In this document: in pieces, positions 1 through 64,000 of the stretch
How positions within the stretch are numbered: position 1 is the stretch's first letter
How the letters are laid out: every line of letters starts with the position of its first letter
The notes under the pieces: model-generated
What the model was told of the DNA's origin: nothing
Databases searched by the model: none
The model's input: only the letters and a program-made list of their open reading frames with translations
Origin: Umbelopsis ramanniana AG
Lineage: Eukaryota; Mucoromycota; Umbelopsidomycetes; Umbelopsidales; Umbelopsidaceae
Length of the DNA stretch: 64,000 nucleotides
Assembly (NCBI RefSeq): GCF_025399195.1
Contig: NW_026252088.1
Coordinates: 558,001 to 622,000 of the forward strand
Reading direction: 5' to 3'
Translations under genes and position numbers: made by a program

Positions 1-577
1 AGTAACAATAGGGAGGAAAGTTAAGTAACAATAGAAAGACAGCCTACTCTAATGGAGCGCTTGACAGCAGCCAAGCTCGTAGAGTGTTTCCAGCTCATGA
101 CAGCAACAAGAGGAACAGAGAGTGGCACCCCTCATGCCAATTCCCACGATGTAACCGTATTTTTGCCAGGGCTGAGTTAAAATATTTTCAAACCGAGGTA
201 TTCAATTCAATGCAGGAAAGATATCTCAGACTGACTGACCAGAGATGCTCTTTGCAAGTTTATTTTGACTGTACATTACTACTATATTACTTTCTATAGT
301 GTGTGGGTATCCTCACCGTTTTATTTATTTACTTTCATCCGCTGCTGCTTGATTCGCTCTGGAGTTCCTCCAAGTCCGCCTATAAGAACTTCATTATCAT
401 CTGCTGCTCAAACACCTTTCATTGAGAAAGTCAATATTTCCCCACCTGGGATCTCGTTCGTTTCAAGCCTGTTGTCGCTTCCTTGCTATATTCTAACACC
501 GCACCGGGTAAATTGGATCTGAATAAGCCAAGTCAGTCCATTTCAACTTGAAGAGAGGATTATATTATAATAAGCGT
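1..577. other. Left-edge region without a recognised gene
   Basis: I see no recognisable coding exon here. Short open frames exist, but none resembles a known family or continues across plausible splice sites. An 11-base direct repeat, AGTAACAATAG, occurs at 1-11 and 24-34. The right part probably holds the 3' untranslated region of the minus-strand poly(A) polymerase gene, which stops at 578. Confidence 0.5.
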
Positions 578-2535
578 TCAATTGCGAGTATCAAACCTTC
601 TCATTAATTTCGCCGTAAATCCCATTTTACGCTGATCAAAACTCTTGAAAGTGTAGCCTTCCGTTCGAATAAATGCTTTCATTTGTCGGTCTACGTCAAT
701 TATTTTGGTGCCTTTAAATTCAATTCCTCATTACATTAGGCTATCACCGCTCCAGTCATTTCAACAGAAAAAGCTTATTAAAGGTTTAAACATTACCGTG
801 TGCTGGTAATAGTCCTATGTAGTACTTGGTGACGTAGAATTTGTCGTGTGAGAGGGATTTTTCATGATCTAGATCATGGCCATTGTTGCTAGGATATCTG
901 GAAAACTCGTTAGGAGTGGTATCATTAAATGCAACATCCTGAATTTCATCGTTTGAAAGATCATCATAAGTTTCATCGATCCTATTACACAATGGATGTG
1001 CAATCAAAATCTGAGGCATGACTTCCAGAGAGGTGATCAGCTTGCGTAATCGGGATTCCATTCTACCACACCTTTAGAGCAATTTGGTAAATTACAGGAT
1101 ACAACACTAGAGGATGGTATGCTTTTGTATACACTTGCCATGCCATGTGAGCATTCTGTTCGCTTGAGCAAAAACTGACTCGAATGTAATATTTGTAGAG
1201 CTTGAAAAAGTCGTGTTCCATAAAAAGATCTTGCCAGCTTCCAGTTCCAAGAATAATAGTATCAACAATTTTAGAAGCTCGGTTGAGTTCGGCTAGCAGT
1301 ATTTTTTTGGTGCTGTAAGAAACATTATGCGTTGAACACATGGCTGGGTATGCGGGAGTCAGGATCGGCATGATGTGATGCTTATTCGACTGTGAATTGT
1401 CGTGGTAAGCACATGGATCAGATACTCTCAATCAAACTTCAGTAACCAATTACCTTGGAATCCCATGCATCCCTTCCTTTTACAAGATATTTTAGGACCA
1501 CTGGACTTGGCCATGACCACGTAAAGAATATTCTAAAGAAGCGCGATATAATTGTGGCCGGACAACCATTTGGATATAGCTGGCAAACTCTCGCAACAAG
1601 TATAGCCCAGGCTACTCCTCCGAAATAACCGATTGCGTTGGAATATATAGCCCTTCGTTTCGCCCAAAGTTTAATGCACTTCAATGCCATGCAAAATGTT
1701 TCAACATTGGGAACAAGTGACAGGATTTCGGTGGCTGTTCTTGGTCCGTTGGCCGTACGTACACAGGATTCGTCAATTTGCTGCATTGTACGTTCATCTG
1801 ATAAATCCAGATTAGCTGGAACAGTAGGCTGCCAGAGTCTTGCGTATATGAGATCAATCTAAATTACAGACAAGTCAGATGAATGTTATCACACACCACC
1901 TGGTAGAAAAAACAAAAAAAGTCCATACATGAATTCCATGGAAAATCATTTTGATTACAGGTACAAATGCTGAAGTCACAGTCTAGCGTTCAATGATAAA
2001 ATCGTTAGAAAAAATCACATTGCTTGCTTACTCAACATCTATAGTTTCAGTTACCGTGAGTTCCTGTACTCCTTCATGTTTCTGTAGGATTGGCGGCAAC
2101 GAATGAAAAAAGATTTTTTGCGTAATGTGTTGCGGGCAAACACACAAAGTATCTATATCGCTTTCGTCCGTGTGCGCACCTAATCGATAGCTACCATAGG
2201 TGAAAAGTTTAGCAGCTGTATTTCTTGCCAGTTGTTCAGAATTCGTAAGTTTGGCTGTGACAGCATAAACAAATTCGTTTATAATCATATCAAGTTCGAA
2301 TAACACTGTTTTTCTATTTTCATCAAGTCAGTTATTAGCATTGGTCCGAATTTAGCGATACGCCAGGGATGTGGACACAATACCTGAGTTGTGCTTTCTT
2401 CTCTGATTCAATCATTCCTTCTCGCGCTAATACGTCGGTTAGAGCTTCATTGAGTTCTAACTCTCTTTGCGTCGGGAGCGCCTCTGACACCGGTGGTGTT
2501 ACTCCATACTGTACAGACTTCATGAACTGCTGCAC
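578..2535 (-). CDS. PAP1: Poly(A) polymerase (nuclear, PAP1 type)
   Basis: This enzyme adds poly(A) tails to mRNA 3' ends in the nucleus. The gene reads leftward through about seven exons. Exon 1 (2535 to ~2390) carries the N-terminal YGVTPPVSEALPT signature. Exon 2 (~2317-2028) holds the nucleotidyltransferase core, GSYRLGAHTDESDID, with the two metal-binding aspartates. A small exon near 1927-1985 reads FVPVIKMIFHGI, and the following exon continues IDLIYARLW and supplies the central domain, with IKLWAKRRAIYSN and GGVAWAILVARVCQLYP. The C-terminal RNA-binding domain follows (MPILTPAYP, ESRLRKL, FYVTKYYIGL). A last exon, roughly 578-720, reads from IEFKGTKIIDVD to a stop at 578 and matches the expected end of the RNA-binding domain. 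The predicted protein is about 545 residues, a compact PAP without a long C-terminal extension. It diverges from U1-70K 170 bases away. Family call is secure; the last intron is inferred. Confidence 0.93.
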
Positions 2536-2707
2536 TCTGCAAAAGATTTAGAATGTCGCAACAAGGTTGATAAAGGTTGTCAGCAACAACTGCAACAAAA
2601 AAAAGTCAGGTCACGTGAAGTATGGGATTCATCGTGAATTTTCCCTGTTTTGAAGTTTGAACAGCAAGATCTCAAGCTTACATTCACAAAAAGCTTAGCC
2701 ATCCAAC
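2536..2707. promoter_or_regulatory. Shared divergent promoter, PAP1 / U1-70K
   Basis: Only 172 bases separate the two start codons, which point away from each other, so both genes must be driven from this segment or from overlapping untranslated regions. I see no strong TATA box. Confidence 0.6.
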
Positions 2708-3885
2708 ATGACGGACAAGCTACCTCCCAATCTGTTAAAGCTATTCGCGCCACGTCCACCTCTTCCATATATACCACCATTAGACAAAGATCCCAGCAAA
2801 AGGAAAGGTCTACAGATCAGTGGCATTGCGCAATATACCGATATGCTCAAGAGCTACGATTCAGACTATGTACCATGGAAGAGCATAGCAGAAAGAAAAA
2901 AGGAGAAGGTGAAGATTCAAGTTGGATGCTGAAATGTGTTACACTATTTTCATTTCTTCACTAACATGTTCATAAACAATTAGATGGAAGCCAAGAAGAA
3001 AGCTGCGGCAGAAGCAGTCGAGAAGGGTTTGGCAACCTGTCAGTGATTTTTTCGTGTCCTGTCTCGTTTCAGTACATTGGACCATCGCCTAACCATCATT
3101 TGTTCTACAGGGAACCCAGAATCGGACGAAAAAATCATAGGAGACCCGTTCTGTGTCCTTTTCGTTTCACGCTTAAGCTATAACTTGACTGAAGATGACT
3201 TGATGCGCGAATTTGATACATATGGACCTATCAAAAATGTACTCACACTTTTTATATCAACTTGCCTCTTCAACCTACATTCTCGCTTACAACAATTTGT
3301 TCTTCTAGATTCGCCTTGTCCGAGATATAGACGGCAAATCAAAAGGCTATGCCTTCATTGAATTTGAGAGGGAGAAAGACATGCGAGGTAATACTTTTTT
3401 TTTTTTTTGGCTGCTTAGCACGCATACTACAATTGTCTTACATGGAATGTTAACTTTTCGTCCATGCAGCGGCTTATAAGGATGCGGATGGATTAAAATT
3501 AGATGGTCGTCGAGTACTTGTCGACGTTGAACGTGGAAGAACTGTGAAAGGCTGGAAACCTCGTCGACTGGGTGGTGGACTTGGAAGTACACGATCTGGC
3601 GCACCTGATCACAACGCTCGCCAATCCGGCCGAAACGGTTCATCTGCTGGTGGCTCTGATCGATACAAAGATCGAGGTGGCAGTAGCTCGCATGGCTATA
3701 GCCGTTATAACGGCAATCCTCCACGATCAAATCAAGGATTCAACGATAGACGAGGAAGGGGTAGCAGATCTCGCAGCAGAAGTCCTCGTGGTTACCGTGA
3801 CAGGGAAGATAGAGATCGGTACGGTGGAAGAGGAAGAGATCGTTCAAGAGATAGATTCGATCGAGGATCTCGAAGGGAACGCTAA
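2708..3885 (+). CDS. SNP1: U1 snRNP 70 kDa protein
   Basis: U1-70K binds stem-loop I of U1 snRNA and helps define 5' splice sites. The N-terminal exon begins [20 protein letters not shown], the conserved U1-70K N-terminus that contacts U1 core proteins. The protein continues through [13 protein letters not shown] and a charged helix into one RRM, with RNP2-like LFVSRL near 3150 and RNP1-like KGYAFIEF near 3340. The last exon (from ~3471) is glycine-, arginine-, serine- and aspartate-rich, with RS/RD repeats ending SRRER. At least five introns are visible: ~2923-2983, 3039-3111, 3238-3309, 3388-3470, plus a small exon starting ATGGAAGCC at 2984. The gene symbol follows the yeast name. Confidence 0.94.
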
Positions 3886-4200
3886 AATCTCCATTCAATT
3901 ACGGGGAAAAACACGTTGCCGAGCGACAGACCGCTTTCTTAAACTATTGAAATCTCCCAAAAAAAAATCCCAACCAACCTCTCATTTCTTTCTTAATAAA
4001 AACTACAAAAAAAAAAAACAACAAACATGTTACAACATTGGTGTTCCATGTGACATCTTCTTACACTGGTCTGACGTGTGGGCACACTTCTTTTTGCTCT
4101 CCAACCAACCAGTGTCCCATTCACCGAACCCTAATTGTCCGAGCTCAGTTTATCAAACTCAGCTAGGCCATTCTTACTGTTCTAACGTTAACTTCCCAAT

Positions 4201-7186
4201 ATGCTTGAAGAGGACAATTTGCAACAAGAAACCAATGTACCCTCTGAGCAATCGCCCAAGTCGACAGCCGAGATGCCACATTCTGGAGAATCGAATCCTG
4301 ATAGCGGCTCTGAAGGCTATGGGAGTCCAAAAGTTTCGGAGACGTCTGTGCACTCTGACAAAGTGTCGAGCCCAGAGTCAGCTATCGAGGATCAGCTAGG
4401 AGAAGTGCAGCTTTCGGACACAATTCCCTCCAATCACGTACAATCGCAGTTGAGTACTCCAGCAATGTTACAAGTTCCAAATGACAGTGCTGAAGATCAG
4501 AGTCAACCGCACTCTCAGGAGCAAGGTGAACAAGAACGAAGTCAAGAGGCTTCTTTGGAGCAAAGACTGGCGGAAAGTGTAGCGATAAGCGCCCCACGAG
4601 TGTCATCAGCAAACTCAGGAGCACCTATTCAAAGGACCAGCTCGTTCAGCGCCAACCCGATCAAGACAAGCAAAATCAATGCCAAGAATATCGCAGCAAA
4701 TACGCTGGGGCCTCGGGAACAGGAAGCTGCCGACGAACCGGTGTTACGAGGAATACATCATCTTTTCAACAACCGCTTCACACAGGCTAAAAAGTTATTC
4801 GAGGAGAAAGCAGATACTGATCCTCTCTATGCGCTTGGATTAGGCAGCATGGCCTTTTTGATTGCAGCAATGGTAAGGAACGGTTATTTGGGGGGAAACA
4901 GGTACCGAGCTTAAATAACGGATTTGGTTATACTAGAGCGCAAGCGAACATGATATAAATGTGGCACTGGAAACTTTGGCCAACGCATACGCCATCGCCA
5001 ACGCACAAATTAGCGCGACAAAGAAGCCATTTTCTCAAGTATTTTCTACCTATTATCGCAACATGACTAGTACCGGCCTACCCAATGGCCAACCTCCAAC
5101 CACTCAACAAGACATGCAAGAAGAAGCCCGATCTCAGTCTGACTTTTTATCCAATGGCACCATGCGAGCACATGTGATAGTCGCAGAAAGCTGTCTGCAA
5201 ACTGCTATTTTACAATTACTCCAAGAAAGCATCGTCAGCTACATGAAAGGGGCTCTCAATCTCAAACGATGTAAGTTTTTTTTTTTTTGGGTGTCTCATG
5301 CCAAACAAAATTTAATAGTCTTCTCACACCCTTTTGCGTTTTCAGCCTACAAGAGCTATAATTTAGCCTGGATTGAGTACAAAAAAATGGGGTCAGAAGC
5401 TCACAAGCTATTGGATGAAGACACGATATCTGGTATTCAGTTTGGGTAGGAATTTCATTGTTTTTTTCATACCATTCTGATGCAAACTATTGATCTAAAT
5501 TCAACTCTATTTTTAATGCAGCATTGGATCTATTCATCTTCTGCTGCCTATGCTGCCACCGAAAGTTCTCAAAGTTGTCGCGGCTTTTGGATGGACTCCC
5601 GATCGACCACTCGGACTCTCGATGCTGAGAGAGTGTGCAGCTCATAAGAGAGTTCGTGCTCCCTTGGCAGCATCAATGTAGGTTGATCAAAAATATTAAT
5701 GCAAACTGATACGGCAAGGATACTCAAATGACATTACAGGCTCCTGGCGTACTATTCTATATTGACAACATTTGCGCCTCAAGTCCTTGCAGCCGACAAT
5801 ATACAGCCAGCCATTGAGGTAATTTTTTTAAGCTATGCCAAACAAGTCATTGTACAGAGCATGACATTGAATCAAAAAACACTTTAGATCCTCTTGGAGT
5901 CACAGCAAGCGTATCCAAACTCGTCGTTTTTCCTATTCTTTGCCGGCTATACTTCAAGATTGACCAAGAACATAACGTTAGCTACTCAGTCATTCGAATT
6001 TGCAAAAGATATCGCACAAGGAGAGGTGAGTTGAAAGGATGTGTAGTAAAAGCCACTGAGAATGCTTTTAGCTGATGCTTACGTCCTTCATAGCTGGCGG
6101 AGGTGGAAGTGAGATTGTTGAGTCAGTACGAGTTATGTTACAACTATTTAATGTCTGCTGACTGGACAAAGGCTGCCACTGCTTTTAGCGAACTGCAAAA
6201 GGAGAAGTACTGGTCTGAAGCTTTTTGCAAATTTGCGTATGGCGCTTGCTTGGAAATTTTGGGTGAACGAACGGATGCTATTTTGGCGTTTGCTGAAGTT
6301 CCAAGCTTGGTGCCTGCTAAGGCCAGAAGCAAAATGTCAGGTCTTGACGCCTATGCCATTCGAAAAGTCGAAACCTTCCAAGAAAGCGGATACCAAGATA
6401 TGGACCTCACCATGACCGTAAGTGTGAACTCTACCATTGTTTCAAGTGTGCTCTTATTGACATCACTTTATAGGCACTGGAAATCCTCTGCATCAACAAT
6501 TTGTTCTGTATGATGGAAACGAAAACCTTGTATGACTGCTTGAAGCATGTAGACAAGGCTCTGGAATGCATTGCGGATCGAGAGAAGCAAGAATATGAAA
6601 TTCGTATGAGAGAGCTTGCCCCTGGCACCCCGCCGCCAAATTACTTTGATCAAAGAGGCACGCTCTTGCTCATTAAAGCTTCTATTCTCAATGCCTTGCA
6701 TTATTATCGCGACAGCATCCTCCACCTGAATTGGATTATTGACCATGACATGGCCTACAAAAACGAGAAATGGATTGTCCCCTTCGCCTGCTGGTACGTT
6801 ATGGTGTAAAAATGTCGCCTATTTGAGACGCCTTTCGCTGAAATTTTATCCTTTACAGGGAAGCCGGTGTCACTACTTGGGGATTAGACGAAAAATCAAA
6901 AAGTCTAGCGTTCTGGGACAGAGCTATCTCGTATGGCAAATACGACTTTGAGTACCGTTTGACTTTGGTTAGTGTTGTAGCTGTAACATCTGCTGTCGTC
7001 TGAACAACCCACTAACAACTTCTCGTACAGCGTCTCACTCTTGCAATTGATCGTGCAGAGGAGATGGGAGTTCAACGACTTGCTCCTAATCAACCAGAGA
7101 AGGGATTGAGTACCAATGGAAGGACCAGGATGACGAAATTGAATGCTACTCCTCTCTCTCCTGACGAACCTGCTGGTAGCGAGTAA
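4201..7186 (+). CDS. IML2: IML2/TTC39-like outer-membrane or inclusion-clearance protein
   Basis: The product belongs to the IML2 / TTC39 (DUF3808) helical-repeat family. In yeast, Iml2 associates with mitochondria and lipid droplets and helps clear protein inclusions. The first ~170 residues are Ser/Glu/Gln-rich and probably disordered. The conserved core starts near 4735 with PVLRGIHHLFNNRFTQAKKL and continues through about ten exons. Recognisable segments include ALETLANAYAIANAQ, LLLPMLPPKVLKVV, the GWTPDR region and ADWTKAATAF (a TPR-like helix pair). The C-terminus is basic, with a stop at 7184-7186. Several introns fall inside frames that run on past the splice site, so the single long frames seen here are not exons in full. 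The family is recognised with good confidence; the exact function in this organism is inferred. Confidence 0.85.
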
Positions 7187-7375
7187 CTTCCTGTTGCAAC
7201 TTATAATCATGCCGATTACATCGGCTATATAATTTTTCATGTATCTTACCCTATCCCCTTGGGTATGGTGACAAAACGTAGGCGTATTGACAAATTTGAA
7301 AGTTTACAATAATGTTTTTATGGAGAAGAAATTACGATTGTCAAACTGTTCTATATATTCACTGTTTTGGTTTGT

Positions 7376-8119
7376 CTATTCAGTCATTTTCTGTCGGTTG
7401 GCAGCAATGATTTTTTCCTCATGGTGAAGAGTTCTCTGAGTTTGCTTCTTAGCAGCCAGTGCTTCAAAGACATTAGTGATCTTTGATTGTGCCAATCGCT
7501 TTTCAGCTTCTTCTTGTGCTCGTATAGCATAAAACTCGGATGTTGACTTAGCATATGCCTGTCGTTCAGTCAGATTTTCAGTTACCATCAGATGCAATTG
7601 GTATTTAATAACACTAAAATTTGAAAGGTTGTGAGTATGTTTCAAGAACAGGTGTTTGCTTTGCACTGTAGGTAATCCAACTTACGCTTCACCATCAACT
7701 TGCGCTGGGTTCATTCCTGGTAGAAGTAGCTGACTAAAGTCAGTGCGGTTAATGCCGTCTGTGGTTTCGACCAAAAGCTTTGGTCTTTGTAGTTCAAAAG
7801 GATGGTCCTTGTAAAATTGGCGTCTCAATCGGTCTTCGGGATAAACGATGGAGCGTGGCTTTGGTGCCTTTGTTTTCAAATTCTTTTGCTTATGTCGGAC
7901 ACTGGTATGAACGGTCGGTCGATTGGCCTGGATAAATTGCTGTTCTGATGCAGACTGGCCGGTGATGTTGACTTCTGGATTTTGTGAGCGAATAATGGAA
8001 GGACCAGGAGGAACAGCATTGACAGCAGCAAACCACGTTGGTGGCTTCTTTAATAATTTTCCTTTCAGTAGCCGGGAGACATGCTTTGAAAGTTCTGCTG
8101 GGGGGGCTCGATATGCCAT
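7376..8119 (-). CDS. RSM25: Mitochondrial small ribosomal subunit protein mS23
   Basis: This is a structural protein of the mitochondrial 37S/28S subunit. The first exon (8119 to 7685) begins MAYRAPPAELSKHVSRLLKG and contains KKPPTWFAAVNAVPPGPS, the conserved mS23 N-terminus, then IVYPEDRLRRQFYKDHPFEL, the most conserved block of the family. An intron at about 7614-7684 joins VDGEA to VIKYQLHLM. The second exon encodes an Ala/Glu/Lys-rich C-terminal helix ending KMTE. An in-frame ATG two codons upstream (8125) is an equally possible start. The total is about 242 residues, usual for fungal Rsm25. Its start lies about 150 bases from the plus-strand NOC3 start, so the two probably share a promoter. 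Confidence 0.88.
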
Positions 8120-8271
8120 GGTCAAAAAGTTATAGGAACAAGCAAAATATTGAAATGTGCGGCTTCAGCCACCCACCTTGCCAACCACTGTGACTGTCTT
8201 TGTTTTGGGGGCAGCAAAAAATTCCAGCTCTCTTCGCAAAAAATCCTAACTATCCAACTATTGCCATCCTC

Positions 8272-11200
8272 ATGCCAGCAAAAAAGGGTTCAACGGCAAG
8301 AAAGCCATCCATAAAGGCTAAAAGTGGAGCGAAATCAAAAGCTCCACCGAAAAAGAATGCTTCTGCTTCAAAGAAGGCTCCAACTTCCGTACCCGCAAAG
8401 AAGAAAGACCCAAAGGTGAGACCTTCAAACAGGTGTTTTCTATTTCCATAGATCACAAACTAAAATCTCAATTGCAGAAGTCGAAAATACCAGAGTATCT
8501 CGAGGTTCCTACCCTTGAGGACGATGATCTTGTTGTATCTGATGAAGACATGCAATTTTTCGAGGAACACGGTGACTTTACTGGCTTTTTGAAGTCCATG
8601 GACAAGAAAGCCATCTCGAAGTAAGTGATCCATTTTTTTTCTACCATCTTATCGAGCAAGTTATTACTTTATACTGACTATTCTACTAGGAATGATGCAA
8701 TTGTCAAAAAGCCTGTTGCCCGAGCTCCTGCAGCATCAGTCCCCGAGCCAGCTGAATTGACAGCTTCAGAGGATGAAGACTCAGATCTTGATGGTGACGA
8801 CAATTTACCTCCTCTCAGTAGTTCTGAGGATGAAATGGAGGATGTTGAAGATGAAGAAGACGTACCCGAAAGCGATGAGGATATGGAAGAAGACGATCGG
8901 TATGCTGGATCTGACGAAGAGCAAGATTATGAAATGAAGCCTCGAAAGGTCTCTTCAGAATGGACAAAGAAAGATAAATTTACAAAATTGCCCATCAAGC
9001 TACCCGGCGGAAAGTGGGAACAGGCAGCAGAAGACGAATATTCTGACGACGACGAAGAAAAGGAGGAGCCTGTGCCAGAGATCGATAGTGAGCTGTCTGA
9101 GATCGAGATGGAAGACCCTGTCGAAACTCTGGAGCCTAAGAAGAAAACATTCGTGGCAAGAAAAGAGGAGCTTGCTCAAATTGCTTCGACCATCATGGAA
9201 GATCCAGAATCCAATGTGAGTGTGCATGCATTTACTGAAGGCTTCTAACTTGTATGAATTAACGATGTTTCTTATCAGATTGGTTTATTGAGAACCCTGA
9301 AAGCTATTTCCGAAGATAAGAACCCAAAGGTTGCCCAGTTGGCTCTTCTGACCCAGCTCGCCGTCTACAAGGATATTGTTCCAGGGTAAATTTGTCATAG
9401 TGACTTCAACACATATCTCAACAGCCAGAAACTCATCAATTTTTCGCAACACAGGTATCGCATTCGCCAATTGACCGAGAAAGAGGAAGCAATGGAAGTG
9501 TCGAGGGACGTCAAGAAAGTGCGCGCGTTTGAACAAACATTGCTCGCCAGTTATCAAGCGTACTTGACTGATTTGGAACAAATTTCAAAAAGTACGTTTC
9601 CATGACCGCAAATTTTTAGCGTTTCAATCACATATTCACATCAAATGACATAACTAACGCTTCTTATAGGAAAACCAGCTGAAGACTCTGAAGATTTGGA
9701 GGATAAGAATGCAATGGTTGCAACGCAATGCATGTGTCAGCTTTTGACCAACCTCACTCACTTCAACTTCCGCTTAAACTTGATGACTGCTGTCATCGCT
9801 AAAATGAGCACTGTTCATTGGACTAAGGTATGTTACGAGCAAGCGCAACCTAAGGCTACTCAATATACTCACCACAGTCATTACAGACTGCAGAGATATG
9901 CTGCAACGCCATTATAGAGGTGTTTAGACATGATGAAACTGGTGAGGCTTCACTTGATGCTGTCAAGCTCATCTCCCGAATGGTCAAATCCAAAGGCTAT
10001 CTCATCAACGAATCGGTTATCAACACCTTCCTCCACTTAAGATTGAAAGATGAATTGCCCCCCGTAGCTGATAACGATGGTGAGAACATGAAAGGAAAGA
10101 AGCGACCAAAGTCAAATAGACCACATATTTCCAAGAAGCAACGCAAGGTCATGAAAGAGAACAAGGAGGTTGAAAAGGAAATGAAAGAAGCCGAAGAGGT
10201 AGTCACGAAGGAAGAGAAGGATAAGACGGTTAGTGCTTTGGCTTTAATATCTATGGCGGTGTACTGAGCATATCGTTCTAACTGAAATTTGTTGAACAGC
10301 ACACCGAAACACTCAAGCTTGTGTTCGCTTGTTATTTCCGTGTTCTTAAGCATCACCAAACATCTAAACTTCTTCCTGCAGTTCTTGAAGGACTTGCCAA
10401 GTAAGCTATTCGTTGTAACTTTAAATCACGAGTGAAAGGTCTCTAATCAGCTTTGAATAGGTTTGCTCACTTGATTAGTATCGACTTTTTCCGAGATTTA
10501 TTGGAAGCCATGAAGGCGGTCATGCACAGCGGAGCGAACACTGAAGACAGTGAACAAGCACCACTTACGGCTGCAGATACTCGCCGACGACTTCTTTGCT
10601 CTATCACCGCCTTCCAGCTTCTTTCTGGTCAAGGTATGCAACATTTTTATGGGAGAGCGATACCGAAATATGGCTACTGACAACCCTTTTTTTTTTTTTC
10701 AAATTCTTAGGTGAAGCCTTGAATCTTGATTTACAAGATTTCTATACTGAAATCTATCGTCTGTTGCTTCCTATGTCACTGGATCCTCATATTACCGACG
10801 CTCCCGGCGGCCAGGACACTAATGAAAGTAATGGTTCTGCAAGACCTACTAAATCTGCATTGGAGTCAGAGGCAGAATTGTTGACCAAAGGACTTGAGCT
10901 CATGTTCCTGAAAAAACGTCATGTACGTATTGGATGCAACGAGGTTGGATACAGGGATCAAATTGCTAAATACATTTGCTTTATAACAGATATCCATTCC
11001 AAGAGCTGCTGCATTCATCAAGCGCTTCTCCACCTCAGCACTCAATATGCCAGACAACGTGATTCAACATTATCTCACGTTTGTAAAGAAACTTTTGACC
11101 GTAAGTTATATCGATTTTCATACATTCATCAGCTAATTTGTACTGACAATGGGTATTCACTTACTGCAGAGAGAACCAAGGTTAGACGCTTTGGTTCAGT

Positions 11201-11445
11201 CTGAAGATAAAGCTGGTAATGGTGTGTACTTGCCTACGCTTGACGATCCTGAACTATGCAACCCGTTCGCTACCAGTCTCTATGAACTATATTTATATCA
11301 GGTAGGTGCTCTAAATGATCTGTCGTCCGCTTCATACACGATCTAACCTATGATCCCTCAACAGAACCATTACGATCCCAATATTCGATCCCTTGCTAAA
11401 TCATTGGCTGCCTTCCAACCGGTTGGCAAGATTGTCAAGGCATAA
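8272..11445 (+). CDS. NOC3: Nucleolar complex protein 3
   Basis: Noc3 works with Noc2 in nuclear export and maturation of pre-60S ribosomes and also affects replication licensing. The protein starts [13 protein letters not shown] and has a Lys/Ala-rich tail of about 45 residues, then a short conserved stretch ([20 protein letters not shown]). A long acidic Asp/Glu/Ser region follows (8740-9100), and then the NOC3 N-terminal domain, with [20 protein letters not shown] after splicing at ~9214 and [12 protein letters not shown] near 9450. The CBF/Mak21-like C-terminal half runs from ~9690 to the stop at 11443-11445 (GKIVKA). A basic patch, [20 protein letters not shown], near 10090-10150 looks like a nuclear/nucleolar localisation signal. 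About ten short introns are present. A 24-codon in-frame extension upstream (8200) seems less likely as the start. Confidence 0.92.
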
Positions 11446-11607
11446 GCTATTAAAAAATTCATCACATTTATGTAAATACAAAAAGCACATTTAGAGCCAA
11501 GCAAACATTCTTTGTTTCATTTTATATTTGTAGAAGGTATCATCAAAAAAGTAAAATGCGTATTGACACGCAACAAACCATTGATCTGGGTAAAGGAGAT
11601 GAGCATG

Positions 11608-12475
11608 TCAAGGCTTGAATCCCCATATTTCGAGCTCGACACAATCAAATTTGCGAGAACTGGTTAATGGTTCGTTGTCAAAGGTTGGACACTCCTCTGT
11701 ATGCCCTCGTTCCAAGTCCGAGTGCAGCCATAGTCCGAATTTGCCATCTCTACATCAGCCAGTAAATGTTTGTTAATCTGTGTGACCTTGTCCGGCACGG
11801 CACCACCCCATAGTTCGACCGATCCTTACCCTCCACCGATTGCTACGAAGTCCGTTTCGCTCAAAACCATGTAATCATTCTTTCCCGTCCAAGGATACAC
11901 TCTAACTGAGGCACCATCTTTTTTGGAGATATCCGTCGCTCGCCATAAAAAGCTAAGCAGGTGTCAGTACTATGTTCAGAAAATATACGGGATAATGGTA
12001 GATAGACCCAAGACATTGGTTGCACATTACCATTCACCAGTACCATAGTATGCGGAAGAAGGCTTTAAAGGCTCGTTCAGGTATCCTCCAAATATCTATG
12101 ACCAAAATTATAAGGAAAATAGGACAATGGTTCGAAGGTTTCAGATTTCCAAAACAAACCTGATCATTGTCATCCTTGATTGCTAATATACAGGGGCCTT
12201 TCCCTTTCACTTTTTGATACAATGTAGACAGACTAATACCATGCTGGTCTAAGCTGTACAATAGCGTCCAGCTGGAAGTAAGTCTGAGTCGGACTGGTAA
12301 GTGCGGCCGCAACTATCAATAAAATATGAATTAAGAACTGGATATCCATCGAAATCCATTGAGGTTTGAATCTTCATGCTTGGTTGGTCCGTTAGTGACT
12401 TACCGCGTCCGCCAACGACTCCGTAAGGACGGGATCTGTGTCATGCCGTCGATCGAGTAATTTCAGTACAGGCAT
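11608..12475 (-). CDS. OXR1: OXR1-like TLDc-domain protein (oxidation resistance)
   Basis: TLDc proteins protect against oxidative stress, and fungal Oxr1 can disassemble the V-ATPase. The gene consists of small exons that must be joined. Exon 1 (12475-12404) reads MPVLKLLDRRHDTDPVLTES. The second begins after TTGATAG with LRPHLPVRLRLTSSWTLLYS and includes HGISLSTLYQKV. The third reads IFGGYLNEPLKPSSAYYGTG. The fourth starts in FLWRATDISKKDG and runs through NDYMVLSETDFVAIGGG. The last reads DGKFGLWLHSDLERGHTEEC, then FDNEPL and LEIWGFKP, with a stop at 11608-11610. These blocks are the TLDc core in the right order. The protein is short (about 220 residues), essentially only the TLDc domain with no LysM or GRAM part. 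It is convergent with NOC3, 162 bases apart. Confidence 0.9.
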
Positions 12476-13026
12476 GATGTGTTTGTAAGAATGTAGATGA
12501 TGATAGTCGAGCAACTGCTAGTGTTTTTCTAGTTGACTACTGAGTGACTTGTTGCTATTCGTCTGCTTGTAGTGAATGCGACAATCAAAAGTGAAGGGTA
12601 GCGGGTGAAAGTTCGGTGCTGACGGCCCAAGTTTCCAGGTTTTGGAAAAAAAAAAAAAAAAGTTTACGCGGTAAATTGCACAAACAATCAATCACCTTGT
12701 TTCTCAGATAAAAATTATTTTATGGATCTTGAAGAAGGCAGCAATGCAATTAACGATATGGTGTATATACTTTATTATTACAAGAAACGTTGATGTGCGT
12801 CTCATAATAGCAGAAGTATCTACAATAGAAAGCTATTCCAATCAGCGACACTTACTTGACTTTGAATATCATGACAATGGATTATTTATATGCATTAGAA
12901 CATAAACCTTTGAATGAAACTGATTCGAATTATGATATGCTACATGAATAGAACGAGCTCAATTATACCTTTGGGTATGAAGTTAAATATACAGATATGG
13001 AGTTATTAATGGCGACTAGGCTGATG
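12476..13026. other. Intergenic region, OXR1 promoter side
   Basis: No gene is seen. The segment holds the upstream region of the minus-strand OXR1 gene, a run of A residues near 12645-12660, and AT-rich sequence that is probably the 3' end of the next minus-strand gene. Confidence 0.5.
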
Positions 13027-13620
13027 TTAGTTGGCTAGTATAGCTTCGACTCTTCGTCTTAAGCTGAGGTGTTTTTGAATACGACCAATAGGTATGGATG
13101 GAAGTGGTCGTTTGGGTATACTTAGCTTTCGAACAAGCCAGTTATCTTTGGCTGAGCTTTGCTGCTGGTAAATGTGCGTGGTGGAGTTTCGTAACCAAAA
13201 TCGGTCATCTGTACTGAGTTCTTCAAAATATTTTCCTTCAACGGGAGTCCGCTGCTCATGCCCTTTCTCAACTTCCTCCTCAGTGACTACCATCTCTTCC
13301 TTTGGTACCATAGGGTGTACAGCAATATCAGAGAATCCTCTTCGATGATGAGGAACTGGAACGGCAAATAAGGTTTTCAGCCTGAGAGAAGGACCTCGAC
13401 TCAGGCTTATTCGCCGCTTGATTTTCATGGAACGTGATGAATCGACGTTGGCAGGCTCTTCTAATGGTTGAGTGGGTACAATGTTTGCATAAGTTGGAGG
13501 AGCAAACCATCTGACATCGACAGCATTCAATGGCGACACATCTTCAGTGTAGGCGATTGGCTGCTGGCGACTCAGTACGAGGCAGTTTGCCAGTAGTTTC
13601 TTGTTTGCATTATTTGTCAT
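13027..13620 (-). CDS. Hypothetical protein, 197 residues, basic
   Basis: This is a single uninterrupted frame of 197 residues beginning MTNNANKKLLANCLVLSRQQ and ending in a basic stretch, LSLRRRVEAILAN. I recognise no domain. It is rich in Arg, Ser and Pro. Possible short motifs are RRISLSRGPS (a likely kinase target of the RRxS type) and IPKRPLPSIP (a proline motif of SH3-ligand type). There is no signal peptide or membrane segment. It lies between OXR1 and uridine phosphorylase, both on the same strand. Length and lack of stops in an AT-rich region support coding, but no homologue is known to me. Confidence 0.55.
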   Translation of the reverse strand: MTNNANKKLLANCLVLSRQQPIAYTEDVSPLNAVDVRWFAPPTYANIVPTQPLEEPANVDSSRSMKIKRRISLSRGPSLRLKTLFAVPVPHHRRGFSDIAVHPMVPKEEMVVTEEEVEKGHEQRTPVEGKYFEELSTDDRFWLRNSTTHIYQQQSSAKDNWLVRKLSIPKRPLPSIPIGRIQKHLSLRRRVEAILAN

Positions 13621-14066
13621 GTATCATGAGAAGTAGGAGGAAATAAAACAATACAAATTATTTCAAACAAAAGAAACAATGTAAAGCTGTAACTAATGTC
13701 CCAATTACGCACATAGCCGAATAGTAAAGGCAGCCTCATTTACGTATAGCTTTTGCAAGTCGATTCACCAATCGGACCAATCTCGGTTTAATACTACCGT
13801 GCCGAATTCGATCAAACAAGAATTGCATAGGCACTTGCATGAAGGCGGCGTGGTGAAGCAAATACAGCGAACGGTGTGGTAGGCTCATGTCTGACACTGA
13901 TTAAATTGCTTTTATTCATTCATTGATATACAGAAGCCATTGACACTATCGTGGTACAAGAGATTACATATGCAAGATTCGAGGGTAAATAAGCAGACTG
14001 CATCTACGCTATACGGCTGTTCGCTAACAGTCCCTTGCAGCTTCATACATGCTTTTATATCTCCAC
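13621..14066. other. Intergenic region between orphan gene and uridine phosphorylase
   Basis: No supportable gene. It contains the upstream region of the orphan gene and the 3' end of the uridine phosphorylase gene, which stops at 14067. Confidence 0.5.
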
Positions 14067-15097
14067 TCATTTCTTTTTCTCCCATACGGTTCCTTCTGCT
14101 GACATTTCATTGTCAACTTGCACTTTGATAAGAGTTTCTAGGACTGATTTTCCAACAGTTGGCTCTAGAATGGCCACTGTATCTGGGTGAATAAAGCCAT
14201 TGCTAACTCTATCAGCAAAAACTTGCATACATCCAGCTGCTCTGATGGGATTTGGCTCCCTAGCACATTCCGCTAGATGGAACAGCATAGACGTCTCCAT
14301 TTCCAACGAGACAGTATCAGGGTGAGCCTCCATTGATTGCTGAATGACGTTTTCGTTATCGTCCCAAAAGGCAGGGTCTTTCCTGCCTTGCGATGAGTAG
14401 AAAGAGCAGCCATCAGCGTTCAAGCCATTAGCAACAACGCCGCCCACACCGTGCTTCCCGGTGATGGGTGCCATAGCAGTCTCAAGCTCTTGCACCAAAA
14501 TTTGAGAGATCTCTTTGTCTGCATCAAAAACTCCAGAAATTAGGTATGGTTCAACAGGGCCTTTGGAAAGACGATTTTCTTCCTTGACAAAGTATTCTAA
14601 ATTCTTGCGGATACAGTAACCTCCTCTGGGGACTACGACAGTGCCGGCGGGAGCGTTGGCACTAAGAGAACCGCAAGATCCAAATCGGATGATGGCTAGC
14701 GTACCAGTTGTAACCGCTCTTGTTTCTCGCACAAAGAAATCCATCATGCAATTACCCATTCCACTTCAAAACCATTTAGATCCGTATGCAGGAGGATATA
14801 GTTAGCAATGATATGCGCAAAAATGTACATAAATATAGGAACATACATGGCCATAATGGTGACAGGGATCCCTTTATATCGGCCTGTTATGGTCAAAAAT
14901 CCTCGGTGACTATGGTTGACGAAAACTGGAGCACCAGCTTCGTCTTCGGTATCTAGCCACCTAGCAATGGCTTTTGCTCTAGCGTGGTCACCCACTGTGA
15001 GGATTCTGTTTGCGACTTCGCCATGGCGGATGCCAAGATGGTAGACTCTGCCTTCGGAGTCACGGGGGAAGTTGGCATTCGAAAGGGTCTCCTTCAT
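14067..15097 (-). CDS. Uridine phosphorylase-like nucleoside phosphorylase
   Basis: This enzyme cleaves uridine (or related nucleosides) with phosphate to base and ribose-1-phosphate in pyrimidine salvage. Exon 1 (15097-14847) contains GRVYHLGIRHGEVANRILTV, with the phosphate-binding region, and VGDHARAKAIA. An 83-base intron (14764-14846) restores IMAIGMGNCMMDFFVRE, the PNP_UDP_1 family core. The second exon has IRFGSCGSLSANAPAGTVVV and the active-site loop SLEMETSMLFHLA, where the conserved E-M-E contacts the ribose. The total is about 315 residues, close to eukaryotic uridine phosphorylases (about 300-320) rather than trimeric PNPs. Substrate preference between uridine and a related nucleoside cannot be decided by eye. 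It diverges from the AK6 gene, 364 bases away. Confidence 0.88.
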
Positions 15098-15461
15098 GTT
15101 TCTGCAATGGGCAAGATTATAACACTGCAACTCAAATTGATACCAGATTTTATACTGTTACCGGCCATTCAAATTTAGTACCGTGCGAAACAAATGCTGC
15201 TTCATGAAATACTGCAGTTGTCGCTGACGATGTTCACCAATCAAGAAGCAATCATTTGAATTGACCATCATGTCGAATATATCTTTCAATTCGAACCTAA
15301 TAACCTCTTTCGTTTGGTGCCTTACTTCTGAGACCATCAGGGTTTTATCGCTTACCAGCTCATGTCAGAGCTGCAGATTTTCTGCAGTCACAGCAGTGCG
15401 GAATTTATTTATTTTTGGGTGTTGGGTTTTTTTTTTTGTAGGATTATACGTCAAACGAAAA
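15098..15461. promoter_or_regulatory. Divergent intergenic region, uridine phosphorylase / AK6
   Basis: Both neighbours start here on opposite strands. A poly-T tract (about 15427-15437) lies just upstream of the AK6 start. I see no clear TATA box. Confidence 0.45.
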
Positions 15462-16165
15462 ATGTCGGATTCCTCAGATTCTGAAGGACAAGCTCCTCAT
15501 GTCGAACGCAAGATACCCAATATACTGGTAACTGGAACGCCAGGAACTGGAAAAACTACTACCTCGGAGATGATTGCTGAAGCAACTGGATTAACTCACG
15601 TCAATGTCGGTGACTTGGTCAAGCAAAAGCAACTCCATGAGGGTTACTTGGAAGAATTCGACACTCACATTTTGGACGAGGACAAGGTATGTAGCATTGA
15701 TTTCGCCACTGCACTCAGTCCGTTTTTTTTTTCTCGCTAACTTTCTGTTCATACTTTCTTTATCAGCTGATTGATGAATTGGAAGAGGTTATGGAAGGTG
15801 GAGGCAAAATTGTCGATTTCCACTCTTGCGGCATATTTCCCGAGCGATGGTTTGATCTCGTCCTTGTGTTGAGAGCAGAAACCAATGTTTTGTATCCCCG
15901 CATGGAGAAGAGGTGAGTTTATGGCTATGTTGGCTGGCTGAAAAGAACGTGTTGGCTGATAGACATTTTTGATAGAAATTATAATCAGCGCAAAATCACT
16001 GAGAATATCGAGTGTGAAATCATGCAAGTTGTTCTTGACGAAGCAAGAGAGTCATATGCTGAAGAAATCGTCATTGAACTACCCAGTAACGACATTAATG
16101 ACATGGAAAGCAATGTTGATAGAGTACGACAATGGGTAGATATCTACAAAGCAAATCATTCATAG
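15462..16165 (+). CDS. FAP7: Adenylate kinase 6 / FAP7 (hCINAP)
   Basis: Fap7 is a small nuclear NMP kinase/ATPase that acts with Rps14 in the last step of 18S rRNA maturation. Exon 1 (15462-15686) reads MSDSSDSEGQAP, then PNILVTGTPGTGKTTTSEMI, a P-loop (GTPGTGKT), and INVGDLVK-type sequence THVNVGDLVKQKQLHEG. Exon 2 has IVDFHSCGIFPERWFDLVLV, the family's FHSC/FPERWFD block, and TNVLYPRMEKR. An intron at ~15913-15974 leads to NYNQRKITENIECEIMQVV, and the protein ends IYKANHS. The total length of about 190 residues fits the family. The acidic N-terminal tail is slightly longer than in human AK6. Confidence 0.94.
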
Positions 16166-16353
16166 ACCTTTCAGTGTACATCTCCTACCACCCTTTTTCT
16201 TCACGCGTCATATACACATCTGTAACAAACTCCTTCATTTTGTTCAAATTGTGGCATTTTTATGAAAGTTGAATATTTACAATCTTTTGTTTTTAATGAG
16301 GCATATTCATAAATCAATCCTAATGTAATGTATTATATATGCATCTACTCCTC

Positions 16354-17656
16354 TTAATGACCCTCAGAAGCGTTGAGTTGATCCAACAATTCAGCAAGGA
16401 CTTCTCCAACCTTGTCACCAATCTCAGTGGTGGTCTTGTCACCATGGAGATCCTTAGTACGGTAACCCAAACCGGGGGTAGAAGCTTCAGGGCTGTCCAA
16501 AACCTTGCGAACAGCAGCCTCGATAGCTTCCGCTTCCTTTTCAAAGTTGAGGGAGTAACGCAACATCATGGCGGCAGAAAGAATGGTGGCGATGGGGTTG
16601 GCAATTCCTTGACCAGCAATATCGGGTGCAGAGCCGTGAATAGGTTCATACAAGCCAACGCACTTGCTCTTACCGTCAGGCAGACCATTCAAAGAAGCAG
16701 AGGGCAAGAGACCCAAAGAACCAACAATGACAGATGCCTCGTCAGACAAGATATCACCAAACATGTTCTCAGTAAGAACAATTCCGTTGAGTCTCTTGGG
16801 GTTCTGAACCATGTGCATAGCAGCAGAGTCAACAAGATGATGCTCGAACTTAATTTGAGGGAACTCCTTCTCCAAAGTCTCAGTAACAGTCTTGCGCCAC
16901 AAACGTGAAGTAGCAAGAACATTAGCCTTGTCGATGGAGTGAATGGTAGCGATTGGGCTCTTGGCAATAGCCAAGTGAGCAGCTAAGCGGGTAACACGCT
17001 GGACTTCCTCAACGGAGTAAGGGAGAGTGTCATAGGCTAAATTGCAACCGAGTTAGCATAGTTCGAAGGAACGATAAAACGTGTTTTCAATGTGCTAAAT
17101 TACCTTTGCCATCTTCACCGGCTTCCTTACGTTCACCGAAGTAGATACCGCCAACCAACTCACGAACGAAAAGGAAATCAGTACCGTGCACGACGTGATC
17201 CTTGAGAGGAGACAAGCTAATGAGTGACTCGGAAGGAATGGAAACAGGTCGGAGGTTGGCGTACAAGTCAAGAGCCTTGCGAAGCTTAAGCAGACCTTGT
17301 TCAGGACGAGGTCCACTGCCAATCTTAGCACCGGGAAGACCACCAACGGCACCCAAAAGAATGGCGTCAGCAGCCTTGCACTTCTCGACAGCAGCATCAG
17401 TGAAAGGATCACCTAATGCGACAATATATGAGCTACTATAAGATTTCTACACATGTGTTAACTAGCAATAAACTTTACCTGTCTTGTCCATAGAAGCAAG
17501 ACCAATAAGTTCCTCCTCAAAGTTGAAGGTGGTATGTGTGACGGCAGAGCGCTTGTCATTCACGATCTTGAGGATCTTGATAGCCTCTGCGACGACTTCT
17601 GGACCAACGCCGTCTCCACCGAGAACGACGATGTTTGCTGTCTTTGATTGTGCCAT
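16354..17656 (-). CDS. LEU2: 3-isopropylmalate dehydrogenase
   Basis: This enzyme catalyses the NAD-dependent oxidative decarboxylation of 3-isopropylmalate in leucine biosynthesis (cytosolic in fungi). Three exons are visible. The first reads [20 protein letters not shown]. The second has [40 protein letters not shown] and [15 protein letters not shown]. The third has [44 protein letters not shown] and the NAD-binding [20 protein letters not shown]. The protein ends [11 protein letters not shown]. Introns lie near 17042-17100 and 17413-17478. All key residues of the decarboxylating dehydrogenase family appear intact, and the length of about 370 residues is usual. Two other branched-chain genes, ILV2 and ILV5, lie about 10 kb to the right. 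Confidence 0.97.
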
Positions 17657-18038
17657 TTGTATTTTAGTTATAGAAAGAGAAAGAAATTGACAGATTTAGC
17701 GGGGGTCATTTTATATGCCCACTTATAAACTTTCACGCTATGAATCAAACATGATCATCTTAGTGATTAGCCAATCAGATGTCTCGAACAATAATTCTAC
17801 TCCAATGGGATGAACTTTTGCCGGTGAAGCTTTAGAGTGTAAGGTTACTGATTCTGTTCTATGTAAAAGAATATAATGCACATTATTTTTATTCTAACCA
17901 GCAGTGCTCATAATTGAAATTGCTGTAAACCACGCACTCAAGCTCAAAACACACCACGCTACCTGCATTTTTTGCCTGCGACCAAAGTCCGCCAGTATCT
18001 TTTAGCCACCGAGATCACTCGCCGCGACCAAGATCACC
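17657..18038. promoter_or_regulatory. Divergent promoter region, LEU2 / CYK3-like gene
   Basis: This 382-base segment separates two divergent starts. A CCAAT box occurs at 17771-17775, and TATA-like ATATAAAA (minus strand) lies about 50-60 bases upstream of the LEU2 start. I did not find a perfect TGASTCA site. Confidence 0.45.
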
Positions 18039-20035
18039 ATGTGGTCTACTAAATACCAAGTACGAGCACATTCACCCTATGTTTCGGAGCATCCTATGGA
18101 TCTCTCCTTCGCCGAAGGAGATGTCATTGATGTTCTTGGCGAAGAGAACAGTGATTGGCTGAATGGATGCACCGAGGATGGCCGATTTGGCAGTTTTCCA
18201 AAGCAGTACGTAAGTGAATCCCAGCAGAGTCTTACACCGCAACCCAACCTTCGCCAGGGCAGTGCAGAGTATGATATGGTTGCTGCAAAACCTGTACCTC
18301 CTGCACGGCCAGAAGCTCGACCAGCCGTTCCTGTATCCACCAGACCGACCTCTCATTCAACGGCCGCAAAGGCAGTCCCCACGCCCCCACCTCGCCATCC
18401 ACCCGCTATGCCCAAACGCCCGTCAAATAACAAGTCGGCAGCCCAGGACATACCCGAAATTGGACGCTATATACCAGATAATTCCCAGGATATTATAGAT
18501 AGATTAAGGTTGGTATTAGAAATCCGCTACCTCTCATGGTTTTGACAAGTGCCAAGCGTCTAACGGAACTTATATCGAAACGCTAGAAGCACCACCCCGG
18601 TCACAACACCGGACTTCACTGAACCGATTTACTGGGAAGAAAGTGATATGGCAGAGCTGGACGAGTATGCAAGAGCTTGCCCGCCTGAATATACCCATTC
18701 TGTTCAGGACCTTGCCGCTTACCTCACCGACCCGTTCCCAGAACCTCTGCACAAAATTCGCGCTATCTTCGCGTGGGTGACCGATAATATCTCCTATGAT
18801 GTGCATTCATTTTTGAATCATCTCAGGAAGTCGCAAGAGCCACAGGATGTACTCAAGTCAAGATCTAGTGTTTGCGAAGGTTATGCTCGACTGACTCAAG
18901 CACTAGGTGAAGCCTGCCGTCTTCCTATCCGTATGATAACTGGGTATGCAAAAGGTGCATTTTTGAAACCGCAAAAAGGCATGAGAGTAGACGATCGAGG
19001 TGGCCATGCTTGGAATTGCATCCTACTCCATGGACAATACCTTATGATTGATTCTACGTGGGGAGCTGGTCATTTGAAAGCTGAAGGCGCCCCTTCCTTC
19101 AACAAGGCATTCAATCCATTTTTCTTCCTGACCGATCCAACCAACTTCATTTACTCTCACTTTCCCAAAGACGTGAATGATCAGTTCTTGAACCCTCCTT
19201 TCTCTGAGTCCGAATTCTTTGATCTACCTTGGACAAAAGAGACGTATCATCGACACAACCTTTTATTACTCTCGCCCAAACCAAGAACCAGTGTGATGGA
19301 AACAAATGATGATACGTTAGACATTTTCATTGAAGTGCAAGGTAAAGGAGCTGCTAGTAAAGTGGACAAAATTGGTGGGCAGCTCAAAAGCAAGGACGGT
19401 CGTGCTCAGCCAGCCATAGGCCAAAGAGCTGTTGGTTACAAAGCAGAAGGACGGGATGTGTGGTGGATTCATGTTGTATGTTCTGGATCCGGAGAGTTCG
19501 AACTGGAATTATTTGTATACGAGTCTGCTGCTGACAATAGGGTAAGTGCTGAGCTTCCGTTATTTTAATCGGTCTGTCTGGATACAAAAATTAACGACAA
19601 TCAAAAATCGCTGAATTTTCTCTAAACTTGGCACTTCAGAATGCTTCGTTAGGAAATATAGGCCGAAGTTGCATGACGATGACAATTCTCAATAGTGGAA
19701 GAGGCTCAGCGCAAATTCCGGTCCAACTGTATTCACTTCCACGTCCATTAACATTGGTATCGCCACTCTATCAAAACATTTCTTTGGGCACTGAACGTTT
19801 TCAAATAATCATGCCAACTGAACCGTCGGAACGAAACCCACCAAAAATCACAGTCATGTCGTCTTGGCAAGATCAGCAAGTGGTTAAATTGGTCAAGCAA
19901 GAACCCAGCCAAGCTTGGTATGAAGCGGACATAACGTTTCGACAACAGACAACATATAATTTGTGTATAGAAAAACCAACAGCACAAGTTGGGAGGTCTG
20001 AAGTCTCTTATATCTGCGCGTTTAATCCAACTTGA
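18039..20035 (+). CDS. CYK3-like cytokinesis protein (SH3 + transglutaminase-like)
   Basis: Cyk3 acts at the division septum in fungal cytokinesis. Residues ~1-60 form an SH3 domain (VRAHSPYVSEHPMDLSFAEG, then VIDVLGEENSDWLNG and GRFGSFPKQYV). A Pro-rich linker follows (PTPPPRHPPAMPKRP), then a transglutaminase-like domain. The triad can be read: Cys in SSVCEGYARL, His in GGHAWNCILL and Asp in MIDSTWGAGH. The third exon is a beta-rich C-terminal region ending VSYICAFNPT. Introns are at 18509-18585 and 19541-19638; the first joins IIDRLR to STTPVTTPDF. The total is about 600 residues, shorter than budding-yeast Cyk3 (885 residues). Family assignment rests on domain order. An intact cysteine is unusual if yeast Cyk3 is the model. 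Confidence 0.82.
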
Positions 20036-20237
20036 TTCTGCCAAACAATAAAAAATAAAAAATAAAAAGCGTAGTAGAAATATTTGCGTGCATGGCTGAG
20101 GCTGACACAGCCATCTTGTGGCACCCGCAGTGTTTGACGTCACGAAAATGCTGCCAAGTCCACAGAACTATATATATATACCTTGCTGGTGCCTTTTTTT
20201 TCTTACTTTTCTTCTTACAACTTCTGTCAACAACAGT

Positions 20238-21391
20238 ATGGGCATGAAGCTGAATCTTCCTATCAATGTCCCGGCTAGCATGTCGAGTCTGCCTACCATA
20301 AAGTTCTATCTTCATATTGCTCAGGTCGCCCTGACACTTATGACGATCATTCTCGTCGCTCCTGTCATCAGTATCGAAGCAAAATACTGGGTAAGTTTCA
20401 AATCAATAACCGTGTAAACGAGATCTTATGGTTTCTAAACCTCTATAACTGTTGTTCAACGTATAGGGAGGAAGTAAAGCAGCCCCAAACTGGACACTCG
20501 TCGTCGGTATCTTGACACTTCTTGTGCCTGTAGGCATGGTATATTTCCGTAAGTAGCGTGACGGACCGAGAATATCTTATTCTAGGATGTTGTTGTGGGA
20601 TGCCAAAAACTGTTGAGCTAAGCCCGCCACTATCTGCACTCCGTTTTAGCTTGGGCGTATGATCGACAGGATAAATTCAAGGTCCTGGGAAAGTTCTTTT
20701 TGAAGTCTCGTTCAGCGCTTGTCTTGACTGTCTTCAACTCGTTTCTATGGCTAACCGCAGCTCTTGCAATGACGGTCCATAGCACTGAGGCTGTCAACTG
20801 CGCTCTGGACGGTGATCTGGAAAAGTCAGACGGCTCATACGCGGCTTCATGGGCGAATCAGGTAAGCATCGCGCGATAGGTTTCTATTTATCTTTCGGGT
20901 TGGGTCACTGAACTTTTGCGTTTGGATTTTAGTGTAATTGCGGCAAGGCTACAGCGGCGTTTGCTTGGTTCACATCTTTTGCCTGGCTTGGAACTGTGGT
21001 CATCACTGGCCTGGTCATGTACAGCGAGAAGCAGCAAATTCAGCAAAATTTGAAAAACCATGAAATGGACGCGGCTGCAGACAGACATGATGATCCAGTT
21101 GATCCATCCTATCGCACGTACGATGAAGAAGCTGATTATCAGCCCACGCATATGGGTAACACGGAGAGTATGCCTCTCAACAGCCCCCCAGATATGCATC
21201 AACAACAGCATTACTATGACCAAAGTCCTCCACCTCGCCAACAAACCTATAGCCCAGACTATCCAACCTACGGCAACACTCCCACCATGCCTATTCCTCA
21301 ACCTACACCATCCCCCACATTTGGACAAGCACCTCATGCCTCTCCCAACGCCTACGATACAAACCCACCTCAACCCACATATTACCATTAG
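20238..21391 (+). CDS. Tetraspan membrane protein (MARVEL-like)
   Basis: Four hydrophobic segments span the spliced product: FYLHIAQVALTLMTIILVAP, LVVGILTLLVPVGMVYF, LVLTVFNSFLWLTAALAM, and the segment around FAWFTSFAWLGTVVITGLVM. This pattern, with a small extracellular loop rich in charged residues (DGDLEKSDGSYA), fits fungal MARVEL-type proteins of the plasma membrane. The C-terminal tail (from 21020) is about 120 residues, rich in Pro, Gln, Tyr and Thr (QQQHYYDQSPPPRQQTYSPD), and probably cytoplasmic. Introns lie near 20392-20466, 20550-20648 and 20862-20933. A TATA element (TATATATATA) occurs near 20170. The family is assigned by topology, not by a diagnostic motif. Confidence 0.72.
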
Positions 21392-21627
21392 TGCTTAAAA
21401 CATACCAACCTCCATATTCAATTGAATAAGATAGATGATTTTGTATAGGGTCGAATACCTCTTTATCCTTGTTTTGTAGGATCAATACCTAGCTCTTCTT
21501 TTTTCCCTCACCGTAATCCAAAATATTTTTTTTTCCTCATTTTTCAAACAATCAGCAGCCCGCATTTCTAAATTTTGCCACTCGGTACACTCTTCCTTTC
21601 ACTGTACTTGCAGCTCCCAAATTGACA

Positions 21628-23676
21628 ATGTGGCGATTTCAAAGCTGCAAATCGCTACTGTATCTATTCGTACTTAGCTTCGTTATACCTGTATGGTGTA
21701 GGCCAACTCTCGTATTGAATGAAGATTCAAGAGGCATTATACCCATTGCATCGTTCGGCTTCTTGGCAGGCGGCCAGCTCAAACTGGAATGGTCCGACCT
21801 CAAGGTAGATAGCGTTATATATAAGTTTGGTTGAACGGTTTTATGAATACGACACCTTTGCTCAATTCTGGTTCCTCCAATGTTATAGCTGACCACTCCT
21901 TCGGCATCCGGAAGCCTTGCGTTTTACGTTCGAAAGACCTTGTCGGAGGATGCCACGTATATGGTGGATGATAATATGGCAGAAGCACTGGACCCTGATG
22001 TTGAGACCCAATGCTTTCTGGACGCAGAGTTTGTCAGTGATGAAGTCGCTGATGGTATAACTATAATTGTCGATATCGATGCCACGAAACCGGAAGGCTC
22101 CTATGAACACACAATCCAACCGGATGAAGAATTCCTGTGGACCGTTCACTTGATAAACTGCAAGCCTTCTGCTTTAACTATAACTGTGAGTTTGCTTATG
22201 GTTTTTGTTTCATTTCACAAAGTACTCGATCAACTCATGCCTTGCAAATAGTTGAAGACCACAGAAATCAACCCTGGCCCGAACTACCTTAGTGCGGGAG
22301 ACAGCCCATTGCCGACCGTGTACGGAGTTTCGTCAATTACGTTCTTTGTGGCGGCTGCAATCTGGGGCTTCTTACTCTTCCGTAACAAATCACAAAGAGT
22401 TTTCAAGTCACACTATCTCATGTACGTGGTGCTATGGCCCATAATTCGATTGGATGATATATTACTTTCTTTTGCTGATTATGAACATTTATGCGATTTC
22501 TACAGGCTGGCGCTGATGGCTTTTGTTGGCATTGATAAAGCATGCGAATCGGTAACTGTCTTTCTACATCCTTATCCATCTCGTTAAAAACGTATAACTA
22601 ACCTGTAGCGTACCGTAGGCCAAATATCATTACATGAAAATTGGAGTTGTGGCTGAGGGTTGGACGATAGGATTCTATATCTTTGCTTTGTACGTCTCAT
22701 GAAAGGCAATGTTTTCTTTTTTTTTAACCGTAAACGCCACATATTGACAGCTCTCGTTTTCAGCATCAAAGGTTCTCTTAGCATTCTCATCATTGGTGAG
22801 TAAATTTCTGTTGATCTGTTCAACATCGACCAACGGCTAACCTAAGGCGTTATGCAGTTCTCATCGCTTCCGGATGGATGTTCATTAAGCCCTTCTTGTC
22901 GTCAAGGGATAAGCGTATTATCTCCATCATTATTCCTCTTCAGGTTTTAGCCAATATTGGATCCTTCTTTGTCAGTGAGACCGCGATTGGATCTATGAAC
23001 TGGTCATTCTGGGTAAGGTAGCATTCAAGCTATAATACATAACGATAGCGATGTCTAACTCCTCCTAATTTGTAGAGAGATATGGTTCCCATTGCTGACC
23101 TTGCTGCATGCGGCGTTATGCTATGGACTATATTGCAAACCCGTAAGCACTTGAACCAAGGCTCAGAAGCGGATGGAAAAGGTACAGTTCATAAAATTTT
23201 CATTAAAAATCTGAATGAGTTTATCATACCAAGCATACTTATCCTACTCCTCGTGGCTTGCAGAACTTGATGTGTTGATGAAGTATAAGCTTTGGTCTAC
23301 GTTTTATATTGTTACATTGGTCTACCTGTATGTGACCCGAATCCTGGTTGGATTCTTGCAAGTTGCTCTTCCCTATCGCTATATCAACTGGCTAGGAGAA
23401 GCTGTGAGCGAGATTGCAACATTGCTCTTCTATATTTTCATTGGGTAAGCAAGCTCACAGTTTTTAAGGATATAGGTAATGTTGTAGTCTGCCGTTTGGT
23501 CTAATCCCTCTGCCCATAGCTACAAATTTCGACCCTATAGTGACAACCCATACATGCAAGTTCCAACCGATGATGAGGAGGAGGATGAAGACTATGAGCA
23601 GGACCTTCCTACTTCTCGTGAAGCTCATGGGTTGCAACAAATTTCTCGTAGGGAACCTAGTGGACAAGAAGTTTAA
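21628..23676 (+). CDS. GOST-type seven-TM protein (GPR107/PTM1-like)
   Basis: This is a Golgi/endosome-associated seven-transmembrane protein family (lung 7-TM receptor, Pfam Lung_7-TM_R). The start MWRFQSCKSLLYLFVLSFVI is a signal peptide. The lumenal N-terminal domain runs to ~22250 and ends with TEINPGPNYLSAGDSPLPTV, which leads directly into the first membrane segment (ITFFVAAAIWGFLLFRN). At least six further membrane segments follow across small exons up to ~23450 (for example RILVGFLQVALPYRYINWLG). The C-terminal tail is acidic, VPTDDEEEDEDYEQ, and ends SGQEV at 23676. About nine introns are needed; some contain poly-T tracts that make junctions uncertain. A role in trafficking is inferred from family members. 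Confidence 0.78.
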
Positions 23677-24200
23677 AGCTGCTGGTTGGAAAACCTGTTC
23701 TGGCGTACTTCTAACAAGAGTGTTTCTGGTATTCATATCACATGTATATTTTATTTTTTTTCTACACTCTCATGTACCTTTTCATACTTTACACCCATTC
23801 ATTCGCTTTCATTTTACATAACCCACTTTGCTACTATCTAGTCTTCTATATCAGACTGTGCAATGTCCGATTTCAAGGATGTCACCTTCAATCTAGAAAT
23901 ACTTTTCTCCAATGTTTCATCGAGATTGTGGTTTTTGTATTATTAGTTCTTATTACATTTCCGACGCTTGGCACCAGCGAGTCGGCATAGGCACACAAAT
24001 TTGTCTCGTAAACTCCGTCTGCTCTTCTGGGACATGTGCAAACTTCCTTTTATCACTTGAACCATTACGACATGGCATTACATCAACGATTTCGTTACCC
24101 TATAGCTGGCCTGCTAACAGCAAGTCGGTCACCACATAGTAAAGTATCTTAAATAAGCTTGTTCTGAGGAGCCTCATGGCATTTTTTTAATCAGCCCGTT
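23677..24200. other. Intergenic region, T-rich
   Basis: This holds the AT-rich 3' region of the GOST gene and the upstream region of the MCUR1-like gene. One hydrophobic open frame at 23742-23990 looks like chance coding in T-rich sequence, and I do not call it. Confidence 0.5.
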
Positions 24201-25113
24201 ATGACTTCAGCGGTTTACAATCCAAAGCACTTTCACATTGCTCGATTCTCCAGCACACCCTCACAGTCCGAACACAGAGCTGAAACTATTCCAACCTCTC
24301 TACCTAACTTTGATGCAGTTCGTTTTGTCTCGCTCCTGGAGAAAGAAGGCTTTTCCAAGAATCAGGCAATGGCAGTCGTGTCCGCCCTGGACGATGTCGT
24401 GGAGGAGAGGTAAGCTACCTTGGCAGTACCCTCGCTGAATCCAAATGAACGTATGCTCATAAATGTCTTTAGCGCTTCTATCATCAAATATTCTCTCATC
24501 AGCAAAGCTGACCAGGAACTGGTGAGTACTCTTTGATCATACGATGGGGTTTTCCATGGACCTGGTCGAACTCACAATCATGATAGACCATCAATCAATA
24601 CAAAGCAGATTTTTCCCAGCTCAAAAGGGATATACATGAAGTGGAACAAACCGATGTAGATAATGTCAAGCAGGCAAACGAATACCTCAAATCGGAAATT
24701 GAGAAATTAAAAAAGGCGCTGAGTGAGGAGATTACACGATCTCATGCCGGCGTTCGATTAGATATCAACCTGGAGAAAGGACGTATTCGCGATGAAGGAT
24801 TACTGCTCCAGGACCACTTGCAGCATACTGACCACAGAATCGAGAGTGAGATTCGAGCGCTGAGAAAACATATGGAAGGCATCAAGCTTCAAATTCTACA
24901 GTATATGATCGGTAAGCCAAACTGGATTTAAAAGCTCAATGGTCGGATGCTTCCTTAATATTAACATGAATGGTCTCTATTAAGGTACCATTACTACCGC
25001 TGGAACTCTACTTTTAGGTAATGTCTGAGAATTTTTGTCTGCAGTTTTGACTCTCTGACCAAACGTGTTGATCTCCTTTTCATTTTACAGCATACAAGCA
25101 GCTTATCGAGTAA
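24201..25113 (+). CDS. MCUR1/CCDC90-type coiled-coil mitochondrial protein (DUF1640)
   Basis: Members of this family sit in the mitochondrial inner membrane, with a long coiled coil and a C-terminal membrane helix. The first ~30 residues (MTSAVYNPKHFHIARFSSTP) are basic and Ser-rich, consistent with a targeting peptide. Then comes FDAVRFVSLLEKEGFSKNQA, the conserved family start (a helical head near residues 35-60). The coiled coil follows, with VKQANEYLKSEIEKLKKALS, ITRSHAGVRLDINLEKGRIR and ESEIRALRKHMEGIKLQILQ. Two short introns at the end join QYMIG to TITTAGTLLLAYKQLIE, giving a single membrane helix and a stop at 25111-25113. Length is about 215 residues. The family is secure; a role with the calcium uniporter or in proline metabolism is only known from other members. 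Confidence 0.85.
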
Positions 25114-26413
25114 TGGATGCATCTTCAAGGCTTACATTATACTACTATACTTTTGATGGCGCGACAATCTAGATGATGATGCGTCAATTTGAAGACCGTA
25201 TTGCTTTTTGCAGCATAGTTTGGAGTGTTGTATTTTTCCATATAGAAATGACGATGTCCTAAAAATTCGCCTCTGCTAAAAAATAATGATATTTAAAAAA
25301 AAAAAAATCTCAAGATGTATGATTTCCACATCATTGATAGTTCTTCTGGCTAAACCGATTCCGTTAAGTACTTTGAAGCTTGCTTAAAAATTCTGGTCTA
25401 TTCAATAATGTTTTGCAACGCATATCATGAACTCGTGCGTACAAATAAGTAATTCCCTTTAAAATGAACTTTCACTCGGCGAAATAATGCAGCCTTGAGC
25501 TTCTACCACTTACCAAGTAGACATCTTCACGTCGCAATATAGCAGTGAGCTGTAGTTATTAAGCATACTTTTCCTTTTTGAAAGTTATAGAAGCCAAAAA
25601 GAACAGAGACAGTACAGCAAATAATAGAAAGATAAAACCAAGATGATAACAAGAAAAAAGAAAAGGCAAGCTGTAAATTATAAACTCGATCGAAAAAGAC
25701 TCTATCGAGCATATAGTTTTCATGTAAGCTAACGAATCATTGAAAATATTTCTGCAGAAGGTCAGACGCACTAGTCATACCTCTTGAAGCCCCAATAGCA
25801 ACGATGGAGTTATTGAAATTGACAATTTGCGGAATGGTCAAGCTCGAAATGATAATAGTGGAATTTGGAGAGCTAAGTAAATCTATAACGTTTCCGCTTA
25901 GATCCAGTAGTCTTTAATATATATATATAGTTTTTTTGGCACAAATGCTGGATCTTGATTGCAAAAAGAAAGGATATTGAAATGCGGATGACAGCTGTCA
26001 GATGAATAAATCTGGTAATAACCAATGAGTTGAAATCTCACCAGTAAATGCAAATCATTGATTAGGTTTACCTATGTGAACTTCTTTAAATTACTTAAGT
26101 AGCATATAGCTATACTTGGAGCTACTCAAAATTAGTAACAAGCTCACATGGTCATCATTAACTGGATTTCCATCTCTGTTTTTATTCGAAAGCTACTCAT
26201 AAATGTATGTATGTCCATATTCGATATAAATACTATAACATCATACTGGTAGTAAAGCAAATAAATTAGATTTTAACTTTGTATATGTTATAGTCGTGAA
26301 TGTACAGGCATACAACATATTGAATAGCATTGTAATGAATAAGAAAGTTTCGTCTAGAACATCTACTTTTTATCATTATGTCTAAAATATAGTGGTCCAA
26401 CTGACATCCAAAT
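25114..26413. other. Gene-poor AT-rich region, left of tRNA-Ala
   Basis: I find no gene in this 1.3 kb. It contains poly-A (near 25295-25307), an AT dinucleotide run (about 25916-25929) and several short hydrophobic open frames that I regard as chance. Confidence 0.5.
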
Positions 26414-26486
26414 GGGGATGTAGCTCAAATGGTAGAGCGCTCGCTTAGCATGCGAGAGGCACCCGGATCGATGCCGGGCTTCTCCA
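26414..26486 (+). tRNA. tRNA-Ala (anticodon AGC)
   Basis: A 73-base cloverleaf without an intron. The acceptor is GGGGATG paired with CTTCTCC, the D arm GCTC/GAGC, the anticodon stem CTCGC/GCGAG with loop TTAGCAT (anticodon AGC), the T arm CCCGG/CCGGG, and the discriminator is A. The G3-U70 wobble pair that identifies alanine tRNAs is present. One oddity is U6 facing U67, which leaves a mismatch in the acceptor stem. Confidence 0.96.
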
Positions 26487-26489
26487 CTC

Positions 26490-26496
26490 TTTTTTT
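26490..26496 (+). terminator. RNA polymerase III terminator
   Basis: A run of seven T residues starts four bases after the tRNA-Ala 3' end, as expected for Pol III termination. Confidence 0.8.
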
Positions 26497-27586
26497 ATTT
26501 TTATTAATTTTTGGTCAAAATCAACAGTCACATGATTGAGATTTTAATGGGTTGCTCTTGTTTTTCACAGTGTTGCGCAGCCGTGTAAAAGTGGCCCATA
26601 AACAGGCACAGTTACTTATGATTCATTGACTTCAATATTAAATGACAAGCGGGTCTCGCATGTACCATCTCAAACATGTAATTTACTCTTTTTGGCCAAT
26701 CTATTGTAAAATAAGAATTGAGCTATCCCAGTTACTTATGAGCAGAGATATTTATAACGTTTTTTTTTTAGAATCTCATGGATACAATTGACAAATGCAA
26801 TGACGTCTGTTCACAGTATCATTGCGCAGAAACGCAAAATACAACTTGAGTTTTTATTATTTGATTCTTATTTAGATACTTTTTGATATAAAATAAATGG
26901 GTAGAAATTTGGCGATAGCTGATTTTGATAACGGCATCTTCGCAGAAAAACTCCGGAATTCGCACCTATGCCCAGCATCGCCTTTCTAGTCTTCTGTGAG
27001 TTCCAATAAACAGTGACTTTGGAGGATAGCGAGAATTACATCCTACAAAGCCGATGGGGTTCCGACTCGCAGTACTGTCTAAAAAACAAAGACATCGGAA
27101 TTCAAATTAATTCACTTTTTGTTGGCTGGCTTCAGTCGAGTTGTGGTCTAGCAGCGCACTAGGCAATATCGAGAGCATAATTTTCTTCACCATCGTAAAT
27201 TTAAAGTACAATATAGAACTTGTTTGCCATCAAGAGCCAATGCTTGCGAGTGTTAGTCATCTCTTGTATTGCATTTTTTCTTTACATAAACATAGCTACA
27301 GGCGGAGTAAAGCGTCAAATGTATGCTCTGGTTTTCCCAGCAATCCTCACAATGTGACATACTTTCCCCCACTGGCGACTCCTACGTCGAGAGTAAATTC
27401 GCATTCATTCGGGCAGTTCAGTTTCATTAATTGAGTTTGTCATATATTTTTTTAATCGTAGTGGAAGTTATATATGATAAATCGATGATAGAATGCAAGG
27501 GCATATGCGAATAAAATAACAGTGTGGAAGTGCGGGAGGGGATTGTGAGGAAGATGTGAAATTAAACCACCCAAAAAAACAAAAAA
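26497..27586. other. Gene-poor region between tRNA-Ala and ILV2
   Basis: I see no supportable gene. A 97-codon open frame at 27141-27434 has no recognisable features. The stretch around 26990-27080 is less AT-rich than its surroundings and includes a B-box-like GGTTCCGACTC, but I could not fold a tRNA or known RNA from it. Confidence 0.45.
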
Positions 27587-29823
27587 TTATTTCCTAAGCT
27601 TAGGGTGGATAATGAAATCATCCAAAGCCTTTCCACCAGGAACCATAGGAACCAACAGTTCCTCCTTGCAGACGCGGCAATCCATAACAACGGGGCCGTC
27701 GTGTTCTAAGAACTCCTTCATCTTGGACTCAAGTTCTGATGTGTTGTTCAACTTAATACCCTTGACGTGCATGGCCTCAGCAAGCTTGACAAAGTTGGGG
27801 TTGTGCATAACAGTTCCTGAATATCGCTCCTCGTAGAACAAATCTTGCCATTGCTTGACCATTCCTTGGAAATCATTGTTCAACAAAAGGACCTTCACAC
27901 CAATATTGAATTGAGCAGCGGTAGCCAATTCGTTCATCTAAAATAATAACAGTATGAGTGACCAAGTTACAGAAAAAAAGGAGCGTAAAATGAAAACACA
28001 AGAGTATTAAACTTACCGTCATTGAGAAGGAAGCATCACCATCAATATCGATAACAACGTGATCAGGCTTTCCAACCTTAGCACCGATAGCGGCAGGTAA
28101 ACCGAAACCCATGGTTCCGAGACCACCAGAGGTGATCATAGATCTAGGTTGAGACCACTTGAAATGCTGTGCTGCCCACATTTGATGTTGGCCGACACCA
28201 GTAGTAATAATAACCTTATCCTTATAAGCAGCAGTTTGTTTGTCGAGTTCATCGATGACCTGTTGAGGCTTCAAAGGATCGGTATCATTTACAGGAAGAT
28301 CGTAGTAAAATGGGTATTTCTTCTTCCAGTCTTGGATGCAGTCAAACCATTCCTTGCGCTCATTGCCTTCGATGTGAGGAAGCATAGAAAGCATGTTTTC
28401 AGTGACATCGCCTTCAATGGCTTCGGTAGCTTGAACAACCTTGTTGATGTTCTTGGGAACAATCTCAAAGTGGAAGATACCGCCACGGTTTTCTTCAGCA
28501 GCCTTTTTGGCTTCAGGAGCAAACAACTTGGGGTTACCGGTGACACGGTCATCGAATCGAGCGCCAAGAGCAATAATGACATCGGCGTGTTGCATGGCCA
28601 AGTTAGCGTAGCAAGATCCGTGCATACCCAACATTTCCAAAGACTTGGGATCTCGCTCATCAAAAGCACCCAAACCGCAGAGAGTGGTTGTGACAGGAAT
28701 GTTACCCTTTGCGGCCAATTCTCTTAACACGGCTGGTCCGTCAGGTCGTGCGAGGATACCTTGACCAGCATAGATAACAGGACGCTTTGATTTGTTGATA
28801 GTTTCAGCCACCTTAGCCAACACGCTATCCAACTGATAAGGTTGCTCATCGGTGAAAGCTGACATTGCGGTGTTGGAATAGCGAACGGATTTGGGAGTAG
28901 AAGGAGTGACCGGAATAGGGCGTCGAAGAATACCAGCCGTGACATCTTTGGGAAGATCAACAAGCACAGGGCCTGGTCGGCCACTAGTGGCAATCTCGAA
29001 TGCTTCATTGATACGTCGGGGCAATTCAGCAATATCCTTGACCATGACGTTCCATTTTGTGCATGATCGTGAAATACCCACCACATCGGCTATTCAATTA
29101 AAAAAGGGTTTGATTAGATTTCCATCGATTGGAGGCGCATACAAAGTCAGTTAGGACTGCTTTTCGGAGAGCAATTTTTTTACCTTCTTGGAAAGCATCA
29201 GAACCAATAGAAGTCGTTACCACTTGGCCAGTGAACACAACCAAAGGAGTTCCATCCGCCAATGCATCCGCCATAGGTGTAACAACGTTGGTTGCGCCTG
29301 GACCGGATGTGACAAGGACAACACCAGGTCGTCCTGTTGCTCTAGCATAGCCCTCGGCCATGTGTCCAGCACCTTGCTCGTGTCGAGGTAGAATGAATTC
29401 AAAGTTTTTGGATTCATGGATAGCGTCAAACACTGGAAGAATAGCTCCTCCAGGATAACCGAACACATGCTTCACACCATGACGAAGCATCATTTCATGG
29501 AATATTTCACCTCCGGATTTGCCGATGAATGAGTGGTCGAAGACCTGAGCTGGTTTTGTATGAGCGACGGGTGCAGCTGGTCGACGGTGTGGTTCTGCTT
29601 CGTAGCTAGAAGTTCATGATATGAGATTTCATTCCCCCTGTGAAAAAAAGACCATGCTATAAAACGAAACTCACCTTGATGGTGAAGTAGCCACAGCTGC
29701 TGCTGCACTCTTTGTTTTACGGCTAGTGTGTAGAGCGCATGCTGGGATTGTAGTTCTTCTCAAGATATGACGGCTTGTATACCGAGGAGCAAGGCCGGCA
29801 GTTCTAAAAGCTGAAGACAGCAT
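27587..29823 (-). CDS. ILV2: Acetolactate synthase, catalytic subunit (mitochondrial)
   Basis: This TPP enzyme condenses pyruvate (or pyruvate + 2-ketobutyrate) in the first common step of valine, leucine and isoleucine synthesis. The start MLSSAFRTAGLAPRYTSRHI with LRRTTIPACALHTSRKTKSA is a mitochondrial presequence. The core begins with IGKSGGEIFHEMMLRHGVKH; the catalytic Glu is in RHEQGAGHMAEGYARATG. After an intron at ~29098-29185 the reading joins FQE to ADVVGISRSCTKWNVMVKDI. TPP-binding residues lie in GGLGTMGFGLPAAIGAK and VIDIDGDASFSMT. The last exon holds LLNNDFQGMVKQWQDLFYEE and ends HPKLRK. Four exons are visible. The residue after FTGQV is Val, where yeast Ilv2 has Pro192 (see findings). 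It is divergently paired with ILV5. Confidence 0.96.
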
Positions 29824-30182
29824 TGGGGAAAAAAAGGGGAGGAAGAAGAAGTTCTTTGGAAAAAAAAGAGAGAGAAGTGAATATTATTTTATTGTCTTAT
29901 AGAAAGCTGAATGGTTAGATTCTAAGTGAGTCAGGCTATAACCTTACCGAATCAGAAACAAGTATAATAGCGATCATGTGAACACACTGGAGCATCGATG
30001 ATAATCTCAGCTCAGACCAGTCACAGTGGGCCAATCAACACGTCGGTGATATTGGATGTGTCAAACCCAAGCTGATTGAGTCTTTAACAGCATTTTAGGT
30101 GCCGCATGAATCCCGTTTATAAAACCACGCTGGATTTTTTTCCTTTCGTTTGAAACCTTTCATCTTATCCAATATCTTCTTG
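29824..30182. promoter_or_regulatory. Shared divergent promoter, ILV2 / ILV5
   Basis: This 359-base region separates two divergent branched-chain amino acid genes. It carries a perfect Gcn4-type site (29927-29933), a CCAAT box at 30031-30035, a near-match TGAGTC at about 30076, and TATAAAA at 30118-30124, about 60 bases upstream of the ILV5 start. Confidence 0.7.
29927..29933 (+). promoter_or_regulatory. Gcn4-type bZIP binding site TGAGTCA
   Basis: A perfect TGASTCA palindrome, the binding site of Gcn4/CpcA. It sits between ILV2 and ILV5, where general amino acid control would be expected to act on both. Binding is inferred. Confidence 0.6.
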
Positions 30183-31816
30183 ATGTCTGCTCGTATCTTC
30201 ACCACCGCTGCCCGTGCTGCTGCCCGTGCTGCTCAGCCTCGCGTTGCTATGCAACTTGCTCGTCCCATGTCTGTCTTGAGCAAGGCTGTCAAGAGCTCTG
30301 CCATCAAGTCCACTGTAAGTAGTTTGGTGCCGTCCATTTCTTTTTTGATCTGACTTGATCGCTTACTCCTTTACTTGCACAGATCACCCAACAAGTCCGT
30401 GGTTACAAGACTCTTGACTTTGGTGGTACCAAGGAGACCGTCTACGAGCGTGCTGACGTTCCCAGAGAGAAGCTTCTCGAGACCTTCAAGGATGACACCA
30501 TTGCCGTCCTTGGATACGGTCCCCAAGGTCGTGGACAAGCTCTTAACCTCCGTGATAACGGTGTCAACGTTATCATCGGTCAGCGTGAGGGTAAGACCTA
30601 CCAACAGGCTATCGAAGAAGGATGGGTTCCCGGAAAGAACTTGTTCCCCATCTTGGAAGCCACTGAGAAGGCTACCGTTGTCATGAACTTGCTTTCTGAT
30701 GCTTTCCAAAAGGCCATCTGGCCCGATATGCTTCCTCTCTTGACTCCCGGAAAGACCCTTTACTTCTCTCACGGTTTCTCCGTTGTCTACAAGGACCAGA
30801 CTGGCATTATCCCCCCTAAGGGTAAGTACTCGTAGCTTCATTCTTCACGTTCCCTTTACCCCTCTTAACACTAGATTCCATTTTAGATGTCGATGTTGTC
30901 TTGGTTGCCCCCAAGGGTTCCGGTTTCACTGTCCGTCGTCTTTTCCAAGAGGGCCGTGGTATCAACTCCTCTTTCGCCGTTTTCCAAGATGTCTCTGGCA
31001 AGGCCAAGGAGCGCACTATCGCTCTTGGTGTCGGTATCGGCTCTGGTTACATGTATGAGACCACCTTCTACAAGGAAGTCCACTCTGATCTCGTCGGTGA
31101 GCGTGGTGTCTTGATGGGTGCCATCCAAGGTCTTTTCCAAGCTCAATACGAAGTTTTGAGAGCCAACGGTAGGTTTCGTAGATAATCTTGATGGGAAGTT
31201 GGGTATCGGGGAGATCTAGCGGAATTTGAAATACTGATCAACTTTTTGGATACTCTAGGTCACTCCCCCTCTGAGGCTTTCAACGAGACTGTTGAAGAGG
31301 CTACTCAATCCTTGTATCCCCTCATTGGTGAGAAGGGTAAGTCACGATCAACCATTCGTTTTAGTCTGAGATAGCCTGGATCTAACAAGCTCCGGTTTCC
31401 CCTATAGGTCTCGCATACATGTTTGCCAACTGCTCCACAACGTAAGTTGAATTCTATTCCTTCGCTGTATGAAATCTTCCACATACTAAACTCTTTTTAT
31501 CACAGCGCTCAACGCGGTGCTCTTGACTGGTGGAAGCCTTTCTACACTGCCTCTAAGCCGGTTTTCGAGGATTTGTACGAATCCACCAAGAACGGTTCCG
31601 AGACTGCTCGCTCCTTGGACCGCAACTCTGAGCCTGACTACAGAGAGAAGTTGGAGGCCGAACTTGCTGAGATCAGCAACAGTGAAATGTGGAGGTATGT
31701 CATGGCTTCAATACAATCAAAAATTTTTCTCATTTGTTTCTGGCGTGCTAATGTTTGGTTTCACCCTTTACAGAGCTGGTGTCACTGTCCGATCTCTTCG
31801 CCCTGAAAACCAGTAA
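30183..31816 (+). CDS. ILV5: Ketol-acid reductoisomerase (mitochondrial)
   Basis: This enzyme isomerises and reduces acetolactate with NADPH, the step after Ilv2. The presequence MSARIFTTAARAAARAAQPR is rich in Ala/Arg. After an intron (30315-30382) comes ITQQVRGYKTLDFGGTKETV, then the Rossmann motif VLGYGPQGRGQALNLRDNGV. The NADPH domain continues through NLLSDAFQKAIWPDMLP and HGFSVVYKDQ. After further introns the knotted domain follows, with GVGIGSGYMYETTFYKEVHS, DLVGERGVLMGAIQGLFQAQ, MFANCSTTAQRGALDWW and, after the last intron, AGVTVRSLRPENQ, with a stop at 31814-31816. The product is about 400 residues, a class I KARI of fungal type. An in-frame ATG at 30150 would add 11 residues; the internal start gives the cleaner presequence. 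In yeast the enzyme also binds mitochondrial DNA. Confidence 0.96.
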
Positions 31817-32624
31817 ATCCTTCGTCGATTTCTAGGATTCCTTTTATAAAAAAAAAGCATTATAGACACACTCTCTCGTCCACCCCTTCATGCAACAAAC
31901 GACTCCTGTATAATTTTTTTTTGTAAATGACTATAGTCTATAGCTTATTTTCAATTCTCGCCTTAAAAAAAGTTTGTTTTTTCAGTACCACTTGTCCAAT
32001 TTTTACTTTTTGGGTCATACGTCGGCTGCGCATCTGTTCATCTCAAACTTACAATTCGTAGCGATCCCAGATTACATATTGTAGATCTGAGCCGATCTGT
32101 ACCGAAGCTAGTCTTGCACGCCAAGATGGCTACTGGGATCTACCGATCCTGCCATGTTGCAACATCTAGGCCACTTTGAAATCGCTCCCACACGTTATTC
32201 GAAGCTCCACTTCAACAACATAATCCTATTGGTTCCCCCATCATGGAGTCCGCGATAATCAGTACTCCACATCATCTTCACCACCTAGTGCAGTGCTATT
32301 AGTGCATCAGCATGGTTAGAATGAGAGCAAGTCGCTGAATATTCATATACCTACTGCATTGCTTGTCATAAGACGCTTTTTTCTTTGCATTGTATGGCCC
32401 CTTTGTATTCATGTACAGCCCCTCCCGCATACCTGGTTCCGATCAACTTAGATCATTACTCAGCTCTCCGCAGATAGCGCTAAGGATCAATGCATTTACG
32501 GAGAATCAACTTTTTTATAAAGATGAGAACCAACCAGCAACGTAGGACAATACAAAAAGGTTTTATGTGGCGAATCTATGGTATGAGCGAGCTCACAATA
32601 GCCTGTCTAGCTACAATTTTCCTG
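31817..32624. other. Intergenic region between ILV5 and UGT (both 3' ends)
   Basis: Two convergent 3' ends meet here. T-rich sequence at about 31910-31990 probably belongs to the ILV5 3' untranslated region. I see no gene in the rest. Confidence 0.5.
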
Positions 32625-34696
32625 TCACTGGTCCTTCTTGCCATCGGCGATGACTTTGGATCTTTTGCTTCTTGCACCAATAAGATATCCAATGCTGGCG
32701 GTGGTCAATGACGCAATCGCGACATAGATACCAATGAGATCCCATTGCTGCACCTGCCACCAAGCAAGTTCAGTTTGGATAGGAAGGAGATGAGAGAAGT
32801 CTCCATTCAACGACAATAATGACTCAACATAGTTTGCTGCGTTCTGGGAAGAAATGGATATCATGAATTAAAAATATGAAAGGGAGGATCAATTGCAACA
32901 ACTTTTGATAGGACGAACTGTGCTTACCTTTGCGCCATCAGAGAAGTCATCACCGACCAGGTTTCGAAGTAACGCACGAACCATTCTCAAGTTTTTCAAC
33001 ACACGCTCGTACTTGGTAGGATCAAGAATCTCATGAAGAGCTTCAAGGACCTCCTCTTTAGTGCATGTCAAAGGGTGACGAATCCGAACTCCCAACTCAC
33101 GATCGTGAATACGTATAGCCATATCATTTTGATCAAAAAAGGAAGGAACCTAGGTCGTAGAGGATTTAGTGTTTGAAGTGGGTCGAACAAGTGCAGCGGT
33201 ATACCCAACCATGAACTATACTTACCACAACCATAGGCACAAGCTCTCGAATGGATTCCCAAGGTGAGTTGGCACCGCCGTGAGTAATGAAAAGTTTAAC
33301 ATTTGGGTGTGATAGGACCTCTTCTTGTGAGCAAAGCCAGTCAACGGAATGGATGTACTTGGGGAAGAAGCTAAGGCTCAAATCTTGTGCGGATCCGTTA
33401 GAGTTGGAGTTGTTGGGAACAATAAGCGGTCGCTGAGAATAAGGAATTCTCCAAAGCATATCATAATTACTATAGCGAGGATCTTCGTGCAGATTCTTAA
33501 AGCCCTCCAGAAGAGCCGTCATTGATTCCTTAGTAAATGATCCAGTTGTGCCAAAACTTATATAAATAATAGGACGTTCGGTAGCATTGAGCCATGGACG
33601 AATGTCTTCACAATTTTCGCGATCAATATTAACGTTGGAGACTGCCTCGGGTTTACTCAAAATAGGACCGCTCAGATAGTGATGGGAGCCTGTGAATTGC
33701 GCGTAGTCGAGTCCGACCATATTATTGACAATGAAAGGATTCTTGTTCCATGGGTCTCCCATCTGCTTCACAACAGCCTTTTCATACATCTCCAGTCTGT
33801 TCCAGTGAGCGAAAGTTGTAAGCCCGAGCGGCGCTCCGATAGCAAGACGTTGGACCGCTTCAAACAAGTGAAGCTTAAATCGATAAGGCAGAGATGCAGT
33901 CTGTTTGCGAGACATTCCAGTACCAATAGGCACGGAGAAGAAGTCATATCTCAGCTGGAACCCAGGAAGGTTGACTACCGTAGGGATACCCAAATGATTG
34001 CCAATATCTGTGGCTGCAAAACTGTAGATACCTTGTCAGTAAGCCTCAGTATATACCCAACACTCACATAAAATTCAACCAACCTAGCATAATCGCTGAT
34101 AAGAATATCAGGGCGCTGAACATTGGTAATGTAATCGGTAAGACCATCCTTGAGAGCGGTGGACGATTTTCCAAACATGCACATCATCTATAAAAAGTAA
34201 AAATGTAAAATTTTAAGGTTGAAGATGGTGTTAGATAACGGCAGATCCTCACTCATACCGCTTTGAGATACATACCCCTAGTGTAAGATTGCCTGGGCCT
34301 TCATTAAAAGCCAAGTCTTGAGCGAAGATTGCATAAGTTTCCTGTGAGTGACGCATCGTGTTGCTTAGCGCATGTATTGTGACGAGACTTTGAACCATTA
34401 CAGAGCATAGTACTTACCTCATCACAGACATCCTTCTCGTAGTCACCCAAAGGTATGAATTCCACCAAGGGGTCCTTCTCAAAAGCCTTGGTGTATCCAG
34501 CTCGCTTCATCATGAACATCTTCACATCATATCCTCGAAGCGCTAATTCTTGACCAATGCGGTGTAAAGGTTTAGCATGACCTGGAAATGGGATGGCAGC
34601 CAAAGCAACCAGCTTTCGCTTGTCCTCCAAGGCGACAACTACGGCTAGGAAACAGCACAGCAAAAAGGCTGTTATCGTTCTACTTGAACTAACCAT
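32625..34696 (-). CDS. UDP-glycosyltransferase (UGT/GT1 family), ER membrane type
   Basis: UGTs transfer a sugar from a UDP-sugar to small lipophilic acceptors. The start MVSSSRTITAFLLCCFLAVV is a signal peptide; then KLVALAAIPFPGHAKPLHRI shows the conserved acceptor-domain start with the catalytic His in PGHAKP. A middle exon has PDILISDYAR. The C-terminal donor domain has PIIYISFGTTGSFTKESM, then the UDPGT signature: SQEEVLSHPNVKLFITHGGA, NSPWESIRELVPMVV and FFDQNDMAIR. Near the end there is a transmembrane segment, LIGIYVAIASLTTASIGYLI, and a basic tail (GARSKRSKV), so the enzyme should sit in the ER membrane with a lumenal catalytic part. Introns occur near 32854-32926, 33132-33222 and 34023-34428 (several). 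It lies at the left flank of the P450/PhzF array on the opposite strand. Confidence 0.88.
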
Positions 34697-35367
34697 GGAT
34701 AATATAGAAGATAAACGTGCACCGCGCTTGAGTTCTTTTCAATGTAAATAAAAATGCTTGTGAAATCCCGATAGCTACACAAAAGTTGATAGTGATCACA
34801 ATACAGGAGAGTGCGGTTGCACGAGTGTGAGGATATCTCAGTCTAAAAAAAATGAATAAAAAACTCACTCGAAATCTCAGAAAGCGTAGATACATCTCTT
34901 GTTTCTATCAAGAGGGATCCTAGTTGAATTTTCTAGAAAATATGGATTGTACGTTAGGGGAGAGCATAAGCAGGAAACACAATGGAGGGAATACAAAGTT
35001 TCGGCGTTGCGCCAAGACCGCTCAATGGGTCAACTAGCAACCGTGCCACGACACCATGATGTGATGCTGCCCGTGCCTCACAATGATTTGAACACACTGT
35101 AAATAGAGACTTGTAGCATTTGTACAAAGTAGTGATATACCGCTATTATTTAATCCATTTGATTTGATTTCCCTCAGCATGCTCAAAATAATGCTGCTGG
35201 AGGTCTATTCGTGGCATCAACGTACAAAGTTTGTGTGTTTGTACCACTGTACTGAAGTCTGCTACAAGGCTTTTTTAGAATTCGGCTTTGCTTGATAGCC
35301 TCCATGCGCACTTCCAAGGAAAATTCTTTTTCTTTCTCTTCTTCCATTTGGACTTGGACTATGACAA
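34697..35367. other. Divergent intergenic region, UGT / seven-TM orphan
   Basis: No gene supported. It contains the upstream regions of two divergent genes. Short open frames at 34899-35102 and elsewhere have no recognisable features. Confidence 0.5.
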
Positions 35368-36679
35368 ATGAGCTCGTCTACCGGTGACTTTGTTGCAGGA
35401 TATTTCTTCGTTGGAACAGCCGTCATCGCATGTGTTTTCATCGGCTTGTCCGCATACTTTCGGCCAACACCATTGCGTATTTTTTGTCTTATCAACAATA
35501 TCATGACCATAGCTCAAGCGTCTTGTACGCTATCCTTCTGCTACGGAATGGCCAACATCAAATCCATCGTCATTCTTTTCTTCACCTGCCGACTGGGATA
35601 TGTCACATTAACAGCTTATGAGCTTTTGAAGATCGGAAACCGTATCCAGAAGAACAGATCCTCAGTGACGCGAGCAACCTTATTTTGGGCATTGTCGCCT
35701 GTTGTGGTATTTATTACACATTGTAGAGTTTAAAGTTTGAACATGTTTCTTGCGATTCTAACCCGTGCAACGAAAATAGGTACTGTATGTTATAGCTGAT
35801 GTTGCAGGCATCATAGTGTCTGGCATTAGTTCAACTGGCATCCCGCCTTTCTGGTAAGTCGATAATATGGTCACTTTCCGAATATATGCCCAAGAGCATT
35901 GTGGCATAAAAACTAACACCATTAATTAGGTTATACGTTGTTTCATCATGCCTTGGCCTGGTTCTTGCTGGAGGCTGCAATCTGTTTGCATGGGCTCCGA
36001 TTGTTAAACATTCTTACACGGATCCAGTAACCAAACCTGTAGCTTCTGCTGTGATTTGGTACTTTGTCACTCTTCATCTCATTGTTCCTGGTTTGATAGG
36101 ACAGGTAAATGTGAATGTGGTCTGTGAAACAACGTCAGTTTATTTTCTCTACTGATATTTCTGTCTATACAGTACATTGCTGTCTTCGCCTTAGGAAATG
36201 TCTGGTATCATGTCACATGGATTGTAGTGGAAGGCTGCTTGAGAATATTTTGCCAGGTAAGTGCTTCATCTCTTAATCTCAGCCATGTAATTATTCTACT
36301 AAACAGCCTAATTGTGCGCCTCTAGATTATATTTGGTGTTATTCCTCCAAGGGTATGTAGTATGAAATTGTAGTATTTATTCGTCTGCTTTGAAAAATAG
36401 CACTCTAATTTCCTGCCATGAACAATTTCTCCTATCAATCAGTTCATTTTGGACCCTATGGTAGACTTCATGAAACCTAAGCTTCAGTTACAAGTTACGA
36501 CCGATGATCGACCGAATGGATCGTCTGCGAATTCAAGGTCAACCAACCCACACTTCTTAGGACACTCTCCACTCAGCACGCCGGGCGTTTACAATTCCAC
36601 CATAGCACTGGCTGATGTTGATTATGATAAAGCTAGCTCTATTTATCAGCCATCTAGAGAAGCACAGGCCACTTATTGA
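35368..36679 (+). CDS. Orphan multi-pass (about seven-TM) membrane protein
   Basis: I do not recognise the family. The N-terminus, MSSSTGDFVAGYFFVGTAVI, runs directly into a first membrane helix. Further hydrophobic segments follow: LRIFCLINNIMTIAQASCTL, IKSIVILFFTCRLGYVTLTA, ATLFWALSPVVVF, LYVVSSCLGLVLAGGCNLFA, SAVIWYFVTLHLIVPGLIGQ and VFALGNVWYHVTWIVVEGCL. The order of about seven helices with short loops and a Ser/Thr-rich tail of about 80 residues (from ~36450) resembles a GPCR-like layout. Several very short exons are needed at 35790-36355, including one reading IIFGVIPPR, so the junctions are approximate. A 9-codon upstream frame (35361-35387) overlaps the start and could dampen translation. 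The gene sits immediately upstream of the P450/PhzF array on the same strand. Confidence 0.68.
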
Positions 36680-37397
36680 ATGTAGAATGGTTGATGCTGC
36701 ATACACATATTCCCGAAAATTGCATTTGTCCCACTTCTTCTTTTTTTTTTTCATATTAACGCAGCAGCACCATTTGCTTAGTTAATGGTTTCTAATGTAA
36801 TTTTATCATTCATCTCGTTTGTAATACAGGTGCTGCACAAAGTAGATAAATTATAGTTCACCTGAAGCATCTCGAATTGATAAACTTTAAGTAAAACAAT
36901 AATTAACCGGCCATTTAATCAATAGCAAAGACGACACATCCATTCTTTCATTATGGAAGTAGTCTTCTTTATCGTAGGAGAGGTCACAGTAGCTAATGAA
37001 TAATCTGGAAAATTACACCACTCGGTGTTCCACCACTTTGAGACAGGAGAACGTTACACAGCTTCCGAGAACTACGAGTTGTTCTCAGTTGTACCATTTT
37101 AGGTTGCGCCCGGTGGGCATTTTAACAGTATGGTCGGGTAGGAAAAACAGCAAATTCATTTTTGCTGTTAGACACTGGTTCCTCTAAGCACTAGGCACAT
37201 TGAAAACACATAGATCAGTGCAAAATTCAAGATCCAAAGTAAATGCAACGAAAAAATTGATCCATGCATTAGCATGTTACCTTGATAAATGTGTAATGCG
37301 GCAATTTTCTTTTTAAAGTTGTTGTGTGTGTGTCTGAGTAGTCACACAGCCTTTTTCCATCTTGAAAATCTCATCCTAGCCCCACTGTAGCCGACAT
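36680..37397. other. Intergenic region left of the P450/PhzF array
   Basis: No gene is seen. It is the likely promoter region of the first P450. A short GT repeat occurs near 37320-37332. Confidence 0.5.
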
Positions 37398-39511
37398 ATG
37401 TCCGTCAGAAGCATAGAAGGGATATACATTTACAGAGGTGTTGAAGCTATCAGTGGCAAACTTGCCCGGCTTTCAGCCTCGGATGCGGTGGGTATTGTGG
37501 CGGGTACGGCGGTCGCTTATTACTTGCTGCAAACCTTTATTTGTGACCCACTACACAACTTTCCGGGCCCTTTCGGCGCAAAATTATCCCGTATTTACGA
37601 ATCCAAAGTTAGAGCAAGTGGTAAAGAATATCTGATCACCGAGGGACTGCACCAAAAGTACGGGAATGTGGTTCGGATTGGTCTGTATCTTAGGCTCATC
37701 TACACCCTGCTTGCGAGCATGCACTAAATTGACTCTGCAGGTCACAATACCCTATCTATAAAGGATCCGGAAGCCATAAGACAGATTTACATGTCAGATA
37801 GATTTGTCAAGTCACCTTTTTATAAAGCTTTGACATTTGATGTAAGTCTGGCCAGTAGACATCGCACTGGAACGAGCTGCTCCCGATGTTAACATCGAAT
37901 TTTTAAGCGAGTACATCAGCTTACATCCACCGCCGACCCAGAGGAACATGCAAGATTCCGAAAGATTATGGCACCTGGATTTTCTCAAGCTCGGTTGGAC
38001 GAGCTAGAAGATGTGATTATGAATTCTGGTGTGGAAGCATTCTTGAAAAAGCTGGAGAGCCAGTATGCCGATAAAGATGTTGTCTGTAATCTTTTCACTG
38101 AGTTTCACTGTCTAGCTTTGGACATTCTTGGAGAACTAGCGTACGGAAAGAGCTTCAATATGATTCAGAGTCAGAGCCATCCATTTACGAAATGGCTGCG
38201 GGTAGGTAATAAACTGTCTGCCTATGCTAAAAGGTCCCTATCTAATTGCGACTTCTAATATAGCAACGACAAACATTGATACCATTGGTAAAGCATCTCT
38301 AGCCTTTCAGATGACTATGAGTTTGTATCTTACACTATTAGAAAATAGTGTAGCACATATCCATCTATCAACGACCATCCTTGGTTGTTGAAGATGCTGT
38401 TTCCGACTGGCTACCGCTCGTTCATGAGGATTCGGAAAGTAAGTATTAGGCAAGGAATAGCCAAAACCCATAGAGGTTAGTGCATTGTATGGCAATAGAG
38501 CTAAAATTCCCAAGTTTGGAGATGATTGTCTGGTAGATAGTGCAAAGAACAAAACCAACACAAGACGAGACTTCACGCAAATCCTCCGTAAAGCTATGAA
38601 AAATTGTGATCCAAATCAGCACATGTCTCCAACAGAATGTAGTCTGGCTTGCTTCATGCTTATAGTAGCGGGAACAGATACAACAAGCAACTCATTGTGT
38701 TTTACGCTGTACCTTTTGGCAAAGCATCCAGAAGTGAAGGATAGGCTATTCAATGACCTTGTGCGTCTCATGCCAGATAGTCAAGCGGTCTTGAAGTAGG
38801 TGTGATGTTATAAACCTGGAGTCTAATGCATATATGCTAACAACTCAAAAAAGATACAAGGATATTCGTAAGCAGGCTTTACCTTACTTGTGGGCTATCA
38901 TTATGGAAGCGACCAGAATGTTCCCAGCTGTGCCTGGAGGTCTTCCCAGAGTTTGTCCAGCAAGTGGTGAGACCATTGCGAATCGGTATATACCAGGAGG
39001 GGTAAGTCATTGGAGTTTGATAGATACCCTACCGGTGGATTTAATAGTAATTTTGACAAAACATCAATAGACCATCGTGCAAGTACCAACGTGGTCCATA
39101 CACCACGACGCCAGTATCTTTCCTGAACCATTCACTTTCATGCCAGATAGATGGCTACAGCTAGAGTCTAATGAACTTGCAAAGTATCACCTTGCTTTTT
39201 CACTTGGCCCACGAATGTGTGCGGGAAAAAAGTATGTATTGCCGTCTTAGTGGCTTCTCTCAATCAATCCACTAATTCTCATCTATCCTTCAGCTTGGGA
39301 ATGATGGAGATGACGCTCACACTGTGTCATTTGCTAAGGAGATATGATGTTCGTCTAAGCAACCCAGAAGAAAAAATGGACCTTTTGCAAACATTTGTTG
39401 CTAAACCAGGTGAGTGAACCGTACTGATAGTCATAACGCAAGCTGTAACTAAATTGTTGAATTACAGCCTCCATGACCACTAACGTGTACATTTCTAAGC
39501 GCCAAAAGTGA
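37398..39511 (+). CDS. Cytochrome P450 (array copy 1)
   Basis: A microsomal-type monooxygenase with about ten exons. The N-terminus has a hydrophobic helix (AVGIVAGTAVAYYLLQTFI) and the proline hinge FPGPFGAKLSRIYESK. Diagnostic elements are intact: EHARFRKIMAPGFSQARLDE (C-helix), I-helix motif AGTDTTSN near 38670, ExxR in MEATRMFPAVPGGLPRV near 38905, the PERF-like region MPDRWLQL, and the heme ligand loop FSLGPRMCAGK near 39206-39231 (FxxGxRxCxG). The final exons read LGMMEMTLTLCHLLRRYDV and end NVYISKRQK, with the stop at 39509-39511. A 24-nt microexon lies at 38264-38287. The next exon after ~38440 must begin at TTTGGAGATG, since other acceptors open stops. Length is roughly 490 residues. 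The CYP family cannot be assigned by eye; substrate is unknown. Confidence 0.88.
38264..38287 (+). other. 24-nt microexon of P450 copy 1
   Basis: Flanked by AATATAG and GTAAAGC, it encodes QRQTLIPL between the F/G-region exons. The same phase-0, 24-nt exon occurs in all four P450 genes of the array. Confidence 0.75.
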
Positions 39512-39800
39512 AGGGATATATGTGAACTATTCTACACTATAGTGATAGCTAATGTCAAACACTCAAAAGTTTCAGTAGTAGAAATATGTGTCTAGTACAC
39601 TCTTTTACGCTAGGGTCAAATAATAGAAGATATCGCAAAATTTGAACCGCCTGATTGTTGGCTTGGGCTGCTTGTCCAATGAGTACTCCGCTGATGTATC
39701 GAAGAGTTGAGAGAGCTGACTTGATTTGAGTCATAGCTCGCAGTTTATTACAAATCACGCTCACATTCTTTTTACTACCACACTTGACATCAAAGCAAAC

Positions 39801-40780
39801 ATGACTAGATCGTACCCATTCTATCAAGTCGACGCATTCACAGAAACTAAACTTGGTGGTAACCCCTGTGCCGTGTTTTTGAATGCAGACGACTTGAGCG
39901 ACGCGACTATGTTGGCAGTAGCCAAAGAGGTCAGGAAATCGAATAATATGCCTTTGTAAACAACTGTAATATATTTAATTGTTTATTCAACTCTTTCGTT
40001 TGTTAGATGAACCAATCCGAGTCAGCGTTTGTCGTAAAATCGTCAGTGGCAGACTTTGGAGCACGATATTGGACCACGGCCGAGGAGATACCTCTGGCTG
40101 GACATCCCACGGTGGCTACTATCTATACACTGATTCAGGCCGGTCTTATCGTTCTCAACAGTGAACATAAACGAGTGACGTTGGAATTGAGAGCTGGTGT
40201 GATTCCAATCGACATTTATTCCGCAAAAGACGGCAAGTTGGAGAGAATCGTGATGACCCAAGTACCTCCTCGCTTCCTATCTGAACATGATCCATCGGTC
40301 ATTTGCCCTATCTTCAATTTGACACCGGAAGATCTGATAGAAGGTGTTCCTATTCAAACTGTGTCAACTGGCACCCCCCAGTTGATGATCCCGCTCAAGT
40401 CAGAAGAGAGTCTGCGAAAAGCCCGCATTTCCGATATCGACGCCTATGTGAAGTACAAAGGCCAATCTGATTTCTTCTCGCCTCACTTATTCATTACGAA
40501 GGGTATTTCCGATGAAGCATCGGTATTTGCAAGGCACTTTGGAGTTCCCCCTGATCTTATGGAGGATCCAGCCACCGGATCAGCGACCGGAGGTATGAGT
40601 GCTTTCTTGGTAAAGTATGGACTTGTGGACAAGACGACCTTCATTGCTGAGCAGGGTCATTGGATGGGACGGCCAAGCACCATTCATGTTGAGGTCATAA
40701 AGGATGAAAAACGGAATATCAAGGACGTAAAGATTGGAGGCACGGCTGTTTTGGTGTTGAAGGGTGAATTGCTGTTATAA
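39801..40780 (+). CDS. PhzF-family isomerase (array copy 1)
   Basis: PhzF-fold proteins are cofactor-free isomerases or epimerases related to diaminopimelate epimerase; PhzF itself isomerises a dihydro-hydroxyanthranilate in phenazine synthesis. Exon 1 reads MTRSYPFYQVDAFTETKLGG and NPCAVFLNADDL. After a 77-base intron (39930-40006), exon 2 reads MNQSESAFVVKSSVADFGAR, where Glu of SES corresponds to the catalytic Glu45 of PhzF. IPLAGHPTVATIYTL carries the conserved GHPT, and EDPATGSATGGMSAFLVKYG the Asp and the glycine-rich loop of the active site. The length is 301 residues, usual for the family. No signal peptide is seen, so it should be cytosolic. It lies 289 bases after P450 copy 1 and 290 bases before copy 2, on the same strand. 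The substrate is unknown. Confidence 0.9.
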
Positions 40781-41070
40781 GAGTTATGCCTGGTATTTTT
40801 GTGGATTTTGTTAGTTTGCGACGTGGGTACTGTTCTGAATGAATGTTTTTTCCGTTTGTTTGAAAAAGAGAGAGTATGATGCTTGCTACCACTTTTTAAT
40901 AAAATGGCTTTTAATTTTCGTGCGTCTGCAGCCAAATGTACGACAATGTAGCAGATCACAAGGCAGGCTTACTGGGAGGTATAAGTTTCCCACTCATATG
41001 CCAATTCATAACTCTTTCCTCTTTGATCTCTTTTGCAACATATACTGTCCCTACTCACACTTTATTCTCA

Positions 41071-43210
41071 ATGGAAAACTACATAAACAGAGAGAAGGTG
41101 AACGAAACCATCCAAATTCTATTACACACCATATCGCATCTCAGTACAGCCGAAATTGTAGGCTACACGGCGGGCGCTTTGGCAGCTCGCTACATTATTG
41201 CAACGTTTGTGTTGGATAAACTCTCAGATATACCAGGACCATTTGCCGCAAAGCTTACACGGTTTTACGATGTCAAAATGAAGGCTTCTGGCAAGAGATA
41301 TGTGTTGATCGACGAACTTCATAAGAAGTACGGCAAAATAGTCCGCACGGGTAATGGGAGATGGTGCTATCTTGATTTGCAGTTAGCTCAGCCAGCCATT
41401 GATGATTAGAATTCCGATTTAGGGTATGACACTGTGTCCATTCACGACGCAGAAGCCGTCAAGCAAATCTATGGAGGCGAGAAGTTTCGAAAGGCTCCTT
41501 ACTATAGAGTCTTTCTTTTCAACGTGAGGAAAAAGAAAAATGTGGAGTAATTTATGCGTTCTTGAACTTACCCTTGCCGTTTCTAGAATACTTCCAATTT
41601 GATCGAGACCAGCGATCCCGTCCAACATGCCAGATACCGACGCATTTTTTCACCTGGATTCAGCCAGGCAACTCTAGACAGCCTTGAAGTCTTAATAATG
41701 GAATCAGGAATAATTGCTCTGATGAATAAGCTCAATGAAAAATACGCCGACAAACCTGTTATCTGCAATATCTTTAACGAGTTCCATTTGATGGCGTTCG
41801 ACATTCTGGGTGAACTAGCATATGGCAAAAGTTTCAATATGATTCAGAGAGAATCGCACCCTTTTCCAACATGGATAAAGGTAAAAAATGAATTAACATG
41901 GTTGTTGTTTGTTTTATCTTAATACTAACATTCGACTTGTGTGCGGGAACTTAGACTAGATCAACGATGATGCCGCTTGTAGGTCACCGATTTTGTAATG
42001 AAAACACAGCTCTACATTAACGTAACTCACATATCAAACTTGTAACCAGTGTACTACCTTTCCCGAGATCAACCACTATCCAAAGCTTTTAAGCATTTTC
42101 TTCCCGAAATCAAACGGAGCCACCATGGATATCATCAAGGTATGCCAAAAGAGAATGAGTGATTTGATATATTTTAAACCAACGGCTCTGCTGTTCTACT
42201 AAGCGCCCAATCCAGTTTTCTGAGAAATCATTAGGTGCTCGATTAGCGGACAAGGCAAATAATAGAAGAGATTTTACGCAATTGATGGTTGAAGCCATGA
42301 AGGCAGACAAAGAAGGCAATTATTTGACCGCTTCCGAAAGTCAGGTTGCATCTGTTGTTCTGCTCGTAGCTGGAACCGACACAACAAGCAACACCATGAC
42401 GTTTGTTGCATTTTTGCTGAGCAAGCATCCTCACGTCCAAGAGCGTTTGTTTCAGGAGCTGGAGGAGGCCATGCCAGACAGAAACGCAACGATCAAGTTA
42501 GTAATATCCATCAGCATAATCATGCAGAAGCCGCCACTAATTTTCGTCACAGTTACAAGGATGCTAAAAAAGAAAAGATACCATACCTATGGGCTGTCCT
42601 TATGGAGGTGACTCGTATATACCCTGCTGTACCAGGAGGTTTGCCTAGAGTTACACCGAAAGGAGGTGCAGTCATTGCTGGACAATTCATTCCCGAGGGG
42701 GTAAGTGCCACGTTTGATATTGACACTTGTGCTACATTTTCTAAGTGCTCATTTCGTAGACTGTCGTTGAGGTACCAACGTGGTCTCTCCACCATGATCC
42801 AGCTCTATTCGCCGATCCTTTCGAGTTCAGGCCCGAGAGATGGTTAGGAGACGATGCCGAAGAGCTGTCGAAGAATCACCTTGTCTTTTCAGTTGGTCCA
42901 CGAATGTGCGCCGGCAAAAAGTAAGTCATAAGCTGAATGTCGAGAAATCTCTTGTTGTGCGCTTATTTAAATAACAATTACTGATAGCCTGGCTATGATG
43001 GAAATGACCTTGGCCATGGCTCACTTTTATCGACGCTTTGCTGTAACACTTGCTGATCCTAACGAAACCATGCCTTTAATGCAACAATTCATTATGAAGC
43101 CAAGTAAGTCGATTGGATGCTTTCGGTGGAGCCCCATTTCTTGCTAATTTTTGGACTTCCATATAGAATCTCTGCAGTTGAACGTCTATTTGCGAAGCAG
43201 GGATCATTAA
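41071..43210 (+). CDS. Cytochrome P450 (array copy 2)
   Basis: The start MENYINREKVNETIQILLHT was chosen because it aligns with the starts of the other copies; an in-frame ATG at 40936 would add a hydrophobic 45-residue extension that has no counterpart. After TAEIVGYTAGALAARYIIAT comes the hinge DIPGPFAAKLTRFYDVKMKA. The C-helix region is HARYRRIFSPGFSQATLDSL. The I-helix motif AGTDTTSNTM (near 42370), ExxR (EVTRIYPAVPGGLPRV, near 42605), PERF-like RPERWLGDDAEE after splicing, and the heme loop FSVGPRMCAGK (42890-42921) are intact. The last exon is LQLNVYLRSRDH. Microexon at 41955-41978. Length is about 495 residues. Closest by eye to copies 1 and 3. Confidence 0.88.
41955..41978 (+). other. 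24-nt microexon of P450 copy 2
   Basis: Flanked by AACTTAG and GTAGGTC, it encodes TRSTMMPL in phase 0, equivalent to the microexon in the other three copies. Confidence 0.75.
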
Positions 43211-43711
43211 GCGCAGTGTGAAAAGAGTTCATTTCGACTGGTGTGAAACCAATTGATACTGAACGGCAGCTCATAGTTTAACCATCTGTTAGAATCTTCT
43301 TACCATTTTCTGATTGCCAAAATTACATTCCATCCCATTATCCATTTCCATTCATTATACATATGGCTACTGTCTAATACATTATTATTCTGGGTGTTAC
43401 ATTAAAAGCTATCTTTACTTGGCCATACATCCATACCAACTGGTTATACTTATTGATCATAGCGGTTAATCATATTTGCCGCTACGGACCGCTTTCAGAA
43501 CCATCAAATTTGGCCGAAAAGCATTGCATCAAAGGTGTATTTGCTTCGTTTTACATTAAATTCGTCTGAGACGTCATGGCAAATGAAACGGGTAAATCAT
43601 GGGGCGGCGGTGAATATTTCAACCGTGAATAAGCGAAATTTTTCCGTGCCAAAAGAATAATAAATACAGTGGGCCCGTCTGACTCTCAACCACCTTTAAA
43701 CAAACAAAAAT
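43211..43711. other. Intergenic region between the two P450-PhzF-P450 modules
   Basis: This 501-base gap separates P450 copy 2 from copy 3 and marks the likely junction of the duplicated modules. No gene is seen. An AATAAATA element about 50 bases before the copy 3 start may serve as a TATA-like box. Confidence 0.5.
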
Positions 43712-45873
43712 ATGCAGATCGAGAATTCTTTCAACCTCGAAAAGCTAAGCGACACCGCCCAAAAGTTGCTTAGTACCATACGCGAAGCGAACAAAATGGA
43801 GGTTGTGGGTGTCATTGCTTGTGCTTTGACGGCCCAGTATGTTATCAATACCTTTTTGCTGGATCGCCTCCGCGCCATACCCGGTCCGTTCGTGGCTAAA
43901 CTATCGCGCTTTTACGATGTCAAACTAAAGGCATCTGGCAAGGCGTGGCTGCTGATCGACGAGCTTCATAATAAATACGGCAAAGTGGTTCGAACAGGTA
44001 AGATTTCATATACCACCAGCGACAGAGGCATACCTGCCGTGCTCACTTTACCTATTTAAGGCTATAATACTGTGTCGATCCGAGATCTAGACGCCGTCAA
44101 GCAAATATATGGAAATGAAAGGTTCCGCAAGTCGTCTTTTTATGATGCGTTCGTTTTCAATGTGAGAAAAGAAAACCTTCTTGTTCAACATATTCGATGC
44201 TCATACACTGACTTCACATCACTTACCTAACAGGGGGCTCATAACATGTTTGCGACCACTGTCCCCACAGATCACGCCAGGTACCGCCGCATATTAGCAC
44301 CGGGATTCAGCCAGGCAACCCTCGACGGTCTAGAAGATGTCATAATGGACTCAGGTATTCTTGCTTTAATGGACAAATTCGATACAAAGTTCGCAAATCA
44401 GCATGTCGTCTGCAATTTGTTTGACGAATTCCATCTTCTGGCATTTGATATTCTTGGCGAAATGGCCTATGGCAAAAGCTTTGATATGATTAAGTTACAA
44501 TCTCATCCATTTGCCGACTGGCTGAAGGTACAAACACATTCTATTTGTAGATACATGATTTATTTATGTACTAATGCTCCAACAACCTCGTAAAGACACG
44601 AACCAAGCAGATGCCAGTTGTAAGTGACGCGGATGACCAGGCACTTTGAAGGTTGGCATCGAGATACTTACCTTGCATTCGATGCAGACGACCACTTTTC
44701 CTGGTATAAACCGTTATCCCCGGTTATTAGGCCTGTTGTTTCCTCGAGCAGCAAAAGCTACCGAAAATATCTTCGACGTAAGCACTGAAAAGGCGATCAT
44801 AAATTAACGGGTTATATCAATAATTCTGACTCCTTGCTTGAAACCAGTTCTCGAAAAAGTCAATGGAGGATCGGTTAGCTGATAAGGACAACACAAGAAG
44901 AGATTTCACGGCACTGATGTTGGCGGCTTTGGATTCAGACAAGAAGTCTAATTACTTGACCGTGCCCGAGAGCCAGGTAGCATCCGTCATGTTGATAGTT
45001 GCCGGAACCGACACCACTAGCAACTCCATGACCTTCATTGCGTTCTTGTTGGGTAAACACCCCAAAGTCAAAGAACGTCTGTTCCAGGAATTGGTTCAAG
45101 CCATGCCTGATAAGAACTCAACCTTGAGGTTCGCTTTCACACTACTGGCCCAACAGAATATGCTTTAACCCGTACTTACCGATTTCTATCATAGATATAA
45201 GGATGCTAGAAAGGATCAGTTGCCATATCTGTGGGCTGTCATGATGGAAGCGACTCGTTTGTATCCTGCCGTGCCTGGTGGTTTACCTAGAGTGACTCCA
45301 AAGGGAGGCGAAATTATCGGTGGACAGTTCATTCCTGAAGGAGTAAGTTTATTTTCTGGATACAATAGGGTCATCATTACTTTTGGTTAACAGGTTTACC
45401 TCTTAGACGATTGTCGAAGTGCCAGCGTGGTCAATCCAGCACGATGCGAGCATATTCGAAGAGCCTTTTGAATTCAAGCCAGAAAGGTGGTTAGCCGACG
45501 ACTCTGAGGAGTTGGCCAAGCACCACCTTCTGTTCTCATATGGTCCACGTATGTGTGCTGGCAAGAAGTAAGTAGTAGACTTAGGGATGACGCCTGCAGT
45601 GGCCGTAATATTAATCACCATTGAACAGCTTGGCTATGATGGAGATGACCTTGACTATGGCTCACTTGTTCCGACGGTACGACTTTAACTTTGCTGATCC
45701 AAGCGAGACAATGCCTTTGGTGCAGGCATTCATAATGAAGCCACGTAAGTAAATCGTCAGTTTGCTGACGGAGCTCATCTTCGTCTCTGCCTGATCTCTG
45801 TATACTTACCAAATGTACACCTTTACTAGGATCTCAAGAGTTGAATGTCTACCTGCGTAGCAGAGATCAATAG
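43712..45873 (+). CDS. Cytochrome P450 (array copy 3)
   Basis: It starts MQIENSFNLEKLSDTAQKLL, followed by a membrane helix (VVGVIACALTAQYVINTFLL) and the hinge AIPGPFVAKLSRFYDVKLKA. The first intron follows VVRTG (donor near 43998). The C-helix region is HARYRRILAPGFSQATLDGL. The I-helix motif is AGTDTTSNSM (45003 onward), ExxR is in MEATRLYPAVPGGLPRV (near 45247), and the heme loop is FSYGPRMCAGK (45536-45568). The last exon is ELNVYLRSRDQ, with the stop at 45871-45873. All catalytic motifs look intact. Microexon at 44596-44619. About 495 residues. It opens the second module and resembles both copy 2 and copy 4. Confidence 0.88.
44596..44619 (+). other. 24-nt microexon of P450 copy 3
   Basis: Flanked by CGTAAAG and GTAAGTG, it encodes TRTKQMPV in phase 0, as in the other copies. 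Confidence 0.75.
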
Positions 45874-46175
45874 ATCTATTGTAGCTGTCTGGGAATTTTT
45901 AAACCCGCTAAACAACGCGACGCTTTAATTAGTCTTCGATTGTACCTTCGATCTGAATATAAATTTTGCCATCGTGCAATTATCAATATATCTGCCCTCA
46001 GTAGAAGACGACAAGCTCTCGCAACTATTTTGTCATTGTCAATCGAGGTTGTATTGTGGCCTTCAATTGTAACGCTAGAGATGACGCATACTGCGCAAGT
46101 ACAAACATGAGTCACGCAGGACATCAGTTAAACATGAAAATAATTCAAATTTCCCACAAGTTGGAGATTGTCACC
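45874..46175. other. Intergenic region, P450 copy 3 to PhzF copy 2
   Basis: A 302-base gap matching in size the 289-base gap between P450 copy 1 and PhzF copy 1. I see no additional gene. Confidence 0.5.
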
Positions 46176-47154
46176 ATGGCAAAATCATATCCATACTATC
46201 AAGTTGACGCCTTTACCCAGGTACGGCTTGGTGGTAACGCTTGTGCTGTGTTTCTAGACACTGATGACATGGACGACACAACAATGCTGGCCGTTGCTAG
46301 AGAGGTATAGTCTATATACTCTTACCTCTTTCAAATGAATTGAAAACACCGCTTTCTCAACTACGGAGCATGCCAATTAGATGAATTTATCTGAATCGTC
46401 TTTCGTAGTCAAGTCACGCGTAGCAGATTATGGAGCAAGGTACTGGACGACGGTTGCTGAAATTCCCATGGCGGGGCATCCCACAGTGGCAACTATCTAC
46501 GCTCTGATTCAGGCTGGGCGGATCGAAATCCACACTGAGCACCAACAGATCACATTGGAGTTGAGAGTAGGTATAATTCCAATCGATATCTATTCGACAA
46601 AGGATGGAAAAGTTGAGAAGATCATGATGACTCAGAAGCAACCAGAATTTCTATCCATTCACAACCCATCTATCATCTGTCCACTGTTCAATTTGACTCC
46701 TGATGATATACTGGAAGGAGTTCCAATCCAAACGGTATCGACTGGCACGCCACAGGTGATGTTTCCGCTCAAGTCCGAAGCAAGCTTGAGGAAAGTGCGC
46801 ATTGCCGAGCCCGAAGCGTACACTCAGTACAGGACGCAATCCGACTTCTTCTCGCCTCATTTCTTTATTTGCGTAGGCATCTCTGAAGGCGCCTCGACGT
46901 TTGCAAGGCACTTTATGCCTCCACCCAACCTGTCCGAAGACCCTGCTACTGGGTCCGCTACTGGAGGAATGAGTGCTTACTGCACCAAGTACAAGCTGTT
47001 GGACAAGAAAAAATTCATTGCAGAGCAGGGACATTGGATAAGTCGCCCTAGTAAAATCCATGTAGAGGTAGAAAAGGATACAGGAGGCGAGACTAAGTAT
47101 GTCAAAATTGGAGGGCAAGCGGTCCTAGTGCTTAAGGGAGAGCTGTTATTGTAG
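46176..47154 (+). CDS. PhzF-family isomerase (array copy 2)
   Basis: This is a close paralogue of the copy at 39801, of the same length (301 residues) and with the single intron in the same place. Exon 1 starts MAKSYPYYQVDAFTQVRLGG. Exon 2 (from 46381) begins MNLSESSFVVKSRVADYGAR with the catalytic Glu in SES; IPMAGHPTVATIYALIQ and EDPATGSATGGMSAYCTKYK carry the other active-site loops. The two copies look about two-thirds or more identical by eye, with the same C-terminal VLVLKGELLL. Differences cluster in MPPPNLS and in the KIHVEVEKD stretch. The start at 46176 is preferred over an upstream in-frame ATG (46056) because it aligns with copy 1. Its place between P450 copies 3 and 4 mirrors that of copy 1. 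Confidence 0.9.
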
Positions 47155-47627
47155 GAAGTTGTTCCATTACCAGTAGGGTACATTTACCTTGAATTCTTTT
47201 ATGAGCTTGATAAACGTATGAACCTTCTCTTTGAAGCTATGAGTGTTTTCAGTGAAGTATACAGCAATGTGCGGCCCTGAAATCAAAGTGGATCTAACTG
47301 CGCGCATGCCCGAGTTTCTTGAAAGGCAGTCGATTTGTCCGTAATTTGTGGAGCCATATTCCCTTCGGCTATGGACTTGTGGTAAATCTACAATTGATGA
47401 GAACATATTAAGCGAGGATTATTCAACTTAGAAGTGAGGAAAAGTTTGAAAATTCGAATGAAATAGGTGAAAATATTTTCTGGGAATGGTCAATGATGTT
47501 TCATTGTTACGGGCCGGCGTGACAACCTTTTCTTGCACAAAATTTGAGCCACTAAATTTCCCGGTGAAATTTGACTTAAATACTTCTTATGATCGCACTC
47601 ACCACCTTGCTACTTCAACATAAAAAG
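47155..47627. other. Intergenic region, PhzF copy 2 to P450 copy 4
   Basis: No gene is seen. The region contains a TTAAATACT element about 50 bases upstream of the copy 4 start, similar to the AATAAATAC before copy 3. Confidence 0.45.
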
Positions 47628-49769
47628 ATGCAAGCTCAAACCTATCCAAGTGATGCAATCAGCAAGACTATTACGACTTGTTTAAATGCCATTGATCAGC
47701 TCGATCGAATGCAAGTACTAGGCATCGCGGCTGGTACCTTTACAACGTACTACGTTACCAAGACGTTTTTGTTGGATCCTTTGAGGAACATACCAGGCCC
47801 ATTCGTAGCCAAGTTATCACGTTTTTACGAAGGTTTTTTGAAAGCTTCTGGGAAACAATGGATTATCATTCATGGTCTTCATGACAAATATGGGACAATA
47901 GTTCGTACAGGCAAGTAGCCATCTAAGTTTACATGTAAATGCGCCAGTTGCTATCCATCCCACCAACATGCAGTACCTCTAGGATACAACTCTATTTCTA
48001 TCAGAGATCCGGATGCTTTCAAACATATCTATGGTACAGAGAGGTATAAGAAGACCCCGTTTTACCAGGCATTTTCGTTCAACGTATGTTTCAATTTGCT
48101 TAGTGAGCATGGGGTTTTTCAAAACGTTTACCATCAATTTGGGCATTAGGGTGTCAAAAACTTGTTTACAGCCATTGATAGTGCAGAACACGCAAGATAT
48201 CGTCGCATTTTAGCACCTGGATTTAGCCAAGCATCACTCGATGGCCTTGAAAACGTGATTATGGATTCAGGTGTACTAGCGCTGCTCAATAAGTTTGACT
48301 CAAAATACTGCAACAAGGCAGTCCCATGTAATCTATTTACTGAGTTTGGTTTACTTTCTTTTGATGTTATTGGAGAATTGGCATATGGAAAGAGTTTTGA
48401 AATGATTAAGCTTGATTCCCATCCATTTCCGGGCTGGCTGAAGGTAGGTGTTGAGGTTTGACTGAACAGGTCGTTCTAACTATGGGTAGCTGATCTTTTT
48501 GAATTTAGGCGCGATCTCATATGTTTCCCTTGGTACGTACAATTAATCATGTGAATGTAATAGCCATTGATGCTGATCACTATTTTAATTTCCAGTTGAC
48601 CACCTATCCATCTGTAAACCGCTACCCAAAGGTTCTTGACGCCCTCTTTCCTAATGCCGCAGCTGCCATGCAAAATATATTAAAGGTGAGTTGATAGCAA
48701 AGAAATCAAACAAAAGGTATGCTATTAATGAACGCTCCCCAGTTTGCGTCTGATTCTTTAGAAGAGCGTGCTAATGAAAAGGTGACTGGTAGACGGGACT
48801 TCACACAACTCATGTTGGAAGCCATCAATTCTACAAATGGAAATGATCGCCTAACTTCAGAAGAAGGCCATGTCACATCCGTTATGTTGGTTATAACCGG
48901 TACCGTAACCACAAGCACTATGCTAACATTCATTACCTATGTTGTGAGCAAGCATCCAGATGTGAAGGAAAAGCTATTCAAAGAGCTGATCAATGCAATG
49001 CCGGAAAAGGATACAACTATCAGGTTGGTTAGCTACGCTTGTCCCGCTCTCTACAAATTGGATATTGCTAATCAACATTATATAATAGCTACAAGCATGC
49101 TCGCAAAGATTGCCTCCCTTACCTATGGGCCATAATTATGGAAGTCAGTCGAATGTATCCAGCTATTCCTGGCGGCTTACCTAGATTGACGCCTGATGGA
49201 GGCGACATCATTGCAGGTCAATTCATTCCAGGGGGAGTAAGTGGGTTCAAGTCAAATTCGCAAGCATACACGCTAAGTGTTCTAATACAAAATTTAGACC
49301 GTTGTGGATGTGCCTATTTGGTCTATCCATTACGATGCCAGAGTGTTTAAGGATCCTTTCGAGTTTAAGCCAGAAAGATGGTTAGGCGAGGATGTTGAAA
49401 ATTTGATGAAATACAATGTGGTGTTTTCGGCTGGTCCCCGCATGTGCGCTGGTAAAAAGTAAGGTCTTTTTATCTATGAAATAACTATTGCAAAGGTATG
49501 AGGAGCTAAGTGATAGCAATTATTAGCCTGGCTATGATGGAGATGACTCTAGCACTTGCTCATCTCTATCGGCGATATGGCGTTTCCTTGGTGGAGCCGG
49601 AGGAAGATATGGAGATAACTCAGCAGTTCGGACTCTTACCCGGTAAGCCCACAACCAAACAATATCGATCTGATTGTGGCGTAGAAGAAGAAAGTGATAC
49701 TCATTACACCAATATGCAAATATAGCTTCTAGGCAGATGAATGTGTACATCAAGAGCAGGGATCATTGA
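47628..49769 (+). CDS. Cytochrome P450 with altered I-helix (array copy 4)
   Basis: It starts MQAQTYPSDAISKTITTCLN (an in-frame ATG 13 codons upstream is possible), with a membrane helix region (VLGIAAGTFTTYYVTKTFLL) and the hinge NIPGPFVAKLSRFYEGFLKA. The C-helix region is HARYRRILAPGFSQASLDGL. ExxR (MEVSRMYPAIPGGLPRL, near 49140) and the heme loop FSAGPRMCAGK (49425-49459) are intact, so heme binding is expected. The I-helix motif, however, reads ITGTVTTSTM instead of VAGTDTTSN: the conserved Asp is Val (codon GTA, 48905-48907) and the preceding Ala is Thr. The product ends NVYIKSRDH, with the stop at 49767-49769. Microexon at 48509-48532. There is no frameshift or premature stop, so the gene looks expressed but possibly changed in chemistry. 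Confidence 0.87.
48509..48532 (+). other. 24-nt microexon of P450 copy 4
   Basis: Flanked by AATTTAG and GTACGTA, it encodes ARSHMFPL in phase 0, as in the other copies. Confidence 0.75.
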
Positions 49770-50125
49770 GATGGACTAAGAAAGTTTCTGCTTGCGAGTG
49801 ATGTGAACGACCGCCACAGCTACAGACAACCAATATCCTATGCATAATAAATTAGTACCATTATAACTATAGTTATACGGAAAAGTAAAACATTGTACTT
49901 ACATGAAGTGAAAAAGTACAATTCAGCACTGCTATTTAATGTATTGGAACAGTATAATATTATTTATTAATGAATATGTTGTGATATTTCTACATTATTA
50001 ATCAGCAGGGACCAGGGAATCTGGACATAAAGCATTTCGTTATTTTACATTGACAGTGATTGATACTAATCATAGGTCTTCCACATCATAGGAGAGTGTT
50101 TGCCAACCGAGTAAGATTCTGCCTC
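49770..50125. other. AT-rich convergent 3' region
   Basis: The 3' ends of P450 copy 4 and the minus-strand tetraspan orphan meet here. No gene is seen. Confidence 0.5.
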
Positions 50126-50632
50126 TTATGCTTCGGTAAACTCTTTCTTTCTTCTCAGGGACATGATGCAGAACGTGGATGAGGAGCAGATCCATACTAC
50201 AATCCCAATAGCTAATACAGCGGCGCATATGCAGGATAGGACGAGGGAGAACCACAAGTTGAAATACATTGCTCCCTGCAAAAGAGGTAGCGATAGCCAG
50301 TAATTGTGACCAAGCTGGTGGTACATTTCGAAAATGGTGTATCCCGTCAAAGTTTTGAACCATCCAAAGCCAAGGCCCAGTAAAACGACATTTGCGATCC
50401 AACCAAGCAATGCAACAACGCCGACAAGCGCTGCCATGAGATCTCCGCAACCTGACATCGCCGAGACAAGCAGTACTGCATTGATAACTAGTTGGCCCAC
50501 ACCATATTGCATAGCTTGATCTTCCATGGTACGGTGATCATATCTTGAAATCCCAAGGCTCCATACTACAACAAACGCCAGTGGAACTAATGCTACAGAG
50601 CAAGAACAAGAGGTGCTTGAGTTCTGTGACAT
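50126..50632 (-). CDS. Orphan four-TM membrane protein, 168 residues
   Basis: A single frame beginning MSQNSSTSCSCSVALVPLAF and ending in a charged tail, SLRRKKEFTEA. Four hydrophobic segments are visible: VALVPLAFVVVWSLGIS, LVINAVLLVSAMSGCGDLMA with LVGVVALLGWIANVVLLGLG, and FSLVLSCICAAVLAIGIVVW. Between helices lies GWFKTLTGYTIFEMYHQLGH. I do not recognise the family; the layout is MARVEL- or Sur7-like. It lies at the right edge of the P450/PhzF array on the opposite strand, so it may be unrelated to it. Confidence 0.65.
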   Translation of the reverse strand: MSQNSSTSCSCSVALVPLAFVVVWSLGISRYDHRTMEDQAMQYGVGQLVINAVLLVSAMSGCGDLMAALVGVVALLGWIANVVLLGLGFGWFKTLTGYTIFEMYHQLGHNYWLSLPLLQGAMYFNLWFSLVLSCICAAVLAIGIVVWICSSSTFCIMSLRRKKEFTEA

Positions 50633-52105
50633 GGAGGATAGCGACTGCGAAAACGAAGTGAAAGCGGCATCAATGCGTCAGAGCAGCTTTATATAGCCTA
50701 AATATGATAGTCGGCTTTGTCGTGTCGGACAATCGTGTGCGACAGCAAGTCGACTTTGCCAGTTGTATATAAGCTTCTGAAAAATCAGTTGCTTACAAGT
50801 GAGTGGTTCTGATAACTTTTTTTTTCTTTCCCATAAGAGTCATGATGGCACCGCGGTGGTTATTGCCGTTATTGCGTTACTTATCATTGCTATTGTTTTG
50901 CCTTTCAATTTTCTAAACGATGGACTGCTGCGCAAAGGACTCACAAGACTCAGTAGTGTGATCTTCAAAAATGGAATGTGGCTGCTATATTAAAGTCAAT
51001 TTACTGCGGGTTTATGTTGCAGTAGCGAGGGTGGGGCATGTCTTGGCGATCATTTATTCATAAAACTATCACATTTAATGCATAGGTGATGGTGATGTGC
51101 GCATAACGAAAACGGTAGCATGCGCATTTGTGAACGTAGCTGACATGGTCCTTTGCTCGTGACACAAAGCTTTCAACCGTATGTTATGTGGGTATTGGGT
51201 TGCTTACTACTTACACTTTTTCATTGCACATTGCCAAATGGTAGGTGGAACGATAAACTATCTTGTTAAGGTATTATTTTTTGTTGGATCATGAATGATT
51301 TAGTGAAGTATAGTTTTACAGATTTCAGCACACCTTATCCCTCGTATAAACGAAAAAAATAAAGATATCCGGCAATGTTCAGCGTGAGGAGAGGGTTAGT
51401 GAGTGCACAAAAATATATACTAATTGAAAACATCTCCATAAACACCGTTTCGGTTAAGTGTGGTGCGCTGAAACGTAAAGTATACCATAGTTTGGCCGGG
51501 GTGTTTTCAAGGAGACTTGCGTACCTGACTTTAATGACGTCGGTGTGTGAAATTTACAGTACCGGGCAAGAGGAGCAAAGCGAGGGCACGATTGAGAAAG
51601 GAAATGAGCTTTTAAGACAAAAACAATCAAATATTTTTGTACGTTTTGATAAAAGTTCGGAATGAGGCTGGGATGTGCTCTTGGCATATCGATGTCTTAT
51701 AGACTGTCTTTGATTATGTCTTTGCTTCGGCCAGTAGTGGTGACAATGTTGTGGTCGAAAACATTGGCAATCTTTATATGGCGCCTGTCGATGCATTTTC
51801 AAGTAGCAGTGAGCAAAGGGCAGTGGTGTTAACCCAGTATCTGCAAACTACCGCTTGGCCATCCTAATTTGTCGCTTGTCACCAAACTAGTACAAGTTGT
51901 ACGACCTTTCGTCACTTAATCGAAAACAAATTTTTCCTGTCTTTGCAGCTTCCTCTTCTTCTTTTTCTCTATAACTAGCAGCATCTTTTCCCTCTAAAAC
52001 ATATAGTTGATTTTCTCCACTCACTCTATCATATTATCACCTTTCACATCTATACATATCTCGTAGTTTATACTATCACTTCGTGCTAGATATCCAAGCC
52101 TAGCT
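50633..52105. other. Long region without a supportable gene
   Basis: A TATA-like element (TGTATATAAG, about 50763-50772) is followed by a hydrophobic open frame (50841-50990) that lacks an ATG in frame, so I do not call it. A 96-codon frame at 51375-51665 has no recognisable feature. The right end is T/C-rich and is the likely promoter of the sensor gene at 52106. Confidence 0.45.
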
Positions 52106-52875
52106 ATGCTGAATCACTTTGCCACAAAATGCCTTTTCGCTCTTGTATTAGTTTCTGAAATATCCACTGGAGTAATGGGAGAAGTAGCGGTTGAAATGAT
52201 CAGAGCGCCTGATTTGAAAGCGAGACAGCTCTTTCCTTCCCTTTCTTCGGTAAGTCTTGCATCGCGTTGGATGAGTTGTTCGATCAAATCATAACATCAG
52301 TGCAGCCCGCACTCAGTTCCACTCCAATACCAGTGTCCACAACCAGCAATAGCCTGTTTTCAAGCTTTACTCCCATTGTAACGTTGACTGGGCCATCGTC
52401 ATCGTCTTCGGCCATCTTATCTTCCATCAGCACAGCTGTTATTCCATCTACTAGTGTAGTGCCAAGCACCACCTCCAGCTTACCACCAACCACAACTTCC
52501 CGCACATCATCCATTATGACCAGTTCATCAATTGCACCTGTTACCTCCACGACTCTTGTCGCCTCCTCCTCATCCGCTTTACCCACTCCAACTGCTCAGC
52601 CACAAAACTCTGGAAGTTCCATGTCGCCAAGCACCACCAAAATTGTTATAATCGTATGTTCTACGGTTGGTGGAGTGCTCGTCCTAGCACTTATTGGCAT
52701 GGCTTGGCGTAGATGGGGCCGAAGAAGAAAGGACTATGGATGGGACGAGGATGACTTCTTTGGTACCCCTCCTCCACCACCTCAACATATGCCTCAACCT
52801 CAAATGAACCAATATAACTACAACCACCATGACCCTTTCAAGATGACCTTGGATCAATATCATCGTAATAACTAA
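52106..52875 (+). CDS. Mid2/WSC-like Ser/Thr-rich single-pass surface protein
   Basis: Exon 1 encodes a signal peptide, MLNHFATKCLFALVLVSEIS. A 55-base intron (52251-52305) joins LFPSLSS to PALSSTPIPVS. The ectodomain is about 110 residues, almost entirely Ser/Thr/Pro, and should be heavily O-mannosylated. One transmembrane segment follows (KIVIIVCSTVGGVLVLALIG), with a basic stop-transfer WRRWGRRRKD. The cytoplasmic tail of about 55 residues is acidic, then Pro/Gln/Asn-rich: PPPPPQHMPQPQMNQYNYNH. This architecture matches cell-wall stress sensors (Mid2/Mtl1, Wsc), but there is no Cys-rich WSC domain. Function as a wall sensor is inferred from layout. Confidence 0.75.
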
Positions 52876-53079
52876 GTTACAGCTCTGATTATTATGGTGA
52901 CTATCCGTGGTAGTAGTGCGGGGGTTCAACTGTCAAAGATACTCTACTCCAACTTCTGTTGTAATGTGTTCAAATGTTTGTTTTTTATATGAGTATGATT
53001 ATGTACAATTACTACTTCCGACTGTTTTGCTTTATCTTTACTTTGCTATCCTACCACCTACTAAAACAAAAACAAATCA

Positions 53080-55123
53080 TCAATCGCTCAAGTCTATGAG
53101 CGGCATATCAGGGGGATTGGGTGGTGTTTTCACATTGGTTTGTGCAACGGATAGAGAGGGTTGCACAATTTGCAAATTGTTGTTCATATGATTAGTGTCG
53201 GTATTGACACGAGCTTGTGCGTCGCTTATGGTTTGGGTTGCCATTGAAAAGTCCGGAGCGGACGCATCGGCATATAAATCTTCGTCTATAGAGTATGCGT
53301 TGACATGAGGGCTAGTGTATCCATTTTCCATGTCTTTGTTGTGGAAGGCACGGATCCGAGCTTCTAGCAGCGAGTCGTAAGTCTTCACAATCCATTGTAT
53401 CTGATCATGTAGAAGTACGGCAGAGTCTAGATAGAGCCAGGCAGCGGATTGGGAAAAATGTGAATCAAAGTTAGTATAGTACATGGAATTCCTAACAGTA
53501 CACCAACCATTTCCCCAAAACTTACAATGCGTCCTTGTGACAGATTCACAATCTTGTTGTAGCTTTGATTGCATCTTGTTCATTTTGGCTTGGAATTCAG
53601 CCTCTGTAGCGTCCTTGCCTACCAGTCCAGACGCCATACGTTCATTCATTTCGCAACAAATGTGCTCCACTTGTTCAATAATGTGTTTCTGGTCTTCCTC
53701 AACCGTTTCCCGACGAACGTTCTGGACATACTGATTGTCGTTTGATACTGTTCCACTGTTGTTGACTTGAGGGTACTGATAAACGGATCTGTTTTCTATG
53801 GTTTGCTGGGTATCAATAGACTCATTTTGCTTGCCCAAATTGTCGTTCTTGTCTGCTTCCGCCATGGATAAACGCAAGGCTCGCTGCAAGTCTTCGTCCA
53901 AATCGTCAGCACTGGATGCGCCTATTTCAGGTTGATCTACGCTCACACCGCTACCATTGGGTATACGAGGGGACCCGGTTTGCGACTTTTTTTCCAGGTA
54001 CAGCGAGTAGCATCCATCACATACACGAACTGGTTCATTAATTCCAAGATGTGGCAGTCGTAGCTTCCTAGACGAACAAAGTTGACAAAACGTTCCACCA
54101 CATTGCCTACAATGGTGCTACCAAAGCGATGAAATAAACTGTCAGTTAACCCATGCAGCTAACTAGTACATCAACCAAAAAGCATTATGTATAGCTTACT
54201 TTACGATTTGTCAGTGAGAAAGGCGTCCGACATCGCTCGCATACTGTGGATTCCGTCCAATCTGGTGCCTAGTTCGCATTGAGTGATAACGTAAGGTAAG
54301 AATATGTTCGTCTGAATACATATCAGGAGCTGTTAACGTACCCCTGAGCTTTCAAAGTAGAGGGAAGTGATATTGGGTGGTGGGGATGGGAATTCGACCC
54401 CTGCAAGTGTATACGGCTTAATGGTCCGTTTCACCATTCCTGGCATTGCCCAGCCGAGCCAAGCTTTTCACCGTAGTACCACTTACCACTTGACTTCATT
54501 TCCTCGTAAACCGATGTAAAATTCTGCAACTTTTGGTCATTACGAGCTGCTATTGCCCATATCTGTATGAGTTCTTTAGCTTTGGTCCTCGTCGCATGAT
54601 CCGATGTCTGCAACCCGCCATATCAGTCTGACGATCAGCTTTGCCACTCGCGCAGCTCAAATTGAAACCTACCTTATCCACTGCTATCCTTTGGATATTC
54701 TTCAGAAAATCATTGGTAGATACCTCTGAGACAAACGGCTTGCCTGCATTCTGGACACAAAACTCGCAAAGCTGTACCCATAAGATGTTACCAAGAAATC
54801 CTCAGCGTTTTGGTTTCAAGCTCCGAGAGCCACCCAATTAACGAACATACCTGTAGTGCCAAGAGGACAACGTTGGGGTTAGAATGCGTCAGCCGTTTGC
54901 GAAACGATTTGACTGCGTCCTTAGGGGAAACCTTTTTGCTTCTGATATGATCGGCAATGTCGATAGTAGCAGGTAAGTCTATGTCGTTGCTTGGCCGTAG
55001 CTCAGAAGTCGCATTAGCTAGGAACAGCCGATTGATGTTAGTCTAGAGGTCAGACAGGGCGAGTGTATTGACAAACGTACTTATTAGTTCTTCAAATGGG
55101 TTGTTAGACCAAAACGATGTCAT
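53080..55123 (-). CDS. VPS27: VPS27/HRS-like ESCRT-0 subunit
   Basis: Vps27 binds ubiquitinated cargo on endosomes and recruits ESCRT-I and clathrin. The start MTSFWSNNPFEELI leads, through small exons, to a VHS domain: SELRPSNDIDLPATIDIADH, then SPKDAVKSFRKRLTHSNPNV, LCEFCVQNAGKPFVSEV and ATRTKAKELIQIWAIAARND. A FYVE zinc finger follows (54050-54275), with CERCRTPFSLTNRKHHCRQC and LCSSRKLRLP; the RKHHCR box binds PI3P. Then a UIM, DEDLQRALRLSMAEADK, at 53875-53925 and a helical region with WLYLDSAVLLHDQIQW. The protein ends PLIDLSD, a clathrin-box motif. Seven or so exons; total about 620 residues, similar to yeast Vps27. The zinc-binding cysteines appear complete. Confidence 0.9.
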
Positions 55124-55298
55124 GATAGCGATTAGCCAAAAGATCGATTAGAAATGCTAAGTACGACAAACCCTTACGGTTCATATTTAAGCCTGGATTT
55201 TCAATCTCCTCTCACCCATCGGGTGATCTGACCGTTGATTTGCCTTGAGCGTGGCAAAAGTTACTTTGAGTGGCCTACGCCGTATAGCAGTTTTATTT

Positions 55299-56810
55299 TC
55301 ACATTTTAGAGAATACAATTTTATCATCACTATCGAGATCATTTCGAACCTCTTCTACAGGCGTCATCGATTGCTCTTCTTTCAAGCGATCCATTCGTTC
55401 CAATCTTTTGTTGAGCAATAATACAACAACAGAGAAAACTGACACAAGACAATGGCCTATACCGAGAAGTAGGAATGGAGCACCTTTCATCCACTTGTCA
55501 AAAAGTACACCGCCAACCTTTGATATAATGATAATTCCAAATGCGCCTATAAACGAGTAGGTTCCTGAAATACTTCCTCGTAGTTCTGGAGGAACATACG
55601 GTCCATTCAGCATGGCCATCCCGGAAATAATCATGCCTACAAAAAAGCGAGCGAAAACGTTTGTTAGCGTCCAATTTTACTTTGTTCAATTGCCAGGTAA
55701 TTTACCTAACTCTCCAATAGCGATAAGAATGACAAATGCTAGACTGGCATTTGTTGTAGGGTCAAACGAAAAGGCAAAGGGAAAGCATCCTGCCGCTCCA
55801 ATCACGCCTGCTGCGATAATGGGATACGACCTTGTGAGAAACTCGCTGGCCAGACCAAAAAAGGGAGCAGAAGCAAGGGACACTGACTGACCAATCCCTG
55901 TGATAGTACCGGTTGCTCCCAGCGCCAAGTAGCATGATTGTCCGACTTGGCACTGACCGTTGTCAATATAATACTGGTTAATCCATAAGGAAATGAAGGA
56001 CGTCAAGATGATCTCGTCAGCCCGGGCAAAGAAGCTGGTGGCAAATGCAAGAGATATGCGTGGATCCTTTCCTGCAATGATGCCTTTCTTTAATCTTATA
56101 TAAATAGGTTCCACTGGAATTTGTTTTGCCTTTGGTAAGAAAAACCATAGTACAATGCCCAGGAACATAGTACAGCCGCCTATGATACCAAAGGCGAGGA
56201 CCACACCTTGTGCTGAAGATCCCCTTGAAATACCGAGCTTTGCTGGAACAGAAAATAAAACGAAGGAAGAGAAGATGGCGCCGAGACCAGAGCATGCTCC
56301 TATTATCCCCGATACCATGCCGCCTTTGCCGTGAACAACGTCGGTCATCATGGCCGTCATCATAGTAGTACATCCAGCTGAGCCGGCAGCGAAAACCAGT
56401 CTTAGCAAAAGGAGTCCTGGATATACATTCTTTACTTGCGGATAAAGTGAAACGGCCAAGCCCATTAGCACTATGGATATACTGAAAATTGTTCGTTTCT
56501 GTATACGGTCGGACACAACGCCCCAGACAGCGACCATAACCAGAGCCATGATTTCGCCATAGAGCGCAAGTGATCCGGTAATGTCACCATTATTATCTCT
56601 TTGAACAAGAACAGTTGTGAGAATAAAGGCTTGTGAAGCACTCAAGTAGACGACGATAGACATGGTGACGAAGACGGCAAATATAAAGGCAAAAAATTGT
56701 AAAGGATGTGTATGCTCTGCAAGTGGGATCACCCACAGGAACTTTCGAGGTTGACCATCTATGTGATCTTTTTCGCTTGTTCTCTTGAAGTGTGGAATGA
56801 AGTTTCGCAT
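55299..56810 (-). CDS. MFS transporter, 12-TM type
   Basis: A secondary transporter of unknown substrate. Exon 1 starts MRNFIPHFKRTSEKDHIDGQ and enters the first helix at PLQFFAFIFAVFVTMSIVVY. The loop WGVVSDRIQKRTIFSISIVL fits the MFS motif between helices 2 and 3. Helices 4-6 include LVFAAGSAGCTTMMTAMMTD and IGACSGLGAIFSSFVLFSVP. A central loop holds IRLKKGIIAGKDPRISLAFA, then helices 7-12, with SPFFGLAS-like APFFGLASEFLTRSYPIIAA. One intron (~55636-55705) joins IAIGELG to MIISGMAMLNGPYVPPELRG, where PPELRGSISG is an MFS-type loop. About 480 residues. I cannot name a substrate. It lies between VPS27 (same strand) and a divergent small surface protein. Confidence 0.83.
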
Positions 56811-57334
56811 ATACTACCACGGCACCAATTCTGTCTAAGGGTAAAGCAAAGAAGCAGGGCAGTGATTTGAATGGTCAAAAAAGGGGACCACAGATGCCCC
56901 GGGAACACAACAGTTAGTCAGGCTCCGCTTTATCAGATTTTCCATATGTCAGTTGAAACAACGAACGGACTTCCACATTTTCCATGAAGTCCACCTTGAG
57001 CGATGCCTTAGTCATACGATCAGAAGTCTCCTATAATACACACGCTCAATTCTCGAGCAATTTATCTTGTCCAAGCTGAGTATTGTTGAGAACTGCGTTC
57101 TATTCCATATGCTCGTCATCAAAGCTAATTTTCACACAGGTACACCCTCTATGCAGATGCACAGTTTAGTTCCACCGCCAAAGTGGAATGTTCGGTGTGA
57201 GCGGATAAAAAAGAAGTAGGTGACAGTAGTACTACAGGAAAGATCTGATAAAACCGGAACCTTAATCCATCACTGAAATAAATAGTCAGATATTCGTGCC
57301 GTCTTTGTGGAGTTTTCATCATCGCCACTTCTTC
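56811..57334. promoter_or_regulatory. Divergent intergenic region, MFS / Cys-rich protein
   Basis: Two divergent starts border this 524-base segment, so it should hold both promoters. I see no strongly recognisable element. Confidence 0.45.
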
Positions 57335-57861
57335 ATGCCATCCAAAACACTCTATCTATTGGCTATTGCTGCAGGCAGCAGTGTTGCTACGGCAGCAACG
57401 AACTGTAATCCAAGTTACAACGCAACAACGAACCCTACTTGCATTGCCAATTGCAACAAGGTAAGATTATGGATTGCAGGCCCATCGCATTGCATTATCT
57501 AACTTAAAGGTAATATATTTGCGATAACTAGAAAGCCGGACAAGGACTTTGGGCAGACTGGACAGATGATCCTACATCAACCAACTTTGTAAAGTCACTA
57601 AGCTTTCAGTGTGAGAAAGGAACTCCCAATTACATTGCCTTCATGACATCTGCTGGAGTATGCATGACATCTTGCAGCACGGACGACCAGTCTGCTTTCA
57701 CAACAGAGTTCCAACAGGCATGTCAATGGTACACCAGTCACGTAAATGATACGTGCACAGGAACAAGCGCAAATTCCAGCTCTACATCTGGAGCCTCTGC
57801 CCTGCAAGTCACTAGTTTGGTCGTGGTGTGCTCCCTCATTGCCAGCCTTGGATTTATGTAA
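57335..57861 (+). CDS. Small Cys-rich secreted protein, probably GPI-anchored
   Basis: The start MPSKTLYLLAIAAGSSVATA is a signal peptide (an in-frame ATG 13 codons upstream is less suitable). The mature part has eight or so cysteines: NCNPSYNATTNPTCIANCNK, then after an intron (57462-57530) LSFQCEKGTPN, VCMTSCSTDDQSA, QQACQWYTSHVNDTCTG. A Ser/Thr-rich stretch follows (TSANSSSTSGAS), and the C-terminus is a hydrophobic helix, VTSLVVVCSLIASLGFM, without a charged tail, as in GPI signal sequences. About 150 residues. No domain recognised; it is likely a cell-surface protein. Confidence 0.72.
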
Positions 57862-58439
57862 TATCAGAGTGGTCAAAACATAAATAAGCGTTAGAGATAA
57901 TTTCATAATACGGATTATAGCCATATCATCAATAACATACAGGAGAAAATAAATTTATTTGACTTAACGCTGCAACTACCTTTAAACGATGAAACAGATA
58001 CATTCCCCTGATACCAACCTATAACATCGATATAGGAGTTTTGCAAAGCTGCCGACGAGCGGTGCATCGACAATACGCAAATCATTGGAACATTCTTTGT
58101 TAGCCAGTACTTATGTCACAGCCATGTGATGTAAGCTAAAAATTACTGTGTAAACATCTTATATCCCTTTGTGGTGGATGAAAAAGAAGGAGTAGAAGGA
58201 GGAGTATTCGTGCTCTCTTGCCCTGCAGAACCGAGGTCGAGATTTTTTGTAAGAAGTGTAATGGATAAGCCACTGGATCAGCATGGGAAGACCAGTGACA
58301 ATAGAGAAAAGGCTGTTTCAAATGCATATGGGAAATAACAGACAATGTTTGGAAAATAGCAGCCAGCCCAAGTGGTAGGTAAATAATTTTTTTTTTTTCC
58401 TCGCCTTTATCGTTTGCTCTTTTTCCCTGGCTGACAGTC
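57862..58439. other. Intergenic region
   Basis: No gene supported. A poly-T tract at about 58386-58399 lies just upstream of the single-TM orphan and is probably part of its promoter. Confidence 0.5.
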
Positions 58440-58763
58440 ATGGCCAATGAGCGTACGGTATTGATTCCAAAGGAGCCCCCGCCGCCCTATACATATACCT
58501 GTCAAAATGCAACCAGCTCAAGTTACATTGCGCAGAGTTTCCGAAAGCCAACTTTCCGCCAATGGCTCGATTCTAAAATGGCGGAACATGATACCATCTT
58601 GCGGAGAATACTGGCCTCCATCATGATCGCCACCATAGTGTCTTCGGCCATTATGCTTTTCCTCTGGAGGCTTCAGCAGCTTGAAAATAACCCAGAGGAT
58701 GGTCCGCCTTCCAAGTTTCCTACTCACCGTCCTTGGTCGGAATCAACTTATTCGACGTCTTGA
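58440..58763 (+). CDS. Orphan single-TM protein, 107 residues
   Basis: A single frame. It starts MANERTVLIPKEPPPPYTYT; PPPPYTY contains a PPxY motif that could bind WW domains of Rsp5/Nedd4 ligases. A basic region, SFRKPTFRQWLDSKMAEH, precedes one transmembrane segment (ILASIMIATIVSSAIMLFLW). The C-terminal tail of about 35 residues is rich in Pro/Ser/Thr. Family unknown. It could be a small substrate adaptor for an Rsp5-type ligase, by analogy with Bsd2/Ndfip, but this is a guess. Confidence 0.55.
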   Translation: MANERTVLIPKEPPPPYTYTCQNATSSSYIAQSFRKPTFRQWLDSKMAEHDTILRRILASIMIATIVSSAIMLFLWRLQQLENNPEDGPPSKFPTHRPWSESTYSTS

Positions 58764-59217
58764 TTTTTTTTGATTTATACACACGCCGACCACGGACATT
58801 AATCCCTCATCCCGCTCTATTTTCAAATATCCATACATACCCCTTCCTCGCTGCGTGCTTGTCCTTATCACAAATATGTCCCATTTCACATTTATACACT
58901 ATAGCTCAATATTCATTTCAGTATCCAGGTCGTAAAAGTATATACACATACTATTTTTGAGAAAGAATCCGGGTTTGCTATAGTGAAATAAATCCTCTTG
59001 TTTCCTGGTCCAACGGCTCGAATGTTGATGAATACGAAGAACTGGATATGAAAAGGACGTTGACAATGAGAGACGGGAATCAATGGATTAGGGGTTACAA
59101 TTGGGCAGGAGGTGTTTCAAACAGCGCAGTGCACTGACAACGTTGGCGGACGTGTTTGTATCGTTCTCTAGTTTTTTTTTTGAGGTTCCATTACTTTCGC
59201 TGCGGGATTTATAAACC
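58764..59217. other. Intergenic region upstream of Ku70
   Basis: No gene supported. It contains the 3' end of the orphan gene and the Ku70 promoter. Confidence 0.5.
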
Positions 59218-61889
59218 ATGAGCAATTCATGGAATCAGCCAAATGAGGACGATGAAGACGAGTTGTTTAAGACCGAGGAAGTTGTGAGCATTATTCCCCA
59301 CTCTCTCTACTGACACGCTTACCTGTACTGACCCGACACTCGCAACCTAGGACGACTATAGCAATCACGACAGCATTCTTATGGTTATTGATGCCAGTCC
59401 TCCTATGCTCCAGCCGCAAGAAAACGGGGAAATTCCTCTGCAATCCGCTCTGGAGTGCGTGAAGTCAGTACTACTCTCCAAGGCGTTCAGTAGCCCGTCT
59501 GACTCGGTTGGCGTGTTGGTATATGGAACTGTACGTACAATTTGAGACGCGAAGTGATATCTGAGGTACTGATTCATGTCTATACAGCGCTCCAAGCAGA
59601 ATGATGCCGGTCACGACCACATTTACATTCTACAGAATATGGACTCACCTGACGCTCCACGCATTAAAGAAATTGAATCGCTTGCAGCCAGTAAGATTCA
59701 TCCTGACCATAATGCGCCATGGAAAATGTTGTCAATTTATAACCGTCATTCACTTTAGATATTAGCGGCTTTGAAGAGGAGTATGGTTCGGTTGCTGACG
59801 AATTTCCACTTGGCAATGTGTTCTGGACAGCATCTAACATATTCTCACTGAGGTATGACGGACGGAAGATGTGCTACTCGCCACTCCCCCTTCCGATTTT
59901 GTGACATATTCTATTTACAGTACAAAGAAGAAGGGTTCGAGACGCATCTTCCTTATTACAAATGAAGATAATCCTCATTCAACGGATATAAGTCTTCGTA
60001 ATGCTGCTATTAGACGCGCCAAGGTAAGATTGCTAAAAGCATACTACATCATATACACATCGAAACTAATGCGATGCATATGCAGGACTTGTTGGAAGTG
60101 GGAATCCGCATCGAGTTGTTTGGCATCGATAAACCAGATCATACTTTCAACAATGAAAGCTTTTATTCGGTAATACTGCACGTGAACGCAAGCATAACGC
60201 AGCGTATCATAACGGAGGGTATTAATCGTTTCTGTAGTCCATTATAGAATCAGATGAAGCTATCAAGACTGCTGAGAGGGATTCTGCATTCCAAACACCA
60301 GTGGAAGCGCCGAAGTCATCAGGCAAACTAGCTGATTTACTTCAGTCGATACGGCGGAAGCAAATCAAAAAGCGATCGGAGTTCCGAATACCGCTGCATT
60401 TGAACGATGAATTAACAATCGGTGTCGTAGGGTAAAATTGTTCGTTTCAAAATTTCTGGGATGTGCATCATCCAGCTAACACCATGTTTATAATTAGCTA
60501 TGCATTGGTTCGAGAACAAGTTCGCAGCAGTTACCAAAAAGTCTTAGTCACGGGTGAACAAGTCAAGGAAGTCGATAGTGTTGTGACTTGGAAATGTGTA
60601 GATACGGATCAATTATTACTGCCTACTGACATCAAGTTTTACTATAATGTCGGAAGCGAGCCAATCGTATTCACGAAAGATGAACTGGATACTATTCGTA
60701 ATTTTGGTGAACCGGGTAGGTCACTGTTGGCGATAAGGTTTCTAGAGAGAGAGGGGGGGTGGCGGCGCTCAACTGACGATCCATTCCTAGGTATTCGAAT
60801 AATCGGGTTCATGGACCAAAATCATGTGCAGGAATACTGGAACATCACCCATGCTTATTTTATATACCCCAATGAGTATGTAAGTAAAAAATCCGTCCCA
60901 TGACACCAAATCGTATATAAAATAATAATAATAATAATATATTAGGAATACCATGGTAGCACGAGGACATTTACTGCCTTATTGCGATCGACGGTGAAAA
61001 GCAAAAAGGCTATCTTGTGTTCTATCATTCGCAGAACAAATGCCCTACCAAAAATAGCCGTGCTACTTCCACAGGAGGAGGCTCTGGATAAGCAAGGTGT
61101 GCAAGTCCGACCCCCTGGCTTTCATGTTATCATCATGCCTTATGCAGATGATATACGTCCTGTTCCAGTGGATCGATTACCGACGGAAGCGACAGATGAG
61201 CAAATCGATGCAGCCAAGGCATTTGTTGAGAAACTAGCATTGAAAGGGAGATTTGATCCGCTTGTCTATGAAAACCCTTGTAAGTTCCATCTAAAAATAA
61301 CAGTGCTACATTTTTTTTTTAATATTAATATACTTTATGATCTAGTTCTACAGCGGCATTATGCAGGGCTTCAGGCTGCAGCTTTGGAACATCCTATTGA
61401 AGCTGTTGTCGATAAGACGATGCCCCGAAACGAAGCTATCTTTAAGGCAAGTCCAGTGAAACCGCCATAGCCGACATCTACATTGGTACTAAATAGTCTG
61501 TTCAGAGGATAGGCAATGAAATCCAGGCGTTTAACGAAATCGTGCAGCGGAGCTCAGCCGCCTCACAGCCCTCTCAATACAATCAATTGGTATGGCAACA
61601 TTATCGGAACGGACTTATCGACATTGCTCTAATCATTCTGACGTCCACGTGTTTTGATTTCTAGGACGATGAAGTTGAACTGCATTGGCGAGAGCAAACT
61701 CTCAACCAGGTAGGTTCATTAATTGGCGAACTGAGACTTTTCTGTGCCTTGCTAAATGTTCCCCTGCCTTAGTGTACTGTGCCCATTTTGAAGCAATGGC
61801 TGCTCAACAAGGGCCTGGCCGCCAAAGGTCGGAAGGCAGATTTGATGGCTCAAGTTGACCAGTACCTTAAAGCTCATACTCAGTCTTGA
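59218..61889 (+). CDS. KU70: Ku70, DNA end-binding subunit of NHEJ
   Basis: Ku70 pairs with Ku80 to bind DNA ends in non-homologous end joining and at telomeres. The start MSNSWNQPNEDDEDELFKTE is the acidic N-terminus. The vWA-like domain follows (HDSILMVIDASPPMLQP, then LECVKSVLLSKAFSSPSDSV and GVLVYGT). The central beta-barrel has IPLHLNDELTIGVVG and PTDIKFYYNVGSEP, then, after removing a 75-base intron (60716-60790), FGEPGIRIIGFMDQNHVQEY. Further segments are KKAILCSIIRRTNALPKIAV and PPGFHVIIMPYADDIRPVPV. The C-terminus is a SAP domain, WLLNKGLAAKGRKADLMAQV, ending AHTQS. More than ten exons. One intron (about 60881-60945) holds an AAT repeat. All expected domains are present. Confidence 0.94.
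60925..60941. repeat. AAT trinucleotide microsatellite in a Ku70 intron
   Basis: About five to six units of AAT in the intron between the beta-barrel exons of Ku70, just before the TATTAG acceptor. Confidence 0.7.
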
Positions 61890-62396
61890 GGAAAAGCAGG
61901 AAGAATATTTTTTACAATAAAGAAAAAAAAAAAAAAATTCTATTCCGTCATGCTACGGGTGATAACGTGCGGGCTCTTTGAGCAGTTCTACTTTAATTGC
62001 ACGTAGACTCCGTTGCAAAGGGATAAATGGATCACTTGCAAAGCTTAAAGAATGGATTAATAAGTCGAGCGTGGTTAGAGTTCGAGGTTTTCTCGAAGAA
62101 AGAGGGTACGTAATGCATGAGGTGTAACGAGCGAGCGAACCTCATTAGTGTCTAGATTGGCTGGTTGGTGCATGTTTCAACCTGTTTCAAAGACTGCCGC
62201 AGTTCAAAAGTGGTTTGCCCTAGGAATTCGTCACCGTCGGTTATCAAGGGCTGATCCGAGAGCGATTTAGACCCCGACTCAACCCTTCTTTTTTTTTATA
62301 TCACCGGCTGATCCAAATCTGGCAGAGCCTATAAATTGGCTGCCTTGACGTCCATTGTTTTTCATCTTTCTTTCACATCCGTTTCTCTTTCTCACA
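61890..62396. other. Intergenic region, Ku70 3' end and arrestin promoter
   Basis: No gene is seen. An A-rich tract (about 61920-61937) lies just after the Ku70 stop. A TATA-like CTATAAATTG occurs near 62329-62338, about 60 bases upstream of the arrestin start. Confidence 0.5.
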
Positions 62397-63737
62397 ATGC
62401 CTTCTCGAAGCAGAGACGATTTGACAGCAACGATCGATATAGACCCTTCCTTCACTGGAATCATCTACGGGTATGCCGATGATGAAGCAGAAGGATGTGT
62501 TGTCAAAGGCGCGTGCACATTGCATGTTGTCAAACCTTGCAAAATTCGACGTCTTTTCGTCAGCTTGGACGGAAAACTCAAAGTCAACATTAAGGCTCCT
62601 GTTTCCATTTCTCCAGCTTCAGAAGGTGTGGAAACTCGCACGCTTATTTCCAAACATAAACACTATCATGGCGAAGATGGTCAAATGGAAATTCTGCAGC
62701 CTGGCGATCACGTTTATCCTTTTGAGTTTGAACTGCCATCCACCCTGCCAGCCACCTTCCACAGCAAGCATGGTCACATCAGTTACCGTATTCGATTATG
62801 TATCCACCGACCCATGTTCAGCAACGACATCACCGCCAAAAAGGAAATCGTGCTTCGACGGTGTTTAATGGACGAATGGTCATCAGGCACCAGTGCGAAT
62901 GAAAAAGTTGAAGGCGTTTTTGAACAGTTGATGCACTATAAAGCCAGTGCCCCCGGCATGACCTATAGAGAAGGAGGACTTGTCAAGCTCAATCTCAATT
63001 TTGATTTGTTACATCCATACACCTCATCCATTCGAGAAATATCCTGTGCCCTACAAGAAACCATTCAATATCGCACCACTGGCATCCAGGCCGTGAATGC
63101 TCATTCATCCAGCAAACTTGACGTTCAATTCCCACTTGGGTGCAGTACCTTCTACCCATCTAAGGCTTCTGATTATGATCCTAGTGAAACGCATGACTAC
63201 AATGCAGTGTTTCGGGTGTGGCCAAGAGTGCATGCAGATACAAATACAAAGTTGCTCAAGGTTTCACACAAGCTGGTCATCAATGTGAGCGTTGAAGATC
63301 GCTCAAATAAGGTAACTTACTCGGAAGGCAAGCCAAGATCCAAGTCGGCTCCAACTACACCTGCATGCTCAGATAATGAAGAAGACGATGAAGAGGACCC
63401 AGTACGAAGCTCATCATCCAGTATTCGAAGTAATTCTTCCTCCACCTCATCTTCCTCCATCGCTTTACCCATGAACCTACCACGGCCCAAGCCCTTCCGA
63501 TCAAGGTCCAGCGTGCAATTGAGCGCATATCCTGTGAGGAATTGCAAATTGGAGATACCTCTCGTCGTCACGTCAAGAGAACATGTTTGGGAAGGTGAAA
63601 TGCCTACACCACCCGCATATGAAACGCAAGAAGGCCCCCCCTCCTACTTCAATACCGTCGTAGCCCTACCACCCGTACCCGATTATGACAACAGCCAAGC
63701 CACTGAGCCTCAAGCTGCCACAGCCTCTGCCTATTAA
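62397..63737 (+). CDS. Alpha-arrestin (ART-type Rsp5 adaptor)
   Basis: Alpha-arrestins link nutrient transporters to Nedd4/Rsp5 ubiquitin ligases. The single exon starts MPSRSRDDLTATIDIDPSFT. The arrestin N-domain has CVVKGACTLHVVKPCKIRRL, VSLDGKLKV, ILQPGDHVYPFEFELPSTLP and HGHISYRIRLCIHRPMF. The C-domain begins near 62980 (GGLVKLNLNFDLLHPYTSSI). A Ser-rich acidic linker (63355-63460) includes EEDDEEDPVRSSSSSIRSNS. The C-terminal tail carries two PPxY motifs, PPAYETQEGPPSYFNTV, the expected WW-domain ligands. Length is 446 residues. Starting at 62397 rather than 62355 avoids a hydrophobic leader that arrestins lack. Confidence 0.9.
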   Translation: MPSRSRDDLTATIDIDPSFTGIIYGYADDEAEGCVVKGACTLHVVKPCKIRRLFVSLDGKLKVNIKAPVSISPASEGVETRTLISKHKHYHGEDGQMEILQPGDHVYPFEFELPSTLPATFHSKHGHISYRIRLCIHRPMFSNDITAKKEIVLRRCLMDEWSSGTSANEKVEGVFEQLMHYKASAPGMTYREGGLVKLNLNFDLLHPYTSSIREISCALQETIQYRTTGIQAVNAHSSSKLDVQFPLGCSTFYPSKASDYDPSETHDYNAVFRVWPRVHADTNTKLLKVSHKLVINVSVEDRSNKVTYSEGKPRSKSAPTTPACSDNEEDDEEDPVRSSSSSIRSNSSSTSSSSIALPMNLPRPKPFRSRSSVQLSAYPVRNCKLEIPLVVTSREHVWEGEMPTPPAYETQEGPPSYFNTVVALPPVPDYDNSQATEPQAATASAY

Positions 63738-63912
63738 CCAATTGCATTGCCCTCTATACCTCATGTAATTACACTGCAACTCCCATGCATTTTTTTTTCT
63801 ACATTCTCTATTTTAAATCATGCCTAAACCAAGACTCATTTCATGCTCTTCAATGTACATATCAAAACAAAAATAAACTAAGACGAAACCATTCTAAGAA
63901 TATGTAATTTTT
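63738..63912. terminator. Convergent 3' region, arrestin and right-edge gene
   Basis: AT-rich sequence between two stop codons on opposite strands. An AAATAAA-like signal (ACAAAAATAAACT near 63868-63880) could serve polyadenylation of the arrestin mRNA. Confidence 0.4.
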
Positions 63913-64000
63913 TCACTCAGATTGTCTGGCTAGTTTATCGATGAGGGTCCGCTCCGAAACAAGGTAGCGTTCGGCCGAACCACCGACGTCAAGAAAGCGC
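63913..64000 (-). CDS. C-terminal end of an unidentified gene (partial)
   Basis: Reading leftward from the right edge gives 28 codons ending in TGA at 63913-63915: RFLDVGGSAERYLVSERTLI then DKLARQSE. The composition (no stops, balanced charge, GC-richer than the neighbouring intergenic DNA) supports coding. The gene continues beyond the window. I do not recognise the protein. Confidence 0.5.
   Translation of the reverse strand, partial: RFLDVGGSAERYLVSERTLIDKLARQSE

What the first reader, a model, noticed from the sequence alone, without database searches (positions are those of the whole stretch)
37398..49769. Tandemly duplicated P450-PhzF-P450 module: a candidate undescribed pathway
Seen: six genes on one strand with nothing else between them, in the order P450, PhzF, P450, P450, PhzF, P450. 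The two PhzF copies have equal length and one intron at the same site. The P450s share intron positions. Gap sizes repeat: 289/290 bases in the first module and 302/473 in the second, with 501 bases between modules. Known: PhzF-fold enzymes rearrange small hydroxylated ring compounds, and P450s hydroxylate or cleave them. Inference: the module oxidises a substrate, isomerises the product with PhzF and oxidises it again, and the whole set has been duplicated and begun to diverge. No backbone enzyme (PKS, NRPS, terpene synthase) is in the window, so it may act on a precursor made elsewhere or on an environmental compound. I know of no described fungal cluster with this arrangement.
Basis: partly seen in the sequence, partly recalled or inferred. 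Interest (0 to 1): 0.82.

Follow-up and report, generated by a model that had tools for sequence, protein, structure and literature searches.

The report
Fungal P450 and PhzF gene cluster
A soil fungus carries four related oxidising enzymes interleaved with two copies of a bacterial-type isomerase; the cluster is real, its chemistry is unknown, and it did not arise by copying one three-gene block.

Summary
The six genes are real: P450, PhzF, P450, P450, PhzF, P450, all on the + strand, with intact reading frames. The window is Umbelopsis ramanniana AG (three annotated proteins match at 100%). The two PhzF genes are the only ones found in this 22.8 Mb genome. The four P450s are the only members of their family found there, apart from one decayed fragment.

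The proposed history is not supported. A duplicated P450-PhzF-P450 block is rejected on the P450 tree (AU p 0.0007). The tree fits serial duplication: P450_1 splits first, then P450_4, then P450_2/3. The spacers share no detectable sequence. The copies are old (synonymous sites saturated).

The PhzFs are nearest to Chloroflexota PhzF (up to 61%) and share a fungal intron, which suggests bacterial gene capture. P450_4 and its three orthologues have lost the I-helix acid (V/I for D); ten of ten relatives keep it.

A joint pathway is plausible but unproven. In U. isabellina, PhzF and its nearest P450 lie on different contigs in both assemblies. PhzF in Umbelopsidales was already reported, product unknown. 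Five paper searches with PhzF among the terms listed no such cluster.

The parts
37398..39511 (+). P450_1 (group A), 513 aa, 10 exons; equals annotated K450DRAFT_219426 (P0131)
   Evidence: in frame, 100% to P0131; Pfam PF00067 for P0131; AGTDTT, EATR and FSLGPRMCAG motifs
39801..40780 (+). PhzF_1, 300 aa, exons 39801-39929 and 40007-40780; catalytic motifs MNQSE (44-48), GHPT (75-78), EDPATGS (229-235)
   Evidence: (PF02567); nearest P0001, 93%
41071..43210 (+). P450_2 (group B), 512 aa, 10 exons
   Evidence: in frame; 91% to P0124 of Umbelopsis sp. AD052
43712..45873 (+). P450_3 (group C), 514 aa, 10 exons; annotated protein K450DRAFT_219433 (P0121) is shortened at its end
   Evidence: 100% to P0121 over 462 aa
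46176..47154 (+). PhzF_2, 300 aa, exons 46176-46304 and 46381-47154; long-branch copy; annotated K450DRAFT_219444 (P0008) lacks most of exon 1
   Evidence: end branch 0.31 against 0.05-0.06 for PhzF_1
47589..49769 (+). P450_4 (group D), 526 aa, 10 exons, first intron GC-AG; I-helix TGTVTT instead of AGTDTT
48905..48907 (+). Codon (GTA, Val) at the place of the conserved I-helix acid in P450_4
   Evidence: V/I in 4 of 4 group D proteins, D/E in 117 of 124 aligned P450 rows
39930..40006 (+). Intron of PhzF_1 (77 bases, GT-AG), same site as in PhzF_2
46305..46380 (+). Intron of PhzF_2 (76 bases, GT-AG)

Best explanation
It is a lineage-restricted fungal oxidation/isomerisation cluster in Umbelopsis ramanniana. 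Shown by sequence: four P450s of one family, old serial tandem duplicates, interleaved with two paralogues of a PhzF-fold isomerase whose nearest bacterial relatives are from Chloroflexota and whose catalytic motifs are intact. Inferred history: a bacterial PhzF was captured by an Umbelopsis ancestor. It came to lie beside a P450. A PhzF-P450 pair was duplicated (PhzF_1 with the ancestor of P450_2/3, PhzF_2 with P450_4). P450_2 and P450_3 then split in place, with P450_1 older than all of these. Inferred chemistry: the acid-bearing P450s (1-3) hydroxylate or epoxidise a small, probably cyclic, carboxylic acid. PhzF binds the carboxylate through its GH and GS residues and uses Glu48 to move a proton across the new double-bond system. 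P450_4, lacking the I-helix acid, performs a later or different step, not a standard fast hydroxylation. The acid-free P450_4 and the fast-evolving PhzF_2 would form a second, diverged branch. A membrane anchor is my reading of the hydrophobic N-termini, not a prediction made here.
For: Gene models and motifs. P450 topology (A,(D,(B,C))) is the best tree and three alternatives have AU p 0.0007, 0.0007 and 0.011. PhzF: of the 8 named entries among the listed hits after the fungal ones, 7 are Chloroflexota and 1 is 'bacterium', and of 80 bacterial loci fetched 61 are labelled Chloroflexota. The clade that holds the window's PhzFs and U. isabellina has support 99/98, and 100/99 with P0009. Active site: the passages of PMC4586147 that I read name Met41-Asn42-Leu43-Ser44-Glu45, Gly73-His74, Glu207-Asp208 and Ala210-Thr211-Gly212-Ser213; the window has MN(L/Q)SE, GH and EDPATGS in the same order and neighbourhood. 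Many named P450s outside Umbelopsis are benzoate 4-monooxygenases or pc-bph, 26-32%, so both enzyme families hint at small aromatic-type acids. Acid loss in 4 of 4 group D proteins. dN 0.20-0.47 while dS is 2.8-3.2 or undefined suggests constraint.
Against: No substrate, expression or chemistry data. In U. isabellina the PhzF (INT43_002794; NQZ79_g2499) and the nearest family P450 (INT43_000251; NQZ79_g4399) lie on contigs of different length in both assemblies. No 6-8-base word is shared by at least 5 of 6 upstream regions. PhzF_2 has no visible orthologue although P450_4 has three, which the pair-duplication history does not predict; clustering at 90% may hide some. The place of PhzF_2 on the PhzF tree is unresolved (p 0.124 and 0.267). 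(A+D, B+C) is rejected by AU (0.011) but not by the SH test (0.086), and the P450 tree carries a warning about long outgroup branches. The P450s are below 40% to CYP53, so the substrate class is a weak guess. No P450 was found beside PhzF in 80 of 80 bacterial loci (fungal-type HMM, flanks of at most 6 kb, no positive control).
Confidence: 0.4

Rival explanations
1. A P450-PhzF-P450 three-gene module was duplicated in tandem as one block.
For: Order and shared introns; two PhzF copies.
Against: Required P450 pairs A+C and B+D rejected jointly (AU p 0.0007) and, weakly, singly (p 0.036, 0.045). No homology detected between spacers.
Confidence: 0.05
2. A P450 tandem array that happens to include PhzF: neighbours by duplication, with no joint pathway.
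For: P450 arrays are common in this genome, for example seven haem-region matches on C27 between 113576 and 140719 and four on C47. PhzF and the P450 are on different contigs in U. isabellina. No shared upstream word.
Against: Both PhzF genes found in the genome lie inside this one array, each flanked on both sides by a member of the same P450 family. The arrangement outlasted divergence with saturated dS.
Confidence: 0.35
3. A detoxification or catabolic route for plant-derived or environmental aromatic acids, not a biosynthetic route.
For: Many named P450 relatives are benzoate 4-monooxygenases. U. isabellina removes 2,4-D with P450 involvement (PMC5773638, title and start of abstract in a listing only). 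No backbone enzyme among the 26 ORFs scanned.
Against: Identity to the benzoate 4-monooxygenases is only 26-32%. No ring-cleavage or transporter gene lies inside the cluster; the nearest MFS match is about 6 kb away.
Confidence: 0.15
4. The cluster makes phenazines.
For: PhzF name and catalytic motifs.
Against: No PHZA_PHZB hit, but the control was silent, so this is inconclusive. Only two chorismate-binding loci, the number expected for ordinary folate and tryptophan synthesis (the assignment is recalled). PDB ranking puts YddE-like proteins above true PhzF.
Confidence: 0.02

Closest known systems
PhzF, trans-2,3-dihydro-3-hydroxyanthranilate isomerase of Pseudomonas (PDB 1u1v, 1t6k)
   Same: Same Pfam family PF02567; catalytic Glu, Gly-His and Asp-Pro-Ala-Thr-Gly-Ser motifs in the same order
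   Different: Sequence match is far weaker (E 1e-20) than to the 3edn and YddE structures (E 7e-33, 2e-31); no phz partners seen, inconclusively; eukaryotic gene with an intron
PhzF genes gained by fungi from bacteria (Candida parapsilosis, Saccharomycotina, Ustilaginomycotina; PMC2459174, passages read)
   Same: Bacterial PhzF captured by fungi, function unknown
   Different: There the donors named are proteobacteria or unknown; here the nearest relatives are Chloroflexota. The passages shown mention no P450 linkage
PhzF of Umbelopsidales (PMC7928374, passages read)
   Same: Same gene; the paper notes PhzF in Umbelopsidales, Endogonales and other fungi with unknown product
   Different: The passages shown mention neither the P450 neighbours, the duplication, the acid loss nor the Chloroflexota affinity
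CYP53 benzoate para-hydroxylases
   Same: Largest named group among P450 hits outside Umbelopsis, by name only
   Different: Only 26-32% identity, below the 40% family rule (rule recalled)

Membership tests
PhzF family (PF02567) | Pfam match over the curated cut-off | tested here: met
   PhzF_2 exon 2 149.7 bits, PhzF_1 exon 2 140.2 bits, cut-off 27
PhzF family (PF02567) | Catalytic Glu in MNLSE, Gly-His, Glu-Asp-Pro-x-Thr-Gly-Ser | tested here: met
   present in both copies; PhzF_1 has MNQSE, seen in no other of the 274 rows (22 of them did not fit the first pattern, and some proteins enter twice)
DHHA isomerase of phenazine synthesis | Isomerises DHHA | not testable with these tools
   Needs enzyme assay
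DHHA isomerase of phenazine synthesis | Other phz genes in the genome | tested here: inconclusive
   no PF03284 hit but no control genome rang; only two chorismate-binding loci
Cytochrome P450 superfamily | Haem motif FxxGxRxCxG and ExxR | tested here: met
   4 of 4
Cytochrome P450 superfamily | I-helix (A/G)Gx(D/E)T(T/S) | tested here: not met
   Met in P450_1-3; not met in P450_4 and its three orthologues (TGTVTT, TGTITT, TGTVTT, TGSVTT). The motif is usual, not strictly defining
CYP53 benzoate 4-monooxygenase | At least 40% identity to members (rule recalled) | tested here: not met
   P450_3 as query: best 33% outside Umbelopsis, and 26-32% for entries named benzoate 4-monooxygenase or pc-bph
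Gene captured from Chloroflexota | Fungal clade nested inside Chloroflexota with other fungal PhzF outside | tested here: inconclusive
   among rows that were picked as nearest relatives (80 kept of 308); midpoint root; no Dikarya or Endogonales PhzF in the tree
Conserved gene cluster | Linkage kept in other species | tested here: inconclusive
   Three P450 orthologues (A, C, D) share one contig length in Umbelopsis sp. PMI_123, and two (C, D) in another U. ramanniana entry; in U. isabellina PhzF and P450 are on different contigs. PhzF linkage outside the window's genome could not be seen

The most novel reading that the evidence does not exclude
A bacterial PhzF isomerase captured by an early-diverging fungus was wired into a family of P450s. 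It was then duplicated with one of them, and that branch evolved a P450 without the I-helix acid that does non-standard chemistry after the isomerisation. Together they would be a fungal route to rearranged, oxidised ring acids that has not been described.
Probability: 0.3. Interest if true: 0.68.

Novelty: new variant of a known kind. Interest (0 to 1): 0.46.

Why it matters
[quoted passage not shown] A cluster in which PhzF sits among four members of one P450 family gives a concrete place to look for the substrate. The acid-free P450_4 clade, with orthologues in three other Umbelopsis entries, is a natural experiment on proton delivery in P450s.

Tried and rejected
Rejected: block duplication of P450-PhzF-P450. 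Gap sizes as evidence. My first model of intron 5 of P450_1, corrected to 38439-38514 after comparison with P0131. Pseudogene status of the six genes: all frames are intact.

Led nowhere: shared upstream word. P450 beside bacterial PhzF, none in 80 of 80 loci within the held flanks. PhzA/B search, control silent. CYP53 passages in PMC4164535 gave no motif to test. PMC8070225 does not mention PhzF in its main text. Passages of PMC6592952 gave no family assignment. The YN00 estimate failed in 7 of 7 pairs; NG86 dS was undefined in 5 of 7 and 2.8-3.2 in 2. PhzF_2 timing stayed unresolved.

Selections: the P450 tree used 8 of the 108 listed non-Umbelopsis hits as outgroup; the second PhzF tree used 16 chosen bacterial-type rows of the 88. 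Hit lists showed the best 120 of 7826, 189 and 1125 proteins. P0009, counted with the fungal clade, has no named source.

Not done: no DNA of other Umbelopsis genomes was read, since none is held; other-species statements rest on protein hits and contig lengths, and clusters at 90% identity hide members.
Full report
What is there. The window lies at 558001-622000 of contig C2 of a 22.8 Mb assembly. It is Umbelopsis ramanniana AG: window P450_3 matches K450DRAFT_219433 at 100% over 462 aa, P450_1 matches K450DRAFT_219426 and PhzF_2 matches K450DRAFT_219444 at 100%. Six genes occupy 37398-49769, all on the + strand. Splicing by hand, checked by script, gives six intact proteins. The four P450s have nine introns each, with identical lengths for exons 2 to 10. 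The two PhzFs are 300 aa with one intron after codon 43. Two of the public gene models differ from mine: P0121 stops early and P0008 lacks most of exon 1.

Not chance. A Pfam search of the whole genome finds PhzF only here, four exon matches making two genes. A search with P450_3 finds strong matches only in this cluster, plus one decayed fragment on contig C14 (70% over 44 residues); other P450s of the genome match at 22-39%. The genome has other P450 tandem arrays, such as seven haem-region matches on C27, so tandem P450 growth as such is ordinary here.

How the copies arose. Identities are 66% for P450_2/3, 58.5% for 3/4, 55% for 2/4, 50-54% for P450_1 with the rest, and 72% for the PhzFs. 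With 8 outgroup and 10 other Umbelopsis P450s, the tree is (E,(A,(D,(B,C)))), where A, B, C and D are window P450_1, 2, 3 and 4 with their orthologues, and E is the U. isabellina-type P450. Supports are 86/83, 93/95 and 93/93, none of them starred, and the tool warns of long outgroup branches. Forcing A+C and B+D together, as a duplicated three-gene module needs, costs 32.6 log units (AU p 0.0007). Pairing by halves gives the same p, and (A+D, B+C) gives AU p 0.011 but SH p 0.086. The constrained (A,(D,(B,C))) is the same as the free tree. Tested one at a time under the mixture model, A+C and B+D give p 0.036 and 0.045. The simplest story for the gene order is duplication of a PhzF-P450 pair, then a local split of P450_2/3. 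The PhzF data neither confirm nor refute this: PhzF_2 sits on a branch of 0.31 and its place relative to U. isabellina is unresolved. The upstream and spacer stretches have no detectable similarity to each other. Synonymous sites are saturated in 7 of 7 pairs, so these are old copies.

Origin of PhzF. In one search (best 120 of 7826 shown) eight Umbelopsis-like entries and the unnamed P0009 come first; the rest match at 55-61%, and of the 8 of them with an organism name 7 are Chloroflexota and 1 is 'bacterium'. PhzF_2 gives the same picture at 53-58% (best 120 of 1125 shown). Of 80 bacterial loci kept from 308, 61 are labelled Chloroflexota. The fungal rows form one clade with P0009 (SH-aLRT 99; 100/99) among Chloroflexota rows. 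The intron at the same site in both copies shows that the gene is at home in a fungal genome. Limits: the bacterial rows were chosen as nearest relatives, the root is a midpoint, and no Dikarya or Endogonales PhzF was included. Repeated bacterial gain of PhzF by fungi is known (PMC2459174, passages read). PMC7928374 (passages read) already reports PhzF in Umbelopsidales. P0001, a 300 aa full-length relative at 93%, comes from a contig of only 1,100 bases, so it probably derives from a transcript; this is inference.

Catalytic features. Both PhzFs keep the motifs that PMC4586147 (passages read) assigns to catalysis: Glu of MNLSE, Gly-His, and Glu-Asp-Pro-Ala-Thr-Gly-Ser. PhzF_1 alone has MNQSE. 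The P450s keep haem and ExxR motifs. P450_4 and its three orthologues (another U. ramanniana entry, PMI_123, U. vinacea) have V or I where 10 of 10 distinct group A, B, C and E proteins have D. In an alignment of 124 rows (the 120 listed hits plus the four window proteins, two of which are also among the hits) 117 have D/E; the other seven are these four and three with G or T. That the acid helps deliver protons for oxygen activation is recalled. So P450_4 may be slow, use another proton path, or do other chemistry.

Do they work together? For: interleaving of both genomic PhzFs with one P450 family, signs of constraint on the copies, and a shared hint of small aromatic acids. Many named P450 hits outside Umbelopsis are benzoate 4-monooxygenases at 26-32% (best of any name 33%, from Neoconidiobolus and Collybiopsis among others), below the 40% family rule (recalled); PhzF acts on a cyclic amino acid. 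Against: in U. isabellina the two are on different contigs in two assemblies. In PMI_123 three P450s (A, C, D) share a contig length, but no PhzF could be tied to it because the protein database clusters at 90%. No common upstream word was found. Flanking genes look like housekeeping or unrelated genes: ketol-acid reductoisomerase, a TPP enzyme, a UDP-glucosyltransferase-like gene, an MFS transporter, a FYVE protein, Ku and arrestin-like (26 ORFs scanned in all).

Literature. Nine searches were made. Five of them held PhzF among the terms (12, 35, 39, 50, 51). Their listings, cut at 10-25 titles, showed no fungal P450-PhzF cluster; the library holds open-licence papers only.

Verdict. The cluster is a new variant of a known kind, with an unusual bacterial-type isomerase and an acid-free P450 clade that deserve assay.

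Noticed in passing
L115:4476-4634 (G000:C14:307000-316900): Decayed fragment of a group C-like P450 exon 6 with an internal deletion, far from the cluster and about 20 kb from another P450 array on C14.
   Followed up: partly
window 27876-29084 (-) and 30359-31182 (+): A TPP enzyme that reads like acetolactate synthase (name recalled) lies beside ketol-acid reductoisomerase; two branched-chain amino acid genes side by side.
   Followed up: no
window 40013-40015: PhzF_1 has Gln in place of the Leu of MNLSE, seen in no other row; its 93% relative P0001 keeps Leu.
   Followed up: partly
window 47911-47982: First intron of P450_4 needs a GC-AG boundary; the three paralogues have GT-AG at the same site.
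   Followed up: partly
window 33169-34035 (-): UDP-glucosyltransferase-like ORF about 3 kb upstream of the cluster; could be a tailoring gene, not tested.
   Followed up: no
window 50129-50677 (-) and 35365-35730 (+): Two small ORFs that look hydrophobic, without Pfam match, flank the cluster on its two sides.
   Followed up: no
G000:C27:113576-140719: Array of seven P450 haem-region matches on one strand, larger than the present cluster.
   Followed up: no
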